The translations under genes and the position numbers were made by a program. Below are positions 1 to 64,000 of a DNA stretch of 64,000 nt, one piece after another. This stretch comes from Desulfobulbaceae bacterium (lineage in GTDB: Bacteria; Desulfobacterota; Desulfobulbia; Desulfobulbales; Desulfobulbaceae): NCBI GenBank assembly GCA_011391865.1, contig JAABPV010000033.1, forward strand, positions 1 through 64,000. The letters are read 5' to 3'. Below the pieces are notes generated by a model. It ran no database searches. It worked only from the letters and a program-made list of their open reading frames with translations, and had not been told where the DNA came from. Position 1 is the stretch's first letter, and every line of letters starts with the position of its first letter.

Positions 1-90
1 CCTGATTTGAACCCCATAGAGCATAAATGGGCACAAGCAAAGGCACTCAGAAGAAAACTTGGCTGTTCGACAGATGAGATTTTTCAGTAA
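1..90 (+). CDS. IS630-family transposase, C-terminal fragment (cut by window edge)
   Basis: The first 29 codons read in frame to a TAA stop at 88-90 and begin PDLNPIEHKWAQAK. PDxNPIExxW is the conserved C-terminal block of IS630/Tc1-mariner DDE transposases, and its Glu is the third catalytic acidic residue. The 5' part lies outside the window, so whether the element is intact cannot be judged. It reads toward the aromatic amino-acid fusion gene starting at 171, with only about 80 bases between them. The insertion may therefore have displaced or replaced that gene's native promoter. Confidence 0.8.
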   Translation, partial: PDLNPIEHKWAQAKALRRKLGCSTDEIFQ

Positions 91-128
91 CCATGCTTGT
101 AGTCAATTTGTTGTGCTACGGCTATAAT
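91..128. mobile_element. Probable right end of the IS630-type element
   Basis: These bases lie between the transposase stop and the host gene. They are more AT-rich than what follows and end near a TA dinucleotide (CTATAATTG around 120-130). IS630 elements insert at and duplicate TA, so the element boundary is probably here. The left terminal repeat is outside the window, so the exact end cannot be confirmed. Confidence 0.3.
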
Positions 129-170
129 TGCAGCTCTGAGCTGCCGAACCTCCGCCTTTTTGATTCCGCC

Positions 171-1892
171 ATGTCGCAAACGCTCCGCAACCTGATCATC
201 GGCACCCTTGGCCCGAAGCATTCTCATGCTTGGCAGGCCGCCGTCCTCCATGCTTTGGACGCGGTCCCTGCCGCCGAGCTGCGAGCCTTCCCGCACACCA
301 GCGGCTTGCTCGCCGCTTTTGCCGCCGGGAAAATCGACCGGGCGGTGATCCCGGTCTATAACACCCGCGAGGGCGGCGGCAAGCAGTATTTTGGCCTCTT
401 CCGCCAGATCAGCGAAGGCTGGTGGATCAGCAACGTGGTGCTGCCGGTCAGCCTTTCGCTCGGCGTGTTCACACTGGAGACGCAGCCGGAAGAACTGCGC
501 GGCCTGATCGGCAGGCGGGCGGTCTTCCGCCAATGCGAAGACTACATCAGCCGCACTTTTCCCGACATCGCCCTGACCAGCGTCCACGACCTTGAGGCCG
601 CCTTGGCCCGCCTCCGGGCGCAGGGCGGCGATGAAACGCTGCGGCACGGGGTGATTGACACTGGCGAGATGCTGGCCGCGCACGGGCTGCACGTCGCCGA
701 GCGCGAGCTGGCTCCGCACAGCCGCACCCGCTACGCCGTGCTAGGCCGCGAGCTGGCCAAGCCCAGCGGCTACGACTCCACCGCCCTGTTGACCCGCCCG
801 TTAGACGACCGGGTCGGCCTGCTGGTCGATATTCTCGGCGAGTTCTCCCGGCGCGGGATCAACATCCTTGACATGAGTTCGGAGAACGACCCGCAGACCC
901 AGAAGCTGCAAGTGTATCTGGAGGCGGAAGGCCACATCGAGGACGAAGCGATGGCCGGAGCCGTCGCCCAGATTGAAGAGCGCATTGTCGGCCAGAAAAA
1001 TTGCATCCGCCTGCTCGGCTGCTTTCCGCGCGTGGACATGCGGCCCAAACACATCCGCTCGGTCGGCTTCATCGGCACCGGCGACATGAGCGCATGGTTC
1101 GCGGAGCGGCTGGAGAACGAGGGCTACCGCGTCTTCATGAGCGGGCGCAGCACCGAGCTGCGGCCTGAGCAAATGATTCCTGACGTGGATGTGGTGCTGA
1201 TCTGCGTGCCGATCTCGGTCACGGCGGCCACAGTGCAGCAGTACGGCCCGCTGCTTGCTGACGGCAAGGCGCTGATCCTGCTGGCGGGCGAGGCCTCCAG
1301 CACGGTCAGCACCGCGCTGGAGGCCTCTGGCAGCGGGGTGGAGGTGATGCTGGTGCATAACCTCTGGGGGCCGCAGGCGGCGACGATGAAGGACAAGAAC
1401 GCGGTGGTGGTGCGCACCCGGCGCAGCGGCAAATTCTGCGCGGAATTTGAGGCGTTCCTTTACAAGCACGGCGCGAGCATCCAATATGATTCCGCCGCCC
1501 GCCACGACCTGCTGATGGGCATCGGCCAGAAACTGCCGACAGCGGTTTCCGTGGCTTTGGCCATGACCTTGGCGGAAAACCAAATCACCGCCGAAGAGAT
1601 CGCGGGCCACTGCACCCTGACTTCACTTTATCCAATCTTGGCCATGGCGCGGGCGCATTCACAGAATCCGCGCACCTATGCCGAAATTCTCTCCATGCGC
1701 GGCGAAAGCGGCAAGATCGTCCGCGATTTCGCCCGCAACCTGGAGCAGGTGACGGCAATGGCCGGCAGGGCTGAAATTCAGGAGCTGTGCGGCCTGATGG
1801 AGCGGAACCGCAGCCATCTCACTGAACGCTTCCTGCGCAGCCGGATGGAGCAGGCCAAGGCCGTGGATCAAGTCCTCGGCGCGATGCTCTGA
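171..1892 (+). CDS. Fused prephenate dehydratase-ACT-prephenate dehydrogenase (PheA-TyrA fusion)
   Basis: A predicted 573-residue protein carries both arms of Phe/Tyr synthesis. The N-terminal part (about 5-195) is prephenate-dehydratase-like, opening with GTLGPKHSHAW and closing with SRTRYAVLG, the equivalent of the TRF catalytic motif. An ACT domain (about 205-285) follows, with GLLVDILGEFSRRGINI, but the usual ESRP effector motif is not conserved. The C-terminal half (about 295-573) has a Rossmann motif VGFIGTGDMS and a HNLWGP block equivalent to HPMFGP of TyrA. No chorismate mutase domain is visible. The ATG at 171 is chosen because an in-frame ATG at 93 would draw its first residues from IS DNA; no good ribosome site precedes either. 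maf follows after 2 bases. Confidence 0.85.
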   Translation: MSQTLRNLIIGTLGPKHSHAWQAAVLHALDAVPAAELRAFPHTSGLLAAFAAGKIDRAVIPVYNTREGGGKQYFGLFRQISEGWWISNVVLPVSLSLGVFTLETQPEELRGLIGRRAVFRQCEDYISRTFPDIALTSVHDLEAALARLRAQGGDETLRHGVIDTGEMLAAHGLHVAERELAPHSRTRYAVLGRELAKPSGYDSTALLTRPLDDRVGLLVDILGEFSRRGINILDMSSENDPQTQKLQVYLEAEGHIEDEAMAGAVAQIEERIVGQKNCIRLLGCFPRVDMRPKHIRSVGFIGTGDMSAWFAERLENEGYRVFMSGRSTELRPEQMIPDVDVVLICVPISVTAATVQQYGPLLADGKALILLAGEASSTVSTALEASGSGVEVMLVHNLWGPQAATMKDKNAVVVRTRRSGKFCAEFEAFLYKHGASIQYDSAARHDLLMGIGQKLPTAVSVALAMTLAENQITAEEIAGHCTLTSLYPILAMARAHSQNPRTYAEILSMRGESGKIVRDFARNLEQVTAMAGRAEIQELCGLMERNRSHLTERFLRSRMEQAKAVDQVLGAML

Positions 1893-1894
1893 AT

Positions 1895-2488
1895 ATGTTC
1901 ACCGCGCTCAAACCGCTCATTCTTGCGTCCGCTTCGCCCCGGCGGCAGCAGTTTCTCCGCGACTTCGGCCTGCATTTCACCTGCCTGCCCGCCGAGATCG
2001 ATGAAACCCCGCTTGCCGGAGAGCAGCCCGCCGCCTTCGCCCGGCGGATGGCGGCGGAAAAAGCTGGTGTCATCGCTGCGCAGCATCCGGCCAGCTGGGT
2101 GATCGGCGCAGACACAGTGGTCACTATTGACGGCCAAATCATCGGCAAGCCCGCTGACGCAGCTCATGCCTTGGAAATCCTGCGCACCTTGCGGGGCAGG
2201 ACGCATCAGGTCATCACCGGGATGGCCTTGCTTTGCCAGCGGGAAGGTTGCGCTGAAATTTTGGCGGAAAGCAGCGAAGTCGCCTTCGCAGCTTTCTCCG
2301 ACGAGGTGCTGGCCGCCTACATCCGCACCGGCGAACCCTTGGACAAGGCCGGGGCCTACGGCATCCAAGCCAAGGGCGCATTTTTAGTTGAGTCGGTGCG
2401 GGGTTCCTGCTCCAACGTGATCGGCCTGCCCCTCAGCACCTGCCTCGCCCTGCTCCTGCGGCATGGCCTCATCGCCCCGAAGCCGTGA
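1895..2488 (+). CDS. maf: Maf-like nucleotide pyrophosphatase
   Basis: This 197-residue protein has the Maf/HAM1-like fold signatures. It shows the N-terminal LASASPRR motif, which binds substrate phosphate, the GADTVV block, and EPLDKAGAYGIQ near the C-terminus, typical of the dTTP/UTP-preferring YhdE subgroup. Family members hydrolyse non-canonical or regulatory NTPs to NMP and PPi and are linked to housecleaning and septum control. The start is 2 bases after the pheA-tyrA fusion stop, so the two genes are probably co-transcribed and translationally coupled. Length is normal for the family. Confidence 0.9.
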   Translation: MFTALKPLILASASPRRQQFLRDFGLHFTCLPAEIDETPLAGEQPAAFARRMAAEKAGVIAAQHPASWVIGADTVVTIDGQIIGKPADAAHALEILRTLRGRTHQVITGMALLCQREGCAEILAESSEVAFAAFSDEVLAAYIRTGEPLDKAGAYGIQAKGAFLVESVRGSCSNVIGLPLSTCLALLLRHGLIAPKP

Positions 2489-2498
2489 AAAAACGGGG

Positions 2499-2527
2499 TT
2501 GGTCTTTTAAAAAAATCATGTTATCCT
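2499..2527 (+). promoter_or_regulatory. Possible sigma-70-type promoter for the HEAT/cNMP/PilZ gene
   Basis: TTGGTC (2499-2504) and TATCCT (2522-2527) are separated by 17 bases in the AT-rich gap after maf. The expected start is about 65 bases ahead of the ATG at 2601. The boxes are only moderate matches, so this is a candidate. Confidence 0.3.
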
Positions 2528-2600
2528 TCATCATAGATGCTGCGCGGTCAGTTCAGGCCCAAGACGAGCGCGGGGAATCCCCATCAACCGGCACAGCCCT

Positions 2601-4811
2601 ATGAACGCCATTGCAAAAGAAACCAATGCCGCCGCGCCGGCGGCCAGCCTTCCTGACCAGCAGGAGGAGAAGGGCGGCAAGACCCTGCCGGAGACCATCT
2701 GCGATCTGCTGGCCGAGAAAAAAACACGCAAGATTGACGAGATGCTGGAGCAGCTCGCAGCGGGCCTGCGGATGGAGAATCCCCGGATGCGGCTGAAGGC
2801 GGCCTGCTATCTCACCGACACATTGGAGCTGCTCATCGCCCATCAGGAATGGCAGCGGATGGACAAGCTCTTGCCTGCGGCGGAGATGGCCTTGGCGGCT
2901 GCTCTGGAGAACGAGGTTGGAGTCTGGCAGCTCATCACCGCGCTGTCCGCCTTTGCCGCCTATCAGATTGAGATGGGCAAGTACGCCTCCGCCCGCCGCG
3001 CCCTGCTCATTTTCTCCGGTCAGGACGCGCTGCCGCCTTCAGCCGAGGCGGTGCGCGAGCGGGTCGATCAGCTCATTAGCGACCTCGCCACCCGCCCCCT
3101 GCTGGAGCTGCTGCTGGTTGAATACCTTTTCGACAAAGAACGGTCGCATGATGCTGGACGGCTTTTCGGAGTTTTCGGCAGGGCGGCAGCGGAATATCTG
3201 CTGGAGCCGCAAAATCTGAAGCAATTCGAGGACAAAGCCGATGTCCTGCTCAAGCTCTTCGGCGAAATCGGTCGGCCTGCGGAAAAAAGCCTCTGCCAGC
3301 TCCTGCGGCAGACCGGCGACTGGTACATGATCCGCAACATCATCCGCCTACTGGGCGAAAAAGGCAGCTCGGCCAGTTTCGCGGATGTCACTGTGTTTTT
3401 GGACCATGAGGACATCCGGGTCAAGGGCGAGGTGCTGCGCGCCGCCAGCCGGATTGAGGTGCCGGGCAAAAAAGATTTTTTTCTCCGGGCACTCAGGTCC
3501 GTGCCCCGGCAGCTCACCGAGCTGGTGGTGACGCTGCTCGGCGACATCCCTGACAGCAGCTTGGTCGCACCGCTGGCTGACCTCCTTGACGATGCCGCTC
3601 TGATCAAAAACAAAGCCGGACTGAACCTGCAAATCGCCATCTGTCTGGCCTTGGGCAAAATAGGTTCGGTCAAGGCCGTGCCGACGCTGAAAAAAGTCAT
3701 TGCCTTGACCAATGCTGAACCGGCACTGATCAAGGCGGCAGAGCAGGCCATCCACATCATCAGCCATGGCGGCAAGCACAAACGTCAGGCTGTTCCGTCG
3801 GATGTGCCGATACAGAACAACCCATTTGCCGCCCGCGAGGCAGGCATCATCCGGGCCGCCATGTCCGGCGAGCGGGCTGTGGCTGCCCGTCAGCTCTTCG
3901 AGCTGATCACCGAATGCGTGCAGGAGGGCGATCTGCTCAACGCCGAACGGCTGCGCGAGCGTTTCAGCGAGATCAACCCCAACGCCATCGCCGAGATCAT
4001 CCAGTCCGCTGAACTGATTGAGGAGGCGAAAAGTGGCGTGCAGGTGCGCGGCTATCTGGACATCTGGTCCAACCTTCTCCATGAGCTGAGTTCGGAGGAG
4101 TTCAGTGCTATCTATCATGAGCTGGAGCACCGCACCTTTGAGCCGGAGGAAGCTCTGGTCCGCCAAGGCGAGCGCAACGACGAGCTGTTCTTCATCAATC
4201 ACGGCACAGTGCGGGTTTTCTACAAAAAAAATGACCGCAAGATCTACATCAAAAGTCTGAGCGACGGCGATTTGGCAGGCGAAAATTTCTTCAGCAGCTC
4301 GGTCTGGACCGTGAGCATGAGTGCTGTGACCGAAAGCCGGATTTCCGTCCTCAAGCGCGCCTGCTTCGAGCGTTGGAAAGAGGCGTATCCCGGCCTAGAG
4401 GAAAAACTGCGGAATTTTTACAACGGCACCAACAACATCCGTGACCTGCTCCAGCGCAAGGGCCTCAACCGCCGCAATTACGACCGCTACACTCTTTCCC
4501 GCAAGGTGGATTTTCAGGTCATGGACACGCCGGGCAAGCCGATCGGCCAGAAATTCAGAGGTAAGCTGTCCGATGTGTCGCGGGGCGGCTTGTCGATGAT
4601 TTTCCGCATGGCCCAGCAGAAGCACATCCGGGTGCTTCTGGGCCGCAACATGCGGATCACCATTCCGGTGGCAGGCAGCCCGTCAGAACTGGATGTGCAG
4701 GGGCAAGTTCTCTCTATTCAGCCTGCGGACGAAGAGATGGGCGAGTACAAAATCAGCTTAGTTTTTGACGAGGAGCTGGAGCAGGAAGAGTTGCAGATGG
4801 TGCTTGGTTAG
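2601..4811 (+). CDS. HEAT-like repeat, cyclic-nucleotide-binding and PilZ domain protein
   Basis: The 736-residue soluble protein starts with a Lys/Glu-rich segment. A long helical region (about 60-400) contains HEAT-like repeats, such as VTVFLDHEDIRVKGEVLRAA. A Crp/cAMP-type nucleotide-binding domain follows (about 500-590: ALVRQGERNDELFFINHG and GDLAGENFF). The C-terminus (about 620-730) is PilZ-like, with RNYDR matching the RxxxR motif and DVSRGG matching the D/NxSxxG c-di-GMP motif. The combination suggests a regulator that responds to c-di-GMP and possibly to a cyclic mononucleotide, with HEAT repeats docking a partner. No catalytic or DNA-binding domain is seen, so the output is unknown. 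Its 3' end overlaps tilS tail to tail by 59 bases. Confidence 0.8.
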   Translation: MNAIAKETNAAAPAASLPDQQEEKGGKTLPETICDLLAEKKTRKIDEMLEQLAAGLRMENPRMRLKAACYLTDTLELLIAHQEWQRMDKLLPAAEMALAAALENEVGVWQLITALSAFAAYQIEMGKYASARRALLIFSGQDALPPSAEAVRERVDQLISDLATRPLLELLLVEYLFDKERSHDAGRLFGVFGRAAAEYLLEPQNLKQFEDKADVLLKLFGEIGRPAEKSLCQLLRQTGDWYMIRNIIRLLGEKGSSASFADVTVFLDHEDIRVKGEVLRAASRIEVPGKKDFFLRALRSVPRQLTELVVTLLGDIPDSSLVAPLADLLDDAALIKNKAGLNLQIAICLALGKIGSVKAVPTLKKVIALTNAEPALIKAAEQAIHIISHGGKHKRQAVPSDVPIQNNPFAAREAGIIRAAMSGERAVAARQLFELITECVQEGDLLNAERLRERFSEINPNAIAEIIQSAELIEEAKSGVQVRGYLDIWSNLLHELSSEEFSAIYHELEHRTFEPEEALVRQGERNDELFFINHGTVRVFYKKNDRKIYIKSLSDGDLAGENFFSSSVWTVSMSAVTESRISVLKRACFERWKEAYPGLEEKLRNFYNGTNNIRDLLQRKGLNRRNYDRYTLSRKVDFQVMDTPGKPIGQKFRGKLSDVSRGGLSMIFRMAQQKHIRVLLGRNMRITIPVAGSPSELDVQGQVLSIQPADEEMGEYKISLVFDEELEQEELQMVLG

Positions 4812-5826
4812 GGACGGGGAGGAGCCTTCCTCGCCAAGCCCGGCGGCCCGCCGGATAGGAGAATTCTACGCTGTCAGCGAAAATCCCAGCCCGCAGGCCG
4901 CCGCTCAAATGCAGCTCGCTGCGGTTCCGGCCCTGCAAAGCCGCTTCTGCGAGCAGGAGAATCTGCTCATAATCAGCCCGGCTGCCAAGCCGCCAGAGCA
5001 GCCTCTCAAGCACGCGCCGCTGCAAAGTCGGACGCAGGCTGCGGAAGGGCTGCCGGAGCAGTTTCATCGGTCCGCTGTCTTTTTCCCGCACCGTTTCATT
5101 CCACGCCTTGTCTGTCAGCTCTTCGAGCAAATCCTCATCCGCCGCCAAGCTGTCAGCGGTCTTCAGCAGGGCGTTGCGTATGCCCGGCTCAAAACGCTCC
5201 TCCAGAAAAGGCAGCAGCTCATGCCTCACCCGGTTGCGGAGAAATTTGCGCTCGCTGTTGGATGAGTCATAACAAAAGGCGATGCCGTGTTGCTCCAGCC
5301 AGTCGAGCAGCTCCTGCTTGCTGAAACGCAGGAGGGGGCGGATGATCTCGCCGTTTCTCATGCTCATGCCAGCCAGCCCCTTGCGGCCGCTGCCGCGCAG
5401 CAGGCGGAGCAGCAGCTCCTCAGCTTGGTCGTCGGCAGTGTGGCCGACAGCGATCAGCACCGCGCCGCAGCTGCGGGCGGCTTCCCGCAGAATTGCATAA
5501 CGCAATTCGCGGGCGGCATGTTCAATGGAAAGGCGTTGTTCTGTGGCATAAGCGGCGACCGCCGCCTGACGGAACAGAAAGGGAATGTCTAATTTTTTCG
5601 CCGCCGCCGCGACTGTCTCTCGCTCCTGCGGTGTTTCCAGCGGACGCAGGCCGTGATCAACCCAGACCGCTATCAGCTCCAGCCGCAGACTCTGCCGGGC
5701 GGCGGCGAGCAGATGGAGCAGAGCCATGGAATCTGGCCCGCCGGAAACCGCGACCGCAATGCCATCTCCCTCCCTGACCGCGCAGGGGCCAACGAGCAGG
5801 CGCAAAAAGTGGCTTTCCAGCCTCAC
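4753..5826 (-). CDS. tilS: tRNA(Ile)-lysidine synthase TilS
   Basis: This 357-residue PP-loop ATPase converts the wobble C34 of tRNA-Ile(CAU) to lysidine, so the anticodon reads AUA and the tRNA is charged with Ile. The pyrophosphatase loop SGGPDS is at residues 28-33. Family blocks VDHGLRP, GHTADDQAEE and FLRNRVRHELLP follow in order. The substrate-binding region follows, but the C-terminal domain is short, as in compact TilS proteins. Its ATG overlaps the stop of the upstream response regulator by 4 bases (ATGA), so this essential gene is the last cistron of a signalling operon. It converges on the HEAT/PilZ gene with a 59-base overlap. Confidence 0.92.
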   Translation of the reverse strand: MRLESHFLRLLVGPCAVREGDGIAVAVSGGPDSMALLHLLAAARQSLRLELIAVWVDHGLRPLETPQERETVAAAAKKLDIPFLFRQAAVAAYATEQRLSIEHAARELRYAILREAARSCGAVLIAVGHTADDQAEELLLRLLRGSGRKGLAGMSMRNGEIIRPLLRFSKQELLDWLEQHGIAFCYDSSNSERKFLRNRVRHELLPFLEERFEPGIRNALLKTADSLAADEDLLEELTDKAWNETVREKDSGPMKLLRQPFRSLRPTLQRRVLERLLWRLGSRADYEQILLLAEAALQGRNRSELHLSGGLRAGIFADSVEFSYPAGRRAWRGRLLPVPNQAPSATLPAPAPRQKLS

Positions 5827-6287
5827 CGCCTGACCGGTTCCGGCAGCATTACGGTCTCGAACCAGTAGCTGTGCAGCCGCCGCACTGCCTCCATGTAGCC
5901 GTCAAAGCTGACCGGCTTGGCCACATAGCTATTGGCACCGTGTCGGTAGCACCGCTCCACATCCCGCTGGTCAGATGAGGTTGTCATCACGATCACCGGA
6001 ATATCCTTCAGCTTTTCATCATTTTTCATTTCCTCCAGCACCTCGCGACCGTCAGTGCCGGGCAAGTTCAGATCCAGCAGCACCAGCGCGGGCCGGGGCG
6101 CGGCACCGGGTGCGGCGAAACGGTTGCGGCGGTGCAGGTAGTCCAATGCCTCGTCGCCGTCCTCGCAGCGGATGACCGGATTGCTCAGGTTGCCTTTTCT
6201 GAAAGCCCGGAGCACTGTCTCGTAGTCCACATCGCTGTCCTCAACCAGCAAAATGTGCTGTTCAGCCTCGGTTTGGTTGGCTGTCAT
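5823..6287 (-). CDS. Single-domain response regulator (Rcp1-like)
   Basis: This 154-residue protein is a lone receiver domain. The phospho-acceptor is Asp72 in LVLLDLNLPG, the acidic pocket is VEDSD, and the conserved Lys is Lys124 in YVAKPVSF. It has no output domain. The long loop around residues 50-66 and the sequence type resemble the Rcp1-type regulators that partner phytochrome-like kinases. That fits the upstream kinase, whose DHp motif SHDLKEPLRG is of the same type and whose stop overlaps this ATG by 4 bases. It probably receives phosphate from that kinase and passes it on through protein contacts. Confidence 0.9.
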   Translation of the reverse strand: MTANQTEAEQHILLVEDSDVDYETVLRAFRKGNLSNPVIRCEDGDEALDYLHRRNRFAAPGAAPRPALVLLDLNLPGTDGREVLEEMKNDEKLKDIPVIVMTTSSDQRDVERCYRHGANSYVAKPVSFDGYMEAVRRLHSYWFETVMLPEPVRR

Positions 6288-8464
6288 AACGGATTCCTCC
6301 TCTGCAAGGCGGACGCGCCGCCCGCGCCTTCCTGCCAGATTTGGCCTTCATGCCGCTGGACAATGGTGAAGAAGAAAATACTGCCTTCTCCCTCCGCGCT
6401 CTCCAGCCAGATGTGGCCTTCATGCCGTTCGATGATCTTTTTGACGATGGCCAGTCCGGCACCGGTGCCGCCGCCGAATTTATTGCCGCTGTGCAGGCGC
6501 TTGAACATGGTGAAGACCTTGTCCATGTGCTTGTCGCGGATGCCGATGCCGTTGTCGCAGACGTAGAAGACGCTCCGCTCCGGGTCGTTCCAAGGGCGCA
6601 GCGCGCCGATTTCCACCCACTTCTCCGGCTTGTCGTTATATTTTACCGCATTGCTGATCAGATTGTAATAGACCTCCCGCATCCGCACCGCGTCGCAGAC
6701 CACCGTGGGCAGGGACTTGGGAATGCGCACCCAGACATTCTCCCGCTCCAGCGTTACTCGCAGGGTGGCGAGGACATCCTCGACCAGCACGTTGAGATCC
6801 ACTTGGCGGCGGGCCAGCTCCAGCCTGCCTACCCGCGAGAAGGTCAGCAAATCGTCGGTCAAGGTTGAAAGCCGCCCGGCCAGATCACCGATGGTTCTCA
6901 GGCGGTCGCGCACCTCGCCGCCGAACTGCTCGCCGTAGTCCTCCAGCAGGAAGGTGCTGTAACTCATGATCCCCCGCAGCGGCTCTTTAAGGTCGTGCGA
7001 GGCGATGTAGGCGAAGTCGTCCAGCTCCTTGTTCGAGCGCACCAGCAGCTCGGTTCGGTCGCGCAGGGCATCCTCCATCTCTTTGCGCTTCTGAATGTCC
7101 TCAATCACCGAAATGTAATATTTTGGCTTGCCCTGCTCATCCCGCACCAACGAGACCGTGTGATTGATCCAGACCGCGCTGCCGTCCTTGCGCAAATACT
7201 GCTTTTCCATCTGATAGATGGAGAGGGCTGGATTGGCACTCAGCTCCTTGGCTTTGGCCATGCTCCGCTCCAAATGGGCAGGATGAGTGACATCCTGAAT
7301 CCGCAAGGCCAGCAGCTCGTCCGCGCTCCAGCCAAGAATGAGGCAGAGCTTGCGGTTGACCCGCAGCCAGCGGCCTTCGGGATTGACTTGGCCGATGCCT
7401 ACCGCCGCCTGCTCGAAGGTGGCCTGGAATTCCTCCTTGGCCTCCTGTAGGCACCGCTCAATCCGTTTGCGCTCGGTGATGTCAGTGCCAGCGGAGATCA
7501 CCCGGCGGCCTTGGCGGCAGCGCACAGCCCGGCCTGACCACTCAATAATCCGCTCTTCGCCGCACATCGTGCACAGATGGAACTCCATGCCGTCAATCTG
7601 CTCCGCTTCACCGGAGAGCAGCAGCCGCAGAGCCTCTTCCGCAGCGTCCCGGTCTGCCGGATGAATGCAGTGATTGACCCAGAACAAACCGGCTAACTCA
7701 TCTTGCGCCGCGCCGAGCAATTCGCAGCCCTTCCGATTGACGGACTGAATCCTACCACCGCAGTCCAGCAGCACGATCATGATGCCGGTCAGATCAAGGT
7801 AGCTCTGCGCCCGCAGCCGCTCCTCCTCCAGTCGCCGAAGGAAGGGGTTGAAACGCAGCAGCACGGCCATGCCGATGCCGATGAGCAGCAGGGCCGCAGC
7901 TCCCGCTTCCGCTGCGGCGCGGAAAAACGGTGTGCGCATCTCGGCTATGTCGATTTTGGCCACCAAACCAAGCCCCAGTGTCGGCAGATGATGATAGGCA
8001 GCCAGCACGGTTTGACCCCGATAGTCGATGCCGACGACAGTGCCGCTCCGGCCTGACAGTGCCTGCCGCATCGGCTCCGCCAGCTGCGACTGCATGGGAA
8101 TCGGCTTGATGGAATCGGCGGAATGTTGGCGGCCCGGCCAGAAGACAATCTGATCCCCCTCAAGCCGGGCGATCAGGAATTCTCCTGTCGCACCAAAGCA
8201 TTCCTTGCGGATATGGGCGTTGAACACGCTAGTAACAGCCGCTTCAAGGGTGCTGCCTGTGTAGTCAGGATAATTTTTTGCTGCAATTCTGGTGAATTCC
8301 TCAATCAGTGCTGCTTGACTGTGAACAAGCTCCTCCAGCCGCTGAGTTTCCATGCGCAGGCTGGTGCGGTAGAGGAGACAGAGGGTGAGGATGGTCAAAA
8401 GGGTGAGCGCGGCCCCAAGAACGCTCACGGAGAGGACGGCGGCTTTCTGTTTGTCGCTGCGCAT
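6284..8464 (-). CDS. Membrane PAS-PAS sensor histidine kinase (phytochrome-type DHp)
   Basis: In this 726-residue kinase a transmembrane helix at about 10-32 and a second at about 186-204 flank a periplasmic sensing region of roughly 150 residues. Two PAS/PAC units follow (about 215-335 and 340-462). The DHp helix carries His490 in YIASHDLKEPLRG, and an HATPase domain (about 580-700) ends the protein with GGTGAGLAIVKK. The acidic YCDNGIGI-type box (VCDNGIGI) is intact. The gene sits 4 bases after the CheB-CheR fusion stop and overlaps the downstream receiver gene by 4 bases, which is its likely cognate. The ligand is unknown. Confidence 0.9.
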   Translation of the reverse strand: MRSDKQKAAVLSVSVLGAALTLLTILTLCLLYRTSLRMETQRLEELVHSQAALIEEFTRIAAKNYPDYTGSTLEAAVTSVFNAHIRKECFGATGEFLIARLEGDQIVFWPGRQHSADSIKPIPMQSQLAEPMRQALSGRSGTVVGIDYRGQTVLAAYHHLPTLGLGLVAKIDIAEMRTPFFRAAAEAGAAALLLIGIGMAVLLRFNPFLRRLEEERLRAQSYLDLTGIMIVLLDCGGRIQSVNRKGCELLGAAQDELAGLFWVNHCIHPADRDAAEEALRLLLSGEAEQIDGMEFHLCTMCGEERIIEWSGRAVRCRQGRRVISAGTDITERKRIERCLQEAKEEFQATFEQAAVGIGQVNPEGRWLRVNRKLCLILGWSADELLALRIQDVTHPAHLERSMAKAKELSANPALSIYQMEKQYLRKDGSAVWINHTVSLVRDEQGKPKYYISVIEDIQKRKEMEDALRDRTELLVRSNKELDDFAYIASHDLKEPLRGIMSYSTFLLEDYGEQFGGEVRDRLRTIGDLAGRLSTLTDDLLTFSRVGRLELARRQVDLNVLVEDVLATLRVTLERENVWVRIPKSLPTVVCDAVRMREVYYNLISNAVKYNDKPEKWVEIGALRPWNDPERSVFYVCDNGIGIRDKHMDKVFTMFKRLHSGNKFGGGTGAGLAIVKKIIERHEGHIWLESAEGEGSIFFFTIVQRHEGQIWQEGAGGASALQRRNPL

Positions 8465-8468
8465 GGCT

Positions 8469-11405
8469 TCAGCCCTGACGGGCCACCTCGGTGAAGGTCA
8501 GCACCACGCCGTTCAGCCTGCTCCCTTTGGCGTTCAAGGTGTTGGCGTTGACGCAGAGAAAATATTCCTGCCCGCCGCCGCCTTTCAAACGGATGACCAG
8601 CGGTTCGCCTTTCTCCTTCAGCGTGCTGACAGCGCGGATGAAATCCTGACCAGAAGGAAACTGGCCGCCGTCCAAGTCAGAGAAGCCGAACTGCGCCGAG
8701 CTGAGCGGCAGCTCCAGCAACGTTTTGGCTGGTCGGCTGAAAAGCACCGCAGCCATTTCATTGGCAAAGCGGATGCGGCCCTCGCTGGTGGCCATCATTG
8801 TCGGGGCGGGACTGGCCTCCAAAATCTGCTCCAGAATTTCGCTCGATTGGCGCAGAGTCTCCTCCGCTCGTTTCTGGCCGCTGACATCGACAATGGAGAT
8901 GACCATGCCGCTGACTTCGTTGGTCTCGTCGATGTAGGGGATGAACTGCACCAGCGACCAAGTGTCCGAGCCGTGCCGCACCACCTTCTCCGCTTTCTGT
9001 CTAGTCATGAGGAGATTGTTGAACTCCGCCTCAATGTCGCCGAGCAGCGGCGCGGCCATGTCGCTGATCCGACGGCCTAAATCCTGCTCCATCAGATTCA
9101 TGACCCGGCAGACAGAGGGCGTGTATTTGCGGATGCGCAGCTGCCGGTCAACGAAAATAAAGCCGATCTCGGTGCTGCAAAAAAGGTTGTCAATGTCATT
9201 GTACAGCTCGGTCAGCTCCATGATCTTGCTCTGATACTCGGTGTTGACCGCGCTCAATTCCTCGTTGACCGAGTTCAGCTCCTCGTTGGTGCTTTGCAGC
9301 TCCTCGTTTGAGGCCAGCAGCTCCTCATTGGCTGCCTGCAGCTCCTCGTTCGAGGTTTGCAGCTCCTCGTTGGCCGCTTGGAGGCTTTCGCGTGTGAACT
9401 GAATTTCCCGCTCTAAATCCAGCACATGCCGCCGGATCTCGTCGTCAGGAATCCTGCCGCCTCCGTCTTGCGGGCCATCGCCCTTCAGCGGGCCGGGCAT
9501 CCGCTCCAAGGCGATTATAACGCTGTCCGGCGGAAAAATTTCGTCGTCGTTCAGCCGCGCAGCCCGCAGCAGGAAGCGTCCGTCATCGTTCTCGCTGACC
9601 CGGATGCCGTCATAGACCACCTCGCGGCCCTCCTCCTGACGGCAGGCCCGCATGGCGGCGGTGACCGGCAGCAGCAGCGGCGGCGTGAGCATCTTGCTGA
9701 GACTGAGGCTCATCCGGCCCGGCTGCGGCTGAAGAAGCAGATCTGTTCTGCCGAAGGTCTCCAGTATCTCACCCTCGCCGCTGACGATCAGGCAGGCGGC
9801 GGAGAGCCTGCCGATGATCTTCTGATAATACGCCTCCTGACTTTCCAACTTGCGCACCAAATCAAACTGCTGCCGGGCCTTCTCGGTGTCCGGGCGGGGC
9901 TGGTAGCTGTTTTTTCCTGCCGGGGCCGGGCGGGCGGGAACGCGCAGCTTCCGGCTCTGCGGCAAGGTGCCGCAGCCGACATGGCGGTAGATTTTGCTCT
10001 GTTTGTCCACGGCGATGAAGCTGTCGCTCAGTTCCATGACGGTCTCGCTGCCACCGAGAAAGAGAAAGCCGCCGTCTTTGAGGGCGAAGTGGAACAGACC
10101 CAGCACTTCTTTCTGCAAAGGCGGCAGCAAATAAATAAGCAGATTGCGGCAGACCACCAAGTCAAGCCGGGTGAAGGGCGGGTCATGCAGCAGGTTCTGC
10201 TGGGCGAAGATGACCAGCTCGCGAATGTGCCGCCGGACAATAAAGCCGTTCTCGGCCCGGCTAAAATAGCGTTCCAGCAGCTCCTGGGGCAGGTCGGCGG
10301 CGATGCCGTCCGGGTAGAAGCCTCTGGCCGCCTTTTCCACCGCATGCTGGTCAAGGTCGGTGGCGAAGACTTTGATCTTGCATCTTTTTCCGGCATGGCG
10401 GCGCACCATGTGGTCGTGCAGGAGCATGGCCACGGTGTAGGCTTCCTCGCCGGTAGAGCAGCCTGCGTCCCAGACCCGGATTTCATCCTGCTCTGCCGCG
10501 TTTTCAAAAATTTGGGGAATGATTATGTCGCGGAGCTGCTCAAACTCTTTGCGGTCGCGGAAGAATCGGGTCACGCCGATGAGCAGGTCGCGGTAGAGCA
10601 GGCTCACCTCGCCAGGCCGCACACGGAGGAACTCGGTGTAGTCGTGCAGCGAGGGACAGCGGACAACCGCCATCCGTCGGTTGATCCGCCGGATCACCGT
10701 GATTGGCTTGTAGAGGGTGAAATCGACATTGGTCTGGGCGCGGAGCAAGGCGAGAATCCTAGTCAGGTCCGCCTCCTCGCCGGAGGGCAGCTGGTCTGCC
10801 TCGCGGCGGATGCGCGGATGGCGGAGGTATTCGCAGATCCGCTCCGGCATCTCCGCCGCCGGGCAGACGCAGTCGGCCATGCCGGTGGCGATGGCGTTGA
10901 CCGGCATGCCGTCAAATTTCGCGTCGGACGGCTCCTGCACCAAAATCATGCCGCCTGCCTTCCTGATGGCGGGCAGGCCCCGGCTGCCGTCGCTGCCAGT
11001 GCCGGAGAGCACCACGCCAACTGCCTTTTCCTGCCGGTCTTCAGCCAGACTGCGGAAAAAGTGGTCAATGGGGAGATGCAGCCCCTGCCGCTCGGTCAGG
11101 ACATCAAGCAGCAGCCTGCCGTTGAAAAGGCTCATGTGGGTCTGGGGCGGCTGGATGTGAATGCGGTTCGGCTCCGCAGCCATGCCGTGCTCGGCCTGAA
11201 CCACCGGCATGGCTGTGTGCGCGGCAAGCAGCTCGCCCATCATGCTCCGGCAGTTGGGCGAAAGGTGCTGGACAACCAAGAAAATCAGGCCGCTGTCCGC
11301 AGGCATTTTCCTGAAAAAACTGATCAGCGCCTCCAGCCCGCCCGCTGATGCGCCAAGCCCCACCGCGCAGGCATCCGCGCCGTTTTTTTTGGATAAACTT
11401 TTCAT
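8469..11405 (-). CDS. CheB-CheR fusion with coiled coil and two PAS domains
   Basis: This 978-residue protein joins a CheB-type methylesterase (about 12-190; GLGASAGG with Ser20, QHLS and GTGSDGSRG supplying the Ser-His-Asp triad) to a CheR-type methyltransferase (about 215-480; SAM-binding [14 protein letters not shown]). A long heptad-like helix (about 640-720) contains repeats of the type LQxxNEEL. Two PAS domains (about 725-840 and 850-975) end the protein. There is no CheB receiver and no kinase domain. The family is usually called CheB/CheR fusion two-component protein. The chemoreceptor or other methylation target is not in this window. It lies 11 bases after the hybrid kinase stop and 4 bases before the PAS kinase. 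Confidence 0.9.
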
Positions 11406-11416
11406 CGCCGACGCGT

Positions 11417-13669
11417 TCAGTCTCCGGTCTGCGCCTGCCGCTCAATGGCGGCCAAGAAATCTTCCACCACCAGCGGCTTGCTCACATAGTCGTCCATGCC
11501 GGCAGCCAGCAGCCGCTCCCGGTCGCCGCGCAGGGCATGAGCGGTCATGGCGATCACCGGCAGATGGCCGCCTGCCGCCTTTTCCTGCTCGCGGATCAGG
11601 CGGGTGGCTTCTAAGCCGTCCATGACCGGCATCTCCACGTCCATCAGCACAATGTCGCATCGTTTTTTAGCGATGCAATCAATGGCCTCCTTGCCATTGA
11701 CCGCCTCTCGCACCTGCCAGCCCCGCTGCTCCAAGATATGCCGGGCAAGGATGCGGTTGGCCTCAACATCATCGACCAAGAGCACGGAAAGCGGCTGCCC
11801 CGGCTGCGCGGCCTGCTCATGCCGCTCGTGTCTTCGGCAGGGCGGGAAGGTGTCCGTGCCGCCGCCTGCCTGCCGCTCCGCCGTGGGCAGGGTCAGAGTG
11901 AAATAAAAACAGCTACCCTTGCCGGGCTTGCTGTCCACCTCAATCACTCCGCCCATCATCTGCACGATCTGCAAGGAGATGGACAGGCCCAAGCCGGTGC
12001 CGCCCTTGTCCTTGCGCGACTGCTCAAAGACCTCGAAAATGGCCTCCTGCCGGTCCTTCGGGATGCCGGGGCCGCTGTCGCTGACCACAAAGCGGATGCT
12101 GACCGGCTCAGGCGGCGCAGTTGGCAGCGGCTCCAGTGCCTCGACGGTGAAAACCACACAGCCCTCGTCAGTGAATTTGACCGCGTTGCCGATCAAATTC
12201 ACCAGCACTTGGCGGAGATGGCCTAGGTCGCCGACCACATCGTGCGCCAACCGCCCCCTGAGATCAAAATGGAGGTGCAGCCCCTTCTGCTCGGCCAGCA
12301 CCTGCATCTCGTCGCAGATGGCCCGCATTCCTTCAGCCAGACAGAACGGCGCGGGCGAGAGGCTGAGCTTGCCCGCCTCAATTTTCGACAGGTCGAGTAT
12401 GTCGTTGATCAGATCAAGCAGCCGTCCGGCGGAGTTGCGAACGATGCCGAGAAAACGTCGCTGCTCTTGGTTGAGTCCGGTTGTGAGGACGATCTCGGTC
12501 ATGCCGATAATGGCGTTCATCGGCGTGCGGATTTCGTGGCTCATGGCGGCGAGGAAGCGGCTCTTGGCCCGGTTGGCCTCCCGCGCCTCCTCGGCCAGAC
12601 GCTTGGCCTTGTTGGCGGCGGTCATCAAGGCCATGTTGGCGTGCTCGGTGCGTCGCTTGGCTTGGCGGAGAGCCTCCTCAGTCTGCTTGCGCTCTCTGAT
12701 GTCGCGCAGGATCAGGAGCAGGAACGTCGTGCCTTCAAACTCAATCAGAGCCGCGCCAGCCTCAACCGGAATGATGCTGCCGCTCTTTCGGCTGATCAGC
12801 CCGGTTTCCAGCACGTTGTCCGATGAACTCGGCAGGGCAAAGAGCTGCCGTACTTGCTCTGCCGAAAAAATGCTGTCTAACCGCATCCCCAGCAGGTGCC
12901 GGACCGGAATGCCGAGCAGTCGGGACGCTTCCCGATTGGCCTCGACAATCAGGCCGCTGTCGGCCTGAGCAGCCAGAATCGCGTCGCCGGCATGGTTGAG
13001 CAGAAGGCGGTACTTGCGCTCCGACATCTCCAGCTCTGAGGTGCGCTGTTCCACCTGCCTGAGCAGCTCAGATTTGGCGTTGAGCAATGCCAGCTCGGCC
13101 GCTTTTTCCTTCTCTATGTCCCGCACCGAGCAGAGGATGATCTTCTCGGTGCTGTCGTAACCGCTGATCACGTCCATGCGCAGGCGCGCCCAGAACTGCC
13201 GTGCGCCCGTGACGCGGAGGCGGACATCCACTTGACCGATTTTTTTTTCTTCCCGGACCACAGATTGCACGGTCTCGATGTAGTCGCTGAAGGACTCCGG
13301 GCTGATGAAGGAATGCAGGGTGCGCTGGAGCAGCATCTGCTCGGACAGGCCGAAATATTCTTTGGCGAGGCTGTTGACCTCAAGAATCTGGCCGCTGAGG
13401 CTGAGGACAAGGAAGCCGACTGGCGCGTAGGAGAAGAGGTTCGATAGGTGCCGCCGGGAAGCCTCCAGCTCCAGCTGGGTGCGGCGCAGCTCCTCGTTCT
13501 GCATCTCCAGCTCGATGTGGAAGATGTTCAGCTCCTCAATCAGGCTCTTCACATCAGGAGAGCGTTCCAAGAACGCTTTCTCCTCCAGCTCGGCGACGAC
13601 CTGCTCCGCCCGCTGCCGCAGCTCGCTGCCCTTGTCTGCCCTTTTGTCGGTGTTGATGAAACGCATCAT
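11417..13669 (-). CDS. Soluble PAS-PAS hybrid histidine kinase with C-terminal receiver
   Basis: The 750-residue protein has no transmembrane segments. After an N-terminal coil come two PAS domains (about 72-190 and 215-330), a DHp helix with His378 in AAMSHEIRTPMN, an HATPase domain (about 470-595; DSGPGIPKD, GGTGLGLSIS), and a receiver (about 627-745) whose phospho-acceptor is Asp677 in IVLMDVEMPVMDG. No HPt domain is present, so a separate phosphotransfer protein would be needed for a full relay. Its ATG overlaps the MASE3 kinase stop by 4 bases, indicating coupled translation. The signal is unknown and presumably cytoplasmic. Confidence 0.92.
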   Translation of the reverse strand: MMRFINTDKRADKGSELRQRAEQVVAELEEKAFLERSPDVKSLIEELNIFHIELEMQNEELRRTQLELEASRRHLSNLFSYAPVGFLVLSLSGQILEVNSLAKEYFGLSEQMLLQRTLHSFISPESFSDYIETVQSVVREEKKIGQVDVRLRVTGARQFWARLRMDVISGYDSTEKIILCSVRDIEKEKAAELALLNAKSELLRQVEQRTSELEMSERKYRLLLNHAGDAILAAQADSGLIVEANREASRLLGIPVRHLLGMRLDSIFSAEQVRQLFALPSSSDNVLETGLISRKSGSIIPVEAGAALIEFEGTTFLLLILRDIRERKQTEEALRQAKRRTEHANMALMTAANKAKRLAEEAREANRAKSRFLAAMSHEIRTPMNAIIGMTEIVLTTGLNQEQRRFLGIVRNSAGRLLDLINDILDLSKIEAGKLSLSPAPFCLAEGMRAICDEMQVLAEQKGLHLHFDLRGRLAHDVVGDLGHLRQVLVNLIGNAVKFTDEGCVVFTVEALEPLPTAPPEPVSIRFVVSDSGPGIPKDRQEAIFEVFEQSRKDKGGTGLGLSISLQIVQMMGGVIEVDSKPGKGSCFYFTLTLPTAERQAGGGTDTFPPCRRHERHEQAAQPGQPLSVLLVDDVEANRILARHILEQRGWQVREAVNGKEAIDCIAKKRCDIVLMDVEMPVMDGLEATRLIREQEKAAGGHLPVIAMTAHALRGDRERLLAAGMDDYVSKPLVVEDFLAAIERQAQTGD

Positions 13670-15345
13670 TGCTCCCCGGCGGATAGCGTGAAATAAAACG
13701 TTGTGCCGCTGCCCGGCTCAGACCGGAGCGCGATCCGTCCTCCGTGCCGCTCAATCACTTGTTTGGCGATGGTGAGGCCCACACCCGTACCTCCGCCATA
13801 TTTATCTTGGCCGTGCAGTCTTCTGAATATACCAAAGATTTTCTGGAAATGCTTCTCAGGAATGCCGATGCCGTTGTCGCTGACGAAAAAAACCGGGGTC
13901 GCATTGCCAGACAGGGGAATTTCTTCAGATGCCGCGTTCGGAGGATGCCAGCCGATGGTGATGATTTTTTCGTGCTTGTCGTTGTAGATCAGGCCGTTGC
14001 TGATCAGATTGCAGAAGACCTCGCGCACATGCTCGATATGACAGAGGATGCGCGGCATGGGCGCGGGCCGCTCGATGTGCGCGTTGTTGCGGGCGATCAT
14101 GTCAGCCAAGCTGTCGAGCACCTCGTCCAGCAGCCGGTCAAGGCAGACCGGACGGAGATCCAGCTCCAGCCGCCCGATGCGCGAATACTTGAGAACAGCC
14201 AATATCTGCGTGTCTAAGCGCATGGCCAGCCGCATGATGGTGTCCAGCATCTCCCGGCTGTCCTGGGGGATTTTCTCGCGGCAGTCCTCCGCCAAAAAAT
14301 GGGCGAAGTTGTAGATGCCCCGCAGCGGCTCGCGCAAGTCATGGGAGACGCTGTAGGCGAACTCGTCCAACCGCTGGTTGCTCGCCTCCAGCTCCCAGTT
14401 TTTTTTGTGCAGATGGGCGGTGCGCTCGCGCACCTCACGCTCAAGGCCGCTGCGGATGCGCTCCAGCTCCTCCTGCCTGCGGTGCAGCTTGAGGAAGAGC
14501 AGCCGCTGCGGCTCCGTGATGCCAGTGCGGATGAAGGCCCGGAATACGCAGTAGGTCGAGGCGATGTTGAAAAGATGGCCGAGCATATTGAAAATGCCGT
14601 ACACATCAATGTAAAGGATGAACATCAGACCTGCCGCCGCTGTCAGCAAGAGGCTGGCTGTCAAAAGTCTAAACACATGTTCGTCCAAGCTGTCCCGCCG
14701 CAGCCATGCCAGCGGAGCAGAGAGCAGCAGGAGAAACACTGCACTGATTTCAGCCAGTTTCTTGAACGGAGTCAGCCCTTGACCTTCAATAAAGCAGTCT
14801 GGAAAATATCCGGTGAAAATCAATCCGACGAAAAGCAGGGTCAGCAGACCCCAGATGCTTGCTGGCGCAAGGGCGTTGATCTCCCTCCGAGGATGAAACA
14901 GGGAGAGCGAGGCGGTTAGAAAGGCCAAGGCTTGAAGTAGACGTGCGGCAATCCAAAGCTGCGTCGGCAGATTGGCATCAGCGTCTGGGAAAACGCCCAT
15001 GCCTTTGTAGGCCAGCATATGGAGCAGATAGAGGAGGCCGACGAAAAGCGAGGCCACGCCGAGAATGCAGAGATAGCTGTTCCTAAACAGCGGCCTTGCG
15101 CTCCAAGCGACAAAAAAGATGCCCCAGCAGACGGCGACATGGTAGACTTCCACCAAGCTGTGAAAGAGCAGGTAGTTGCAGCGACTGACGTAGACCAGTC
15201 CGGCAACGGCGGCAAGCAGGGCGACGAGGACGCAGTGCCGCTCCTGTCTACTGCTGACAGCTACGCTTTCTTGCGGCGGCTGCTCTCCGCCGCAAGAAAG
15301 CGGAACCGCCTCAGTTGGGACAGCTGCTGATGCGGGCGTAATCAC
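13666..15345 (-). CDS. MASE3-type membrane sensor histidine kinase
   Basis: In this 559-residue kinase the first 275 residues hold about seven or eight hydrophobic helices. The sequence between them (for example FHSLVEVYHV and LLHMLAYKGMGVFP) matches the MASE3 integral-membrane sensor domain. A coiled linker leads to a DHp helix with His335 in AYSVSHDLREPLRG and an HATPase domain ending near 550 (GGTGVGLTIAKQ). The 5' coding region contains a perfect 15-bp inverted repeat (15265-15301), unusual this close to a start codon. The start overlaps the upstream response regulator stop by 4 bases. Confidence 0.9.
   Translation of the reverse strand: MITPASAAVPTEAVPLSCGGEQPPQESVAVSSRQERHCVLVALLAAVAGLVYVSRCNYLLFHSLVEVYHVAVCWGIFFVAWSARPLFRNSYLCILGVASLFVGLLYLLHMLAYKGMGVFPDADANLPTQLWIAARLLQALAFLTASLSLFHPRREINALAPASIWGLLTLLFVGLIFTGYFPDCFIEGQGLTPFKKLAEISAVFLLLLSAPLAWLRRDSLDEHVFRLLTASLLLTAAAGLMFILYIDVYGIFNMLGHLFNIASTYCVFRAFIRTGITEPQRLLFLKLHRRQEELERIRSGLEREVRERTAHLHKKNWELEASNQRLDEFAYSVSHDLREPLRGIYNFAHFLAEDCREKIPQDSREMLDTIMRLAMRLDTQILAVLKYSRIGRLELDLRPVCLDRLLDEVLDSLADMIARNNAHIERPAPMPRILCHIEHVREVFCNLISNGLIYNDKHEKIITIGWHPPNAASEEIPLSGNATPVFFVSDNGIGIPEKHFQKIFGIFRRLHGQDKYGGGTGVGLTIAKQVIERHGGRIALRSEPGSGTTFYFTLSAGEQ
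15265..15301. repeat. Perfect 15-bp inverted repeat inside the MASE3 kinase coding region
   Basis: Positions 15265-15279 and 15287-15301 are perfect reverse complements around a 7-base loop; the right arm reads CCGCCGCAAGAAAGC. In the mRNA this would be a very stable hairpin at about codons 15-27, just before the first membrane helix. It could impede translation or transcription, or be a REP-like insertion that stayed in frame. Confidence 0.8.
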
Positions 15346-15725
15346 GGGAGTATGCGCTGGATGCAGGTGATCACCTCGTCAATGTCAAAGGGCTTAGTGA
15401 CATAGGCTGCCGCGCCCAGCTCCAACGCCTTCCGCTCCGACTCCTCCCGCACCAGCACGGTGAAGATGACCACCGGAATGTCCTTGAGCGCGGCATCCGC
15501 CTTGAGCTGCGTCAGCACCTCGAAGCCGTCCTCGCCGGGCATGAAAAAATCCAGCAGGATGAGATCCGGCTGAACCTCTTTGGCCCGGCGCAAGCCGTCC
15601 TGACCGTCTTCGGCCAAAGCTGCCGTGTAGCCGTGCCGCTCCAGCACAATCTGGAGAACACGGCGGTTGGCGGCGTTGTCGTCAATAACTAAAATTTTCG
15701 GAGACCTTGCATTCATGTCCGTCAT
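15342..15725 (-). CDS. Single-domain response regulator
   Basis: This 127-residue receiver has Asp59 in LILLDFFMPGEDG as phospho-acceptor, VIDDN as acidic pocket and Lys111 in VTKPFD. There is no output domain. The reading frame stays open upstream to about 15896, but the ATG at 15725 places the receiver fold at the N-terminus and has a purine-rich GAGAG about 8 bases ahead, so it is preferred. It overlaps the MASE3 kinase start by 4 bases and is probably that kinase's partner or the partner of another kinase in the run. Confidence 0.88.
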   Translation of the reverse strand: MTDMNARSPKILVIDDNAANRRVLQIVLERHGYTAALAEDGQDGLRRAKEVQPDLILLDFFMPGEDGFEVLTQLKADAALKDIPVVIFTVLVREESERKALELGAAAYVTKPFDIDEVITCIQRILP

Positions 15726-15801
15726 ACGGCACACTCTCTCTGCGGTTTCAGGTTCCGAGGGATTGCCCATGCCGGAGCGGCAGACCAAATCCCTCCCTCC
15801 A

Positions 15802-16014
15802 TCATACGGCAGGCAGAAGGGAATGACAATCAGCATTGCCAGAGCGTTTTGAAAAGTGCAGGCCGATGCTCGCGTTCCGCTTCGGCTGCGGCGCAAGCCA
15901 AGTCAGGCCGATGCCGACGCAGAGCACGGCCAGCAGGAAAACCGCCAGCAGAAAAAGGACAACTGCGACATGGCCGAACCGCCGCCCGCGCATTTCAGGG
16001 TTTTTTGCCGTCAC
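15802..16014 (-). CDS. Small single-pass membrane protein, hypothetical
   Basis: This 70-codon frame starts at an ATG preceded by GGAG at 9 bases, and sits about 60 bases downstream of a good promoter on the same strand. Residues 16-41 are strongly hydrophobic (VAVVLFLLAVFLLAVL and onward) and would form one membrane helix after a positively charged N-terminus. I know no homologue. It could be a small regulator of the MASE3 kinase whose operon it leads. Its 3' end lies 77 bases before the response regulator start. A non-coding leader is the alternative. Confidence 0.5.
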   Translation of the reverse strand: MTAKNPEMRGRRFGHVAVVLFLLAVFLLAVLCVGIGLTWLAPQPKRNASIGLHFSKRSGNADCHSLLPAV

Positions 16015-16079
16015 AACAGGATCTCCGTATCAAAAATAGAAAGCCGCCTTTCATTATAGCTGGAGCGTGATAACTTGAC

Positions 16080-16108
16080 ATTATATTTAACAGGTATCAT
16101 CTTGTTAA
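16080..16108 (-). promoter_or_regulatory. Sigma-70-type promoter for the 16-4.7 kb signalling operon
   Basis: On the minus strand TTAACA (16108-16103) and a perfect TATAAT (16085-16080) are separated by exactly 17 bases. Transcription would begin near 16073, about 60 bases before the small membrane protein ATG at 16014. The region is AT-rich and non-coding. The overlapping ATCTT-GTT-AAGAT dyad (about 16100-16112) could bind a regulator. Confidence 0.65.
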
Positions 16109-16238
16109 GATTGGATAATATCAACACAAGTTCTGTCTCGTTTTATCCTGCTTCAGCTATACCAAAAAAAAAACACCCTGTCAAATCCGCTCTGTCTCTG
16201 CTTTGGGCAACTGGCGAATATCGCTTGAAGACTTTGCC

Positions 16239-16268
16239 TTGACGCGAGCCGGGCAAAACAGATATACT
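16239..16268 (+). promoter_or_regulatory. Sigma-70-type promoter for the ferritin-like gene
   Basis: TTGACG (16239-16244) and TATACT (16263-16268) are separated by 18 bases, predicting a start near 16275 and a leader of about 70 bases. The leader begins with two direct copies of the 12-mer ACTGCAACCCGC (16266-16289). The rest of 16015-16345 holds only this promoter, the divergent one and AT-rich sequence. Confidence 0.55.
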
Positions 16269-16345
16269 GCAACCCGCACTGCAACCCGCGCCCTGCGCCG
16301 GAACAACTGCCGCCTCTGCCCCTCATCCGCATCAGGAGAACCGCC

Positions 16346-17359
16346 ATGAACAGCCCGGAAGCCCGGAAAGTGTGGACCAAACAGCTCGTGCAGGAGCACG
16401 CGCAGGCCGCCGCCGCCGTGGAGCTGTACACCCTGCCGCTCTATCTCACCGCGATGGCCTCGGTCAAGGACCAGCGCAGCGAAGCCGCCCGGATTATCTT
16501 CAGCGTGGCGGCGGAGGAGATGCTCCATCTCCAGCTGGCTGCCAACCTCTGCGCCGCTCTCGACACCACGCCTTGCTTCAGGCCGCCGCAGTACGGCGCG
16601 GATGTCCCGCACATCAAGCCCTACGACCCAGAGACCGGCGAACGAGCCTTCCTCAACGCCACGCTGGGGCCTCTGGACGACGAGCGGCTGAACATCATGC
16701 TCGACATTGAAAACCCGGAGGAGCTGCCGCTCAATCAGGCTGTCGATCATTCTACCCCGCAGCATCCGTATAGCTCAATCGGCGAGATGTACGACGGTCT
16801 GATGGTCGGCATCAAGCAGGTGGGACTGGAGCAGTTCGGCTGGAGCACCAAGCATCAGCAGGCGCACTGGCCGACGCAGCAGTTCCCGCAGATCATCGCC
16901 AGCTACGCCGACGCGCGCAACGCGGTGCAGGCCGTGACGAACCAAGGCGAGGGCCACATCCTCGGCGAGGTGCTGAAGTCGCCGCCGTGGACGGAAAAAA
17001 ACTTCCCCATCCCGCCCTATTACCGCCTGCTGCGTGATGCCCACGACCCAGAGCCGTACAACGGCTACGCCCACTTTGGCCGTTTCCTCAAGCTGAAGAA
17101 CGACGGGCCGCCGGAGGTCTTCACCGGCGTGGAGCGGCCCGGCGATCCGGTAAACAAGCCGCTTCAGCAGAACTTCTTTCAGCTGCTGATGATGCTGGAG
17201 CTGCTCTGGACCAACGGCGGAGCCAACTTCGGCGGCAGTGACATGCTCTGGGCCGCCGCTCAGGGCGTGATGCGGCAGCTGGTCGCCAATGCGCGGGCCT
17301 GCTGGAAGGCCGGGGTGATACCCTGCTGGTTTGATCCTGAGACAGTGGGGAAAGGATAA
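16346..17359 (+). CDS. Ferritin-like protein of the VioB/RebD (iminophenyl-pyruvate dimer synthase) type
   Basis: The first 230 or so residues of this 337-residue protein resemble the ferritin-like domain found in VioB, RebD and StaD. It has a first helix EHAQAAAAVELYTLPLYL, a second helix with the di-metal ExxH-type motif EEMLHLQLAANL, and later SIGEMYDGLMVGI. It lacks the long additional domains of VioB. Related stand-alone proteins occur in many bacteria without indole-alkaloid pathways, so the substrate is unknown and the name only indicates the fold. The start has a good ribosome site (AGGAGAACCGCC-ATG). A MOSC protein gene follows after 48 bases and may be co-transcribed. Confidence 0.8.
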   Translation: MNSPEARKVWTKQLVQEHAQAAAAVELYTLPLYLTAMASVKDQRSEAARIIFSVAAEEMLHLQLAANLCAALDTTPCFRPPQYGADVPHIKPYDPETGERAFLNATLGPLDDERLNIMLDIENPEELPLNQAVDHSTPQHPYSSIGEMYDGLMVGIKQVGLEQFGWSTKHQQAHWPTQQFPQIIASYADARNAVQAVTNQGEGHILGEVLKSPPWTEKNFPIPPYYRLLRDAHDPEPYNGYAHFGRFLKLKNDGPPEVFTGVERPGDPVNKPLQQNFFQLLMMLELLWTNGGANFGGSDMLWAAAQGVMRQLVANARACWKAGVIPCWFDPETVGKG

Positions 17360-17407
17360 CGCGGTGTCAAAGGTTCCTGCAATCAGAAAGACAAAGAAGG
17401 AGGCGGC

Positions 17408-17848
17408 ATGAGCGCGGTCATTGAGGCAGTCTGCATCAGCGCAAAGAAGGGCATAGTAAAGAAGGCGGCGGCACAGGCCGAGTTTCAGGTCGGCTTCGGC
17501 ATTGTCGGCGACGCGCACGGCGGCGACTGGCACAGGCAGGTTTCCCTGCTGGCCGGGGAGAGTATTGACAAGGTGAAGGAAAAGCTGCCCCAGCTCAAGG
17601 ACGGTGCCTTTGCCGAGAATGTCGTCACGCGGGGGATCGACCTGTCGGCAGTGCGGATCGGCGACCGCCTGCGCCTTGGCCGCGAGGTGGTGCTGGAGAT
17701 CACCCAGATCGGCAAGCATTGCCACAACGACGGCTGCGCGATCAAGAAAGCCACGGGTGACTGCATCATGCCGAAGGAGGGCCTCTTCGCCAGAGTCATT
17801 GCGGGCGGCACGGCCAAGGCCGGAGATGCGGTCTGCGTGGCGGCGTGA
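17408..17848 (+). CDS. MOSC-domain protein
   Basis: This 146-residue protein is a stand-alone MOSC (molybdenum cofactor sulfurase C-terminal) domain. The typical blocks are GIVGDAHGG near the N-terminus, FAENVVTRG in the middle, and the Cys-containing stretch IGKHCHNDGCAI then GDCIMPKEGLFARV. Such small proteins are thought to bind molybdopterin or carry sulfur for metal-sulfur cluster assembly, often beside moa/mog genes. None is visible here. The ribosome site AAGGAGG precedes the ATG. A palindromic array begins 26 bases after the stop. Confidence 0.88.
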   Translation: MSAVIEAVCISAKKGIVKKAAAQAEFQVGFGIVGDAHGGDWHRQVSLLAGESIDKVKEKLPQLKDGAFAENVVTRGIDLSAVRIGDRLRLGREVVLEITQIGKHCHNDGCAIKKATGDCIMPKEGLFARVIAGGTAKAGDAVCVAA

Positions 17849-17873
17849 ATCACCGCACCGCAGACCGGCTGGA

Positions 17874-18006
17874 TCGTGATACCTATCATGCCGCTGTCGT
17901 TATACGTATAACGACTCTGCCATGATACGTATAACGACGCTGCCGTGATACGTATGATGATTTTGCCGTGATACCTATCACGGCAGATTCGGGATACGTA
18001 TCCTTT
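17874..18006. repeat. Palindromic array A: six 18-bp dyads with exact 23-bp period
   Basis: Six dyad units are centred at 17882.5, 17905.5, 17928.5, 17951.5, 17974.5 and 17997.5, exactly 23 bases apart. Each 18-bp unit is variable around CGTGATAC/GTATCACG; unit 2 extends to the perfect palindrome GTCGTTATACGTATAACGAC. Five-base linkers read CGCTG, CTCTG, CGCTG, TTTTG and CAGAT. The array lies in the 225-base gap between the MOSC and PLD-like genes. The last unit, GGATACGTATCC, is followed by five T's and could act as a weak terminator. Confidence 0.9.
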
Positions 18007-18073
18007 TTGGGGAGCATGGAGGGACGCGGCGGCGACGTTTACTTTTGCATAAAACCAAGAATAGATATTGAAA

Positions 18074-18829
18074 ATGGCAAAGTTTGTTAACACCAGAAAG
18101 GCCGTCTCTGAGTTAGAGGATATCATCAGAAACGCTCGAGAAAATTTGTATCTCGTGTCACCATACCTGAAGCTGTCCAAAGATTTCAGAGATCTTCTTG
18201 ACTATAGAAACAGCAAGAACAAAGTCACAACCGTTATTTTCGGGAAGCACGAGCTGAAGCCCGACGAACTGAATTTCTTGCAGAGTCTGCGCTTCATTGT
18301 TTTGTATTACCATGAGGACTTGCACGCCAAGTGCTATGCGAATGATGACAAGATGATCATCACATCTTTGAATCTCTATGAGTTCTCGATGGCGAACAAC
18401 AAGGAGATGGGTGTCCTCATCGACAGGAACGACCCGGCGGATGCGCAGACATTCGCAGACGCGATGGCTGAAGTTGATTTTATCATGTCAACCAGTGGCC
18501 GTTATGAGTTCACTGCGGAAAAGATAAATGGCTCCGAGCGGGTGCGTGAACAGTCAGCGCACCAGAAAGCAGCGGTCAAGCCTGCGGCTGCTCCGAAGAA
18601 GCAGGCTGCCACGGGGTATTGCATCCGCACCGGAGTGGAAATTCCGTTCAATATCGAAAAGCCGTTCTGCTATGAGGCATATAAGTCATGGAGCAAATTC
18701 GAGAACGGCGACTATCCAGAAAAGTATTGCCATTTCTCCGGCGAGCCATCCGATGGAGAAACCTGTTTCAACAAGCCAATCCTGAAGAAGAACTGGAAGA
18801 AAGCGCAGGAGGAGCATGGTGTTAAATGA
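18074..18829 (+). CDS. Phospholipase D-like nuclease family protein with degenerate Cys-rich tail
   Basis: This protein of about 251 residues has a PLD-like domain (residues 1-150). It carries one HxK motif (DLHAKCYAND) followed by the downstream NLYEF block, and one HKD-type half-site implies dimerisation. After a Lys/Ala linker (about 165-180) comes a tail built on GYCIRTG, FCYEAYKSW, YCHFSG and TCFNKPIL. In relatives as I recall them these positions carry CxxC pairs; here only the first Cys of each is kept. The ATG at 18074 is chosen over an in-frame TTG at 18068; neither has a strong ribosome site. Codon use is more AT-rich than the flanking genes, suggesting acquisition. Possible roles are DNA end processing or defence. 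Confidence 0.75.
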   Translation: MAKFVNTRKAVSELEDIIRNARENLYLVSPYLKLSKDFRDLLDYRNSKNKVTTVIFGKHELKPDELNFLQSLRFIVLYYHEDLHAKCYANDDKMIITSLNLYEFSMANNKEMGVLIDRNDPADAQTFADAMAEVDFIMSTSGRYEFTAEKINGSERVREQSAHQKAAVKPAAAPKKQAATGYCIRTGVEIPFNIEKPFCYEAYKSWSKFENGDYPEKYCHFSGEPSDGETCFNKPILKKNWKKAQEEHGVK

Positions 18830-18878
18830 GAAGATGGTGCTCAAGTCAAACGGGCCGCCGTAAGCTCTCAATCTTGGC

Positions 18879-19378
18879 ATGACCGCCGCTGAACTCATCC
18901 GCCTCCTGCAACTGGAGCCGCATCCGCTGGAAGGAGGGTATTTCCGCCGCACCTACGAATCAAGCCTGCGCTGCGACTGCGGCTATGGCGGCAGGCCGCT
19001 GCTGACTTCGATCTATTATCTGCTCACGCAGGAAAGCCCAATCGGGTTGCTGCATCGGAACAGATCAGATATTCTGCATTATCATCAGCGCGGCGCGGCT
19101 GTCAAATACCTCCTCATCTCCCCGGAGGGCAGCCTGTCAGAGCGGATATCCTCGGCCCGGACATTGCGCATGGCGAGAGCTTGCAGCTGCTGGTTCCGGG
19201 CGGCTGGTGGAAAGCGTCGCGGCTCTGCGGCGGCGAATATGCCCTGATCAGCGAGGCGGTCGCGCCGGGCTTCGACTATGCGGACAACGAGATTGCGACA
19301 GAGGAGCTGGCGCGGCGGCTCTGTCCAGAGTTCAGCATGAGACTGGAGGAATACGCATGGTGCGTCAGGAAGAATTGA
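18879..19378 (+). pseudogene. DUF985 (cupin-like) gene with a frameshift near 19150
   Basis: The 5' part reads as a DUF985/cupin_5 protein (LEPHPLEGGYFRRTYES, TSIYYLLT and the metal-site-like HRNRSDILHYHQRG). Just after SLSERI near 19150 the frame is lost. The expected continuation LGPDIAHGESLQLLVPGGWW, then APGFDYADNEI, lies in a neighbouring frame ending at 19378. Adding one base at this point restores one continuous domain. It is therefore either a recent pseudogene or a base-calling error. The last 22 bases overlap the DUF4258 gene. No good ribosome site precedes the ATG at 18879. Confidence 0.75.
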
Positions 19379-19674
19379 CCGCTGCGGTCGATCAAAGAGC
19401 GGTTGAATGGTCGGCGCACGCTTTGCGCAGGATGCTGGAACGCGGAATATCGAGAGAAGCTGTTCTGCATGTCCTCTGCAATGGAGAGATAATCGAAGCC
19501 TATCCAGACGACCGTCCCTTTCCCAGCGCATTGCTCTTCGGCATCTGGGTCAATAAAGCTTTGCACGTTGTTGCCGCATACAATCCGGCGGAGCGGAAGG
19601 TATTCATCATTTCAGCCTATCATCCCGATGCCGAACATTTCGAGCACGACTTCAAGACGAGGAAAAAGAAATGA
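19357..19674 (+). CDS. DUF4258 protein, probable toxin of a toxin-antitoxin pair
   Basis: This 105-residue protein matches DUF4258. It has a WSAHALRRMLERGIS helix, a GEIIEAYPDD strand, LLFGIWVNKALHVVAAY and the end block IISAYHPDAEHFEHDF. The family is structurally related to RelE/BrnT-like RNases and is often paired with a YgiT-type zinc-finger protein, as here. The ATG at 19357 has GGAGG 6-7 bases upstream and is preferred over earlier in-frame codons that would read into the DUF985 gene. The stop overlaps the next gene's ATG by 4 bases, the standard coupling of such modules. Confidence 0.8.
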   Translation: MVRQEELTAAVDQRAVEWSAHALRRMLERGISREAVLHVLCNGEIIEAYPDDRPFPSALLFGIWVNKALHVVAAYNPAERKVFIISAYHPDAEHFEHDFKTRKKK

Positions 19675-19946
19675 ATCCTGACAGCGGACTATGCCCGATC
19701 TGCGGCGGCAGCAAAACAGAGGGAGCCATCACCTTCACAGCGGATTTGCAGGAAACACTGGTGGTTGTCCGGGGCGTTCCGGCAACGGTCTGCGCACTCT
19801 GCGGCAATGAGTGGCTGGATGATGCGACTGCCGCCGCGCTGGAGCGGATTGTCGAGGAAGCAAGAAAGAAAAACTGTCTCTTTGAAGTTGCCCAGTTCAG
19901 CACTTTCAGCCAGAGCGCGGCAGCAAGTCCAATTCATGCCGCATAA
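19671..19946 (+). CDS. YgiT/MqsA-type zinc-finger protein, probable antitoxin
   Basis: The N-terminal half of this 91-residue protein has two CxxC knuckles (CPICGG at residues 8-13 and CALCGN near 41-46), a zinc-binding fold shared with the MqsA N-terminus. No complete Xre-type helix-turn-helix follows; the C-terminus is a helix (ATAAALERIVEEARKK) and a Ser/Ala-rich tail. It overlaps the DUF4258 gene by 4 bases, so the two form a toxin-antitoxin-like operon. The antitoxin role is inferred from this arrangement. The thiE start is within or just beyond its end. Confidence 0.8.
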   Translation: MNPDSGLCPICGGSKTEGAITFTADLQETLVVVRGVPATVCALCGNEWLDDATAAALERIVEEARKKNCLFEVAQFSTFSQSAAASPIHAA

Positions 19947-19953
19947 TGCAATC

Positions 19954-20994
19954 ATGAACGAATCCAGACTCCTTGACGCAAACATCAACCGCGCAGCCGA
20001 GGGCCTGCGGGTGTTGGAAGACATCGCCCGCTTCTCCTTCAATCAGCAGGAACTTTCTGCTGAACTGCGCGGCCTGCGCCATACGGTGCGCGACCTCTTC
20101 CGAGGCCGTGAGAGCGGCCTGCTGGCTGCCCGCAATGCGACAAATGACGTGGGCAAAAGCACATCCGGGCAAAGCCTGAGCGACCAGCGCAGCGGTCTGC
20201 GTGACACGGCCCAGGCCAACTTCAAGCGCGTGCAGGAGGCAGCGAGAACCTTGGAGGAAGTCCTCAAGGCGCAGGGCGAGTACGCGGCAGGCAAGCAGCT
20301 AGAGCAGCTGCGCTTTTCGGTCTATGAGCTGGAATCCCGTTTCCTGCCGCTCTTCCGCCGCAACCTGCCTGCGGGTATTTACGGCATCTTGGGCGAGAAG
20401 TTCTCCCGTGGCCGCAGCAACGCGGACGTGGCCCAGCAGATGACCGATGCCGGAGTGCGGATCATTCAGTACCGGGAAAAGCTGAAGGACAAGAGCATCA
20501 GGGCGATCTACGAGGAATGCCTGACCATCCGCCGCCTCACGCAGGAGGCGGGCGCGCTGTTCATCATCAATGATTATGCCGAGATTGCCCTGATGGTCGG
20601 CGCGGACGGCGTGCATCAGGGGCAGGATGACCTGCCGGTCAGCGAGCTGCGCCGAATTGCGCCTAGCCTGCTCATTGGTTGCTCAACCCACAGCCCGGAG
20701 CAAGCAGAACAGGCGGTGCGCGACGGCGCGGACTACATCGGCGTGGGGCCGATATTCAGCACCCAGACCAAAGAGGATGTCTGCGCCCCGGTTGGGCTGA
20801 ATTATCTCGACTACGTGGCAAAAAACATTCATATTCCCTTTGTCGCCATTGGCGGCATCAAACGGGAGACCCTGCCGCAGGTGCTCGCGCATGGCGCAAA
20901 GACCGTCTGCTTGGTCACGGAGATCATCGGCGCGGAGAACATCGGGCAGAGGGTCAGGGAGATTCAACAGATTATAGCAGCAGCGCAACCATGA
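19954..20994 (+). CDS. thiE: Thiamine-phosphate synthase with N-terminal ThiD2-like domain
   Basis: The first 130 or so residues of this 346-residue protein (opening LLDANINRAAEGLRVLED) match the helical ThiD2 domain found in some bacterial ThiE proteins and proposed to phosphorylate HMP-P. The C-terminal TIM barrel (about 140-346) is ThiE, joining HMP-PP and thiazole phosphate to thiamine phosphate. It shows IIQYREK, ADGVHQGQDDLP, GVGPIFSTQTK and AIGGIK. One polypeptide may therefore do two consecutive steps. An in-frame ATG at 19936 is an alternative start that would overlap the YgiT gene. thiC follows after a palindromic array. Confidence 0.88.
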   Translation: MNESRLLDANINRAAEGLRVLEDIARFSFNQQELSAELRGLRHTVRDLFRGRESGLLAARNATNDVGKSTSGQSLSDQRSGLRDTAQANFKRVQEAARTLEEVLKAQGEYAAGKQLEQLRFSVYELESRFLPLFRRNLPAGIYGILGEKFSRGRSNADVAQQMTDAGVRIIQYREKLKDKSIRAIYEECLTIRRLTQEAGALFIINDYAEIALMVGADGVHQGQDDLPVSELRRIAPSLLIGCSTHSPEQAEQAVRDGADYIGVGPIFSTQTKEDVCAPVGLNYLDYVAKNIHIPFVAIGGIKRETLPQVLAHGAKTVCLVTEIIGAENIGQRVREIQQIIAAAQP

Positions 20995-21012
20995 GCCTGC
21001 GTTGCCTGCGGC

Positions 21013-21122
21013 GATCATAACACTTATGTCCCTCCGACTATAGTGCTTATGTCAGTCGGACATAAGTGCTTATGTCGCTCCGACCTAAGCGTTATAGTCC
21101 GCCCGACATACGTGCTATGGCA
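21013..21122. repeat. Palindromic array B: five 18-bp dyads with exact 23-bp period
   Basis: Units are centred at 21021.5, 21044.5, 21067.5, 21090.5 and 21113.5. The central unit is GACATAAGTGCTTATGTC; the others are variants of it. Linkers are CCTCC, AGTCG, GCTCC and CGCCC. The array fills most of the 154-base gap between thiE and thiC. The geometry equals that of array A, but the palindrome sequence is unrelated. No TPP riboswitch signature is visible in the gap. Confidence 0.9.
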
Positions 21123-21148
21123 ATGCGGGACCAACTTCAGGAGAACAA

Positions 21149-22432
21149 ATGACACAAGCATACACCACCCAGATGGACGCGGCCCGCAAAGGCATCATCA
21201 CCCCGCAAATGCGCGAGGTTTTAGCCAATGAGGTCATCTCTGAACAGCTCTTGCTGGAGCGGGTGGCGCAGGGACGCATCGCCATCCCGGCCAACAAGCA
21301 TCACCACAATCTCAAGGCGGCAGGAGTTGGTCAAGGTTTGAAGACCAAGATCAATGTCAATCTCGGTGTGTCCAAGGATGTCTGCTCCTTCGAGGGCGAG
21401 ATGAACAAGGCCCGGCTCTCGCTCAAGTACAAGGCCGACGCGATCATGGATCTGAGTGTGTCCGGCGACACCGAAGGCTTCCGCAAGCGGCTGGTGGCCG
21501 AGGTGCCGGTGATGATCGGCACGGTGCCGATTTACGATACCCTAACCCGCACCGGCAAGCCCACGGAGCAGATCACGGTGGAGGATTGGTTCGAGACCGT
21601 GCGGATTCATGCTGAGAACGGGATTGATTTCATCACGATTCATGCTGGTCTGAACCAGAAGTGCGCCAGCAGTCTGCGCCTCAATAAACGGCTTTGCGGC
21701 ATTGTCAGCAGAGGCGGAGCGATTCTGTATGAATGGATGGCGAAGACCGGGCAGGAGAATCCTTTCTACGAGCACTTCGACCGGCTGCTTGCTATTTGCG
21801 AGCAGCACGATGTCTGCATCAGCTTGGGCGATGGTCTTCGGCCTGGCGCAATCAAGGATTCGACAGACGCGCCGCAGATCGAGGAGCTGATCACGCTCGG
21901 CGAGCTGACTAAGCGGGCTTGGGCGCATAACGTGCAGGTGATGATCGAGGGGCCGGGTCATGTTCCCCTGCATGAGGTAGAGATGAACATGAAGCTGCAA
22001 AAGAAGCTCTGCCACCACGCGCCCTTCTATGTCCTCGGCCCGCTGGTCACGGACATTGCGCCCGGTTATGATCACATCACCTCAGCCATTGGCGGCGCGC
22101 TGGCAGCCATGCACGGGGCAGACTTCCTCTGCTACGTCACCCCGGCAGAGCATCTGCGCCTGCCTTCTGCTGACGACGTGAAGGAAGGCATCATCGCCTC
22201 CAAGATCGCTGCTCATGCGGGTGATTTGGCCAAAGGCATTCCCGGCGCGGCGGACTTGGATCATGCGATGAGCGCGGCACGAGGCAGCTTGGACTGGGAA
22301 GGACAATTCAACCTTGCCCTTGACCCGGAGAAAGCGAGGGCCTACCGTGCCTCCTCTGAGCCTGCGGACAAAGGCGTTTGCACTATGTGCGGCGACTTTT
22401 GCTCGATGAAGCGGCTGAAAGGGCTGCTGTAA
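21149..22432 (+). CDS. thiC: Phosphomethylpyrimidine synthase ThiC
   Basis: This 427-residue radical-SAM enzyme converts aminoimidazole ribotide to HMP-P, the pyrimidine precursor of thiamine. The C-terminal cluster motif CTMCGDFC (CxxCxxxxC) binds the 4Fe-4S cluster. Other family blocks are [49 protein letters not shown] and IEGPGHVP. Length fits the shorter bacterial/archaeal ThiC form without the N-terminal extension of E. coli. The ribosome site GGAG lies just ahead of the ATG. It follows thiE, so both thiamine halves are made from one locus. Confidence 0.96.
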
Positions 22433-22437
22433 GAACG

Positions 22438-23652
22438 ATGCATATTGACACGATGCGGGCCATTGACCGCTGGCTGGGGATTCCGCTGACGTTTGCGCTC
22501 ACCCAGGCCCTGCGGCTGCGGGATTTCTTTATGCCTCCGGCTCTGGCCCGGCCCAAGCGCGTCCTTTTTATTGAGCTGTCGGAGATGGGATCAACCATCT
22601 TGGCTGATCCCGCCCTGCGCAAGGCCAAGACCAAGCTGGGCGCGGAGCTGTTCTTTGTCATCTTCGCAGGCAACCGTGGCAGTCTTGATCTGCTCGGCAC
22701 GGTGCCGCTGGAGAACATCTTCACCTTGCGCGAGGACAGCCTCTTCACGCTGGCCGCCGACACCCTGCGTTTCCTCGCTTGGACGCGGCGGCACGGCATT
22801 GATGCCGTGGTGGATCTGGAGCTGTTCTCCCGCTTCACCGCCCTGCTCACTGGAGCCAGCGGCGCGGCCAGCCGGGTCGGCTTTCACCGCTTCTGCGGCG
22901 AGGGCCTTTACCGAGGCGAGATGCTCACGCACCGGGTAGCCTACAACCCGCATCTGCATATTGCCAAGAACTTCGTCGCCTTGGTCAACAGCCTGTTGGC
23001 GGCGGAGCCGGAGCTGCCGTATTGCAAGCAACTGATCGGCGAGGAGGAAATCAGTCTGCCTGTGCTCCGTTTTAGCGAGGCGGAGCTGGCTGGAATGCAC
23101 CGACGGGTGGCGGAGCATTATCCTGAATATGATCCGACCCGGCACCGACTGGTCTTGATCAACCCCAACGCCAGCGAGATGCTGCCGCAGCGTCGCTGGC
23201 CTGCGGAACGCTTCATAGAGCTGACCCGGCGCATTCTGGAAGCCGCGTCGGACGTGCTGGTGCTGATCACCGGCGCGCCTGCGGAGCGGGCTGAAGCGTC
23301 GGCGCAGTGCGCGGCTGCCGGCAGCCTGCGCTGCGTCAACTTTGCGGGCGCGGTGCAGCTGGCCGAGCTGCCGCTGCTCTACAGCATCTCAACGCTGATG
23401 GTGACCAACGATTCCGGGCCAGGCCATTTTTCAGCAATCACCCCACTGCCGGTCTTTGTTCTCTTCGGCCCAGAAACCCCCAATCTCTACGGCTCGCTTG
23501 GCAAGGCCACGCCGATTTACGCCGGGCTGGCCTGCTCGCCCTGCGTCAGCGCAGCCAATCACCGCAAAACCCCCTGCACGGACAATAAATGCCTGCAAGC
23601 GATCAGCGTGGAGCAGGTCTTCGCGGCCATTGAGCCGCTGCTGCGGGGTTGA
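22438..23652 (+). CDS. Glycosyltransferase family 9 (heptosyltransferase-like)
   Basis: This protein of about 404 residues has a GT-B fold of the ADP-heptose:LPS heptosyltransferase family. The N-terminal Rossmann half has RVLFIELSEMGSTILADPALR. The C-terminal half has INPNASEMLPQRRWPAERF, a TNDSGPGHFSA donor-site motif (family TxDSGPxH) and LFGPETPNLYG. A Cys-rich tail (ACSPCVSAANHRKTPCTDNKC) is common in this subgroup. It probably adds heptose or another sugar to a cell-surface glycan on the cytoplasmic face. The start 5 bases after thiC suggests co-transcription without an obvious functional link. Confidence 0.85.
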   Translation: MHIDTMRAIDRWLGIPLTFALTQALRLRDFFMPPALARPKRVLFIELSEMGSTILADPALRKAKTKLGAELFFVIFAGNRGSLDLLGTVPLENIFTLREDSLFTLAADTLRFLAWTRRHGIDAVVDLELFSRFTALLTGASGAASRVGFHRFCGEGLYRGEMLTHRVAYNPHLHIAKNFVALVNSLLAAEPELPYCKQLIGEEEISLPVLRFSEAELAGMHRRVAEHYPEYDPTRHRLVLINPNASEMLPQRRWPAERFIELTRRILEAASDVLVLITGAPAERAEASAQCAAAGSLRCVNFAGAVQLAELPLLYSISTLMVTNDSGPGHFSAITPLPVFVLFGPETPNLYGSLGKATPIYAGLACSPCVSAANHRKTPCTDNKCLQAISVEQVFAAIEPLLRG

Positions 23653-23657
23653 CAACA

Positions 23658-23688
23658 GGTCTCCGGTAGAAAAATCTGCCGGAAGACC
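23658..23688 (+). terminator. Possible hairpin terminator after the GT9 gene
   Basis: GGTCTCCGG and CCGGAAGACC can pair with a one-base bulge, extended by AGA/TCT around an A-rich loop, starting 5 bases after the stop. No long T-run follows, so intrinsic termination is uncertain. The remaining bases to 23787 show no further feature. Confidence 0.4.
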
Positions 23689-23787
23689 GCTCTCCTCCTT
23701 GCCTCCCGCCTTCTGTTTGGGTACAACTTATGGGAGGCATCATTTATTGCAGGACTGAGGCTGATCAAATATCTTGCCGGGGGAGCC

Positions 23788-25047
23788 ATGAACCGCCGCA
23801 CATTTCTCCAGCACAGCGGAAAAATAGGGGCTGCCGCCTTGGCTGCGGCAGCCTTTCCCAAACTGGGTAAGGCCCAATCCCGGCCCACGATCAAGGTGGT
23901 GGGCACCCATGTCACGCTGCTGGAGCCGATCCGGCAGAAGGCCGAGCAGGACTTGGGCATCAACATTGAGTTTCATCCCGGCGGCGACGCGGAAGTGCTG
24001 CTCAAAGCCTCGACAGACCCAACAGCTTTTGATCTCTACGAGCAATGGTCGAACAGCATCAAGGTGCTGTGGCAGGCCAAAACGATCCAGCCGATTAACA
24101 CTCGTAGACTGACTTACTGGGAAGAAATCAACAGCCTGAGCAAAACAGGTCGCATTTCAGACAAAGCCAAGCATGGCTTGGGCGACGCGCCGGACAAAAT
24201 TCTCTTTGTCCAGTCGGACGGCAGGCTTGACGGCTCCGAGACGGAGGAGATTAGTTTCCTGCCCTACGTGCATAATGTTGATTCCTTCGGCTACAACTCC
24301 AGCGTCGTTCCCAAAGGCATTCCCTATGAGACTGAGAGCTGGGGCTGGCTGTTGGATGAACGCTGGGCTGGCAAAGTCGCAATTGTCAACTCGCCGGAAA
24401 TCGGCATCTTCGACCTCGCTTTGGCGGTGCGGGCCAAGGGGCTGATGCAATTCAAGGACATGGGCAACATGAGCCGCGAGGAGGTGGATCAGCTCTTTGA
24501 CATCATCATCGCCCTGAAGCGCAAGGGACATTTTCGCGGCATGTGGACTTCAGTGCCGCATTCAGTTGAGCTGATGGCCACTAGCGAGGTGGTGATCCAG
24601 AGCATGTTCTCACCCGGAGTCAGCGCGCTCAACGGCATGGGCATCCCCTGCATTTACGCCGCGCCCAAGGAGGGCTACCGCGCCTGGCACGGGGTGATGT
24701 GCCTGTCTCGCGCCTGCGTCGACGAGCGGCAGGAAGCGGCCTACGCCTTCATGAACTGGTGGCTTTCTGGCTGGCCGGGTGCCTTCATCGCCAGGCAGGG
24801 CTATTACATTTCCAACCCCCAGCGTTCCAAGCCGTTCATGTCGCAGGCAGAGTGGGACTACTGGTACGAAGGCAAGCCTGCTGCCGAGCCGCTCATGGGC
24901 ACTGACGGCAAGATATCAGTGCAGCTGGGCGAGGTGCGCACCGGCGGCTCCTATCTCCGGCGTTTTGAGAACATCGCGGTCTGGAACACGGTCATGGACA
25001 CCTACGAGTACACCCTGACCAAGTGGAACGAATTCGTGCTGGCATAG
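23788..25047 (+). CDS. Tat-exported extracellular solute-binding protein (PotD-like)
   Basis: This 419-residue protein has a twin-arginine leader (RRTFLQ at residues 3-8, a hydrophobic Ala-rich stretch, cleavage probably after GKAQ). The mature part reads like a polyamine/iron-type periplasmic binding protein: PTIKVVGTHVTLLEPI, NVDSFGYNSSVVP and a closing C-terminal lobe with AAYAFMNWWLSG. No ABC permease or ATPase gene is nearby. The next gene, 6 bases on, is a membrane histidine kinase, so the protein more likely presents a ligand to that sensor than serves transport. The ligand is unknown. The ribosome site GGGGGAG precedes the ATG. Confidence 0.85.
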   Translation: MNRRTFLQHSGKIGAAALAAAAFPKLGKAQSRPTIKVVGTHVTLLEPIRQKAEQDLGINIEFHPGGDAEVLLKASTDPTAFDLYEQWSNSIKVLWQAKTIQPINTRRLTYWEEINSLSKTGRISDKAKHGLGDAPDKILFVQSDGRLDGSETEEISFLPYVHNVDSFGYNSSVVPKGIPYETESWGWLLDERWAGKVAIVNSPEIGIFDLALAVRAKGLMQFKDMGNMSREEVDQLFDIIIALKRKGHFRGMWTSVPHSVELMATSEVVIQSMFSPGVSALNGMGIPCIYAAPKEGYRAWHGVMCLSRACVDERQEAAYAFMNWWLSGWPGAFIARQGYYISNPQRSKPFMSQAEWDYWYEGKPAAEPLMGTDGKISVQLGEVRTGGSYLRRFENIAVWNTVMDTYEYTLTKWNEFVLA

Positions 25048-25053
25048 GAAGGC

Positions 25054-26988
25054 ATGGCCGTGACAGATTTCCTCCTACGCACTGTTGGTCTGAAGAAGCG
25101 CATCGCCTTGGGCTACATCGTCACCGGCTTGGTGGCGTTCATGATCGCCCTGCTTTCCTACGGTGCCTTCACCCGCTTGGCTGAGGACTTCCGCCAGATA
25201 GTCCACTTCAGCCGCCACTCCGCTGACAACATGGCCTTTGCCCGGCAGATGACCGAGATGCAGCGGCAGGCGCTGATCTATATCTACGAGGGACACAGCT
25301 CGGCAGGCACCCAGGTGGGTACCATCTACAAACAGATGATGGACAGCATCCTCAGCAGCCAAGATCTGGACCGAATTGGCGCAGGGGCAGTGGTCGAGCT
25401 GGCCCGTAGGCATCTGGAAGCCTACTACGAGGCTTTCCGTGAAGTCCAGCGGCAGCGGCAGCTTCAAGACCGCCTTGTCAGGAGCGAGTTCCGCGTCCAT
25501 GCCACGAGGGCGCAGCAGTTGATTGAAGAGCTGACCCGGCAGGAGGCGGCGCAGCCGGAAACCCCCGGCCTCAGGCCGCCTCTCCCGGAGAACTCTTTTC
25601 TCAGCTTCATTCCTGCCGCAGCACCGGCAGGGCAGGGCGGAGCGCGTCCCGCTTCGGAGCAGGGGTACACAGAAGCCGAGCGGATGCTGAACGGGGCCAA
25701 GATGCTTGCCTCGCTGCTGCAAATAGAGAAGAACGCCTACCGCTACTTTGACTCCTACGAGAGCAGCTTTATCCAAGCCGCGACAGCGAGCCTAGAGGAC
25801 ACGCGCGAGCGGCTCCAGACGTTCGACGGGCAGGACAAGGCGGCGGAGCTGAAGGAGGTGCTGGAGCGTTACGAGATCACCTTCCTTGAGGCTGTGCAGC
25901 GGACAAGGGGCTATCTTTACCTGATCAACGTGGTGATGTCGGCCCAGGCCTACGAGACGATCTACCAGTCGAACAAGCTCTCGGCCATGATGCTGCATGA
26001 GACGGGGCGCATTCAGCAGGAAGTGTTTGCGCACATCAGCTCACGCCAGCAGCTTTTGCTCTTCTCCACCGCCTTGCTGCTGCTCTTCATAGCCCTTTTC
26101 TCCTACCTCATCAGCCGAAGCATCACCCTGCCGCTCCGAAGGTTGACAGAGACCTTCAAGCTGCTTTCCTCTGGCTCGGCAGACGCAGAGATCCCGCCCT
26201 ACCTGCTCCAGGATGAACTGGGCGACCTCACTGGTTCGGCAGCCTCTTTCAAGGGTAAGAACATCGAGCTGCTGGCCAGCAAGAAGGAGCTTGAGCGCTC
26301 CAATGACGAGCTGGAGCAATTCGTCTATACCGTCTCGCACGATCTCAAGTCGCCGATAGTCACCAGCATGGGTTTCATCGGCATCATCCGCAAGCTGGCC
26401 GCTCAGGGCAAAGCCGAGCAGGCGATGGGGATGCTGGAGAAGGTGGTCAAGGCGAACGAGCGCATGAGTCAGCTGATCAATGACCTGTTGGAACTGAGCC
26501 GAGTCGGGCGGATCGACATGGACAAAAAGCTGGTGGATCTCAACGCGCTACTGGCGGACTTCGCCCGCAGCCAGGCAGAGCGCCTGAAGGCGGCCACGTT
26601 CACGCTGATCATCCAGCCAAACCTGCCTTCGCTCTTCGCCAACGAGAGTCGCATCCTCCAAGTCTTTGAGAATATCCTCTCCAACGCCCTCAAGTACGTG
26701 CGCAACGAGACCGAGGGCTGCCGCTTGGAGATCAACTCCTATGACGACGCGCAGCTGCACCACATTCTCTGTGCCGACAACGGCCCCGGCATCGCGGCGG
26801 AATACCGCGATAAAGTCTTCGGCCTCTTCTACCGGCTCAATGTCAACATCGAGGGCACGGGCATCGGTCTTGCCGTGGCGAAGAAGATCATGAAGTTCCA
26901 CAGCGGCGACATCAGCGCCGAGGCGAGGCCGGGCGGCGGTGCCGTCTTTCATCTCACCTTCCCAAGAGCGGAAGCAGGGCAGAGCTGA
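25054..26988 (+). CDS. Membrane sensor histidine kinase with HAMP domain, paired with the binding protein
   Basis: In this 644-residue kinase membrane helices at about 17-38 and 332-352 bracket a large periplasmic region of about 290 residues that is mostly helical. It includes a Pro/Gly-rich insert (about 165-200). A HAMP domain (about 353-405), a DHp helix with His429 in VYTVSHDLKSPIV and an HATPase domain (N-box ILSNALKY, G-box GTGIGLAVAKK) follow. The architecture suits docking of the neighbouring Tat-exported binding protein. The stop is followed by palindromic array C and then a receiver gene. Confidence 0.9.
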   Translation: MAVTDFLLRTVGLKKRIALGYIVTGLVAFMIALLSYGAFTRLAEDFRQIVHFSRHSADNMAFARQMTEMQRQALIYIYEGHSSAGTQVGTIYKQMMDSILSSQDLDRIGAGAVVELARRHLEAYYEAFREVQRQRQLQDRLVRSEFRVHATRAQQLIEELTRQEAAQPETPGLRPPLPENSFLSFIPAAAPAGQGGARPASEQGYTEAERMLNGAKMLASLLQIEKNAYRYFDSYESSFIQAATASLEDTRERLQTFDGQDKAAELKEVLERYEITFLEAVQRTRGYLYLINVVMSAQAYETIYQSNKLSAMMLHETGRIQQEVFAHISSRQQLLLFSTALLLLFIALFSYLISRSITLPLRRLTETFKLLSSGSADAEIPPYLLQDELGDLTGSAASFKGKNIELLASKKELERSNDELEQFVYTVSHDLKSPIVTSMGFIGIIRKLAAQGKAEQAMGMLEKVVKANERMSQLINDLLELSRVGRIDMDKKLVDLNALLADFARSQAERLKAATFTLIIQPNLPSLFANESRILQVFENILSNALKYVRNETEGCRLEINSYDDAQLHHILCADNGPGIAAEYRDKVFGLFYRLNVNIEGTGIGLAVAKKIMKFHSGDISAEARPGGGAVFHLTFPRAEAGQS

Positions 26989-27027
26989 ACGCCTGCTTTT
27001 CGGCAGGACACCCGTACAGAAGAACGG

Positions 27028-27098
27028 AAGGTACTCCCGTATCTAAGACAAAGATACTGGGGTATCCAAGAGGAAGGTACTCCGGTATCTTCCTCTTG
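27028..27098. repeat. Palindromic array C: three dyads with 23-bp period, last one a strong hairpin
   Basis: Core units GGTACTCCCGTATC (27030-27043), GATACTGGGGTATC (27053-27066) and GGTACTCCGGTATC (27076-27089) are centred at 27036.5, 27059.5 and 27082.5, again 23 bases apart. A degenerate fourth copy may lie at about 27006-27020. The last unit extends to a 13-bp stem (27068-27080 with 27085-27097, one G-T pair) closed by a TCCG loop, so it may terminate the kinase transcript. The array lies between the kinase and receiver genes. Confidence 0.85.
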
Positions 27099-27192
27099 CT
27101 TATTAGAAGAGGAGCTGCTGATCTGCCCAAGCGCGTTTGCGGAAGGCCGCTGCGATGCGCATTCATGAAACACCGGCTTGGAGAGGGCAAGC

Positions 27193-27648
27193 ATGGCTGA
27201 CGACGAGAAGAAACTGCTGCTGGTTGAGGACAGCGACGATCACGCGGAGCTGACAGAGTTCTACATCAACGACTGCCGCCCGGCACTGCGGGTGCGCCGC
27301 CTGCGCGACGGCGCGGAGGCGATGGCCTACATCGAGCAGGCCGAGCGGCTGGAACAGAGGCTGCCTTGGCTTGTCCTGCTGGATCTCAAGCTGCCGAAAT
27401 ACGACGGACACGAGATCCTTGCACGGATGAAGCGCAGCGGCAGATTGGCCAGTATCCCGGTGGTGATCTTCTCCACGTCCAACTCCGGCAAAGACATAGA
27501 GCAGGCCATGAGCAGCCATGCCAACAGCTACATTGTCAAGCCAATGGAAGCGGACAAGTACGGCGAGGTGATCAGCGAGATCCTTGAGTACTGGGAGCTG
27601 AACGAACACCACCATCTGCTCCGCGAGCCACGGGAAAGCCATGCCTGA
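27193..27648 (+). CDS. Single-domain response regulator (Rcp1-like)
   Basis: This 151-residue receiver has Asp64 in LVLLDLKLPK, VEDSDD as acidic pocket and Lys116 in YIVKPMEA. It has no output domain. It belongs to the same Rcp1-like type as the receiver at 5823-6287. The start ATG at 27193 has GGAGAGGG about 6 bases upstream. It overlaps the following hybrid kinase by 8 bases and follows the HAMP kinase, either of which may phosphorylate it. Confidence 0.9.
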   Translation: MADDEKKLLLVEDSDDHAELTEFYINDCRPALRVRRLRDGAEAMAYIEQAERLEQRLPWLVLLDLKLPKYDGHEILARMKRSGRLASIPVVIFSTSNSGKDIEQAMSSHANSYIVKPMEADKYGEVISEILEYWELNEHHHLLREPRESHA

Positions 27649-30253
27649 ACGCACGACGCTGAACATCCTCCTGATAGAGGACAACGACGACCACGCCGAC
27701 CTCTTTGCCGCCAACCTCGCCATGACGGCCTACGCCAACTCGCAGGTGGTGAGGCACGAGGCGCTTCGCCCCGGAGTCGCGGCGCTGGTCAATGGGTGCT
27801 TTGACCTGCTCTTCATTGATCTCTCGCTCCAAGACAGCGGCATTGCCGCGACCATGAACTGCTTGGCCGAGCTGGCCGCTTGGTGCCCGGTGATCGTCCT
27901 CACATCCTTGGATGACCGGCGCACCATCCTGGAGATCATCAAGAAAGGTGCCGATGATTGTCTGCCTAAGTCAGAGCTGAATGACATCCTCTTGGAGCGG
28001 GTTATCCACTTCAACCGCGACCGGTGGCGGCTGAAGCAGACACTGATGAAGAGCGAGGAGGCGTACAAGGATCTGTATCACAACTCACCCAACATGCTCG
28101 GCAGCATCGATGCCAAGACCCGACGGGTCATCAGCTGCAATCAGACCTTCGCGGACAAGCTGGGTTGGAGGATCGAGGACATACTTGGCCAAGAGGTTTA
28201 TGCCTTCTATCATCCCGACTGCCTCAGCCAGTACAACAAGGCCTTTGAAGAGTTTCTCATCACCGGGATCATCAGGAATGCGGAGCTGCAACTCCGGCGG
28301 AGGAACGGCAAGGCTATTGACGTGCTGCTCAACGTCTCAGCAGCGAGGGACGAGAAAGGAGACATCGTGTCCACCCGCTCGACTTGGATTGATGTCAGCG
28401 AGCGGAAAGCGGCGGACAGAAAGCTGAAGGAGATGCAGCGCTTCAACCGGCTGATTATCGAGACCATCCCTGACCTGCTCTGGCTGAAGGACGTGAGCGG
28501 CACGTATCTGGCCTGCAATCCCCGCCTCGAGCAATGCCTCGGCGCCCCGGAGGCGGAGATTGTCGGCAAAACAGATTACGACTTCATGCTCAAGGAACAT
28601 GCCGATGCCTGCCAAGAAGGCGATCTGAAGGTGATCAGCACCGGCGCGACGCAGATGCGTGAGGAGTGGGTGACGTTCGCGTCAGACGGGAGGGAGCTGC
28701 TGCTGGAAGTGGTCAAGGTGCCGCTCTTTGACGAGGAAGGCCGGGTGGAGGCAGTGATGGGCATCGGCCACGACATCACCGAGCGGAACGAGGTGATCCT
28801 GAAGACAGAAGCGGCCAACCGCGCCAAGTCGGTCTTCCTCTCCAACATGAGTCACGAGCTGCGCACTCCGCTCAATGCCATCCTCGGCTACACCCAGATC
28901 TTCCTCGGCGATGAGACGCTGACTCCCAGGCAGCGAAGCGGCATCAGCACCATTCACCAAGCGGGCGAGCACCTGCTGCTGCTGATCAATGACATCCTCG
29001 ACATCTCCCGCATTGAGTCAGGCAGGCTGGAGCTGATCGAGACTGAATTCTGCCTCGCGCCCTTCCTCAAAGGCATCCGGGAGATCATCCAGCTGCGCGC
29101 GAAGGACAAGGGGCTTGATTTCCGGGATGAAGCGGCAGGCCTGCCAGCGGTGATCATCGCTGATGAACTGCGTTTGCGGCAGGTGCTTCTCAACCTGCTC
29201 TCCAATGCGATAAAGTTTACCAGTACAGGCTGGTGCGCCCTACAGGTGCGGGCGGAATCTGCCGGACAAGGCAAGGCGAGACTGGACATCGCGGTGGAGG
29301 ACAGCGGCGCAGGCATCTCCGCTGAAGACCAGCAGTTAGTCTTTGAGCCGTTCCTTCAGGTCGGCGAGCGGCTCCAGCACCGCGAAGGCACCGGCCTCGG
29401 CTTGGCCATCAGCCGGGAGCTGGTGCGGCTGATGGGCGGCGAGCTGCGGCTTGTCAGCCCGGTCACGGACAGGCCGGAGGGCCGGGCCGGAGGGCCGGGC
29501 AGCCGCTTCTCCTTCAGCATCGAGGTGCCGGTCTCGGATCATCGGGCGGTTATTGAACACAAGCAGCGCAAGGTCAGCGGCTACGTCTGCCTGCGCCCGG
29601 TCAAGGAGAAGGAGCCGCGCCGGGTGCTGGTGGTGGACGACAAGCTCTCCAACAGGGCCGTGCTGCGCGACACTCTGGAGCCGCTGGGCTTCGCGGTGCA
29701 GGAAGCGGCGGATGGCATCGAGGTGGCAGCTGCCTGTGAACGGCTCCAGCCTGACATCATTCTTATGGACTTGCGGATGCCGAAGATGGATGGCTTCGCG
29801 GCGGCGGCACTGCTCCACAAGCACCCGGACTTCAGTAAAATTCCGGTGGTTGCCGTCACTGCTTCCATAGCCGAGGGCGACATCTTCCGTCAGCGCTGCC
29901 TTGACAACGGCTTCCGCGACTACATCCATAAACCTTTCTCCGCAGGCGAGCTGCTGGAGATCATGGCCGCTCAACTGGACATTGAGCTGCTCTACAGCGA
30001 TCCTGCGGCAGAGGCGGCGCAGGAGACAGAGCTGATCCTGCCGCCGCATCACCTGCTCAAGGAGCTGGCTTGGCTGGTTGAAGTAGGGGAAATTCAGGGC
30101 ATCACGGAAAAGGCGGCGGAGATCGCCGAAATGGAGGACGGGAAATACCGAACCTTTGCCCGGCGAGTACAGGAACTGGCTGATGACTTCCAGTTCTCCG
30201 CCCTGCAGGAGCTGACCGCCGCACAGAACAAGGAGCCGCAATGCAAACAGTGA
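27641..30253 (+). CDS. Receiver-PAS-PAS-hybrid histidine kinase
   Basis: This 870-residue soluble protein has, in order, a receiver (about 8-125, Asp60 in LLFIDLSLQ, Lys110 in LPKSE), PAS (about 130-255), PAS (about 265-385), DHp with His405 in SNMSHELRTPLN, HATPase (about 500-630, GTGLGLAIS) and a second receiver (about 660-780, Asp710 in IILMDLRMPKMDG). The C-terminal 80 residues are helical and resemble the tail of similar hybrids, but show no HPt histidine. The first receiver could accept phosphate from the preceding kinase, placing this enzyme as a second tier. It overlaps both neighbouring genes by 8-13 bases. Confidence 0.9.
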   Translation: MPERTTLNILLIEDNDDHADLFAANLAMTAYANSQVVRHEALRPGVAALVNGCFDLLFIDLSLQDSGIAATMNCLAELAAWCPVIVLTSLDDRRTILEIIKKGADDCLPKSELNDILLERVIHFNRDRWRLKQTLMKSEEAYKDLYHNSPNMLGSIDAKTRRVISCNQTFADKLGWRIEDILGQEVYAFYHPDCLSQYNKAFEEFLITGIIRNAELQLRRRNGKAIDVLLNVSAARDEKGDIVSTRSTWIDVSERKAADRKLKEMQRFNRLIIETIPDLLWLKDVSGTYLACNPRLEQCLGAPEAEIVGKTDYDFMLKEHADACQEGDLKVISTGATQMREEWVTFASDGRELLLEVVKVPLFDEEGRVEAVMGIGHDITERNEVILKTEAANRAKSVFLSNMSHELRTPLNAILGYTQIFLGDETLTPRQRSGISTIHQAGEHLLLLINDILDISRIESGRLELIETEFCLAPFLKGIREIIQLRAKDKGLDFRDEAAGLPAVIIADELRLRQVLLNLLSNAIKFTSTGWCALQVRAESAGQGKARLDIAVEDSGAGISAEDQQLVFEPFLQVGERLQHREGTGLGLAISRELVRLMGGELRLVSPVTDRPEGRAGGPGSRFSFSIEVPVSDHRAVIEHKQRKVSGYVCLRPVKEKEPRRVLVVDDKLSNRAVLRDTLEPLGFAVQEAADGIEVAAACERLQPDIILMDLRMPKMDGFAAAALLHKHPDFSKIPVVAVTASIAEGDIFRQRCLDNGFRDYIHKPFSAGELLEIMAAQLDIELLYSDPAAEAAQETELILPPHHLLKELAWLVEVGEIQGITEKAAEIAEMEDGKYRTFARRVQELADDFQFSALQELTAAQNKEPQCKQ

Positions 30254-30900
30254 AAGACTCTATCTTGGTTGTTGACGACCAGCCGACTAATCTGAAGGTG
30301 CTGCTCTCTTTTCTTCAGGCGCACAATTTTCAGATATATATTGCTGACAGCGGCCTGCGCGCCTTGAGCATCCTGAGCAAAATCTGCCCGGATTTAGTGC
30401 TGCTGGATGTGATGATGCCGGACTTGGACGGCTTCGAGACCTGCCGCCGCATCAAGGCTGATGAGCGGCTGAACGGTGTTCCTGTCATTTTCATGACTGC
30501 CTTGGACAGCGTTGATGACAAAGTGACAGGCTTTGCCGCAGGTGGGGTGGATTACATCACCAAGCCCTTCCAGCAGGTGGAGGTGCTGGCGCGGATCAAG
30601 ACCCATATCGCCCTGAGAAAACGTGAGATGGAGCTGGAGCAGGCACTGACTGAAATCAAAACCCTGAGCGGCATTCTGCCTATTTGCGCCTGCTGCAAGC
30701 AGATCCGCGACGACCAAGGTTACTGGCAGCAGGTGGAGGACTACATCAGCAGGCATTCCGGCGCGCTGTTCAGCCACGGCCTCTGCCCGGACTGCTACAA
30801 GAAGGAGATGGACAGCTTTCTGGAGCTGACAGGACAGAAGAGCAAGGCCTTGGAGGATGAGGCCAGAGAGGAGACCGGCGGGTCGCCGGAGCAGGTCTGA
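30241..30900 (+). CDS. Response regulator with C-terminal zinc-finger-like domain
   Basis: This 219-residue protein has a receiver (about 6-122; Asp56 in LVLLDVMMPDLDG, Lys108 in ITKPFQ). A helix and a small Cys domain follow (about 140-190): ILPICACCKQIRDDQGYW, then SHGLCPDCYKK, giving a likely zinc site from Cys149, Cys152, Cys182 and Cys185. This short tail is common on receivers in signalling-rich bacteria, and its partner is not known. The start overlaps the hybrid kinase 3' end by 13 bases, so it closes this operon. It faces the minus-strand gene at 30902 with a 1-base gap. Confidence 0.9.
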   Translation: MQTVKDSILVVDDQPTNLKVLLSFLQAHNFQIYIADSGLRALSILSKICPDLVLLDVMMPDLDGFETCRRIKADERLNGVPVIFMTALDSVDDKVTGFAAGGVDYITKPFQQVEVLARIKTHIALRKREMELEQALTEIKTLSGILPICACCKQIRDDQGYWQQVEDYISRHSGALFSHGLCPDCYKKEMDSFLELTGQKSKALEDEAREETGGSPEQV

Positions 30901-30901
30901 G

Positions 30902-31642
30902 TCAGTCTTCTTCTGACGGCTGGAGGGCTTTGCCCTCGTCCAATTTGGCCACGGCCTGCATCAGCACGTCGCGCAGCGGCACCGGCTTGGCAGGTGCCGC
31001 AATCCCGGAAGCGGCCCGGCAGGTGCGGATGGCTGGATTGGCCCAGGAAAGCATTTCGGTCACCGCCTCGACCCCCCGCTTCTGCGCCGCCTCAGCCTCG
31101 ATCATGTTGCCTTTGCGGATGCGGATGATGCCCCGCTGCTTGCCGCCCGCGTTGGCCACCACCACATCGGTGGAATGATTGCCCATGCCGATGAGCTGGA
31201 GCAGGTCGGCGAGATGGATGGACTCCAAGAACGAGCTGCCTGAATCCTTGGCGAAAATGCGGGTCAGAAGACGAAGCAGATCTTCGATGCGGAAAGGATG
31301 GGCGATGACCGCCGCCGCGCCGCTGTGGTAGGCCGAGCGCTTCAGCTCCTCGGTCAGCTCGTCGGTGTAGAGCACCATGTGGGTGTCGGCGTGCCAGCGG
31401 CGGACATGCAGCAGCAGCTCAATGCCGCTTTCGCCGGAGAGCTGAACATTGGCCAGCACTGCATGAACGGTGAACCGGCTCAGAATTTCGCGGGCTTTGG
31501 CGATGCTGGAGGCAAAAGCGACCTGATAGGCTCCGCCGTAAGGCTGGAACGCTTCCCTCAGCTCCTGCATGAAATTCTTGTCCCGGTCAACGATCAGTAT
31601 ATTTTTGCGGTTCATGACAGGCGGTGCGCCCTCCTTGCTCAT
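30902..31642 (-). CDS. Degenerate receiver-DUF4388 protein
   Basis: This 246-residue protein starts with a receiver-like domain (about 12-130) that has lost its phospho-acceptor: the position is Asn65 in AVLANVQLSG, and the conserved Lys is replaced by His115 in IAHPF. It is probably a pseudo-receiver. The C-terminal part (about 135-235; SFLESIHLADLLQLIGMG and GIIRIRKGNMIEAEA) matches DUF4388, a domain often attached to signalling proteins. The start overlaps the stop of the upstream metallo-hydrolase-fold gene by 4 bases, suggesting that the two act together. An alternative ATG lies at 31615. Confidence 0.82.
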   Translation of the reverse strand: MSKEGAPPVMNRKNILIVDRDKNFMQELREAFQPYGGAYQVAFASSIAKAREILSRFTVHAVLANVQLSGESGIELLLHVRRWHADTHMVLYTDELTEELKRSAYHSGAAAVIAHPFRIEDLLRLLTRIFAKDSGSSFLESIHLADLLQLIGMGNHSTDVVVANAGGKQRGIIRIRKGNMIEAEAAQKRGVEAVTEMLSWANPAIRTCRAASGIAAPAKPVPLRDVLMQAVAKLDEGKALQPSEED

Positions 31643-32733
31643 TCAAAGTAATCCGGCAGCTCCTGCTCTCCGCCGGGCTGAGGCAGAATGTCGCCGACAG
31701 GAATATTTCGTCCGATCAGCGTTTTGAGGGCGACCAAATTGACTAATCCCTCCAAGCCCGCGCCGCCGTGCTGACGGAGATGGGCGAGCAGGCTTTTGAC
31801 AGCGACCGGGGGATCGACTTTAAAGCCGGTTACTTTTCTGCCGGCAAAATTCATGATGCTGGTGAAGGATTTGTCCCGGTTGAGGGAGGCGATGCCCTTG
31901 GCCAGCGCGTCGGCGGAGTCCTCCCGCTCCAGCTCGTCGAGAATTTCATTGACCGCGCCGAGATAATTTTCCACCGTCTCTCCGGCGATGAGCAGATCCA
32001 ACCCCACGTCCAATTTGTACATCCGATCAAGGAAATCTTTGATCAGATCGCCCTGAATGATGGAGCCGTGCTGCGGGGCGATCATCTCCGGCGGCGGATC
32101 AATATTGCGGATGCGCGAAACCGCCAGCCGGAGCGCGTCCCGCGAAGGCATGTAAAGCTGGTGGAAGGTCTTTATGCCCTCCCAAGAAGCCTCAGTAGCA
32201 TAGAGATCCGGGGTGTAGGACAGCCCGCCGAAGAGGTCGCCGGAAAAGAGAATGCGGCTGCGCTCATCATAATACATCATCGCCCCACGAAAATGACAGA
32301 AGGGCGAGGGCACAAAAATCAGGCGGCAGCCACCGGGCATGGTGGCGCGGTGGTTGCGGTAGCTTTCCACTGCCTTGAAACGGCTGGCCTTGAGGCCGAA
32401 AAAGTGGATCAGCCGCCACGTGTCTTCTGAGGCCACCACCATGCACTGCGGGTTGAGCCTCTGGATATAGGCCGAATTGGGGGCCACGTCAGGATCTTGG
32501 TGATTGATCAGGATGCCGTTGACCTTTTCCAGCCCGCCGATGATGGGCACGAGTGCCTTCTGCAGGCAGGTGAGCAGCTCCGGCGGGCCGGGATCAATGA
32601 TGATGTTGGCCACTCCGGGCGCATGAGGATAACAGAGGAGGTAGATGTTGACCTCCAGCAGGGCATCCGAGCGGTTGGCCAGCCACCAGACGTTGTCACG
32701 CAGTTCAACAGGCTTCATCGTCTTCTCTTCCAT
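31639..32733 (-). CDS. ODP-type (oxygen-binding diiron) metallo-beta-lactamase-fold protein
   Basis: This 364-residue protein has the diiron lactamase-like fold seen in flavodiiron proteins and ODP sensors. The metal motif is ILINHQDPDVAPN (His78, Asp80, Asp82), followed by FCHFRG, LFSGDLFGG and APQHGSII. No flavodoxin domain follows. Instead a helical C-terminal region (about 265-364) is present. Stand-alone ODPs bind O2 and can serve as oxygen or peroxide sensors near chemotaxis or signalling genes. Coupling to the pseudo-receiver gene by an ATGA overlap supports a sensor role here. The ATG at 32718 is an alternative start. Confidence 0.82.
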   Translation of the reverse strand: MEEKTMKPVELRDNVWWLANRSDALLEVNIYLLCYPHAPGVANIIIDPGPPELLTCLQKALVPIIGGLEKVNGILINHQDPDVAPNSAYIQRLNPQCMVVASEDTWRLIHFFGLKASRFKAVESYRNHRATMPGGCRLIFVPSPFCHFRGAMMYYDERSRILFSGDLFGGLSYTPDLYATEASWEGIKTFHQLYMPSRDALRLAVSRIRNIDPPPEMIAPQHGSIIQGDLIKDFLDRMYKLDVGLDLLIAGETVENYLGAVNEILDELEREDSADALAKGIASLNRDKSFTSIMNFAGRKVTGFKVDPPVAVKSLLAHLRQHGGAGLEGLVNLVALKTLIGRNIPVGDILPQPGGEQELPDYFE

Positions 32734-32785
32734 AATCAGCGGGATGTTAGGGATTGTTCAGCTTCGGCGCGCAGTTCCTTGTTGT

Positions 32786-32814
32786 ATCTTATCGCATCTG
32801 AGAAGCATTCTCAA
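32786..32814 (-). promoter_or_regulatory. Promoter with dyad for the ODP-DUF4388 pair
   Basis: On the minus strand TTGAGA (32814-32809) and TAAGAT (32791-32786) are 17 bases apart, with a start expected about 45 bases before the ODP gene. A dyad TGAGAA-GCA-TTCTCA (32799-32813) overlaps the -35 box and could be an operator. Between here and 33003 I see only AT-rich non-coding sequence. Confidence 0.45.
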
Positions 32815-33003
32815 CTGATGCTCATCAACTCCGCAGTTTCTCCTCATGCTGCTGGCCGCGCCTATGTTCCCGCGCCTTTTTCCTTTTTCCGCAGGAGAAA
32901 AGAAAACAATCTGATTTTGCTAAATAATACTTCATGCCAGCAGGAAAATGAAGAGAAAAATCCGGCGGCGGCGGCAATGAGCCGCTTTCCTGCGGAAGAG
33001 CGG

Positions 33004-33034
33004 CCGGGCAATGTCGGCTGTTGACATTGCCCGG
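33004..33034. promoter_or_regulatory. 12-bp inverted repeat over the DUF3015 promoter, operator candidate
   Basis: CCGGGCAATGTC (33004-33015) and GACATTGCCCGG (33023-33034) are perfect reverse complements with a 7-base spacer. The right arm contains the TTGACA -35 box of the adjacent promoter. The flanking genes are divergent, so no terminator is expected here, and an operator is the simpler reading. Confidence 0.6.
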
Positions 33035-33049
33035 TCTCCTGAGTAATCT
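33021..33049 (+). promoter_or_regulatory. Sigma-70-type promoter for the DUF3015 gene
   Basis: A perfect TTGACA (33021-33026), a 17-base spacer and TAATCT (33044-33049) predict a start near 33056, with a leader of about 50 bases ending in AAGGAG before the ATG at 33106. The same TAATCT box serves the leuB promoter candidate at 43375-43403. Confidence 0.7.
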
Positions 33050-33105
33050 TTACTGTGAGGCTTTTTCAGTTCCTTATCAATCTTCAGCAGCACAAGGAGA
33101 GAAGC

Positions 33106-33591
33106 ATGCTCAAAAAAAACATGAGAACCGTCACGCTTGTTTTTGCCGCATCATTGGCACTGGCCCAGACCGCCGCCGCCAGAGAATTCGCTGAAATTTA
33201 CACCGACTGCGGCTTGGGCGCGCTGATCGCTCCGCGCACTCCGGCGGTCGCGGCAGTGACCAACGTCACCTTTGATCTTGGCACCACGGCCATCATCTCC
33301 AACGTTTCCTCGCCGGAGACCTGCCAAGGCGGTAAGGCTCTGGCAGCGGCCTTCATCAACAACGCCTACGAACCGCTGGAGGCCGATCTGGCGCGCGGGC
33401 AGGGCAACTACTTAAAGTCGCTGACCACGCTGGCCGGTGTGCGTGAGGAAGGCAAGGCCGCCTTCGTCCAAGGGCTGCGCAGCGATTTCGCTGCAACTGT
33501 GGCCGCTGACGGCTATGCGGACCGCAGCCGCTTTGAAAAGGCTGAGCATTTATACAATCTGGTCTTCCGCCAGGCGGAGAGCCGGAGCTGA
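33106..33591 (+). CDS. Periplasmic DUF3015 family protein
   Basis: This 161-residue protein has a Sec signal peptide (positively charged start, hydrophobic VTLVFAASLALA, cleavage after TAAA). The mature sequence matches DUF3015: YTDCGLGALI, NVTFDLGTTAIISNVSSPETC and AFINNAYEPLEADLARGQG. Two Cys could form a disulfide. The function of the family is unknown, though members are widespread in proteobacteria. The ATG at 33106 has AAGGAG upstream, and earlier in-frame codons lack a ribosome site. A strong hairpin follows the stop. Confidence 0.85.
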   Translation: MLKKNMRTVTLVFAASLALAQTAAAREFAEIYTDCGLGALIAPRTPAVAAVTNVTFDLGTTAIISNVSSPETCQGGKALAAAFINNAYEPLEADLARGQGNYLKSLTTLAGVREEGKAAFVQGLRSDFAATVAADGYADRSRFEKAEHLYNLVFRQAESRS

Positions 33592-33601
33592 GAAGCGCAC
33601 T

Positions 33602-33628
33602 CTTGGGCGGAGGCTTTCTCCGCCCAAG
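33602..33628 (+). terminator. Hairpin terminator after the DUF3015 gene
   Basis: CTTGGGCGGAG (33602-33612) and CTCCGCCCAAG (33618-33628) form an 11-bp perfect stem with a GCTTT loop, 11 bases after the stop. There is no T-tract, so it may act as an RNA-stabilising 3' end or partial terminator before waaA. Confidence 0.55.
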
Positions 33629-33657
33629 AGGCCCTTGCAACTGAGAGCAGGCCTAAT

Positions 33658-34869
33658 TTGTTCCAGAAAAAGCATCGGAGCCGCGCCTTGGAGCGGCTGG
33701 GCTTGCGGACGCGGCAAGTCAGGGAGCGGTTGTCCGCCGCCGGGCCAAGGCCGGTGATTTGGATGCATGCCCTGTCTGTGGGCGAGGTGACTTCCGCCCT
33801 GCCTTTGGTCAAGGCTATCCGCGAGAGCATCCGCCCAGCTGCGCTTGTTTTCAGCGCGACCACCCACAGCGGCAAAGAGCTGGCCGAACGGCTGATCGCC
33901 CCGCACGTTGACCTTGTCCTGTTCAGCCCGCTGGATTTCCCCTGCGCTGTCCGCCGCTGTCTCGACGCAATCAGGCCGAGCTGCTTCATTCTTGTCGAGA
34001 CCGATTTCTGGCCGAACTGGCTGCGTCAGCTTCAGCGGCGGCAGATTCCGGCGATGCTCGTCAATGGCCGCATCTCTGAAAAATCCTTCGCCTCGTACCG
34101 CCGCTTCGCCTTTTTCTTCAGGCCGATGTTCCGCTGCTTCAGTCTGCTTTCCATGCAGACCGCGCAGGACAGGGACAAAATGCTCGCGCTCGGCATCCCG
34201 GCGGAGCGGCTCGTCTGCTTGGGCAATTTAAAATACGATCTGCCTGCTCGGCAGGCTGCTCCGCCCGATCTTGCGTCGGCGTATGATCATCGTTTGGTCT
34301 GGGGCTGCGGCTCCACCCATCCCGGCGAAGAAGAGCTGATTTTCGCGGCGTTCAAGAAACTTGCGGGGCTGCATCTGCGTTTAATCATCGCGCCGCGCAA
34401 GATTGAGCGAGGCGGCGAATTGCTCAATCTGGCCCGCAGCTTCGGCCTGAATGCCGTGCTCCGCAGCAGCGGTGCGGCAGGCGCGGAGAACAGCGTTTTC
34501 ATTTTGGACACCATCGGCGAGCTGGCAGGCTGCTACAGTTTGGCGCGGCTGGCCTTCATCGGCGGCAGTTTGGTGGATGAGGGCGGCCACAACCCGATTG
34601 AGGCGGCAGCGCAGGGCGTACCGGTGCTTTTTGGCCAACACATGGAGGATTTTGCTGAAATCGCCCGCGATTTAGTGGATTGCGGCGGGGCGGCGGTGGT
34701 CACAGCGGAGACGTTGGCCGAAACCGCCGCCGCCATTTTCAACGATGACGCGCTGCATACGGCTATGTCCGGCGCGGCCCGGCGGTTAGTCGAGCAGCAG
34801 CGCGGCGGCGTGGCGCGGCATGTGCAGGCGGTACAGGAACTGCTTGCCATCTCTATAGATGTGAAATAA
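33658..34869 (+). CDS. waaA: 3-deoxy-D-manno-octulosonic acid (Kdo) transferase, short N-terminus
   Basis: This GT-B enzyme of about 403 residues transfers Kdo from CMP-Kdo to lipid A precursors. Family blocks include WMHALSVGEVTSALPL, ILVETDFWPNWL, LVNGRISEKS, CLGNLKYD, GSTHPGEEE, RLIIAPRK, and the donor-site FIGGSLVDEGGHNPIEAAA with Glu in place. The usual 40-50-residue leader containing the N-terminal membrane anchor is reduced to about 34 residues with no hydrophobic segment. No ATG precedes the conserved part, so a TTG at 33658 is taken as start. The true start, or loss of the anchor, is uncertain. Confidence 0.85.
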   Translation: MFQKKHRSRALERLGLRTRQVRERLSAAGPRPVIWMHALSVGEVTSALPLVKAIRESIRPAALVFSATTHSGKELAERLIAPHVDLVLFSPLDFPCAVRRCLDAIRPSCFILVETDFWPNWLRQLQRRQIPAMLVNGRISEKSFASYRRFAFFFRPMFRCFSLLSMQTAQDRDKMLALGIPAERLVCLGNLKYDLPARQAAPPDLASAYDHRLVWGCGSTHPGEEELIFAAFKKLAGLHLRLIIAPRKIERGGELLNLARSFGLNAVLRSSGAAGAENSVFILDTIGELAGCYSLARLAFIGGSLVDEGGHNPIEAAAQGVPVLFGQHMEDFAEIARDLVDCGGAAVVTAETLAETAAAIFNDDALHTAMSGAARRLVEQQRGGVARHVQAVQELLAISIDVK

Positions 34870-34941
34870 ATTTGCATCAACTTTCAAACAGTTGTGCAGC
34901 TCATCAATAAATCCAAAACAAAAATACGTTCGATATTCAAG

Positions 34942-36921
34942 ATGAAGATGCGAATTTTTTTTGCTGCCGCAGCAACGTTCTTTTGCTTGCTGCTTTTTTT
35001 AAGCTATTCAAATCATTTTGACAATGGTTTTCAATTTGATGATCACCATACCATAGTGAATAATATTCATATCAGAGATATTTCAAATATATATTCATTT
35101 TTTACCAATACTGAAAGCTACGGCACGAACCCAGACAACCGGACCTATAACCCGATTTTGGTCACCCTGAATGCAGTTGATTACTGGATCGGCGGCGGCT
35201 TGAAACCGAGAGTTTTTCACATCTCAATCTTTGCCAGCTATATAGTGCTTGGAGCATTGCTCTATTTCTTTTTCAAAAAAATATTCGATCTCGCGCTTGC
35301 AGACCGCTGGAATAGCTGGTTCGCTCTTTTCTCAGTCGCATTTTTCATGCAGCATGCCGCGAACGCGGAAACAATCAACTATATCATCATGCGTTCAGAT
35401 TCTTTCTCAACCTTGATGATTGTCGCATCATTTGTTTTGTATTTCGATCAAAAGGCAAGGCGGTTCCGCCTGCATTATTTTACGTTCCTGCTTGGCTTGG
35501 GAACAAAGGATACTGGGTTCATTTTCGCGCCGCTGCTGGCAGTCTACATCCTTCTTTTTGAGGAAAAAATGCCTCTGTGGGGGCCGCTGCTGCCCAGAGG
35601 GAATTTTTCCAAGACGGCAAGTTTTATTAAAAAATCAGCACCAATTCTCATTGTTTCTGTATTTATTTTTTATCTTAAGCGGACATTGTTTAACCAAGGA
35701 AGCCCACTGCCTTCGGGCAGCGAGGGAGCGTCGCGCGCATTTCTCTATTTTGTGACGCAATGGCAGGTCATCGCCCATTATATCGGCAATTTTATTCTCC
35801 CAGTCCACCTGAGTGTTGACAAGGATTTTGTTCTTGTCAGCAGCATGTGGGAGAAAAAAACTCTGCTGAGCCTGTTTCTGCTGCTGTTTTTGGCCGCAGC
35901 CGCTGTCTTCACGTCGCGAAAACAGAAGATCAGACCGATATCCTTTGGCATCGTCTGGTTCTTTTTCGCCTTGGCCCCGACATCAAGTTTTATTCCGTTC
36001 GGCCAAATCGCCAATGACCATCGCACCTTCTTTCCGTACATAGGATTGGTCATGGCCTTGGGCTGGTTCATCGCTTTGAAAATCATCAAGGTCAGGGATT
36101 CCGCCTCAGCAAATAAAATGGCAATTTCTGCTATTACCGCTGCATGTCTGGCGATTGTTGGGCTGCACGCTTTCGGAACCTATCAAAGAAATATTGTCTG
36201 GGGGTCAGAGGAGCTGCTGTGGGGCGACGCTGCGGTCAAGTCGCCAGACAATGCAAGAGTTCAGTTGAACTACGGCCTCGCCCTGATGGAAAAAGGAAAA
36301 TATGACTTGGCTTTTCTTCATTACAACAAGGCACTTACAATGTCGCCGCGCTGGTCCTATGTGCATATAAACATGGCGATATTAAAAAATGTCATGGGGC
36401 AGTCTGAAGAGGCTGAACAGCATTTCAAGACCGCACTCGCGAATCATCTCATGAATCCGAACGCATATTATTACTATGCAGTCTTCTTGAAGAAAAAATC
36501 AAGGCTGCTGGAAGCACTTGAACTTGTCAGACGTGGCATGAAGGTCAGTCCGAATTATGCCGGATTTCATGCCCTGCATCAGGAGCTGCTGCATGCTGCC
36601 GCAGCAACGGTCAGCGAGCTGCTTGCCTACGAGCGAGAGTTAGACAAAAATCCGAAAAAAGAAGATTATATCAGTCTCAGTTTAAGCTACTACAAAGCCG
36701 GAGAGTACAAACGCTGCATCTCTGTCTGTGAAAAAGTCCTGCTGCTGGAGCCGGATTCTGTTGTCGCCTACAACAACATATGCAGCGCATATAATGCGAT
36801 GGCTGAGTGGGACAAGGCGCGGGAGGCATGCGGCAAAGCCTTGGCTATAAATCCTGATTACGAGCTGGCCAGAAATAATCTGCGCGTGGCGGTCGAAGGG
36901 AGCGCGGGCGGCGGAAAATAG
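34942..36921 (+). CDS. TMTC-like GT-C membrane protein with TPR repeats (copy 1)
   Basis: The N-terminal two-thirds of this protein of about 659 residues has ten or so membrane helices, with the conserved FDD motif (FQFDDHHTIVNN) in the first extracytoplasmic loop. That loop placement is typical of GT-C glycosyltransferases of the TMTC/PMT type. From about residue 440 TPR units follow (for example ARVQLNYGLALMEKGKYDLA and VAYNNICSAYNAMAEWDKA). It probably transfers a sugar to a protein or surface glycan on the periplasmic side. It resembles the protein at 50057-52120. Codon use is AT-richer than its neighbours. The frame is open to a GTG at 34894; ATG 34942 is chosen, with a weak ribosome site. 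Confidence 0.75.
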   Translation: MKMRIFFAAAATFFCLLLFLSYSNHFDNGFQFDDHHTIVNNIHIRDISNIYSFFTNTESYGTNPDNRTYNPILVTLNAVDYWIGGGLKPRVFHISIFASYIVLGALLYFFFKKIFDLALADRWNSWFALFSVAFFMQHAANAETINYIIMRSDSFSTLMIVASFVLYFDQKARRFRLHYFTFLLGLGTKDTGFIFAPLLAVYILLFEEKMPLWGPLLPRGNFSKTASFIKKSAPILIVSVFIFYLKRTLFNQGSPLPSGSEGASRAFLYFVTQWQVIAHYIGNFILPVHLSVDKDFVLVSSMWEKKTLLSLFLLLFLAAAAVFTSRKQKIRPISFGIVWFFFALAPTSSFIPFGQIANDHRTFFPYIGLVMALGWFIALKIIKVRDSASANKMAISAITAACLAIVGLHAFGTYQRNIVWGSEELLWGDAAVKSPDNARVQLNYGLALMEKGKYDLAFLHYNKALTMSPRWSYVHINMAILKNVMGQSEEAEQHFKTALANHLMNPNAYYYYAVFLKKKSRLLEALELVRRGMKVSPNYAGFHALHQELLHAAAATVSELLAYERELDKNPKKEDYISLSLSYYKAGEYKRCISVCEKVLLLEPDSVVAYNNICSAYNAMAEWDKAREACGKALAINPDYELARNNLRVAVEGSAGGGK

Positions 36922-36945
36922 CCTGTTTGCGTTTTGCGGCACTTC

Positions 36946-36980
36946 AAGGCGGCTGCCGCTGGCGGGCCGCCTTATTTTTT
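36946..36980 (+). terminator. Intrinsic terminator after the TMTC-like gene
   Basis: AAGGCGGC (36946-36953) pairs with GCCGCCTT (36966-36973), followed by ATTTTTT. This 8-bp GC-rich stem plus T-run is a standard rho-independent terminator. Confidence 0.75.
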
Positions 36981-37073
36981 AGCAAATCTTTTTGTTTTCG
37001 GCAGGCTGAAGGCCCGGTATAATTCCTGTGAGCAGTTCCCGCCCAATACCTCTTCTTCCGCATGGAGGATCCC

Positions 37074-40000
37074 ATGAAAGCCGCTGTTTTTTCCACCGTG
37101 TTGCTGCTGCTCAGCCTTTTTTCCTCGCTGGCAGCCGCTGATGAAATGTACCGCCTCCAGCATCTGGAGCAGGAGGCGCAGAAGTTCGCCGCCAAATACG
37201 CCCGCTCCGACGGCAGTCCGCCCAGATCTGACGAGGCGGCCGTTCTTCTGCAAGCCGCTGCAATTCTGACAGCTGCGGACGACTGCTCCGCCGCTGTAGG
37301 GGGGCTGCATAAGCAGGCGGCGTGGCGGGCAGACCGTTTGCCTGCGGGTTTTTGGGTTTCATTGGCCAAGGCGGCAGGCTGCGCAGATGACTGGACAGCG
37401 GCCAGCCAGAGCGGCTGGATGGCCTATCTTGCCGCAGGGGAGTCGCCGGCCGCGCAGAAAGAAGCTCTTGCTCTCACTGGCAAGGCGCTGGAGAAGCGCA
37501 CCACCAACTACTACAACTGGACTCCGGCAGCCATCAGCGTTTATGAACTGCTGGCCAAGCTGGGAGACAAAGACGATGCGGAACGTCTGCTGAGTGCCGA
37601 GAAAAAAAAGAAGGAAGAGGCTCTGAGCGCGGAGACGCAGCGGCAGGCGCAGGAGCTGGCTCAACGGCGTGCGGCGGAAAAGGCGGCTCACGAGGCGAAG
37701 CTGGCTGAACTGCGGCAAAAGCAGCTTGAAGAGAAAATGCTGAGAATTCAAGGTTCCGAGGCGGCAACTGACAGCAGCCAGCCTAAGCTCTGCCTCAGCT
37801 TTAATGAAAATTTGCCCAGCCCGGATTCATTTCACTACGGCGACTACATTCAAGTCGCTCCTGCCATTTCGTTGGATTTCGCTGTTGAGGAGCGCAAGCT
37901 CTGCATCGGCGGCGCGTCCTACGAAACGTCCTACACCGTGATTGTCCGCAGCGGCATGAAAGTGAAGGAGCGGACACTGCCTGAAACGGCGCATTTGACC
38001 ATTAAGACAGAACACCGCGATCCGGCCCTCTGGTTCAATCAAAGCGACTATGTCTTGGCTGATCGCAGCAACCGGGGTATCGGCCTGAACAGCATCAACG
38101 TGAACAAGGTGCGCCTCCAGCTCTTCCGCATTCATGAACGCAACATTCTTGGCACATTTGTTCAAGAAAAATTCCGTAAAAAACTGAACGGCGACGATCT
38201 CAATATCATCGAAGAAAGCGTAGGCGAGCGTGTCTGGCAGGGCAGCACGGAAATCACGCCGGAGCCGGACAAGGTCATGACCACCAGCGCGATTGTCTTG
38301 CCGCAGGATGTCTTGGCCATCGCTCCTGGCCTCTACGTGCTGGTTGCCGGGCAGATCAAGCCGAAAAAAAATGCCGGTTCTGAAGAAGAGGGGGAGGACG
38401 GAGAAGAGGACGAAGATTATGAAAACGAATGGGAGGGCCAAGCCAGTCAATGGGTGGTGGTTTCCGACATTGGCCTCAGCACCTATCAGGGCAGCGACGG
38501 CCTGACTGTAGCCGCCCGCAGCTTGGACAGTGCCCTGCCCATCGCCGGGCTGCAAATCGGCCTCTACGCCCGCAACAACAGTCCCTTGGCCACGCTGACC
38601 ACCGACGAACAAGGCTTGGTGCGCTTCGCCTCCGGCTTGCTGGAAGGCAAGGGCGGGCAGGCGGCGTTCCATCTCATGTCAGCGGACAGCAAGCACGGCT
38701 TCACTTTCCTCCAGCTGGAGCAGGCTCCATTTGATCTCAGCGACCGGGGCGTGAGCGGTAGAACCGCGCCCGGCCCGCTTGATGCCTATGTTTATACGGA
38801 GCGCGGCATCTATCGTCCCGGTGAGACCATTCATCTGGCCGCGATTGTTCGTGATCGTATCGCCCGCTCTACAGCCAGCCCGCCTCTAACGCTGCAAGTC
38901 AGTGGCCCGGACGGGAAGGTGCTGATCGAACGGCTGCTCAAACCGGACAGCGCAGGCGGCTATTCGGATACCATTCATCTGGCCAACGCAGCCCGTTCCG
39001 GCAACTGGACGGCGGCATTGTATGCCGATGTTGAGGACAAGCCGGTTGGTCAGACGGTCTTTCAGGTAAAATCCTTCAAGCCACCACGCTTAGAGGTACG
39101 TTTAGAGCCAAAGGGTGCGCTCGACGAGCAGAACAATGCCGAGCTGGCTGTGCAGGCTGATTATTTCTACGGCTCTCCCGGCTCAGAGCTGACGGTCAAA
39201 GGCAAGATGAAGCTGGAATACGAGCCGCATCCTTTTACTGATTACGCCGCCTATTATTTTGGCAAAGACAAGGTTGATCCGGGCCTTGCCGAGATTGAGC
39301 TGGAGGAAATCAGCACCGACGAAAAGGGCCACGGCCTGCTGCCGCTGATCCTTGAAGGCCAGCAGAACGCCACGCTTCAGCCGCTCAAAGCGGTGGTCAG
39401 CGTGGATGTGCTCGACATTGACGGCAGGGCGGTCAGTGTCACGTCCAGCCTGCCGGTGCGGCATCTGAAGGAATACTTTGGCCTGAAACCCGGTTTTGCC
39501 GATCTGCGCATTCCTGAGTCCAGCGATGCCAAGTTTGAGATCATCGCCTTGGACAGCAAAGGTCAGCCGCAGGAAAAAGGCCAAGCCGAATGGCGGTTGG
39601 TGCGCGAGGAGATTGATTATCAGTGGTTCCGCAAGGACGGCGACTGGGCCTATGAACGGATTGTCCGCGACAAGGAGGAGCAGCGCGGCGAGCTGGCTTG
39701 GGAGAAGGCCGGGCCGCAGCCGCTGGCCATGCCGACTGGCTGGGGCCAGTACCGCCTTGAATTGCTGAACAAAGACAAAGTGCTGCTCACCACGCTGCGC
39801 TTCACCGCAGGCGAGCAGCTTGTCGGCGAAAGCGAGACCCCGGATTCGGTCAAGGTGGTGCTCGACCGCTCCGGCTACAAGGTCGGCGAGACCGCCAAGC
39901 TGACCGTCACTGCGCCGTACCAAGGTCAAGCCAGCTTGGTGCTGGCCAACACCGCTGTGAACGGGGTGCGCAATTTTGCCCTCAGCGGCAAAGAGCAGAC

Positions 40001-42623
40001 CATTGACATCCCGGTTGAGGACGGCTGGGGCGCGGGCGTGTACGCCTTGATCACAGTCTATCGTCCCGGCAAGGAAGCAAAAAAAGGCGCAGACCGCGCG
40101 GTCGGTTTAGTCTGGCTGCCAGTTGATCCGGCGGACAAACGGCTGGAAGTGGCGGTCAACGCTCCCGAGCAGACCCGGCCCCGGCAGGTGCTGCAAGTGC
40201 CGGTTGCGGTCAAAGGCGCGGAGGCAGGCAGCGAAATCCGCCTGACCTTGGCCGCAGTGGATGAAGGCGTGCTCCAGCTGACCAGCTTCGTCTCGCCTGA
40301 CCCCATCGCTTGGTTCTTCGCCAAGCCGCAGCTTGGCCTCGACCTCCGCGATATGTACGGCCAGCTCATCATTCCGCCGGAGAGCAAGCCGCTCGTCCTG
40401 CGCAGCGGCGCGGGCGAGGACGGCCTGCGCGGCGCGCCGCAGTCAAATGTGAAGGTGGTTTCGCTCTTCTCCGGAGTGGTGCAGGCGGGCGCGGACGGCA
40501 CGGTTTCGGTGCCGCTGGACATCCCCGATTTCAACGGCAGACTGCGGCTGATGGCTGTGGCGTGGTCAAAGGAAAAAACCGGCGCGGCCAGCAAAGCGAT
40601 GCGGATCAACGACCCGGTGGTGATTTCGCCCTCGCTGCCGCGCTATCTGGCGGACGGCGACAAATCCAGCATTCAGCTGCTGATTGAGAACATTGACGGT
40701 CCGGCAGGCCAGTATCAAGTTGCTTGGCAAGCTGAGGGCGCGGTGCTGTTCATCCTCTCGGAGAGTAGCGATCCCCAAACTATGTCAGCTGAAAGCCTTT
40801 TGGGAAAAAGTAGCGTAACCATCGCCGAGCTTCAGCCCAAAAAGCGGCAGAGCCTCAGCTTCCCGGTGACAGCCTCCGGCATTGGCAGCGGGAAGCTGCA
40901 TCTGAGCGTGACTGGGCCGGAAGGCTACAGCTACAAGGGTGAATTCGACCTCAACGTGCGGGGCAAATATCTGCCCACGCTGACCCGCACCTACAGCAAG
41001 CTCGATCCCGGCGCGGCTCTCACCCTGAGCAAGGACAGCCTCAGCGGCCTCTACCCGGCAACCGCCAAGGTGGCTCTCAGCGTGTCCTCAATGCCCAACG
41101 TGGATGTGGCCGGGCTGCTCGGCGAGCTGGACCGCTACCCGCACGGCTGCTTGGAGCAGCTCACCAGCCGGGCTTTGCCGCTGCTCTATGCCAACGAGCT
41201 GGCCGCCCGCTTTGCCTATCCGGCGGACAACAAGTTGGCAGGCCGGGTGCAGGGCGCGATTGAGCTGATTCTGCAAAAACAGCTTGGCGAAGGCAGCTTC
41301 GGCCTTTGGTCGGATGAAAGCAGCGAGGAACCTTGGCTTTCGGCCTATGCGATGGATTTTCTGGGCCGGGCCAAGGCGAAAGGCTTTGACGTGCCAGATT
41401 ATTTCTACAAAAAAGGGCTGGACTGGCTGACCAGCGAGGTGAAGAGCGGCGGCGAAGGCAAGCATCTCGAAGCCATAGCCTACGCCCACTGGGTGCTGGC
41501 GAAAGCTGGCCAAGCCCGGCACGAGGATGCCCGTTATCTGTTCGACACCAAATTCGACAGCATCAGCTCGCCGCTAGCCCAGGCCCAGCTGGCCGGAACG
41601 TTGGCCCTGCTCGGCGATCAGGAGCGGGCAATGAACGGGCTTAAAGCGGCCTTACGGGCAGCGGACACCGAGGCAGCCTCGTGGTGGAGCTACGGCTCGC
41701 GGCTGCGCGATCTGGCCGCAGTGATCAGCATCATCGGCGAGACCGGCCTGAAGGAGCTTGATCCGGCTCCGGCGTGGCAGGAGCTGACCAGCCGGATGAG
41801 CAAGAGGCGGTACTTGTCCACCCAGGAGCAGGCCGCGCTGATCATGGCCGCCCTGACCTTGGACAAGGGGCAGCCGCTTGATCTGGAAGTGACTGGAATC
41901 GATCTGCCCAAACCGCAGCCGGAGGAGAAAAGCAGTTCCTCGCTGCTGGGCCGCTTCTTTTCGGCCTTCAGTATGGATAGCGACAAGCCGAAAGAAGAGG
42001 AAAAGAAGGCACCGGAGAAAAAATCCTTCTTCTCCCTCAGCCGCAGCGGTGAATCTCTGCTGACAAACCCGGTCACGCTGCGCAACAAAGGGCAGGCCGC
42101 CGTCTGGTTGGTGACGACCGTGCAGGGCGCGCCGGTCAGCGAGCCTGCGCCGGTGCAAAACGGCTTCGCTGTCCGGCGGACGTGGTTCAACACTTCTGGC
42201 GAGCCGCTGACTCTGGACAAAGTGCCGCAGAGTGCGCTGGCTGTGGTGAAGGTCGAAGGCGAGGCGGATGCCGGACTGGATGCGCAGTCGCTGCTGATTG
42301 ACCTGCTGCCTGCGGGCTTTGAAATTGAAAAAGCCGTAGTTAGCGGCACGGACAGTGCAGCAGGCTTTAGCTGGCTGCCGGAACTCAGCACTGCCGAATA
42401 TACCGACGCGCGAGACGACCGCTTCATCGCGGCCTTCAGCACGCAGTCGCTGCCGAAAATGGAGGGCAACAGCGGCCTGCGGCCCTTCCGCTTCGCTTAT
42501 TTAGTGCAGGCGGTCACGCCGGGCAGCTACGCCCTGCCGCCCGCCGAGGTGGAGGCCATGTACCGGCCTGAATACCGGGCGCGGAACACGGCAGGCGCGG
42601 TGACAGTGGTGCGGGAGCAGTAA
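37074..42623 (+). CDS. Alpha-2-macroglobulin family protein with intact thioester motif
   Basis: This 1849-residue exported protein has a Sec signal peptide (cleavage near SLAAA-DE; no lipobox Cys). A Lys/Glu-rich coil (about 175-230) precedes a chain of macroglobulin-like beta domains. LDAYVYTERGIYRPGETIHL (about 575) marks the MG segment typical of bacterial A2M, and an acidic linker lies near 440-455. The thioester motif CLEQ is present (Cys1359 in YPHGCLEQLTS), followed by the alpha-helical TED-like region. A charged Lys/Glu linker (about 1640-1660) and beta C-terminal domains end it. Bacterial A2Ms trap attacking proteases in the periplasm. The usual pbpC partner is not adjacent. A TATAAT (37018-37023) with poor -35 and GGAGG lie upstream. 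Confidence 0.88.
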   Translation: MKAAVFSTVLLLLSLFSSLAAADEMYRLQHLEQEAQKFAAKYARSDGSPPRSDEAAVLLQAAAILTAADDCSAAVGGLHKQAAWRADRLPAGFWVSLAKAAGCADDWTAASQSGWMAYLAAGESPAAQKEALALTGKALEKRTTNYYNWTPAAISVYELLAKLGDKDDAERLLSAEKKKKEEALSAETQRQAQELAQRRAAEKAAHEAKLAELRQKQLEEKMLRIQGSEAATDSSQPKLCLSFNENLPSPDSFHYGDYIQVAPAISLDFAVEERKLCIGGASYETSYTVIVRSGMKVKERTLPETAHLTIKTEHRDPALWFNQSDYVLADRSNRGIGLNSINVNKVRLQLFRIHERNILGTFVQEKFRKKLNGDDLNIIEESVGERVWQGSTEITPEPDKVMTTSAIVLPQDVLAIAPGLYVLVAGQIKPKKNAGSEEEGEDGEEDEDYENEWEGQASQWVVVSDIGLSTYQGSDGLTVAARSLDSALPIAGLQIGLYARNNSPLATLTTDEQGLVRFASGLLEGKGGQAAFHLMSADSKHGFTFLQLEQAPFDLSDRGVSGRTAPGPLDAYVYTERGIYRPGETIHLAAIVRDRIARSTASPPLTLQVSGPDGKVLIERLLKPDSAGGYSDTIHLANAARSGNWTAALYADVEDKPVGQTVFQVKSFKPPRLEVRLEPKGALDEQNNAELAVQADYFYGSPGSELTVKGKMKLEYEPHPFTDYAAYYFGKDKVDPGLAEIELEEISTDEKGHGLLPLILEGQQNATLQPLKAVVSVDVLDIDGRAVSVTSSLPVRHLKEYFGLKPGFADLRIPESSDAKFEIIALDSKGQPQEKGQAEWRLVREEIDYQWFRKDGDWAYERIVRDKEEQRGELAWEKAGPQPLAMPTGWGQYRLELLNKDKVLLTTLRFTAGEQLVGESETPDSVKVVLDRSGYKVGETAKLTVTAPYQGQASLVLANTAVNGVRNFALSGKEQTIDIPVEDGWGAGVYALITVYRPGKEAKKGADRAVGLVWLPVDPADKRLEVAVNAPEQTRPRQVLQVPVAVKGAEAGSEIRLTLAAVDEGVLQLTSFVSPDPIAWFFAKPQLGLDLRDMYGQLIIPPESKPLVLRSGAGEDGLRGAPQSNVKVVSLFSGVVQAGADGTVSVPLDIPDFNGRLRLMAVAWSKEKTGAASKAMRINDPVVISPSLPRYLADGDKSSIQLLIENIDGPAGQYQVAWQAEGAVLFILSESSDPQTMSAESLLGKSSVTIAELQPKKRQSLSFPVTASGIGSGKLHLSVTGPEGYSYKGEFDLNVRGKYLPTLTRTYSKLDPGAALTLSKDSLSGLYPATAKVALSVSSMPNVDVAGLLGELDRYPHGCLEQLTSRALPLLYANELAARFAYPADNKLAGRVQGAIELILQKQLGEGSFGLWSDESSEEPWLSAYAMDFLGRAKAKGFDVPDYFYKKGLDWLTSEVKSGGEGKHLEAIAYAHWVLAKAGQARHEDARYLFDTKFDSISSPLAQAQLAGTLALLGDQERAMNGLKAALRAADTEAASWWSYGSRLRDLAAVISIIGETGLKELDPAPAWQELTSRMSKRRYLSTQEQAALIMAALTLDKGQPLDLEVTGIDLPKPQPEEKSSSSLLGRFFSAFSMDSDKPKEEEKKAPEKKSFFSLSRSGESLLTNPVTLRNKGQAAVWLVTTVQGAPVSEPAPVQNGFAVRRTWFNTSGEPLTLDKVPQSALAVVKVEGEADAGLDAQSLLIDLLPAGFEIEKAVVSGTDSAAGFSWLPELSTAEYTDARDDRFIAAFSTQSLPKMEGNSGLRPFRFAYLVQAVTPGSYALPPAEVEAMYRPEYRARNTAGAVTVVREQ

Positions 42624-42636
42624 AAAGGCAAGCGGG

Positions 42637-42682
42637 AACAGCTTCATGAGGACGGCACTGTCCTCATGAGGCTGTTTTATAT
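42637..42682 (+). terminator. Intrinsic terminator after the alpha-2-macroglobulin gene
   Basis: Nested arms AACAGC and CATGAGGAC on the left pair with GTCCTCATG and GCTGTT on the right (42637-42676), followed by TTATATTT. It separates the A2M gene from rsmG. Confidence 0.75.
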
Positions 42683-42721
42683 TTCCTCCAAAACATGTTT
42701 TGACAGCATTGACTCTGCGCC

Positions 42722-43369
42722 ATGTGCGACCGCAAACAATTTCTTCTCGGTCTTGAGCGGCTTGGCCTCAGCATTCCTCATGCCGCTGTTGCCAGTCTGC
42801 TGCTGTATTGTCAGGAGCTGCAAAAATGGAACCGGAAGATCAATCTGATCGCCCGCGAAACCACAGCGGCTGAGGTTGTGGAAAAGCATTTTCTTGATTC
42901 CTTGGCCTTGCTGCCGCTGTTGAACAAATACGGCGGCGGGCCGGAGGGCGCGCACCTGCTTGATGTTGGCAGCGGCGCAGGCTTTCCCGGCTTGGTTTTG
43001 GCGGCGGCCATGCCTGAGCTGCGCGTGACCCTGCTGGAGCCGCGCCAGAAGCGCACCGTTTTTCTTCGCCATATTGCCCGCACGCTGGGATTGAGCAACG
43101 TGCAGGTGCGCGAGGAGCGGCTAGAGCCGGGCAGACCGCTGCCGGAGCCGTTCGATTGCATCACCAGCCGGGCCGTGGCCGCTCCGGAGGTTTTCCTGCC
43201 CCTGATCGAGCAGGCTGCCGGGCCGGAAACCGTAGTCATTCTCATGCTGGCGACGGAGGAGCGGCAAAGCTGGGACGCAAGCCGCTGGCAGACTGTCGAG
43301 CAGCTCAAATTTGTTTTGCCCTTCTCCGGCGATCCGCGCCTGCTGGCTGCCGTGCGGAAACAGCCTTGA
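42722..43369 (+). CDS. rsmG: 16S rRNA (guanine527-N7)-methyltransferase RsmG
   Basis: This 215-residue SAM-dependent methyltransferase modifies G527 of 16S rRNA; loss gives low-level streptomycin resistance in other bacteria. Family blocks are KWNRKINLIA, EKHFLDSLALL, LLDVGSGAGFPGLVLAAAMP (SAM motif I), LLEPRQKRTVFLRHI and ITSRAVA. The length is normal. The ATG at 42722 has no strong ribosome site nearby. The mnmG/parA neighbours common in other genomes are absent here. Confidence 0.93.
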   Translation: MCDRKQFLLGLERLGLSIPHAAVASLLLYCQELQKWNRKINLIARETTAAEVVEKHFLDSLALLPLLNKYGGGPEGAHLLDVGSGAGFPGLVLAAAMPELRVTLLEPRQKRTVFLRHIARTLGLSNVQVREERLEPGRPLPEPFDCITSRAVAAPEVFLPLIEQAAGPETVVILMLATEERQSWDASRWQTVEQLKFVLPFSGDPRLLAAVRKQP

Positions 43370-43374
43370 CAGCC

Positions 43375-43403
43375 TTGGCAAACCGCTCTTTTTCTGGTAA
43401 TCT
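43375..43403 (+). promoter_or_regulatory. Sigma-70-type promoter for leuB-prs-asd-plsY
   Basis: TTGGCA (43375-43380), 17 bases and TAATCT (43398-43403) lie just after rsmG. The predicted start is near 43410, leaving a leader of about 45 bases with AAGGA ahead of the leuB start. Confidence 0.5.
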
Positions 43404-43437
43404 TCCGGGCAAATTTTTTCCAGCGAATTCTGACTGA

Positions 43438-44532
<1,095 letters not shown>

Positions 44533-44535
44533 GCA

Positions 44536-45456
44536 ATGATCAGACGAGAAAACATCCTCCTGCTCGCCACGAAGGACACCATTCCGCTGGCCGACAAAGT
44601 GGCATCAGAACTCCAAATCGAATGGACTCCGATGGTGCGCAAGCAGTTTTCCGACGGCGAAATTTACCACTCTTTTCCCCGCGATGTCTCCGGGGTGGAC
44701 ATGGTCATCATCTCGGCCACGCACACGGACAGCGCGCTTCAGGAGCTGCTTGACCTGATTGCAGGCGGGCTGTATTGGAACGTCCGCAGCGTCAACGTGG
44801 TGATTCCCTATCTCGGCTACTCGACGATGGAACGGGCCAAGCCGGAGTCCGGCGAAATCCCCAAAGGCGTGACCCGCACCCGGCAGATATTCCGCAGCCG
44901 CCCTAAATATGTGGCCTTTATTGACCTGCACTCCGAGGCGGTGCTGCACGCTCATTCCGGCGAGATCAAAACTCGGCACATCTGGACTGAGGAGCTGGCG
45001 GCGAAGAAAATCCGGGACATGGACTTGGGCGATTATGTCCTTGTTTCACCCGATTACGGCTTCAGCAAGCGGGTGGCGCGGGTGGCGGGCATCCTCAGCT
45101 GCCCGCACACGGCGGCGAACAAAGACCGCTACGATGTGGACAAAACCATCATCGGCCAGCTCTCCAGCGCGGTCAAAGGCAAGACCGCGATCATCTGCGA
45201 CGACATGATCCGCACCGGCGGCTCCATGCTCCAGACCGCCGACCGATGCTACGAAGCGGGCGCGACCGATGTGCTCTGCATGGCCACCCATCTGGTGCTA
45301 TCCGGCAACGCCCGCGCCAAGTTCCAAGAGCGGGGCATCCGCCGGATTATCGGCGCGGACACCTATCCCGGCACAAAAACAGATGATATACTGGAAGTGT
45401 ATTCGGTGGCTCCGGTCATCGCCAAAGAGTTGATTCATTATCTGCGGATCGTCTGA
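44536..45456 (+). CDS. prs: Ribose-phosphate pyrophosphokinase (divergent Prs)
   Basis: This 306-residue protein has the PRPP synthetase fold. It shows a KQFSDGEIYHSFP N-terminal block, the loop YLGYSTMERAKPESGE, FIDLHSE in place of the usual DLHxxQ Mg site, VSPDYGF and the PRPP loop IICDDMIRTGGSM. Classical Prs has DDxxDTAGT there and a YxRQDR flexible loop, so this copy is divergent. It probably still makes PRPP from ribose-5-phosphate and ATP, but could have lost the usual ADP/phosphate regulation. It lies 3 bases after leuB and 51 before asd. Confidence 0.85.
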   Translation: MIRRENILLLATKDTIPLADKVASELQIEWTPMVRKQFSDGEIYHSFPRDVSGVDMVIISATHTDSALQELLDLIAGGLYWNVRSVNVVIPYLGYSTMERAKPESGEIPKGVTRTRQIFRSRPKYVAFIDLHSEAVLHAHSGEIKTRHIWTEELAAKKIRDMDLGDYVLVSPDYGFSKRVARVAGILSCPHTAANKDRYDVDKTIIGQLSSAVKGKTAIICDDMIRTGGSMLQTADRCYEAGATDVLCMATHLVLSGNARAKFQERGIRRIIGADTYPGTKTDDILEVYSVAPVIAKELIHYLRIV

Positions 45457-45507
45457 CCCAGCCCGTCAGGGGAAAAAACTCTGCACAAATTTATTCAGGA
45501 ACAGATC

Positions 45508-46626
45508 ATGAAAAAAACAGGCATCATCGGTTGGCGGGGCATGGTCGGCTCTGTGCTTATGGAGCGGATGCGCGAGGAAAACGATTTCCAGAATTTCGAG
45601 CCGCTCTTTTTCTCCACCTCGCAGGCGGGACAGGCTGGGCCGGAGATCAGCGGCACGACATATGAGCTGCTGGATGCCTTCAACATTGATCTGCTGAAGG
45701 GGCTTGACATCATTCTTTCCTGCCAAGGCGGCGATTACACCAAAGAAGTGTATCCAAAGCTGCGCGAGGCGGGCTGGCAGGGCTACTGGATTGACGCGGC
45801 CTCTGCCCTGCGCTTGGAGAAGGACGCGATCATCGTGCTTGACCCGGTGAACCGGGCGGTGATTGACAAAGGCTTGGCGAACGGGATCAAAAATTACATC
45901 GGCGGCAACTGCACGGTTTCGCTGATGCTGATGGCTCTTGGCGGTCTTTTTGAAAAAGGTTGGGTGGAATGGATCAGTTCGCAGACCTATCAAGCCGCTT
46001 CCGGAGCCGGAGCCAAGAACATGCTGGAATTAGTCAACCAGATGCGGCTGATCGGCGAAAACTGCCAGAATCTGCTCGATGACAAGGCCAACATCCTCGC
46101 CATAGATCGCAATGTGACCGAGACCATCCGCAGTCCGCGCTTCCTCACCCAGCATTTCGGCGCACCGTTAGCTGCTAGCCTGATTCCGTGGATTGACCGG
46201 GCGATGGACAACGGCCAGACTCGCGAGGAGTGGAAGGGCATCACCGAGACCAACAAAATTCTGGGCCGGGACGAGAGTTGCCAGATTCCGGTGGACGGCT
46301 GCTGCGTGCGGGTCGGGGCGATGCGCTGCCACAGCCAAGCGGTGACGGTGAAGCTGAATCAGGACATCCCGCTGGCCGAGATTGAGGCGGCGATTGCCAG
46401 CCACAACGCTTGGGTGCGCTTGGTGCCAAACACCAAGGAGGACACCCTGCGCGAGCTGAGTCCGGCCAGCGTTTCCGGCACACTGACCGTACCGATTGGG
46501 CGGATGCGGAAAATGAACCTTGGCCCGCAGTATCTCAGCGCATTCACGGTCGGCGACCAGCTCCTCTGGGGCGCGGCGGAGCCGGTGCGGCGGATGCTGA
46601 ACATCCTCTTAGAACACCTTGAATAA
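45508..46626 (+). CDS. asd: Aspartate-semialdehyde dehydrogenase
   Basis: This 372-residue NADP enzyme reduces aspartyl phosphate to the semialdehyde used for Lys, Thr, Met and diaminopimelate. It is of the Gram-negative (E. coli) type: [16 protein letters not shown] at the N-terminus, [12 protein letters not shown], the active-site Cys in [29 protein letters not shown], and the later [13 protein letters not shown] block. Length and start fit the family. It sits in a housekeeping run with leuB, prs and plsY. Confidence 0.96.
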
Positions 46627-46643
46627 CAGAAATCCAGCCGGTC

Positions 46644-47276
46644 ATGAACAGCCTGCATCTCCTGCTGCCTGCGGCGGCGTACCTGATCGGCTCGATTCCC
46701 TTCGGCCTGCTCCTGTCGCGGCGCAGCGGCATTGACATCCGCCAACACGGCAGCGGCAACATCGGTGCAACCAATGTCTCCCGCTTAGTGGGCAAAAAAA
46801 TCGGCCTGCTCACCTTGTTTCTCGATGCGGCCAAAGGCTTTCTACCCATGCTGGCTGCCGGGCTGCTGCTCGGCAGCGATGACTCCAGCCGCGACCTGAT
46901 CACCGCCCTCTGCGGCGCGGCTGCGGTGACTGGGCACATGTTTCCGATTTTTCTCCGCTTCAAGGGCGGCAAAGGCGTAGCCACCGCACTAGGCATATTT
47001 CTTTATCTTGCGCCCAAAGCCCTGCTGGTCAGCGTGGCGTTTTTCATCGCCGCTGCGGTGCCGACCGGCTTTGTCTCTCTCGGCTCGCTGCTTGGCGCAG
47101 CGGCCATGCCGCCCAGCCTCTATTTTTTTGATGAACCAACATGGAAATTTTGGCTGGCCGCCTTTGTCGCCCTGATGATCTGGATTAAGCACCAGCAGAA
47201 CATCCGTCGGCTGCTCAACGGCACGGAAAAACGCTTTGGCGAGAAGGAAAGATTGCCGCCTCAGAATGAGGTCTGA
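46644..47276 (+). CDS. plsY: Acyl-phosphate:glycerol-3-phosphate acyltransferase PlsY
   Basis: This 210-residue polytopic membrane protein makes lysophosphatidate from acyl phosphate. The diagnostic blocks are AYLIGSIPFGLLLSR, the GSGNIGATNVSR motif, GHMFPIFLRFKGGKGVATALG, and IWIKHQQNIRRLLNGTE. About five hydrophobic helices can be seen. The 3' end overlaps the convergent GT39-like gene by 16 bases. Confidence 0.95.
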   Translation: MNSLHLLLPAAAYLIGSIPFGLLLSRRSGIDIRQHGSGNIGATNVSRLVGKKIGLLTLFLDAAKGFLPMLAAGLLLGSDDSSRDLITALCGAAAVTGHMFPIFLRFKGGKGVATALGIFLYLAPKALLVSVAFFIAAAVPTGFVSLGSLLGAAAMPPSLYFFDEPTWKFWLAAFVALMIWIKHQQNIRRLLNGTEKRFGEKERLPPQNEV

Positions 47277-48907
47277 TACAAGGTGTAATAGAGATGCGAG
47301 GACAGCTGCAGAAGATGCCGCTGCTCAATTACAACCCAAAGCTGCTGGGTGCTTATTTCTTCCTGCCGCAGCTGGTTGTAGAGCAAATCCCTCCTGATCA
47401 GCAAATGACTGAAGCCTTTTTCCTTCAGCTTCTGTCCTATCTGCTCCGCCGTCATTTCCGGCTGCTTCAGCCACGCCAGCAGGCCGTCCGCATTGCCATG
47501 CTGATCAAAGGAATGCGGTCTGTCTAAATAATATCCCCGCCAGCCCATGAAGATGCAGAGTATTTTTGCTGAGTCCGGCAGTTTGGTGTTGATGTGCTGA
47601 AGAAGCGGGTATTCTGGAATCTGCTTGGCTAAGTATTCATCTCTGCTCAAGCGTCCGCTGAGATAGCTGAAAGGATCGATTTTTTCAAATTGCTGGCTGA
47701 TGTACAGGCCGTTCCACGTCAGCATCAAAATGACAGGAAGCAGCCAGACGGCTGCGGCAAGGCGGCCTGTTCCGACCAGCACTTCCAGCCGACGCAGGCC
47801 GTGCATAGACAGAATGACTAAAAAAGGCACTATCGGCACCAGATAGCGGATGCGCAGCACTTCAATATTGAAGGCGTAAAGGAAATACAGCAGGCAGAAG
47901 GCGGCCATTGCGGCCTGCTCAAGCAGCGCTTGGCGGTCCGCTTTTTTCAGAAGAAGGAGCGCGGTCAGCGGCAGCAGGAGCAGAAAAGGATTCAGGCGGC
48001 CATCGAAATAGCGGGGATCGTCGTCCTGCGCTTCATGAAAAAAAATCCGCACCGGCAGGAGGAGCAGCTGCCAGATATTTTCGCCATAAAGGACATAGCG
48101 GGTGGCGAACACGCCGCGCACGCCGCCTTGCGGTTTGGCTTCCTCGGCTCCGGTCTCTGCTGCCGGTGGCGCAGCGGCGCGGTTGAAGAAGCCGTTGTAA
48201 AGCGGGTACATCGGATTGCCTGTCCAGACAGCGTTTCTGATCAGCAGCGGCGAGGCGGCCAGCAACGCGGCAAAGCAAAACAGAATTGCCGCCTTCATCG
48301 CCGGAAATGCGACCCTTTCTTTCGCTTCTTGGCTTCTGATGAAGAGAAACGGTGCCATGACCGCCAGAATGAACAGCACCAGCAGGCCATTGTATTTCGT
48401 GCCGATGCCCAAGCCGCAGCAAAATCCAGCGAACAGCAGGTGACGCAGCCGTTTTGTTTCCAGCCAGCGGAAAAGCAGCAGTAGGGCGGCGGTGCTGAAA
48501 AAGACAAGGCCAAGGTCAACGTAAACGGTGATGGAGAGTTTGACGATGACTGGAATGCTGAGAAAAAAGACCGCGCCCAGCCAAGCGTAGATGCTGGGCA
48601 GGCGTTTTTGCAGATGAAAAAAAAGCAGCAGGGCCGTGGCCAAAGCGAAGGCCATGTGGATATATTTCGGCAGAATATCGCTGCCAAGCCATAATGCCCC
48701 CATGTAGAGCAGGTCGAGATTCATGGGGTAATACGAAAAGACCAGTTCAGGAATTTCGTAAATGCCGCCGTGCTGGAGGTAGAGCTTGGGAATTTGCAGA
48801 TGGTGAATCAGGCCGTCGCGGTCAAAGGGCGGGGTGCAGGCAAGCAGAACGAGGCTGAGCAGGACAATTCCCAGCGCAGCCTGCAAAAAAAGAAGCCGCC
48901 TGTTCAT
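47261..48907 (-). CDS. GT39-like polytopic glycosyltransferase
   Basis: This 548-residue membrane protein has about ten helices. An early loop carries the acidic pair in PPFDRDGLIHHLQIPKLYL, reminiscent of the catalytic loop of ArnT/PMT-like GT-C enzymes, and GTKYNGLLVL recalls the family's later motif. A C-terminal soluble part follows (about 420-548). It probably uses a lipid-linked sugar, with acceptor unknown. It overlaps the VKOR-DsbA gene by 4 bases upstream, so the two are co-expressed. An N-terminal Cys at VLLACTPP is noted but reads as a membrane segment. Confidence 0.75.
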   Translation of the reverse strand: MNRRLLFLQAALGIVLLSLVLLACTPPFDRDGLIHHLQIPKLYLQHGGIYEIPELVFSYYPMNLDLLYMGALWLGSDILPKYIHMAFALATALLLFFHLQKRLPSIYAWLGAVFFLSIPVIVKLSITVYVDLGLVFFSTAALLLLFRWLETKRLRHLLFAGFCCGLGIGTKYNGLLVLFILAVMAPFLFIRSQEAKERVAFPAMKAAILFCFAALLAASPLLIRNAVWTGNPMYPLYNGFFNRAAAPPAAETGAEEAKPQGGVRGVFATRYVLYGENIWQLLLLPVRIFFHEAQDDDPRYFDGRLNPFLLLLPLTALLLLKKADRQALLEQAAMAAFCLLYFLYAFNIEVLRIRYLVPIVPFLVILSMHGLRRLEVLVGTGRLAAAVWLLPVILMLTWNGLYISQQFEKIDPFSYLSGRLSRDEYLAKQIPEYPLLQHINTKLPDSAKILCIFMGWRGYYLDRPHSFDQHGNADGLLAWLKQPEMTAEQIGQKLKEKGFSHLLIRRDLLYNQLRQEEISTQQLWVVIEQRHLLQLSSHLYYTLYQTSF

Positions 48908-50082
48908 TGGCCCGACGGCAGCTCGGCAACTTTTTTCAGGATTTCCGGCGGAATATTGCCTTGATAGACTTGCCCGTCAATCAGGAAGGCAGGGGTGCCG
49001 GTGATGCCTAATTTCATTCCCTGCCAGATGTCTCTGCGCAGCAGCTCGGCAATATCGGGATGTAACAGAGCCGCAGACAGCTCATTGCGGTCGAGGCCGG
49101 TTTTGTCGGCAATCTTTTGCAAAGGAATTTCCTGCACTTTGTTGCGCATCAGCGCATAAAGCAAATCATTGGTCTGCCAGAATTTGTCCCGAAGCGCGGC
49201 GAGTATGGCTATTTTCGCCAAATCGCCGGAACCTTGATGAAATGGTTCCGGCACAATAACCGAATTAACCTTGTGATCTAAAGGATAATGCCGGTGGACA
49301 AACCGGAGAGAATCAGGATGCGCGGCCAGCATCTGGCGCAGGAGCAGATACATTTTGCTGCACTGAAAGCACTGGTAGTCAGAAAATTGCTCAATGGTTA
49401 TTTCAGGCTTTTCCGCGCCGATCCACGGATGACCGTCCTCGGTCAGGCCATGCGGCAGATGGCTGATGTCCGTTTCCGTTGGAGCAAGCAGCCAGTAGCG
49501 CGGCATCAGGCCGTACAAAAGCAGTAGGCTGAGGCAGAACACTCCGGCGGCAGTGCTGTAATTGCGCAGCGCGTCTTTTTTTTGCAATGTTGCGCTGAAC
49601 CCTTCCGCGCCTTTGGCAACCGCTTCTTTGCAGCGGCGTTTGCCGAGCCAGCAGGTGTAGGTCAGGAAAAATGTAATGATGTAGGTGGCTAAACAGACAA
49701 GGCAAAGTGATCTGATTTGCGTGACGGCAATGACTGCCAGCACCAGCGTGACGATGGAGGCAATGTTCATCACGAGAAAAAAGCCCTGCCAAGCGGCGAG
49801 GTTGCGGCGGTCTTCTGTCAGCAGGATGAATAGAAAGAAAACATAGAAAAACACGCCCCACCACGCGACCGGAATTGCAAAAAGAATCGACCACGGACTT
49901 TGCGCGACTGTGTCGCAGTTGATTGCTTTGCTGATGGCGCAGAAGCTGCTGTAGAGCGGGTCGGTATAGTTCTGATAGTGGCTGTGGGCGGAATAGAGGG
50001 CGACTGCAAGGCCTGTCAGGACAAGCAACAGTGCGGCGAGCCAGAGAAAAGTTTGTTTACGGAGAAGATGTCTGCTGTTCAT
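48904..50082 (-). CDS. VKOR-DsbA fusion (disulfide bond formation)
   Basis: This protein of about 392 residues joins a vitamin K epoxide reductase-like membrane domain (about 10-180; four or so helices, loop Cys in SSFCAISKAINCDTV, quinone-site pair SLCLVC) to a periplasmic thioredoxin/DsbA domain (about 215-390; CxxC in DYQCFQCSK, cis-Pro in GTPAF). VKOR re-oxidises the DsbA part with quinone, so one protein can make disulfides without DsbB. The ATG at 50082 is preferred over a TTG at 50103. It overlaps the TMTC-like gene by 26 bases. Pilin and the Cys-rich PilY1 are plausible clients. Confidence 0.88.
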   Translation of the reverse strand: MNSRHLLRKQTFLWLAALLLVLTGLAVALYSAHSHYQNYTDPLYSSFCAISKAINCDTVAQSPWSILFAIPVAWWGVFFYVFFLFILLTEDRRNLAAWQGFFLVMNIASIVTLVLAVIAVTQIRSLCLVCLATYIITFFLTYTCWLGKRRCKEAVAKGAEGFSATLQKKDALRNYSTAAGVFCLSLLLLYGLMPRYWLLAPTETDISHLPHGLTEDGHPWIGAEKPEITIEQFSDYQCFQCSKMYLLLRQMLAAHPDSLRFVHRHYPLDHKVNSVIVPEPFHQGSGDLAKIAILAALRDKFWQTNDLLYALMRNKVQEIPLQKIADKTGLDRNELSAALLHPDIAELLRRDIWQGMKLGITGTPAFLIDGQVYQGNIPPEILKKVAELPSGQ

Positions 50083-52120
50083 GATGATAGGCCAATTTTT
50101 CAAATTTGTCGTAAAAATACTGCCGCATATCTTCTGTCAAGATATTATAACGATCTTCTTTCAGAAAAAGGTCAATGTTTTCTTTTTTATATCCAGCAAA
50201 TATAGCATGAATAATTTTATCGAGAGGAACTTGATAGCCAGCTAAATAAGAAATAATTGCTAAATTTATTTTATTCTCCAAAGACGGAAAAATTTCTTCG
50301 GCTTTTCTCAAAAAAAATAAACTGCTCTGATAGTCTTGCTTTTTAAGAAAAATCACCCCAGTAAGCTGCATCACTTGGTGATCATCAAGCTGCTTGGCAA
50401 CATTGGCGATCGTATTCAATGCTTCATCAAAATCTTTTGCTTGATACAATGAAAGAGCAGATAGATACCTGTACTTAACAAAGTAAGGATATTTACCAGA
50501 TAAGTTTTTAGCGTCAGCAAATGCCAAATTGTTTTGATTTTTATGCAAATAAACCAATATTCTGTTTACTGTGCAATCAATATTATCCTGATCTATATTA
50601 ATGCATTTATTGAAATAAACAAGAGCGTTTTCATTTTCCTGCCGACTGTAGTGTAAAGATCCTATTAAATTAAGGGCTATAGTTGTGGCATATTTTGGAC
50701 TCGGCGCATGTTTCGCATTTGCTAAAGATAATTGAAAATATTGATAGGCTTTTTCTTTTTGTCCTTGTTTGTCATACCATTGGCCTAAATGCGCCGCCGC
50801 TCTTGCGCTGTTTGGAGCTTTTCTGATGGCATCCGTCCACAACGTTTCGCTTGTCGCCCAAACCATGTTTCTTGTGTATGTGGCATGACCGGATATAATC
50901 AGGAAAAACGCAGCGCAGACTGCCGCTGCCGTCTGACGGAAGTCAGGCTGCGGAGGATTGCTGCATAGAATGCGGGCGACCGCCGCTCCGACCGGAAGAA
51001 AGAGAAAAAGCGAAGGAAGGTAGTTGCGGTGTTCAAAAACCAGTTCAAGCTGTAAAATAGTTGATTCAACCGCATGATTGAGGAAGTAAAAAAGGACAGG
51101 AAAGCAGACGAGCGGATATTTTTTCAAAAAAAATATGGCACCGCCAATCAGGCCAAGGATAGCCGCTATGGAGGGAAGCGTTGTCCACGGGGAGAACAAA
51201 GATGTGGACAAGATAATTTCGTGTTCGAAAGACAGGCGGTCAGCAACAGGAAAAAATATCTGCGAAAGATACATCAGCAGGATGCGCGGCTGCGTTAAAA
51301 TCCGCTGACTGAATGTGAAGGAACGGTTGCTGTAGTCGTCAAGGAAACGCAGCGGATTTGACAAACTGAAGGGGGTGAGCCCAAGCCCATAATGCACGAA
51401 GAAAAAAGCGGCGGGCAGGATGAAAACTAAGGCAAGGACAAGGCGGACGATCTGGCGTTTTGTGATCGAGTGTTTGAAAAAAGCAGCTTCAATCAAAACA
51501 AGGGAGGGCAGCAGCATAATGGCATTCTCCTTGCTGCCGAGGGCGGCGAAGAATGCCATTAACGAAAGGGCGAACCAGCCAATCTTTCCTTTTGCGGCGG
51601 TTCTGCCGCGCAAGTAAGCATAAATGACTGCTATGCCGAACATGGCCGCCATTGAGGCCATGCGCTGGACAATGTAGGTGACGGCCTGTGTCTGGATGGG
51701 CGCGAGTGCCCAGAAGAGCGCGGCGAGCAGAGCAGCTGTGTCAATCAAGCCTGAATTTTCTTTTTTCTGATCATGGATACGCAACAGCAGGCGCAACGTC
51801 AGGAAAAGAAACCATGCGGTCAGAATATGAATAACAAGGTTGACTGCATGATAGCCGAATACACTGTCCTGCCCCAAATACCAGTTCAGTCCGAAGGTCA
51901 GGCAGGGCAGTGGACGGTACAGCTTACCACCCTCCGATAAGGAGGACGGATGTGCCCTCATGGACCGGTTGATCTGTTCAAACGTCAGCTCGGATATATG
52001 GAGATTGCTGTTGAAGAGAATATTCGGCTCGTCATCAAACTGCCAAGATGACTGAAATGTGTTGGAGTAAACGAGAAGGACAAGCGCAGTGATAAAGAGA
52101 GTGGCATTTATTTTTTTCAT
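50057..52120 (-). CDS. TMTC-like GT-C membrane protein with TPR repeats (copy 2), beside the pilin gene
   Basis: The 687-residue protein has about ten membrane helices. The first loop holds WQFDDEPNILFN (FDD motif), a GSKENAIMLLP helix is characteristic of the family, and TPR units follow from about 430 (SARAAAHLGQWYDKQGQKEKA). The fold and order match the protein at 34942-36921, so these are paralogues or xenologues. Position directly downstream of the pilin gene suggests glycosylation of pilin or of a pilus-associated protein. That role is inferred. A terminator separates it from pilA. The 3' third is AT-rich. Confidence 0.78.
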   Translation of the reverse strand: MKKINATLFITALVLLVYSNTFQSSWQFDDEPNILFNSNLHISELTFEQINRSMRAHPSSLSEGGKLYRPLPCLTFGLNWYLGQDSVFGYHAVNLVIHILTAWFLFLTLRLLLRIHDQKKENSGLIDTAALLAALFWALAPIQTQAVTYIVQRMASMAAMFGIAVIYAYLRGRTAAKGKIGWFALSLMAFFAALGSKENAIMLLPSLVLIEAAFFKHSITKRQIVRLVLALVFILPAAFFFVHYGLGLTPFSLSNPLRFLDDYSNRSFTFSQRILTQPRILLMYLSQIFFPVADRLSFEHEIILSTSLFSPWTTLPSIAAILGLIGGAIFFLKKYPLVCFPVLFYFLNHAVESTILQLELVFEHRNYLPSLFLFLPVGAAVARILCSNPPQPDFRQTAAAVCAAFFLIISGHATYTRNMVWATSETLWTDAIRKAPNSARAAAHLGQWYDKQGQKEKAYQYFQLSLANAKHAPSPKYATTIALNLIGSLHYSRQENENALVYFNKCINIDQDNIDCTVNRILVYLHKNQNNLAFADAKNLSGKYPYFVKYRYLSALSLYQAKDFDEALNTIANVAKQLDDHQVMQLTGVIFLKKQDYQSSLFFLRKAEEIFPSLENKINLAIISYLAGYQVPLDKIIHAIFAGYKKENIDLFLKEDRYNILTEDMRQYFYDKFEKLAYHHEQQTSSP

Positions 52121-52203
52121 TCTGGGAAATGAATCATACTATCGCTAATGAGACGAGCAGATCTGTATGCTGCTGACAGCGGGATAGACCATGAAAGACA
52201 CAA

Positions 52204-52238
52204 TAAAAAAGGAGCAGTAAAAACCTGCTCCTTTTTTA
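52204..52238. terminator. Bidirectional intrinsic terminator downstream of pilA
   Basis: AGGAGCAG (52210-52217) and CTGCTCCT (52225-52232) form an 8-bp stem flanked by A6 on the left and T6 on the right, so it can terminate transcripts from either strand. It ends the pilA transcript 23 bases after the stop, setting a high-level pilin mRNA apart from the TMTC-like gene. Confidence 0.8.
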
Positions 52239-52254
52239 TATCCTGTAAAGAATG

Positions 52255-52704
52255 TTATTTCATTCTTTTCAAGAATTTTTGGTCTCCAGCGCTCCAACCA
52301 GCGGTTTTCTGTGAAGCTTGGTAGTCATCCGGGCAACGATCAGATCCGTCAGTAACGGTAATCAGTATATCGTCAACAGTGCCGCTTACAGTAGCGGTAT
52401 TTTTGCCGGACAGAGGCGAAAAATTTGTTACGCCATCGTCAGCCAGTAACTGGGTAGCCGACAGGGGAGAAGTACTTACCACAGGCAAGGCTGTATGATT
52501 AGGAATGGCAAAGTAATCCGCCAAAGTTGCTGCGATACTTTTTGCATCCTGTTCAGCTGCTGAACAGAATGCCTTGTCACGATAAGCAATAAAGTTCGGA
52601 ATTGCAATCGCGGCCAAGATACCGATGATGGCGATAACGATCATCAGCTCAATCAGGGTGAAGCCTTTCTGGCTGGCCAGCATTCTCAGTTTATTGATCT
52701 TCAT
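52255..52704 (-). CDS. pilA: Major type IVa pilin PilA
   Basis: The 149-residue prepilin has a 14-residue basic leader ending in QKG, cleaved before Phe1 of FTLIELMIVIAIIGILAAIA with Glu5 intact. The mature protein is about 135 residues. Aromatics at 1, 24, 27, 32, 50 and 51 echo the spacing discussed for Geobacter PilA. Two cysteines (mature 33 and 110) could form a disulfide. The ATG at 52704 has a strong GGAGG. A sigma-54-type promoter lies about 70 bases upstream, and a terminator follows, consistent with strong, PilR-controlled expression. Confidence 0.95.
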   Translation of the reverse strand: MKINKLRMLASQKGFTLIELMIVIAIIGILAAIAIPNFIAYRDKAFCSAAEQDAKSIAATLADYFAIPNHTALPVVSTSPLSATQLLADDGVTNFSPLSGKNTATVSGTVDDILITVTDGSDRCPDDYQASQKTAGWSAGDQKFLKRMK

Positions 52705-52781
52705 GGTGTTCCTCCGTTCAGGTGTGTTGGTTGCCGGGGGCTTGACTGCCGTCATCCGGCCTTTCTCTTTGCTTTGGTATA

Positions 52782-52797
52782 AGCAAAAGCCGTGCCA
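52782..52797 (-). promoter_or_regulatory. Sigma-54 promoter of pilA
   Basis: The minus strand reads TGGCACGGCTTTTGCT, a full match to the TGGCACGNNNNTTGCW consensus. The GG is at -24 and the GC at -12 with correct spacing. Transcription would begin near 52772, about 68 bases before the pilA ATG. A PilR-type sigma-54 activator is encoded next door. Confidence 0.85.
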
Positions 52798-52915
52798 GTT
52801 TTTCCGCCCGGTTCCTGAAAGCGTATTTTTCTTGGCAGCGCAGACAGTTGTCCATCCAGACGCATCCCTGCGCCTGCCGCCAGCACCAGCCCGCTGCGCT
52901 GTTCAACCCTTGGCA

Positions 52916-52952
52916 GTGACAATTTTTGTCACCGAGTGACAAAAATTGTCAC
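52916..52952. promoter_or_regulatory. Double dyad, candidate PilR enhancer between pilA and pilS
   Basis: GTGACAATTTTTGTCAC (52916-52932) and GTGACAAAAATTGTCAC (52936-52952) are exact reverse complements separated by CGA. Each is also a dyad with GTGACAA/TTGTCAC arms. TTGGCA flanks both sides as a direct repeat. The centre is about 160 bases upstream of the pilA start, a usual distance for NtrC-family enhancers, and about 80 bases before pilS. The remainder of the 52705-53015 gap shows no other feature. Confidence 0.75.
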
Positions 52953-53015
52953 TTGGCAGGGCACCGGTACTTTTCCTTGTCGCCTTCGCCGCCGCTGTGC
53001 TAAGGTGAAGCTGCG

Positions 53016-54482
53016 ATGAAAACCAGACTGACGCTGACCGTGGCCGCTCTGCTGCTGGCCGCCATGCTGCTGATCAATCTCGTGCTGCTTGTATTCTGGA
53101 AGCGCGATGCCCTCCAACGGGAAGCGGCGCAGGATCAAGCCGTGTTGATTCATATTGCATACCGCATGGCGGCGGAAAAAGCAAGGCCGCAGGCATTTTT
53201 TTTTGCGGAATTCTATCCCGGCGCACAGACTGGAGAAATCGCCGTGTTGCTGCGGGATGAAGAGCGGGCCGATCTGCCGCCGCTGCTGGCGGCAGCCGCC
53301 GCCGAGGCCATGCGCACCACCGGCCAAGCCGCAGTCCATTCAACAGCCTTGGCTGCGGAGCTGCTGCGCGGCAGGCCGCCGCTTATCGCCAGCGCGCTGC
53401 CGCTGCGGCAGGACGGGCGGATCATCGGCGCGGCCGCAGTTGTCCGCTCGCTGGAATCTGTGTTTCACGCCCTCTGGCAGGCGGAGCGGATCGTCCTTAT
53501 ATATATGGCAGTCAATTTGCTGGCACTGGCCGCGCTGTTTTTTTTCCGCCTGAACAGCTTGGTTGTCCGGCCAGCGGAACGGCTGGTGGTGCTGGCCAAG
53601 CGGCACAGCGGCAGCGAGGCGGTCTGGTTCGCGGCTGAGGATTCCGGCAGCGAGTTCAACCGGCTGGCGAGCAGCCTCAACAGCATGTTGGCGCGGATTG
53701 AGCAGGACCGGCAGACTCTGCGGACGACGGTGGCCGAGCTGGAGGCCGCCAACCGTCAGCTGCATGAGCGGCAGGAGGAGCTGATCCGGGCGGAGAAGCT
53801 GGCTGCGGCAGGCAGGCTGGCCGCCGGGCTGGCGCATGAGATCGGCAATCCTTTGGCCGTGATTCAGGGCTATCTCGGCCTGCTGGCCCGCAGCAGCCAG
53901 AGCGGGGAAAATCAGGACTTCATCCGCCGGGCCGAGCAGGAAACGCAGCGGGTGAGCGGCCTTGTCCGTCAGCTTTTAGACTGCGCGAGGGCATCCAAGG
54001 GCAGGCCGGAGATTTTTTCCGCGCATGAGCTGCTGCACTCCACGGCGGAGCTGGTGCGGGTGCAGAAGGCGTTTCAGCAGATTGAGCTGACTGTGCAGGC
54101 TGAAGCGGCGCAGGACAGAATTCATGCCGATCCTGACCAGCTCCACCAAGTGCTGCTCAACTGTCTGCTCAACAGCGCGGATGCCATCGGCAGCGCAGGC
54201 CGGACAGGCGGGCGGATCACACTTTCCACCGACTTGCCGCAGCCGCAGCAGCTCCGCATCCGCATTGCCGACAACGGCAGCGGCATACCTGAAAAAGAAT
54301 TGGCTGCGGTGTTTGATCCCTTTTACACCACCAAAGAGCCGGGTAAGGGCACCGGTCTGGGGCTGTCGGTCTCGCGCTCGTTAGTGGAGCACGCAGGCGG
54401 CACGATGAGTATCGAAAGCAGGGCAGGACAGGGCTGCACGGTTTCAATTTATCTGCCTTTGACATTTTGTCAAGGCGGTTGA
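53016..54482 (+). CDS. pilS: PilS-like sensor histidine kinase
   Basis: The 488-residue kinase has membrane helices at about 7-28 and 159-178 around a small periplasmic domain, then a HAMP-like linker, a coil, a DHp helix with His274 in AGLAHEIGNPLAVIQG (NtrB/ZraS type) and an HATPase domain (FDPFYTTKEPGKGTGLGLSVS). Pseudomonas PilS has six helices, so this is a functional analogue rather than a close match. The name rests on position beside pilA and the sigma-54 regulator. AAGGTG precedes the ATG. The stop lies in a REP-like hairpin pair. Confidence 0.8.
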   Translation: MKTRLTLTVAALLLAAMLLINLVLLVFWKRDALQREAAQDQAVLIHIAYRMAAEKARPQAFFFAEFYPGAQTGEIAVLLRDEERADLPPLLAAAAAEAMRTTGQAAVHSTALAAELLRGRPPLIASALPLRQDGRIIGAAAVVRSLESVFHALWQAERIVLIYMAVNLLALAALFFFRLNSLVVRPAERLVVLAKRHSGSEAVWFAAEDSGSEFNRLASSLNSMLARIEQDRQTLRTTVAELEAANRQLHERQEELIRAEKLAAAGRLAAGLAHEIGNPLAVIQGYLGLLARSSQSGENQDFIRRAEQETQRVSGLVRQLLDCARASKGRPEIFSAHELLHSTAELVRVQKAFQQIELTVQAEAAQDRIHADPDQLHQVLLNCLLNSADAIGSAGRTGGRITLSTDLPQPQQLRIRIADNGSGIPEKELAAVFDPFYTTKEPGKGTGLGLSVSRSLVEHAGGTMSIESRAGQGCTVSIYLPLTFCQGG

Positions 54483-54525
54483 GCGGAGTCGAAACCGCCG
54501 CTGCCTTCGGCTCCGCTCAGGCAGC
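54474..54525. repeat. Pair of adjacent inverted REP-like hairpins between pilS and pilR
   Basis: Two 26-base hairpins abut. The first (54474-54499) has arms GGCGGTT/AACCGCC and the second (54500-54525) GCTGCCT/AGGCAGC. Their loops are inverted versions of the same core, TGAGCGGAGTCGAA and TGAGCGGAGCCGAA (read on the opposite strand). The stems differ. The GAGCGGAGTCGA core resembles a dispersed motif seen in intergenic regions of many bacteria. The first hairpin overlaps the pilS stop codon. Confidence 0.75.
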
Positions 54526-54555
54526 TTGTTTGGTGATCAACGCAGGAGAAAGACA

Positions 54556-55959
54556 ATGGCTGAAGAGTTGAAGCGCGTGCTGGTGATTGATGACGAGGAG
54601 AACATGCGGCACATGCTTTCTGCCCTGCTGCGGGCTGAGGGCTATGCCGTGGAGACCGCCGCGCATGGCCGCGCCGGGCTGGAGCGGCTGCGGCAAGGCG
54701 GTCTTGATTTCATTCTCTGTGACATCCGAATGCCGGAGATGGACGGCATAGCCTTTCTGCACGCGGCGGCGGAGCTGCGGCATTCCGCTGTCATTATCAT
54801 GATGTCGGCGTTCGGCACCGTGGACACCGCCATTGAGGCTATGAAGCAGGGTGCCTACGATTTCATCTCCAAGCCTTTCAAGACCGACGAAGTGGTGCTG
54901 GTGCTGAAAAAAGCCGAGGAGCGCGAGCGGCTGCGGCGGGAAAACATCCTCCTGAAAAAGCGGCTGGCCATGCTGGAGCAGGCCGCTGGGCTGGGCGGGA
55001 TGATCGGCAGGAGCAAGGCCATGCAGGCGGTTTTTCAGTTAGCCGACAAGGTTGCCCGGCACAGCACCACCGTTTTGATCACCGGCGAGTCCGGCACGGG
55101 CAAAGAGCTGGTCGCTCGCGGCATTCACGAAAAAAGCGGCAGGGCGGCCAAGCCTTTTCTGGCGGTGAACTGCGGCGGCATCCCGGAAAATCTCTTGGAA
55201 AGCGAGCTGTTCGGCCACGTGCGCGGTGCTTTCACCGGCGCGGACCGCGACCGCAAGGGCCTGTTCGAGGAGGCGGACGGCGGCACGCTGTTCCTTGATG
55301 AAATCGGCGAGCTGCCGCTGTCCATGCAGGTCAAGCTGCTGCGGGCAGTGCAAGAGCAGGAAATCCGGCGCGTGGGCGCGGCAGCCAGCCGCCGGGTGGA
55401 TGTGCGGCTCATCGCGGCCACGGCCCGCAATTTAGCCGAAGAGGTGCGGGCGGGCCGCTTCCGCGAGGATTTATTCTACCGTCTCAACGTGGTCAACATC
55501 CACCTGCCGCCACTGCGGGAGCGCATCGCCGACATCCCGCAGCTCTGCGATTATTTTGTTGAAAAATTCGCTGTCAGCATGAACCGGCCTGAGATTGAGG
55601 GCATCGCTCCGGCGGCCTTGCAGCGGCTGCTCGCGCATTCGTGGCCAGGCAATGTCCGCGAGCTGGAAAACGTGCTGGAGCGGGCCGTGCTGCTGGCCGA
55701 AGAGCGGCTGATTCAGCCGGACAGTCTGCCGGAGTTTCTGGCGGAAGGCGGCGGACGGCATCCGTTGGAGCTGCTGCGTGGCATTGCTTCAATCAAAAAA
55801 GGGCGGCAGATTGTCGAGCAGTGGCTGATTGCGCGGGCGATGGAAGCCACTGGCGGCAACAAAAGCCGGGCCGCCGAGCTGCTGGAGATCAGCTACCCCT
55901 CGCTGCTCAGTAAATTGAAACTGTCAGAATCAGATGACAGCGCAGCGGATGATGTGTAA
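54556..55959 (+). CDS. pilR: PilR-like sigma-54-dependent response regulator
   Basis: This 467-residue NtrC-family activator has a receiver (Asp56 in [13 protein letters not shown], Lys106 in ISKPFK). Its AAA+ domain (about 145-380) has Walker A GESGTGKE, the sigma-54-contacting GAFTGA loop (224-229) and Walker [13 protein letters not shown] Fis-type helix-turn-helix ends the protein ([20 protein letters not shown]). ATG 54556 has CAGGAG upstream. It is expected to drive the sigma-54 promoters at pilA and the minor-pilin operon after phosphorylation by the adjacent kinase. Confidence 0.9.
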
Positions 55960-56102
55960 AATATTTTTATAGTTAGCTGTCAGAATAGAAAGTTTTTTAT
56001 CTTCGGCAGTCGGAGGCAGCGCAGAAAAACGAGACTGTGGAATCTTTTTTATATTTCAATCACAAGATGTTACATGTTTTTCAGATCGAAAGTCTCTTTT
56101 GC

Positions 56103-56118
56103 TGGACCGGAATTTGCA
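56103..56118 (+). promoter_or_regulatory. Probable sigma-54 promoter of the minor-pilin operon
   Basis: TGGACCGGAATTTGCA has GG and GC at the -24/-12 spacing of sigma-54 promoters and an exact TTGCA, but ACC in place of CAC. The start would be near 56129, about 40 bases before the first prepilin ATG. No copy of the pilA-side dyad is obvious in the upstream 140 bases. Confidence 0.6.
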
Positions 56119-56167
56119 TAGACAAGACTGGGGCATTTTAACCGCAAGCCTGAACCGACACGAGACC

Positions 56168-56731
56168 ATGACCAGACGAATACAACACTGCGCAAAGGAC
56201 GAAGCGGGCTTCTCTTTTGCCGAGCTGATGGTGGTCATTGCTATAATAGGGATTTTGTCCGCCACAGCACTGCCCAGCCTGCTGGGCAACCTGCCTGAAA
56301 AACGACTGAAAAACGCAGCGCGGAATCTCTACAGCGACATGCAGAGAGCTAGGCTTCAGGCTGTGAAAGAAAACAATCCTGTAGAGGTCACTTTCAACAC
56401 CGGTGCAAAAACATATTCTTATCCTGTAAAACAGGATGGTGTCTTCACAGCAAGAACAAGAAATTTGACAGAGTATGGAGATGTCAAGTTCGGATGCGCT
56501 GGCGTGACAGATTGGAAAAATAATGCTGTTCCGGCTTCTGGAGTGATTCCTGATGGATCAAAATTTATTTTTACACGGACTGGAACAGCGCGATCAGATG
56601 TAGATTCAGATGCCAGAGAGTTTTCTGTTTTCCTTGGCAGCAACAATGTCAATGCATGTTACGCTGTTGAGGTGACAAAATTTGGTGCTGTCAAAATAAG
56701 ATGGCAGCATAAAGGCAGTAATTGGAACTAA
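56168..56731 (+). CDS. FimT/GspH-type minor pilin (copy 1)
   Basis: The 187-residue prepilin has leader KDEAG followed by FSFAELMVVIAIIGILSATA, with Glu5 present. The conserved stretch LPEKRLKNAARNLYSDMQRA after the first helix and the C-terminal CYAVEVTKFGAVKIR fit the FimT/GspH family. Such proteins prime pilus assembly, and some FimT members bind DNA. The ATG at 56168 is chosen; the open frame upstream overlaps the promoter. It is highly similar in layout to the next gene, implying a tandem duplication. Confidence 0.88.
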   Translation: MTRRIQHCAKDEAGFSFAELMVVIAIIGILSATALPSLLGNLPEKRLKNAARNLYSDMQRARLQAVKENNPVEVTFNTGAKTYSYPVKQDGVFTARTRNLTEYGDVKFGCAGVTDWKNNAVPASGVIPDGSKFIFTRTGTARSDVDSDAREFSVFLGSNNVNACYAVEVTKFGAVKIRWQHKGSNWN

Positions 56732-56743
56732 TTTTTTTCGCAG

Positions 56744-57283
56744 ATGCATTGGTTGAAAGACGAAGCAGGCTTTTCCTTCGTTGAGCTGATGGTTGTGATC
56801 GCCATAATTGGCGCGCTGTCAGCGGTTGCTGTGCCAAGTTTTCTGCGCAGCCTGCCGGAAAAAAGGCTGAAAGCTGCGGCCCGGAATTTGTATGCGGACA
56901 TGCAGCGGGCGCGACTGCTGGCGGTGAAATACAATAAAAGAATTCGAGTTCGATTTATTGGCAACACAAGTGAACAGCACTATTTTTTCGATGAGAACAA
57001 CGATGCTGTTTTAACAGAAGGAGAATTCAGAAGATACCTGAAAGAATACGGCAGCGTTCGTTACGGATGCAGCAGCGCGTCAATAGATTGGAACAGCAAC
57101 AGCATTCCTGTTTCTGGACTGCCAAGCGATCCAAGAACCACCTTCTCAAAGACAGGAACTTGCGATGCGAGGAGCATCTATTTACAGGAGAATGGCACCA
57201 AAGTCTGTTATGCTGTGACGACGACAAAATACGGCAACATAAAGATAAGAAGGTTTAACGGGAAAAATTGGGACAAGAAATAA
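56744..57283 (+). CDS. FimT/GspH-type minor pilin (copy 2)
   Basis: This 179-residue prepilin has leader KDEAG, then FSFVELMVVIAIIGALSAVA with Glu5, and LPEKRLKAAARNLYADMQRA. The C-terminal CYAVTTTKYGNIKIRRFNG is parallel to copy 1. The N-terminal 60 residues are nearly the same as copy 1 while the globular parts differ, as expected after duplication and specialisation. It starts 12 bases after the copy 1 stop. Confidence 0.88.
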   Translation: MHWLKDEAGFSFVELMVVIAIIGALSAVAVPSFLRSLPEKRLKAAARNLYADMQRARLLAVKYNKRIRVRFIGNTSEQHYFFDENNDAVLTEGEFRRYLKEYGSVRYGCSSASIDWNSNSIPVSGLPSDPRTTFSKTGTCDARSIYLQENGTKVCYAVTTTKYGNIKIRRFNGKNWDKK

Positions 57284-57315
57284 CAGGAAAATAATCGGCG
57301 ATGAGCAATTAAGCA

Positions 57316-58053
57316 ATGGTGCGCGCTATGGAATGTAAGTTAAGAAATAACGGTTTTACGCTAATTGAGATCATGGTTTCCATGGTCATATCCAGCTTGG
57401 TGATCGCAGGTGTGTATGGAGTATACACCATTCAGCAGCGCTCTTACACTGTTCAAGAGCAGGTGTCTGAGATGCAGCAGCGGATCCGCGCTGCTGTTGA
57501 TTTTATGTCGCGCGAAATGAGAGTTGCTGGATACGACCCGCCTGAGCCTTATGATCCGGGTAATGCATGTCAAGGCGCGACAATAACTCAAGCCGACATG
57601 ACCGCGACACCAAGCAACCCGCAGTTTTTTGCCTTCAGTTATTGTGATGTGACAGCAAGCTCGAACACACCTCCTATAACCTACACATCGAGGATAAGAA
57701 CAAGCAGATATCAGCTGGAAAACCGCGCTCTTGGATTGCTGCGTGACAACGACAAGTCGGCTACAACCATCGCCGAAGGGGTTGATGCCATAGAATTTCA
57801 ATATCGCGGGCGGGGAGGAACTGTTCTTCCGGCTCCTGTCGCCAATCCGCGTGACGTACATGCTGTGGATATTTCCATGCTGGTGAGATCAACCTATCCT
57901 GACATGAAGCATACAGACACGGTGCTGTATCTCCCTCGATCCAAGGATAGAACATGGAATGGCACTTTCAATGTCAACCCTCCAAACGACAATTTTCACC
58001 GCAGGCTTCTGGTTACAACAGTCTATTTGCGCAATATGGGGGTGCAGGAATGA
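57316..58053 (+). CDS. pilW: PilW-like minor pilin
   Basis: This 245-residue prepilin has leader RNNG, then FTLIEIMVSMVISSLVIAGV, and VSEMQQRIRAAVDFMSREMRVAGYDP, which is the PilW block following the N-terminal helix. It has a large globular domain with two Cys. PilW, with PilV, PilX and PilY1, forms the priming complex at the pilus tip. ATG 57316 or 57328 may be the start. The stop overlaps pilV by 4 bases. Confidence 0.85.
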   Translation: MVRAMECKLRNNGFTLIEIMVSMVISSLVIAGVYGVYTIQQRSYTVQEQVSEMQQRIRAAVDFMSREMRVAGYDPPEPYDPGNACQGATITQADMTATPSNPQFFAFSYCDVTASSNTPPITYTSRIRTSRYQLENRALGLLRDNDKSATTIAEGVDAIEFQYRGRGGTVLPAPVANPRDVHAVDISMLVRSTYPDMKHTDTVLYLPRSKDRTWNGTFNVNPPNDNFHRRLLVTTVYLRNMGVQE

Positions 58054-58559
58054 AAGTACAGAGAATAAACAGGCAGGCAGGTTTCACGCTGATAGAAACC
58101 CTGATGGCGATGGCCATTTTTACAATTGGCATTCTTGGCCTGTTTGGAATGCAGACAGCTGTGATCAAAAAAAACCTCACCGCCAACAACATCACTAACG
58201 GAGCGACATGGGCGGCTGATCAAGTGGAGCGGGTTATTTCTCTTGATTACAGTCACTTTGAAGATGGAGCTCAACTTGGCTGCGATGGTCTGGATGATTG
58301 GGGTGATAAGGGCTTGGCAGACAGCAGCTTTGAACCTCCTGAATTGATGAGAAGCGGAGACATTGAGCCTATCTATAAAATATATTGGAATGTAGCCCAA
58401 GGCTGTGTTATGTCAAATCTTTTAGCCGGGACGGCGGATGACGGAAGTGATGAGTACAGGCCAAAATATCTGCGCATTATTGTCACTAGGCAGAACAGTA
58501 GTGGGCCGGAGACGGAGGTCGCTGTGTTCAACTACATAAAGCAGAATTCGAGAAATTAA
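58050..58559 (+). CDS. pilV: PilV-like minor pilin
   Basis: The 169-residue prepilin has leader NRQAG, then FTLIETLMAMAIFTIGILGLFGMQTAVIKK's first segment with Glu5, typical of PilV/GspI. A region with ATWAADQVERVISLDY follows. The ATG overlaps the pilW stop (ATGA), indicating coupling in the operon. It has the shortest globular domain of the set. Confidence 0.85.
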   Translation: MKVQRINRQAGFTLIETLMAMAIFTIGILGLFGMQTAVIKKNLTANNITNGATWAADQVERVISLDYSHFEDGAQLGCDGLDDWGDKGLADSSFEPPELMRSGDIEPIYKIYWNVAQGCVMSNLLAGTADDGSDEYRPKYLRIIVTRQNSSGPETEVAVFNYIKQNSRN

Positions 58560-58577
58560 AATTGATTGAGGTGCGTC

Positions 58578-59309
58578 ATGAGAAACGAAAACAAAGCCAA
58601 AAGGAATGAAGACGGATTCGTGATGATTGCCTCTTTGCTCATTCTTCTGGTGCTCACGCTGCTTGGCATTGCGGTGAATCAGAACTCTGAGACAGAATGG
58701 CGGATTGCGATGAATGACCGTCTTCAGAAGGAAACCTTCTACCAGGCCGACGCTGCCAGCGAGCTTGCCGCTGAAGCACTGGAGCAAAGTATAGCCTGCT
58801 TAGGTTTTCAAGAGAATAGCAAAGATGTCAATGGCCATTCTGTGATGAAAATTTTAGGATCTCCCTTTGGAGCAAAATTGCTATCTAATGGAAAGACATA
58901 TTCACCTAATGATCTTGTTGTGTTGAAAGAATCGTTGGGTTTTTGGAGGAAATATGCGGAGGGAGGTGTTGGTGTGCCAATTTTGGATGAAGCACATAAA
59001 GATTACAAAGACCCAGACATGGTCTTTCAGGTAGTGCTCGCTAACGGCTCATTTGATTTTGAGGAGACAAAAAAATACCCACATGCCAGAATCAACATTG
59101 GTGGCAATACAAAAATCGCCTCTGGCTCGGCCATTCAGATGGCTGCAGGTTATGAAGGCTTAGGTCAAGGAATAAGCAGCGGTGGAGCTGCGCTGGTCTA
59201 CAGCATCAACGTGCGGCAGGTGGATCCGGTCAATGGCGGCGACGCGACAGTCTGTGTTCAGTACGGCCATATTATGGGCACGGCTGGATTTTGCAACAGC
59301 AATCTTTGA
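58578..59309 (+). CDS. pilX: PilX-like minor pilin
   Basis: The 243-residue prepilin has leader RNEDG, then FVMIASLLILLVLTLLGIAV, which lacks Glu5 as usual for PilX/GspK-like minor pilins. After it comes NQNSETEWRIAMNDRLQKETFYQADAA in part, the PilX block around residues 33-58. The C-terminal domain is Gly/Ser-rich and holds a few Cys. The ATG at 58578 has GAGG upstream. It is followed after 37 bases by pilY1. Confidence 0.85.
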   Translation: MRNENKAKRNEDGFVMIASLLILLVLTLLGIAVNQNSETEWRIAMNDRLQKETFYQADAASELAAEALEQSIACLGFQENSKDVNGHSVMKILGSPFGAKLLSNGKTYSPNDLVVLKESLGFWRKYAEGGVGVPILDEAHKDYKDPDMVFQVVLANGSFDFEETKKYPHARINIGGNTKIASGSAIQMAAGYEGLGQGISSGGAALVYSINVRQVDPVNGGDATVCVQYGHIMGTAGFCNSNL

Positions 59310-59346
59310 GAAAATTTATATGATATATATCAGGAGAACGAAAATC

Positions 59347-62300
59347 ATGAAGATGAAACACTGCGCAGGCCTGTCGTTTTTAACAGGCATCCTGCTGCTG
59401 CCAGCAGCTGCTTTTGCCGCCGATGTCTGCAATCAAGGCATCGGCATTCCGCCTTTTCTGTCGTCAGGTGCCAAGCCAAATCTATTGATGGTGTTGGACA
59501 ACTCCGGCTCCATGCTGGACGCGGCTTACAGCAAGGAAGATATCCGCTGCTTGGACGGAGATTATCAGATAACTAAGAACAAGGCCGTTACTGAGACGGT
59601 CACCGGCTATGACAACGCCGCAACCTACGGCGGCTATTTCAGCAACAGCGAATGGTACACTTGGAAAGACGGCGAATATCTTTCTTGGAAGAGCGGCACG
59701 GACTATGTTCTCGGCAGCCGGGTTTCTGAGTACGGCAACATTTATCAAGCTGTCACGGCAGGGAAATCAATTGGCGCATCGATTGACAAGGACACAGGCG
59801 TTGAATGGATTCAGGTGCTCTCCTTCCCCCGATGGACAAGTGCGCTGGATTATCCCGCAGGCTCTTTTGTCTGGAAAGGGCCGCAGCTCTATTATGCCGT
59901 CAGCGCGGTCAGCAAAAACGGCATCGCTCCTGACGCTGCGGGTTCCAAGTGGGAACCTGTCAAGCATTCGTGGCGGATCGAAAAAGCATACACCAGCGGC
60001 AACATTGTCAGCTACAACGGCATTTATTATCAGGCTCTTGGCAGCAACTCCGGCAAAGCTCCCGATGAGAACCCAGCGAGCTGGAAAAGCCTGAGGCAAG
60101 GCCAGTTTGAACGGCTGGCAGCACGACCCGCCTCCGCATCCGCCGCCTGTTCAGGCAGCGGCACCAAATACACCCGGACTGACGCGCTCTGCATCACAGT
60201 TGACAATGCGGCGACACCGAAAAAAGTGATCTCGTTTGTCGCGCGCGGCAATTTTCTCAACTGGGCGATGGCCTCCAAATTTGACATTCAGAAAAAAATT
60301 CTGACTGGCGGCAAGCACAACTACAACGAGAAAGCATTGGTGGCCGAACATCGGGGCTGCTCCGGCTCGCGCTTCATCAAGCAGGTGAAGTTAGACGGCG
60401 GCGAATATTTGTCCTTTGGCGTGCGCGGCTCCAAATATGGCGACAACGAGCAGCCGTTCCTGAAAGACCGGGTGGACACCACCGACGACACGGCCCGGCT
60501 GGAAATATTGGCCATCACTGCGGCAGGCTTCCAGCCGTCCAAGGAATGCCAAGACATGATCGTTGAGATCACCACCAAGCCGCAGAGCGGTGCCAACTGG
60601 AGCAACGCCATTAAAGGCTGCTTGGACACTTTTCCAACTGCGAACACGGAGCTGCAAGATCAGCGGCCTATCCTGAACCACAGCCTTCAGTTCTGCTCCG
60701 CGCTGAAAAAAGACAACATCAGGAACATCAACGTCATTAAGAAAGAGTGCGAGAACCTTTACACCGGAACAGGCGTGTCAAAAGCCTATGATCCGGCGGA
60801 GCTGGATCCGGCTTATGGCGCATATTTCTGCTATGGCGTGTACGACAAGGATTTTCCTCCCACAGAAAGGACAGGCTACATCGGCCGCTGTTGGCAGCCT
60901 CCTACAGGCAGAACAAAAACTTGTGTCGCTAAACCAGCAGTGGTTAATACAACCTGTCCTAACGCCTCGAATAAATGCCGGTACAGCGCCAGTGCTAAAG
61001 ACTGGTTCAAAAATGAGGGCGGATATAATTACAAGTGCAGCAAGACAACCGATAAAAGTTGCGACATTAATGTCGCTGCTAACTGGACATTGCTTTACAT
61101 GTGGCAGAAACTTGACGGAACATACGAAGGGACATGCACCGGCCCGAATGATATTCCGCCTGGCGCGACTCCTGCGCAATGGTCGACATGGGCCGGGCCG
61201 CCCGTGATCTCGGCTGATGACTGCATCACGCAGGCGGCCATCGACTACTGCAACGACACCTCAGTGCCGGAGGTTATTGATCCTTCCGATCAGGCCGGCG
61301 ACACCACGACAGTATGGAACATTCCCGGCGTGCTGACGGATTCTCAAATTATGGCCCAGCTTGGCGGTGTTGATCCTTTAGCGGTGATGAAGGGCTACAT
61401 TAAGCAGGAGACCAGACCAACAGGCGTTGTCCACAATGTCAAAAAGGATCTGCGGCTTGGCATGATGTCCTTGCATTATGTCGGCGCGGCCACCGAATGC
61501 TTGCCGGAGAACCTCACTCCCGGCATAGAGCGCTTCTGCCCGCCTAACAACAAAGACGGCGCGGAGCTGCTTACGTCGCTGAAAGAAGGCGACTTGGTCG
61601 TTGGCAATGACGCAACCTACGAGGGCGGCAAACGGCAGCATGTGCATGAGCTGGCCGCCGCGATCAATGGTGTCCGGGGCACTTCGTGGACACCGCTGGC
61701 GGAAGGTCTGTACAGTGCTCTAGGCTATTACACCCAGAATCCTAAGTTCTGCCTGAACAAAGATGCCAACGGCAAATGCGATGATTTCCCGACTGACAAA
61801 GACCCGGTGCAGTACTGGTGCCAGGACAATCACATCCTGCTGATCACCGAAGGTGAGTCTACTGCCGACATCAGCAAGGCGGTGCAGGATTTCACCAAAA
61901 CGCCTTCCACGCATTTTGTTGACAAGCAGCCCGATGACATCGTGACCGGCACCGGCGATGTCAATCCGCAGGTCTGCGGCGGTAGCCTGTTCCGCAGTGC
62001 CTATTTGGATGACATGACGTGGTGGGGCCAGCATGTGCCGCCGCTGTACAAGGAGCGGCATGTTCTGGACGCGGACGGCAGGGAGAAGGACAAGAAGAAT
62101 ATCTACACGCATGTGGTCACCACGGGCACGCTGAACCAAGACGGAACCGGCCAGTGCAGCCCGGAGGCACTGATGACCGCAGCAGCCCAGCGCGGCGGCA
62201 CCACAGCCTATTATCCCGGCGAAAATCCGCAGAAGCTGGAGGACAACCTCTACGCGGTGCTGGCCGACATCCTGACCCGCTCTTCCGCAGGCTCGGCGGC

Positions 62301-64000
62301 CTCGGTCATCTCCAGCTCCAGAAGCGGCTCTGGCGCGGCTTATCAGGCGGTCTTCTGGCCCAAGCATGAGGACAAGGATCCTGACAAAAACGGCATGAGC
62401 AACAAGGTGACGTGGGTCGGCGATGTGCATGCCTTGTTTGTCAGCGCGGATGGAAGGATGTACGAGGACACCAATCAGGACGGCAAACTTGACGGGTCTG
62501 ACAACCGGGTCATCTTCTACTTCAGCACGAATGGGAAGAAAACTCGCGGCTGCTACGAAGCTCTTGTTCCCGTCCCCGCTGCGGACGGCAGCGTGACGTT
62601 CCAATGCCCTGTCGACCCGCCTGCGCCAGATGAATGCGACGGCAGCACTTGCGTTGAAATTCAAGAGATCAAATACATCTGGTCCGCCAACAAGCGTCTG
62701 CGGGAAATCGAAGACAATGACATCCCCAGCAAGCGGAAGATCTTCACGTGGAACGACGCGAACAACGACGGCGTTGTCGACAAAGAGGAATGGTTCAAGC
62801 TGAGCGAGCTGAACAAGGACAAGTGGGAGGAGCTGAACGCCCGAGTTGCCAGCGCGGTCAGTCCGCGCGGGCCGGTGACCGCAGACTTTCTTGCGCGGGA
62901 GGACTGGGGCGATTTCGTTGAGCAAAATCCTGGCAAAACAGACGCGGAAATGGAGATCGCCGCGCTGAAGGCGCTGACGGACTGGCTGCAAGGAATTGAT
63001 CACTTCAAAGATCAGTTCAACCTAAACGTGTCTGACCGCTTCACGCCGAAGGATGTGAATGCAGACGGCATTTTTGAGCTGCCTCTGCGCTCAAGGCAGT
63101 TCACCTACGGAGACAAGCCAAAAACATGGCGGCTTGGCGACATCATTCATTCCACGCCGATTGTTGTCTCTCGTCCTGCCGAGTCGTATCATTACCTCTA
63201 CCGCGATCCGACCTACGCCAAGTTTGCCAGCCATTATGCGAACCGCCGTCACATGGTTTACTTCGGCGGCAACGACGGCATGCTGCATGCGGTGAACGGC
63301 GGCTTCTATGTTGAGAACGGCAACCAGTTCTGCCTCACGGAAGACTGTTCCGCTGCTGGCTCAAGCACCCCTGCGCTGGGCGATGAAATGTGGGCCTACA
63401 TCCCCTACAACCTCCAGCCGCATCTGAAATGTCTGGCGGACAGGTTCTATGCGCACAAGTACTTCGTTGACCAAAAGCCGCGCATCTTTGACGCGCAGAT
63501 ATTTGCGGAAGATGCCGACCATCCCGGCGGCTGGGGCACGATTCTGGTCGGCTCCATGCGCTTCGGCGGTGCGCCGATACAGGCAAAGGATTTGAACGGG
63601 ATGGATGGCGCAGGCGATCCCACAAAAAAGGACCAGCGGGAGTTCACCTCGGCTTACTTCATCTTGGACATCACCAATCCAGAAAAGGATCCAGTGTTGC
63701 TGGGCGAGCTGACGAGAACCACTGAGAATGGCGACAGCAAGTACGTCAAACTGAACTACACCACATCCTCTCCGGCCATGATCATCATGCGGGAAGGCGG
63801 CAAGGATGACGCAAGGTCAGCTTGGTATCTCGTCATGGGCAATGGGCCGACAGATCAGGACGGCACCAACACCGGCGGCGAGCACGGGAAATTGGCGGTG
63901 CTGCCGCTTTCCCGGCTGGCAGGTGAAGTGTCATCTTGGAGCAAAGGGGTGCCTAATGGGGTCTCTGCAGTGAAGCAGTCATTCAGAATTCCAAACAGCG
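59347..64000 (+). CDS. pilY1: PilY1-like tip adhesin, runs off the window end
   Basis: At least 1551 codons stay open to the window edge. A Sec signal peptide (cleavage after AFAA) leads to a von Willebrand A-like domain with the MIDAS LDNSGSM (Asp51, Ser53, Ser55). Three chitin-binding-like repeats (about 112-157, 163-204, 209-248) lie inside that region. A Cys-rich stretch follows (about 440-640). The vWA part resumes with TSWTPLAEGL and ILLITEG. Two EF-hand-like loops lie at 1041-1052 and 1137-1148. The C-terminal propeller begins with LGDIIHSTPIVV and YFGGNDGMLHAV, hallmark PilY1. It acts at the pilus tip in adhesion and retraction control. The 3' end is missing. Confidence 0.92.
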   Translation, partial: MKMKHCAGLSFLTGILLLPAAAFAADVCNQGIGIPPFLSSGAKPNLLMVLDNSGSMLDAAYSKEDIRCLDGDYQITKNKAVTETVTGYDNAATYGGYFSNSEWYTWKDGEYLSWKSGTDYVLGSRVSEYGNIYQAVTAGKSIGASIDKDTGVEWIQVLSFPRWTSALDYPAGSFVWKGPQLYYAVSAVSKNGIAPDAAGSKWEPVKHSWRIEKAYTSGNIVSYNGIYYQALGSNSGKAPDENPASWKSLRQGQFERLAARPASASAACSGSGTKYTRTDALCITVDNAATPKKVISFVARGNFLNWAMASKFDIQKKILTGGKHNYNEKALVAEHRGCSGSRFIKQVKLDGGEYLSFGVRGSKYGDNEQPFLKDRVDTTDDTARLEILAITAAGFQPSKECQDMIVEITTKPQSGANWSNAIKGCLDTFPTANTELQDQRPILNHSLQFCSALKKDNIRNINVIKKECENLYTGTGVSKAYDPAELDPAYGAYFCYGVYDKDFPPTERTGYIGRCWQPPTGRTKTCVAKPAVVNTTCPNASNKCRYSASAKDWFKNEGGYNYKCSKTTDKSCDINVAANWTLLYMWQKLDGTYEGTCTGPNDIPPGATPAQWSTWAGPPVISADDCITQAAIDYCNDTSVPEVIDPSDQAGDTTTVWNIPGVLTDSQIMAQLGGVDPLAVMKGYIKQETRPTGVVHNVKKDLRLGMMSLHYVGAATECLPENLTPGIERFCPPNNKDGAELLTSLKEGDLVVGNDATYEGGKRQHVHELAAAINGVRGTSWTPLAEGLYSALGYYTQNPKFCLNKDANGKCDDFPTDKDPVQYWCQDNHILLITEGESTADISKAVQDFTKTPSTHFVDKQPDDIVTGTGDVNPQVCGGSLFRSAYLDDMTWWGQHVPPLYKERHVLDADGREKDKKNIYTHVVTTGTLNQDGTGQCSPEALMTAAAQRGGTTAYYPGENPQKLEDNLYAVLADILTRSSAGSAASVISSSRSGSGAAYQAVFWPKHEDKDPDKNGMSNKVTWVGDVHALFVSADGRMYEDTNQDGKLDGSDNRVIFYFSTNGKKTRGCYEALVPVPAADGSVTFQCPVDPPAPDECDGSTCVEIQEIKYIWSANKRLREIEDNDIPSKRKIFTWNDANNDGVVDKEEWFKLSELNKDKWEELNARVASAVSPRGPVTADFLAREDWGDFVEQNPGKTDAEMEIAALKALTDWLQGIDHFKDQFNLNVSDRFTPKDVNADGIFELPLRSRQFTYGDKPKTWRLGDIIHSTPIVVSRPAESYHYLYRDPTYAKFASHYANRRHMVYFGGNDGMLHAVNGGFYVENGNQFCLTEDCSAAGSSTPALGDEMWAYIPYNLQPHLKCLADRFYAHKYFVDQKPRIFDAQIFAEDADHPGGWGTILVGSMRFGGAPIQAKDLNGMDGAGDPTKKDQREFTSAYFILDITNPEKDPVLLGELTRTTENGDSKYVKLNYTTSSPAMIIMREGGKDDARSAWYLVMGNGPTDQDGTNTGGEHGKLAVLPLSRLAGEVSSWSKGVPNGVSAVKQSFRIPNS

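Follow-up and report, generated by a model that had tools for sequence, protein, structure and literature searches.

Proteins of the HU fold are usually known as DNA benders, HU being nonspecific and IHF having a single specificity, and to our knowledge no DNA address has been described for the HU-HIG/HU-DNA_bdg/DUF4469 clade. Among other described systems, class I activator promoters carry tandem operators (for example, CRP sites at -61.5), and REP/BIME elements are associated with RAYT transposases. The window analyzed here, a stretch of 64,000 nucleotides from the genome of a Candidatus Electronema cable bacterium, contains three palindrome arrays (Table 1) that belong to a much larger and apparently undescribed system of cable bacteria. 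We consider it likely (probability roughly 0.78) that arrays with a 23-bp period are tandem sites of an expanded HU-fold protein family, with one palindrome per paralog.

Table 1. Palindrome arrays and genes next to them in the window.
Feature	Position	Strand	Description
MOSC-domain gene, left of array 1	17408..17848	+	context only
Array 1	17874..18006	.	six 18-bp dyads with 5-bp linkers, half-site theme TCGTGATAC
PLD-like gene, right of array 1	18074..18829	+	start predicted; context only
Array 2	21013..21122	.	five 18-bp dyads with 5-bp linkers, half-site theme GACATAAGC
thiC, right of array 2	21149..22432	+	context only
Array 3	27028..27098	.	three 18-bp dyads with 5-bp linkers, half-site theme AAGATACTC
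Response regulator gene, right of array 3	27193..27648	+	context only

The positions, unit numbers and dyad and linker lengths given for the three arrays in a preliminary description were all confirmed, and the 23-bp period was returned for each of them by Tandem Repeats Finder (scores 111, 86 and 70 for arrays 1, 2 and 3). Array 1 is intergenic, with a MOSC-domain gene on one side and a PLD-like gene on the other, array 2 has thiD2-thiE on one side and thiC on the other, and array 3 has a histidine kinase gene on its left and a response regulator gene on its right. Units are alike within an array and unlike between the three arrays, as had been described. The best dyad of array 3 is unit 3, and units 1 and 2 have more mismatched arms. 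When dyads were scored in the window alone against 10 shuffles, only array 1 exceeded the shuffles; array 2 and also a site at 7861 equaled the shuffle maximum, and array 3 remained below it. The doubt that this window-only test casts on arrays 2 and 3 is removed by a genome census showing further arrays of period 23.

The census sample comprised 864 kb of the window's genome. At a score of at least 20, the only arrays were 20 of period 23 and 11 of period 21; the remaining 18 periods between 16 and 35 gave none, and neither did one shuffled copy of the 864 kb. The preliminary description, which had named absence of the 23-bp period from all other arrays of the genome as its refutation, was not refuted by the census. 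Altogether, 37 of 42 arrays lie outside predicted genes. Two census entries judged to be due to chance (L122:4222 and L171:19106) were left out of the conservation, covariation and first theme-match analyses; L122:4222 was kept among the 34 dispersed arrays of the theme matching, and left out of the promoter-preference test. By inspection, the neighbors of period-21 arrays have no gene family in common.

Within the units, the eight half-site columns are conserved, up to the 2-bp centre of the dyad, and linker columns are near background. Arm covariation was not found at period 21 (z -1.81), and a small excess was found at period 23 (5.94 versus 5.60 of 8 pairs, z 4.55), which is due in part to arrays that have stray units at their ends. 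This test was restricted to arrays of at least 4 units and excluded two arrays in which themes alternate. Since half-sites are conserved, linkers are free and arm covariation is small or absent, the units resemble sites at which proteins bind double-stranded DNA. Alternatively, the arrays might function through hairpins in RNA or in a single strand (terminators, RNA stabilizers or REP-like elements), where the fold alone matters and geometry would be kept without sequence. Such a role would fit with the palindromic nature of every unit, with the slightly better pairing of period-23 arms within than between units, and with the fact that in arrays of two alternating themes every dyad is symmetric by itself. 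It was rejected as very improbable, because covariation is at most small, because conservation up to a 2-bp centre leaves no room for an RNA loop, and because Rfam covariance models gave no match at the gathering score in positions 15000-31000 of the window. In addition, themes recur and match the upstream regions of HU-like genes, so that the sequence of the arrays matters.

The likely readers of the period-23 arrays are paralogous HU-HIG/DUF4469-type proteins of about 350 residues, with 36 matches in the window's genome. They have an N-terminal part of HU-HIG/HU-DNA_bdg type and an Ig-like DUF4469 domain in the middle. Among 15 scanned paralogs, 7 match at least one of PF18291, PF14848 and PF14734 above the curated cut-off, 1 is exactly at the profile cut-off (26.2 bits) and 7 have weaker matches below it; the A1 profile joins all 15. 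A relative in the PDB is 4fmr_A (E 1.9e-8, profile positions 23-223), and single-sequence structure prediction for one HU-like protein had a mean pLDDT of 31.9, too low for the model to be of use. NCBIfam gave only weak matches, including one HU-related model with a score far below the cut-off. For four of the proteins, no PADLOC defence family was found at E 0.1, and two of these four matched phrog_379 ("DNA binding protein") weakly in PHROGs. Each of the 6 cable-clade genomes has the family, with 8 to 36 matches if fragments are counted, and it was found in none of 7 other named genomes, which makes it a candidate for genome organization or differentiation in multicellular filaments.

Period-23 arrays are associated with the genes of this family. 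An upstream array was found for 49 of 84 HU-like genes versus 35 of 1325 other genes (p 8e-45). Upstream arrays with periods of 19-22 or 24-27 were found for 1-3 of the 84 genes, and for only 2 in the case of period 21. At the score used, 35 of the 84 have no array; by eye, some have degenerate arrays and some none. Arrays from G021 are mostly beside HU-like genes, as the stretches taken from G021 come from contigs selected for the presence of the family.

The arrays are also in phase with promoters. If TTGAC is read as the -35 box, 34 of 45 arrays are within 2 bp of one phase, compared to about 9.8 expected (Rayleigh p 3e-12; for G000 alone, n=17, p 1.5e-5), and the last dyad axis is located about 25 bp, or 25 bp plus multiples of 23, upstream of the box. 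The fixed position of the array before the TTGACA promoter of its own gene suggests that HU-like genes are autoregulated. Any activator or repressor array would be phase-locked to a promoter in this way, and the HU-like genes could be only targets, with a separate set of regulators reading the arrays. This appears highly unlikely, as one regulator would be needed for each theme, and themes are private to HU-like paralogs and partly follow orthologs across genera. Moreover, the largest paralog cluster among 717 predicted proteins (31% of the genome) contains HU-type profile matches, the second-largest (7 members) looks by eye like ABC-transporter ATPases, and no other cluster of comparable size in this set resembles DNA-binding proteins, again by eye.

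HU-like paralogs with known theme adjoin arrays AACATAC, CTCCATGC, CGAGCAAG and GATACGTATC, among others, and a match between themes was found in only 1 of 259 same-genome pairs. Theme and protein are partially co-inherited: a common theme was found for 12 of 35 reciprocal-best protein pairs versus 3 of 882 other pairs. The remaining 23 of the 35 have no common theme, in gene sets that are incomplete. No residue column explains the themes beyond permutation (best r 0.215, permutation 95% 0.227).

Themes of HU-like genes are also found in dispersed arrays. Among 34 of these, 24 match the upstream region of an HU-like gene better than any of 1287 controls or 20 shuffled themes, 16 have such a match in the same genome, and 10 have no matching HU-like gene upstream. 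For arrays 1, 2 and 3, the best match was in each case an array upstream of an HU-like gene, exceeding all of 1268 controls, from which the window stretch 17500-27300 and locus L130 were left out as they hold the arrays themselves or orthologs; an earlier comparison with both kept in had weaker p values (0.045 for array 2, 0.055 for array 3). For array 1, the cognate candidate is G003 C3:27195, an HU-like gene in E. aureum, and none was found in the array's own genome (p 0.22 in the earlier comparison). Candidates are G003 C2:170977 (L296) and G000 C31:11133 (L228) for array 2, and G000 C56:6019 (L233) for array 3. The claim that the arrays have no sequence in common is correct among the three of them, and does not extend further, since all three themes turn up again at further loci as well as in sister species.

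At orthologous sites, array themes are swapped, gained or lost, and one such site has different themes in two species. Copy number shifts by whole units (8 versus 4 at one orthologous site), as in tandem repeats, and a process that copies geometry and homogenizes locally, as suggested in the preliminary description, is not needed. Such turnover, and the many fragments of HU-like genes in E. aureum, could indicate selfish repeats of a MITE- or REP-like kind that disperse and are chance neighbors of HU-like genes or hitch-hikers in their duplication. We regard this as highly unlikely in view of the phase lock to the -35 box and the privacy of themes within a genome. In a search of the genome for Y1 transposases, a single PF01797 match exceeded the cut-off, at 25.9 bits; it may or may not be of RAYT type, and its being the only one makes a REP/RAYT identity less likely. 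Same-theme arrays had no common flanks in two cases viewed by eye. HU-like remnants were found within 900 bp of 0 of 36 dispersed arrays (controls 2 of 300), which likewise argues against these arrays as relics of deleted HU-like genes. There is no support for dispersed arrays acting as operators of promoters in the layout of the HU-like genes, and these arrays showed no promoter preference.

If period-23 arrays are tandem sites of the HU-like family, each paralog would recognize its own palindrome of two 8-bp half-sites with a 2-bp centre, and the 18 + 5 layout would be the same whatever the letters because the paralogs share one protein geometry. Adjacent dimers would bind side by side, 23 bp apart. 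Upstream of the TTGACA promoter, the gene's own array would mediate autoregulation, and the same address would recur in other intergenic spaces, including those of the three arrays in the window. There, instead of taking part in classic promoter regulation, the protein probably builds a local complex with an architectural or blocking role. The free linkers, the conserved half-sites and the matching themes of the HU-like genes' own arrays strongly support the earlier suggestion of proteins that read a fixed spacing. Judging from the sequences, the HU-like proteins of cable bacteria as a whole family seem to have acquired many private specificities while keeping to one fixed geometry. Should this hold, nature would offer a panel of proteins from which to learn how sequence is read by the HU fold, along with orthogonal pairs of regulator and operator. 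Possible, albeit doubtful, is an address code in which a large set of mutually orthogonal HU-like proteins, with private 23-bp-period arrays at their own promoter and a few dispersed sites, form an architectural or cell-state system that is histone-like and specific to the lineage, serving for example division of labor along the filament, unlike known bacterial nucleoid systems.

The arrays differ from described repeats in several respects. They do not look like CRISPR: units vary and linkers are 5 bp long, instead of near-identical repeats with unique spacers of about 30 bp. Like REP/BIME, they are clustered short intergenic palindromes with several families per genome, but the covariation expected of hairpin arms is absent at period 21 and small at period 23, the period is strict, and themes are tied to HU-like genes. 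Many intergenic short-repeat arrays are also found in Beggiatoaceae, likewise large filamentous sulfur bacteria; these are direct repeats of one heptamer, TAACTGA (PMC4679880), whereas cable bacteria have many unrelated palindromic themes with one geometry. As in class I activator promoters, a dyad axis is found about 25 bp before the -35 hexamer with the other dyads in 23-bp register, but one geometry is shared by many paralogs with unrelated letters, and dispersed copies do not have this placement at promoters. The HU-HIG/HU-DNA_bdg clades of the HU/IHF superfamily with DUF4469 (PF18291, PF14848, PF14734; 4fmr) have the same architecture of an HU-like N-terminal and an Ig-like DUF4469 domain, and cable bacteria are set apart from them by dozens of paralogs per genome, each adjoining its own palindromic array.

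The preliminary description had reported three arrays of palindromic units with a 23-bp period in the window, and re-examination of the sequence bore out their period, unit numbers and places. The window corresponds to positions 1-64000 of contig C33 in a 2.80-Mb draft genome of 87 contigs (G000). Candidatus Electronema aureum GS and 'Desulfobulbus sp. F5' each have a ThiC with 99% identity to the one encoded in the window. In this genome, we scored dyad runs at each period from 16 to 35, with dyad symmetry as the sole criterion, in the window and 40 stretches of 20 kb (864 kb in total, mostly contig starts and not a random sample). The 23-bp period was found to recur: at a score of at least 20, period 23 accounted for 20 arrays and period 21 for 11, with none at the other 18 periods or in one Markov-shuffled copy. 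At a score of at least 16, the numbers were 27 and 15, versus a combined 10 for the remaining 18 periods; in the shuffled copy, 6 arrays were counted over the whole range of periods, including 2 at period 23. Very roughly, scaling would give 65 to 90 period-23 arrays for the whole genome. Despite a predicted coding fraction of 81%, 37 of the 42 arrays scoring at least 16 were clear of predicted genes, 3 overlapped a predicted gene end, and 2 were located inside predicted genes (one of these, at L171:19106, is judged to be due to chance).

Of the 717 proteins predicted from the sample, the largest cluster of paralogs comprises 8, each about 350 residues long, referred to here as HU-like. A Pfam scan of 15 paralogs placed 7 over the cut-off for HU-HIG (a clade name reportedly introduced in Cell Cycle in 2017), HU-DNA_bdg or DUF4469, 1 at the cut-off, and 7 below it with weaker matches. 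The paralogs' profile matched PDB entry 4fmr (E-value 1.9e-8), and the profile of the 8-member cluster had 36 matches in G000, fragments included. The family was present in 6 among 37 relatives (G000 to G004 and G021). Among 13 named genomes, it was found in all six of what we call the cable clade (matches including fragments: F5, G004, 13; E. aureum, G003, 31; Electronema KV, G001, 19; E. gigas 17; isolate S24.Bin023, G021, 20; E. aarhusensis 8) and in none of the other seven. S24.Bin023, which its record does not label as a cable bacterium, has a ThiC 95% identical to the Electrothrix gigas and E. aarhusensis proteins. When 395 genomes were drawn from across the phylum, G000 itself was the sole match at E-value 1e-10. 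E. aureum has many HU-like gene fragments, often the first or last 30-100 residues alone, some with stops; the family seems to turn over quickly.

Because S24.Bin023 has the HU-like family, arrays were expected there before the scan. In 380 kb, 7 period-23 and 2 period-21 arrays scored at least 20, with none in shuffles. As the stretches had been picked on family-bearing contigs, these are mostly the arrays upstream of HU-like genes, and only one dispersed array was counted. In four genomes lacking the family (G005, G009, G011 and G027, 100 kb each), no array at period 23 or 21 scored at least 16. Among 80 thiC loci, three period-23 arrays reached 16, two from Electronema and one, near chance level, from an AT-rich stretch of an archaeal contig (L081).

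HU-like genes with a located start numbered 86, of which 84 had at least 250 bp of upstream sequence. A period-23 array (score at least 13) was present within 400 bp upstream of 49/84 HU-like genes versus 35/1325 other genes (Fisher 8e-45), while periods 19-22 and 24-27 were each seen for 1 to 3 of the 84. The excess was observed in all four genomes with controls (G000, 18/33 vs 24/648; KV, 9/14 vs 3/92; E. aureum, 8/14 vs 6/386; S24.Bin023, 9/11 vs 2/199). By eye, one HU-like gene each in E. gigas and E. aarhusensis also had a 23-bp array upstream.

The half-site sequences, or themes, are largely private to individual genes. Among 49 genes with a readable theme, 1 of 259 same-genome pairs had a theme in common. 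Across genomes, sharing was found for 12/35 reciprocal-best protein pairs versus 3/882 other pairs; between Electronema and S24.Bin023, 5 of 13 reciprocal-best pairs matched at a protein identity of 64-72%. In some non-matching pairs, outer half-site letters appeared by eye to be kept and inner letters to differ. Comparison of protein columns with themes revealed no specificity residues. In two arrays read by eye, symmetric dyads with GGGATACT and ATTCATCG half-sites alternate, giving a 46-bp super-period. Also by eye, the upstream region of an HU-like gene (L234, G000 C27:21399) has hybrid dyads, one half GGGATACT and the other ATTCATCG, a sequence pattern that might hint at a heterodimer.

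Many dispersed arrays, defined as those lying upstream of no located HU-like gene, have themes that match HU-like upstream regions. We tested 34 (24 from G000, 6 from E. aureum, 3 from KV and 1 from S24.Bin023) against an incomplete set of such regions, and 24 matched one better than all 1287 control upstream regions and all 20 position-shuffled theme versions, 16 of the 34 within the same genome. Array 1 of the window matched an E. aureum HU-like upstream region, at three sites spaced 23 bp apart, and had no match in G000; array 2 matched such regions in both E. aureum and G000, and array 3 matched that of the G000 gene C56:6019 (three sites 23 bp apart). The best scores of the window arrays were reached by 0/1268 controls.

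Positions of arrays and neighbouring features
Feature	Location	Remark
Array 1	window 17874-18006	period 23
Array 2	window 21013-21122	period 23, thiE-thiC spacer
Array 3	window 27028-27098	period 23
Array 1 as compared with L016, L015	window 17872-18014	
Period-21 array, G000	L111:1744-2033	
Period-21 array, G000	L112:18852-19121	
Period-21 array, G000	L121:13787-14076	
Period-21 array, G000	L110:13474-13827	11 others in G000
Alternating dyads	L129:14438-14568	46-bp super-period
Alternating dyads	L178:11968-12192	46-bp super-period
thiG-thiH region, G000	L129:1097-4706	contig C30
Region with N run	L122:18500-18920	
GAGCATA-theme array, E. aureum	L193:9844-9999	
GAGCATA-theme array, E. aureum	L205:4289-4398	

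F5 and E. aureum both have array 2, which is missing from the thiE-thiC spacer of KV, E. gigas, E. aarhusensis and S24.Bin023. Unit number differs at one orthologous array (8 in G000 versus 4 in E. aureum), and a third orthologous site has an array in G000 and none in E. aureum. Between these two genomes, another orthologous site has flanks of 94-97% identity, yet the theme is CGATCACC in G000 and TTGGTGT in E. aureum; such replacement argues against simple gene-by-gene regulation. Themes were not confined to one locus but reappeared at several, and also in sister species. Array 1 follows a MOSC gene in the window and a thiH-like gene in E. aureum and F5; in G000, an array with a different theme and an HU-like gene come after thiG-thiH on contig C30 (gene names by eye). 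An N run between two copies of one array start and its left flank probably marks a place where the assembly was joined across the repeat.

Neither gap orientation nor TTGAC counts showed a promoter preference of the dispersed arrays in G000 (17 codirectional, 3 convergent, 5 divergent and 1 at an edge, compared with 191, 20 and 56 intergenic gaps; TTGAC after 2/52 dispersed array ends, in 30/466 random intergenic 60-mers and after 33/49 arrays of HU-like genes). No HU-like remnants were found near them. With low confidence, we favour a reading of them as local architectural complexes or addressable anchors. The 15 intergenic period-21 arrays scoring at least 16 in the 864 kb have 8 to 17 units and several themes; such arrays occur in only 2/84 HU-like upstream regions, and inspection of their neighbours revealed no partner gene family. 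In E. aureum, two leucine-rich-repeat GTPase paralogs that look Roco-like by eye have a GAGCATA-theme array upstream. Palindromes of the GTAGGGGC...GCCCCTAC type, probably MITE-like, recur in intergenic spaces (L122, L129, L207 and HU-like upstream regions).

Mean pairwise half-site identity in 25 period-23 arrays was 0.65-0.83 across eight positions, 0.45 beside the dyad axis and 0.27, 0.31 and 0.37 in linker columns, a profile that defines the unit as 8-2-8 plus a free 5-bp linker. The period-21 unit (15 arrays) is about 9-9 plus 3. Arms paired slightly better within than between units at period 23 (28 arrays; 5.94 versus 5.60 of 8 pairs, z 4.55), partly due to arrays with stray units at their ends, and no better at period 21 (17 arrays, z -1.81). 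Selection for hairpins would suit these identity and pairing data less well than half-site recognition in double-stranded DNA.

DUF4469 was not mentioned in the literature searched, which excluded supplementary files and most subscription papers. Main-text passages on repeats, palindromes, DNA-binding proteins or transposases in five cable-bacteria papers (PMC10030654, PMC12093952, PMC10926707, PMC13047784, PMC11976967) describe no such arrays or proteins, an earlier mention elsewhere being possible; in these passages, PMC10030654 refers to 'genomic repeats' in a closed genome without detail, and PMC10926707 deals with repeats longer than 250 bp, chiefly insertion sequences.

TTGAC was found within 140 bp upstream of 76/84 HU-like genes versus 261/1325 controls. 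For the 45 HU-like genes with both array and TTGAC, dyad phase was locked to this motif (34 genes no more than 2 bp from the mean versus an expectation of about 9.8; Rayleigh p 3e-12, with orthologs not independent), also in G000 alone (n=17, p 1.5e-5). The last dyad axis lies 24-27 bp before TTGAC in 15/45 genes, and one unit further (48-50 bp) in 13 more. A TTGAC box starting near -36 would place the last dyad near -61, which is where class I activators sit.

Follow-up and report, generated by a model that had tools for sequence, protein, structure and literature searches.

Tandem palindromic arrays with a 23-bp pitch in cable bacteria as predicted binding sites of HU-like DUF4469 proteins

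In a 64,000-nucleotide stretch of the genome of a Desulfobulbaceae bacterium (contig JAABPV010000033.1; hereinafter, the window), the array of six palindromes between a MOSC-domain gene and a PLD-like gene (array A, positions 17873–18007, plus strand) is likely to be the binding array of one subfamily of HU-like proteins containing a DUF4469 domain (HU-DUF4469), that is, a DNA address predicted from sequence and composed of homodimer sites at equal pitch. At promoters, such arrays probably serve autoregulation, and in other places they probably have a regulatory or architectural role. The arrays and the HU-DUF4469 genes are co-located, co-distributed and paired by family. The source genome is that of a freshwater cable bacterium, Candidatus Electronema; the ThiC protein encoded in the window shows 99% identity to its counterparts in two freshwater cable bacteria, Candidatus Electronema aureum GS and Desulfobulbus sp. 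F5, the latter listed as Ca. Electronema nielsenii (PMC10580974).

The units of array A are imperfect 20-bp palindromes separated by 3-bp gaps, with TCRTGATAC and GTATCAYGA as the consensus halves of the family and GTGATACGTATCAC as the form of the family A unit at the 23-bp pitch. The six units are ATCGTGATACCTATCATGCC (17873–17892, centered at 17882.5), GTCGTTATACGTATAACGAC (17896–17915, center 17905.5), GCCATGATACGTATAACGAC (17919–17938, center 17928.5), GCCGTGATACGTATGATGAT (17942–17961, center 17951.5), GCCGTGATACCTATCACGGC (17965–17984, center 17974.5) and TTCGGGATACGTATCCTTTT (17988–18007, center 17997.5), the last one being followed by a T tract. The dyads contain the core ATACSTAT (17877–17888, 17900–17911, 17923–17934, 17946–17957, 17969–17980 and 17992–18003), and the distance between the centers of neighboring dyads is 23.0 bp throughout, with zero drift. 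Tandem Repeats Finder (TRF) reports a repeat with a period of 23 and 0% indels at 17875–17982, and a run of ATACSTAT cores at 23-bp steps, six in the window, never exceeds one in 200 shuffled windows. The exact 23-bp spacing of the six dyads, noticed in the initial annotation, is thus borne out by the coordinates, by TRF and by the shuffled windows, and its other two observations, that one unit (17896–17915) is a perfect 20-bp palindrome and that a T5 tract comes after the last dyad, GGATACGTATCC, hold as well. The 5′ neighbor of the array is the MOSC-domain gene (PF03473; 17408–17848, plus strand), and the 3′ neighbor is the PLD-like gene (PF13091; 18068–18829, plus strand, with an uncertain start codon).

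Arrays A, B and C, all located in the window, have unrelated sequences and a common period of 23: array B (family CTTATGTCNNTCCGACATAAG, 21023–21116) lies between thiE and thiC, and array C belongs to family GATACTCCGGTATC (27028–27090). A two-unit palindromic repeat with a period of 20 (AGTGACAATTTTTGTCACCG) is found at 52915–52952. A period-21 tandem repeat at 9243–9374 of the window lies within an open reading frame and most likely represents coding repeats. Array densities come from sampled stretches of genomes, in which genes were called with a codon model for this analysis: TRF detects 14 period-23 and 9 period-21 arrays in 464 kb of the window genome and 8 period-23 arrays in 500 kb of GS, but none with period 23 in 400 kb drawn from three further members of the family (160 kb of it from Electrothrix) or in 1.07 Mb of other genomes. 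The units of the arrays are mostly palindromic, and their sequences split into many unrelated half-site families, which are scattered through the genomes and amplified to a different extent in different species. Among the relatives, arrays of this kind have so far turned up in cable bacteria alone, and the open-access literature yielded no description of them in these bacteria. Neither the array nor the HU protein was matched in plasmids, a search of IMG/VR with the HU protein yielded nothing, and viral contigs with three A-like cores turned out to contain AT-rich repeats that were judged unrelated.

The connection between the arrays and the HU-DUF4469 genes is apparent from their locations. 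A period-23 array called by TRF is present within 330 nt upstream of 27 of the 41 HU-DUF4469 genes, whereas ordinary genes have one in 20 of 634 cases (Fisher p = 1.7e-25); the HU-DUF4469 genes of Electrothrix reach 13 of 14. When the A-type genes are added to the set, arrays are found upstream of 29 of the 43 genes and downstream of none (0/43), and palindromic units are visible by eye at several genes without a TRF call. A TTGACA-type promoter is detected within the 130 nt that precede the gene in 27 of these 43 cases, compared with one in shuffled sequence. Family A arrays, specifically, are located upstream of the A-clade HU-DUF4469 genes of GS (G001), G002, G004 and an Electrothrix genome (G068). 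The A-type HU gene of G004 (L142, approximately 3400–3500) contains an in-frame stop after 16 codons and looks broken, with the array intact.

The HU-like set includes 44 members, with matches at E 0.1 to PF18291 in 28 (best, 6.6e-10), to PF14848 in 27 and to PF00216 in 23; the N-terminal DNA-binding domain, of HU/IHF type, is recognized by the HU-HIG and HU-DNA_bdg profiles, and a C-terminal Ig-like DUF4469 domain is present in 42 of the 44. When compared with the PDB, the HU-DUF4469 profile matches 4fmr, an uncharacterized protein (1.2e-7), and has weaker similarity, at the level of weak matches, to chains of HU and IHF; the structure model obtained from a single sequence was poor (pLDDT 32). 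The search for DUF4469 gives 15 matches in the window genome. Among the 74 Desulfobulbaceae genomes, DUF4469 is represented in 11, from 2 of the 14 genera, both of these cable bacteria, and among 395 genomes sampled across the phylum, no others were found to have it. Array family A, present in 8 of the 74 genomes, is limited to the same two genera.

Beyond co-location, the array families follow the HU-DUF4469 protein tree. Among the protein pairs with less than 55% identity, 0 of 783 share an array, compared with 61% of the pairs at 75–85% identity and 86% of those above 85%, and protein similarity correlates with array similarity (Mantel test, r = 0.42, p = 0.0002); for orthologs, this joint similarity is in part the common descent of the whole region. 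Array A scores 30/32 against the array of the G004 HU gene, families 7, 9, 163, 167 and L013 score 29–31/32 against HU-linked arrays, and array C scores 25/32 against the array upstream of an HU gene from its own genome (L274), the best column-shuffled score being 24/32. Array A, array C, families 5, 6, 7, 8, 9, 163 and 167, and the L013:6509 family exceed this control, the result is borderline for families 2 and 154, and by that measure family 4 falls below it; family 4 units are nonetheless seen upstream of two HU genes (L312 and L276). Among the 74 genomes, arrays of family 7 are confined to G000, G001 and G004, and the matching HU clade is found in G000 and G001. An array family is tied to one protein subfamily in this way, though not in every case: partners among the HU genes were not found for array B and its family, families 3 and 179, the 22-bp family and all 21-bp arrays.

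For family A itself, the HU partner is encoded in Electrothrix and in three further genomes of Electronema, one of which has the early stop, and the sister HU clade (L270, L275 and L281) lacks an array. The paralogs of the window genome do not include an A-clade HU gene, the closest one being L281, with 59% identity and without an array; the array A of this genome may thus be an orphan site, or else, the A-clade gene may reside in the missing 5% of the genome. The neighbors of A-type arrays are thiH and, by inspection, leuB, aroE, fusA and trpS, with no common function. Because these neighbors share no theme, no regulon is apparent, and an architectural role of the arrays is as likely as a regulon.

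The symmetric, degenerate half-sites of the arrays are typical of dimeric regulators, so the arrays might be operators of ordinary transcription factors, with the HU-DUF4469 genes being merely members of the regulon. Such an arrangement is very improbable: it leaves unexplained both the existence of a distinct array family for each HU subfamily and the common distribution of arrays and HU-DUF4469. Sites for the tungstate/molybdate regulator TunR/ModE, considered on account of the adjacent MOSC gene, were rejected because this gene is not a stable neighbor.

Binding by an HU-DUF4469 protein presupposes that the palindromes function as DNA half-sites rather than as RNA hairpins. Pairing between the left and right arms was assessed by comparing the arms of one unit with the arms of different units from the same array: in 186 units, 1036 pairs were observed compared with 1037.4 expected (p = 0.56). 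The halves of family A share one position-specific pattern, TCRTGATAC, with nearly equal sets of tolerated letters. In the absence of left–right covariation, symmetric DNA half-sites are favored over selected hairpins; the units look like symmetric dimer-binding half-sites, and homogenization among units could contribute to this appearance. It is unlikely, then, that the arrays work in RNA as intergenic tandem hairpins that end or stabilize transcripts, with T5 as part of a terminator. Three lines of evidence speak for such a function, namely, the near confinement of the arrays to gaps between genes of the same strand (24 of 24, compared with 215 of 291 gaps, in a two-genome sample), the folding of the array A transcript (z = −6.5) and the retention of the T run past the last unit in GS and Electrothrix. 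However, pairing within units is no better than that between randomly paired units, GU and AC mismatches are not clearly different in number (55:38 in the 23-bp arrays and 12:19 in the 21-bp arrays), a terminator scan, which looks for a G+C-rich stem with a T run, finds no site at 17874–18012, there are no matches in Rfam, and the arrays of the HU genes stand upstream of the promoter. Furthermore, outside the two-genome sample, some arrays occupy divergent or convergent gaps, which weakens the notion that they are found solely in co-directional ones.

The history of the array A locus can be traced through its relatives. In GS and F5, array A is located 3′ of thiH, not of the MOSC gene, and consists of five units, compared with six in the window genome, with the 23-bp register maintained. 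In Electrothrix G021 (genus g14, nearest to Electrothrix gigas; the thiH region is identical to L035), an A-type array of approximately seven units starts directly past the thiH stop and ends with a T run; the end of the array with the T run after thiH is the same in GS and similar in G021. Because an A-type array follows thiH in Electrothrix as it does in GS, family A and its place after thiH probably predate the split between Electronema and Electrothrix. Arrays change through gain and loss of whole units, so that the two options offered at the outset for the regular spacing, constraint and unit duplication, both apply: whole 23-bp units vary, while pitch and dyads are retained, even across genera. 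The strain comparison that the initial annotation called for shows whole-unit differences among the relatives, and no case of random divergence with loss of the dyads was encountered. The suggestion that array A separates a core MOSC gene from an acquired PLD-like gene looks reversed: the PLD-like gene is kept downstream of the array in F5/G002 (DNA identity is 88% in L028 and L149), and the MOSC gene has zero matches in four genus-mates. Judging by these comparisons, the neighbor that changed is the MOSC gene, an apparent newcomer at a position where the relatives have thiH. In the window genome, thiH is on another contig, and the array after it belongs to a different family; this thiH gene (L140:1908-3200) includes a stretch of Ns with a repeated segment on either side, which probably arose during assembly.

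Other loci are more variable. Array B is the same in GS and F5 but absent in Electronema KV and Electrothrix. One orthologous gap, with flanks 94–95% identical, contains unrelated 23-bp arrays in the window genome (L019:15946-16070) and in GS (L179:4554-4664), and a second one contains arrays of 21 bp and 23 bp. In GS, a weakly matching Y1-type transposase gene is found together with REP-like palindromes between array A and thiE (L029:7129-7743).

The presence and absence of array B between species, the dispersal and species-specific amplification of the families, and the proximity of a Y1 transposase to array A in GS would all fit mobile or selfish repeats, either REP/BIME-like or solo ends of an HU-carrying element, spread by a transposase, with the HU genes as cargo. 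Nevertheless, this origin appears rather improbable, given that Y1_Tnp (PF01797) has a single weak match in the window genome and six in GS although the arrays are most abundant in the window genome, that the HU genes are flanked by arrays on the upstream side only, that the units are without the asymmetric features typical of REPs, and that array A has kept its place after thiH in two genera. REP/BIME elements mobilized by RAYT, in particular, were discarded because the transposase is too rare and is not in step with repeat abundance.

Several other repeats resemble or adjoin the arrays. Period-21 arrays of the GATTTCAATTGAAATCG family, with approximately 9–13 units, occur in the window genome (L008:1785-2023, L018:13827-14074 and L316–L320); a search for an HU-DUF4469 partner of these arrays found none, and perhaps, they represent a parallel system with another protein. 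In Electrothrix G029, an A-type array of approximately eight units directly adjoins a CRISPR-like array (L251), and in the window genome, a CRISPR-like array is likewise the neighbor of an HU paralog that has two palindromic units (L254). Array A itself consists of 20-bp palindromes with 3-bp gaps rather than of repeats with variable, repeat-length spacers as in CRISPR.

If the arrays are indeed bound by the HU-DUF4469 proteins, one dimer would cover each palindrome of approximately 20 bp, and adjacent dimers would touch at the 23-bp pitch, perhaps via the Ig-like DUF4469 part. Each subfamily would bind its own palindromes, side by side. An array at the gene of the protein itself would provide for autoregulation, and through dispersed arrays, such as array A, the same protein would regulate neighboring genes or organize the chromosome.

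HU-like proteins usually show little sequence preference in DNA binding, and we know of no DNA targets for the expanded HU-HIG families. Burroughs and colleagues reportedly described, in 2017, many HU-HIG paralogs per genome in Bacteroidetes. The cable bacterial proteins resemble the HU-HIG/DUF4469 proteins (Pfam PF18291 and PF14734) of the HU/IHF superfamily in their domain matches and in the number of paralogs per genome, but the literature found contains no description of tandem palindromic arrays paired with such proteins, whereas here the subfamilies have arrays of their own. In enterobacteria, IHF sites and REP/BIME clusters are dispersed intergenic palindromic clusters, some of which are bound by nucleoid proteins; the cable bacterial arrays are similarly dispersed but differ in the strict 23-bp pitch, symmetric units, the multitude of families and the link to protein genes. 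The autoregulated operator arrays of dimeric repressors likewise include symmetric sites by the promoter of the regulator itself; in the present case, however, the fold is, by profile match, HU and not that of a classical regulator, there are up to approximately 10 units, and the families are dispersed in the genome.

In a broader interpretation, for which the chances seem about even, cable bacteria possess a private set of HU-like proteins that have diverged into numerous DNA specificities, and each protein reads a palindromic array of its own, of 23-bp pitch, both at the promoter of its gene and at sites scattered over the chromosome, a multi-channel addressing by nucleoid proteins that, within the family, is tied to the two genera of cable bacteria. 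Such a paired set of proteins and DNA addresses apparently has not been described before. To our knowledge, the chromosome organization of cable bacteria has been little studied. The subfamilies with matching arrays amount to a direct list of candidate protein–site pairs in these filamentous, electrically conducting bacteria, may reveal how a nucleoid-protein fold gains new specificities, and give a first handle on the role of the DUF4469 proteins.
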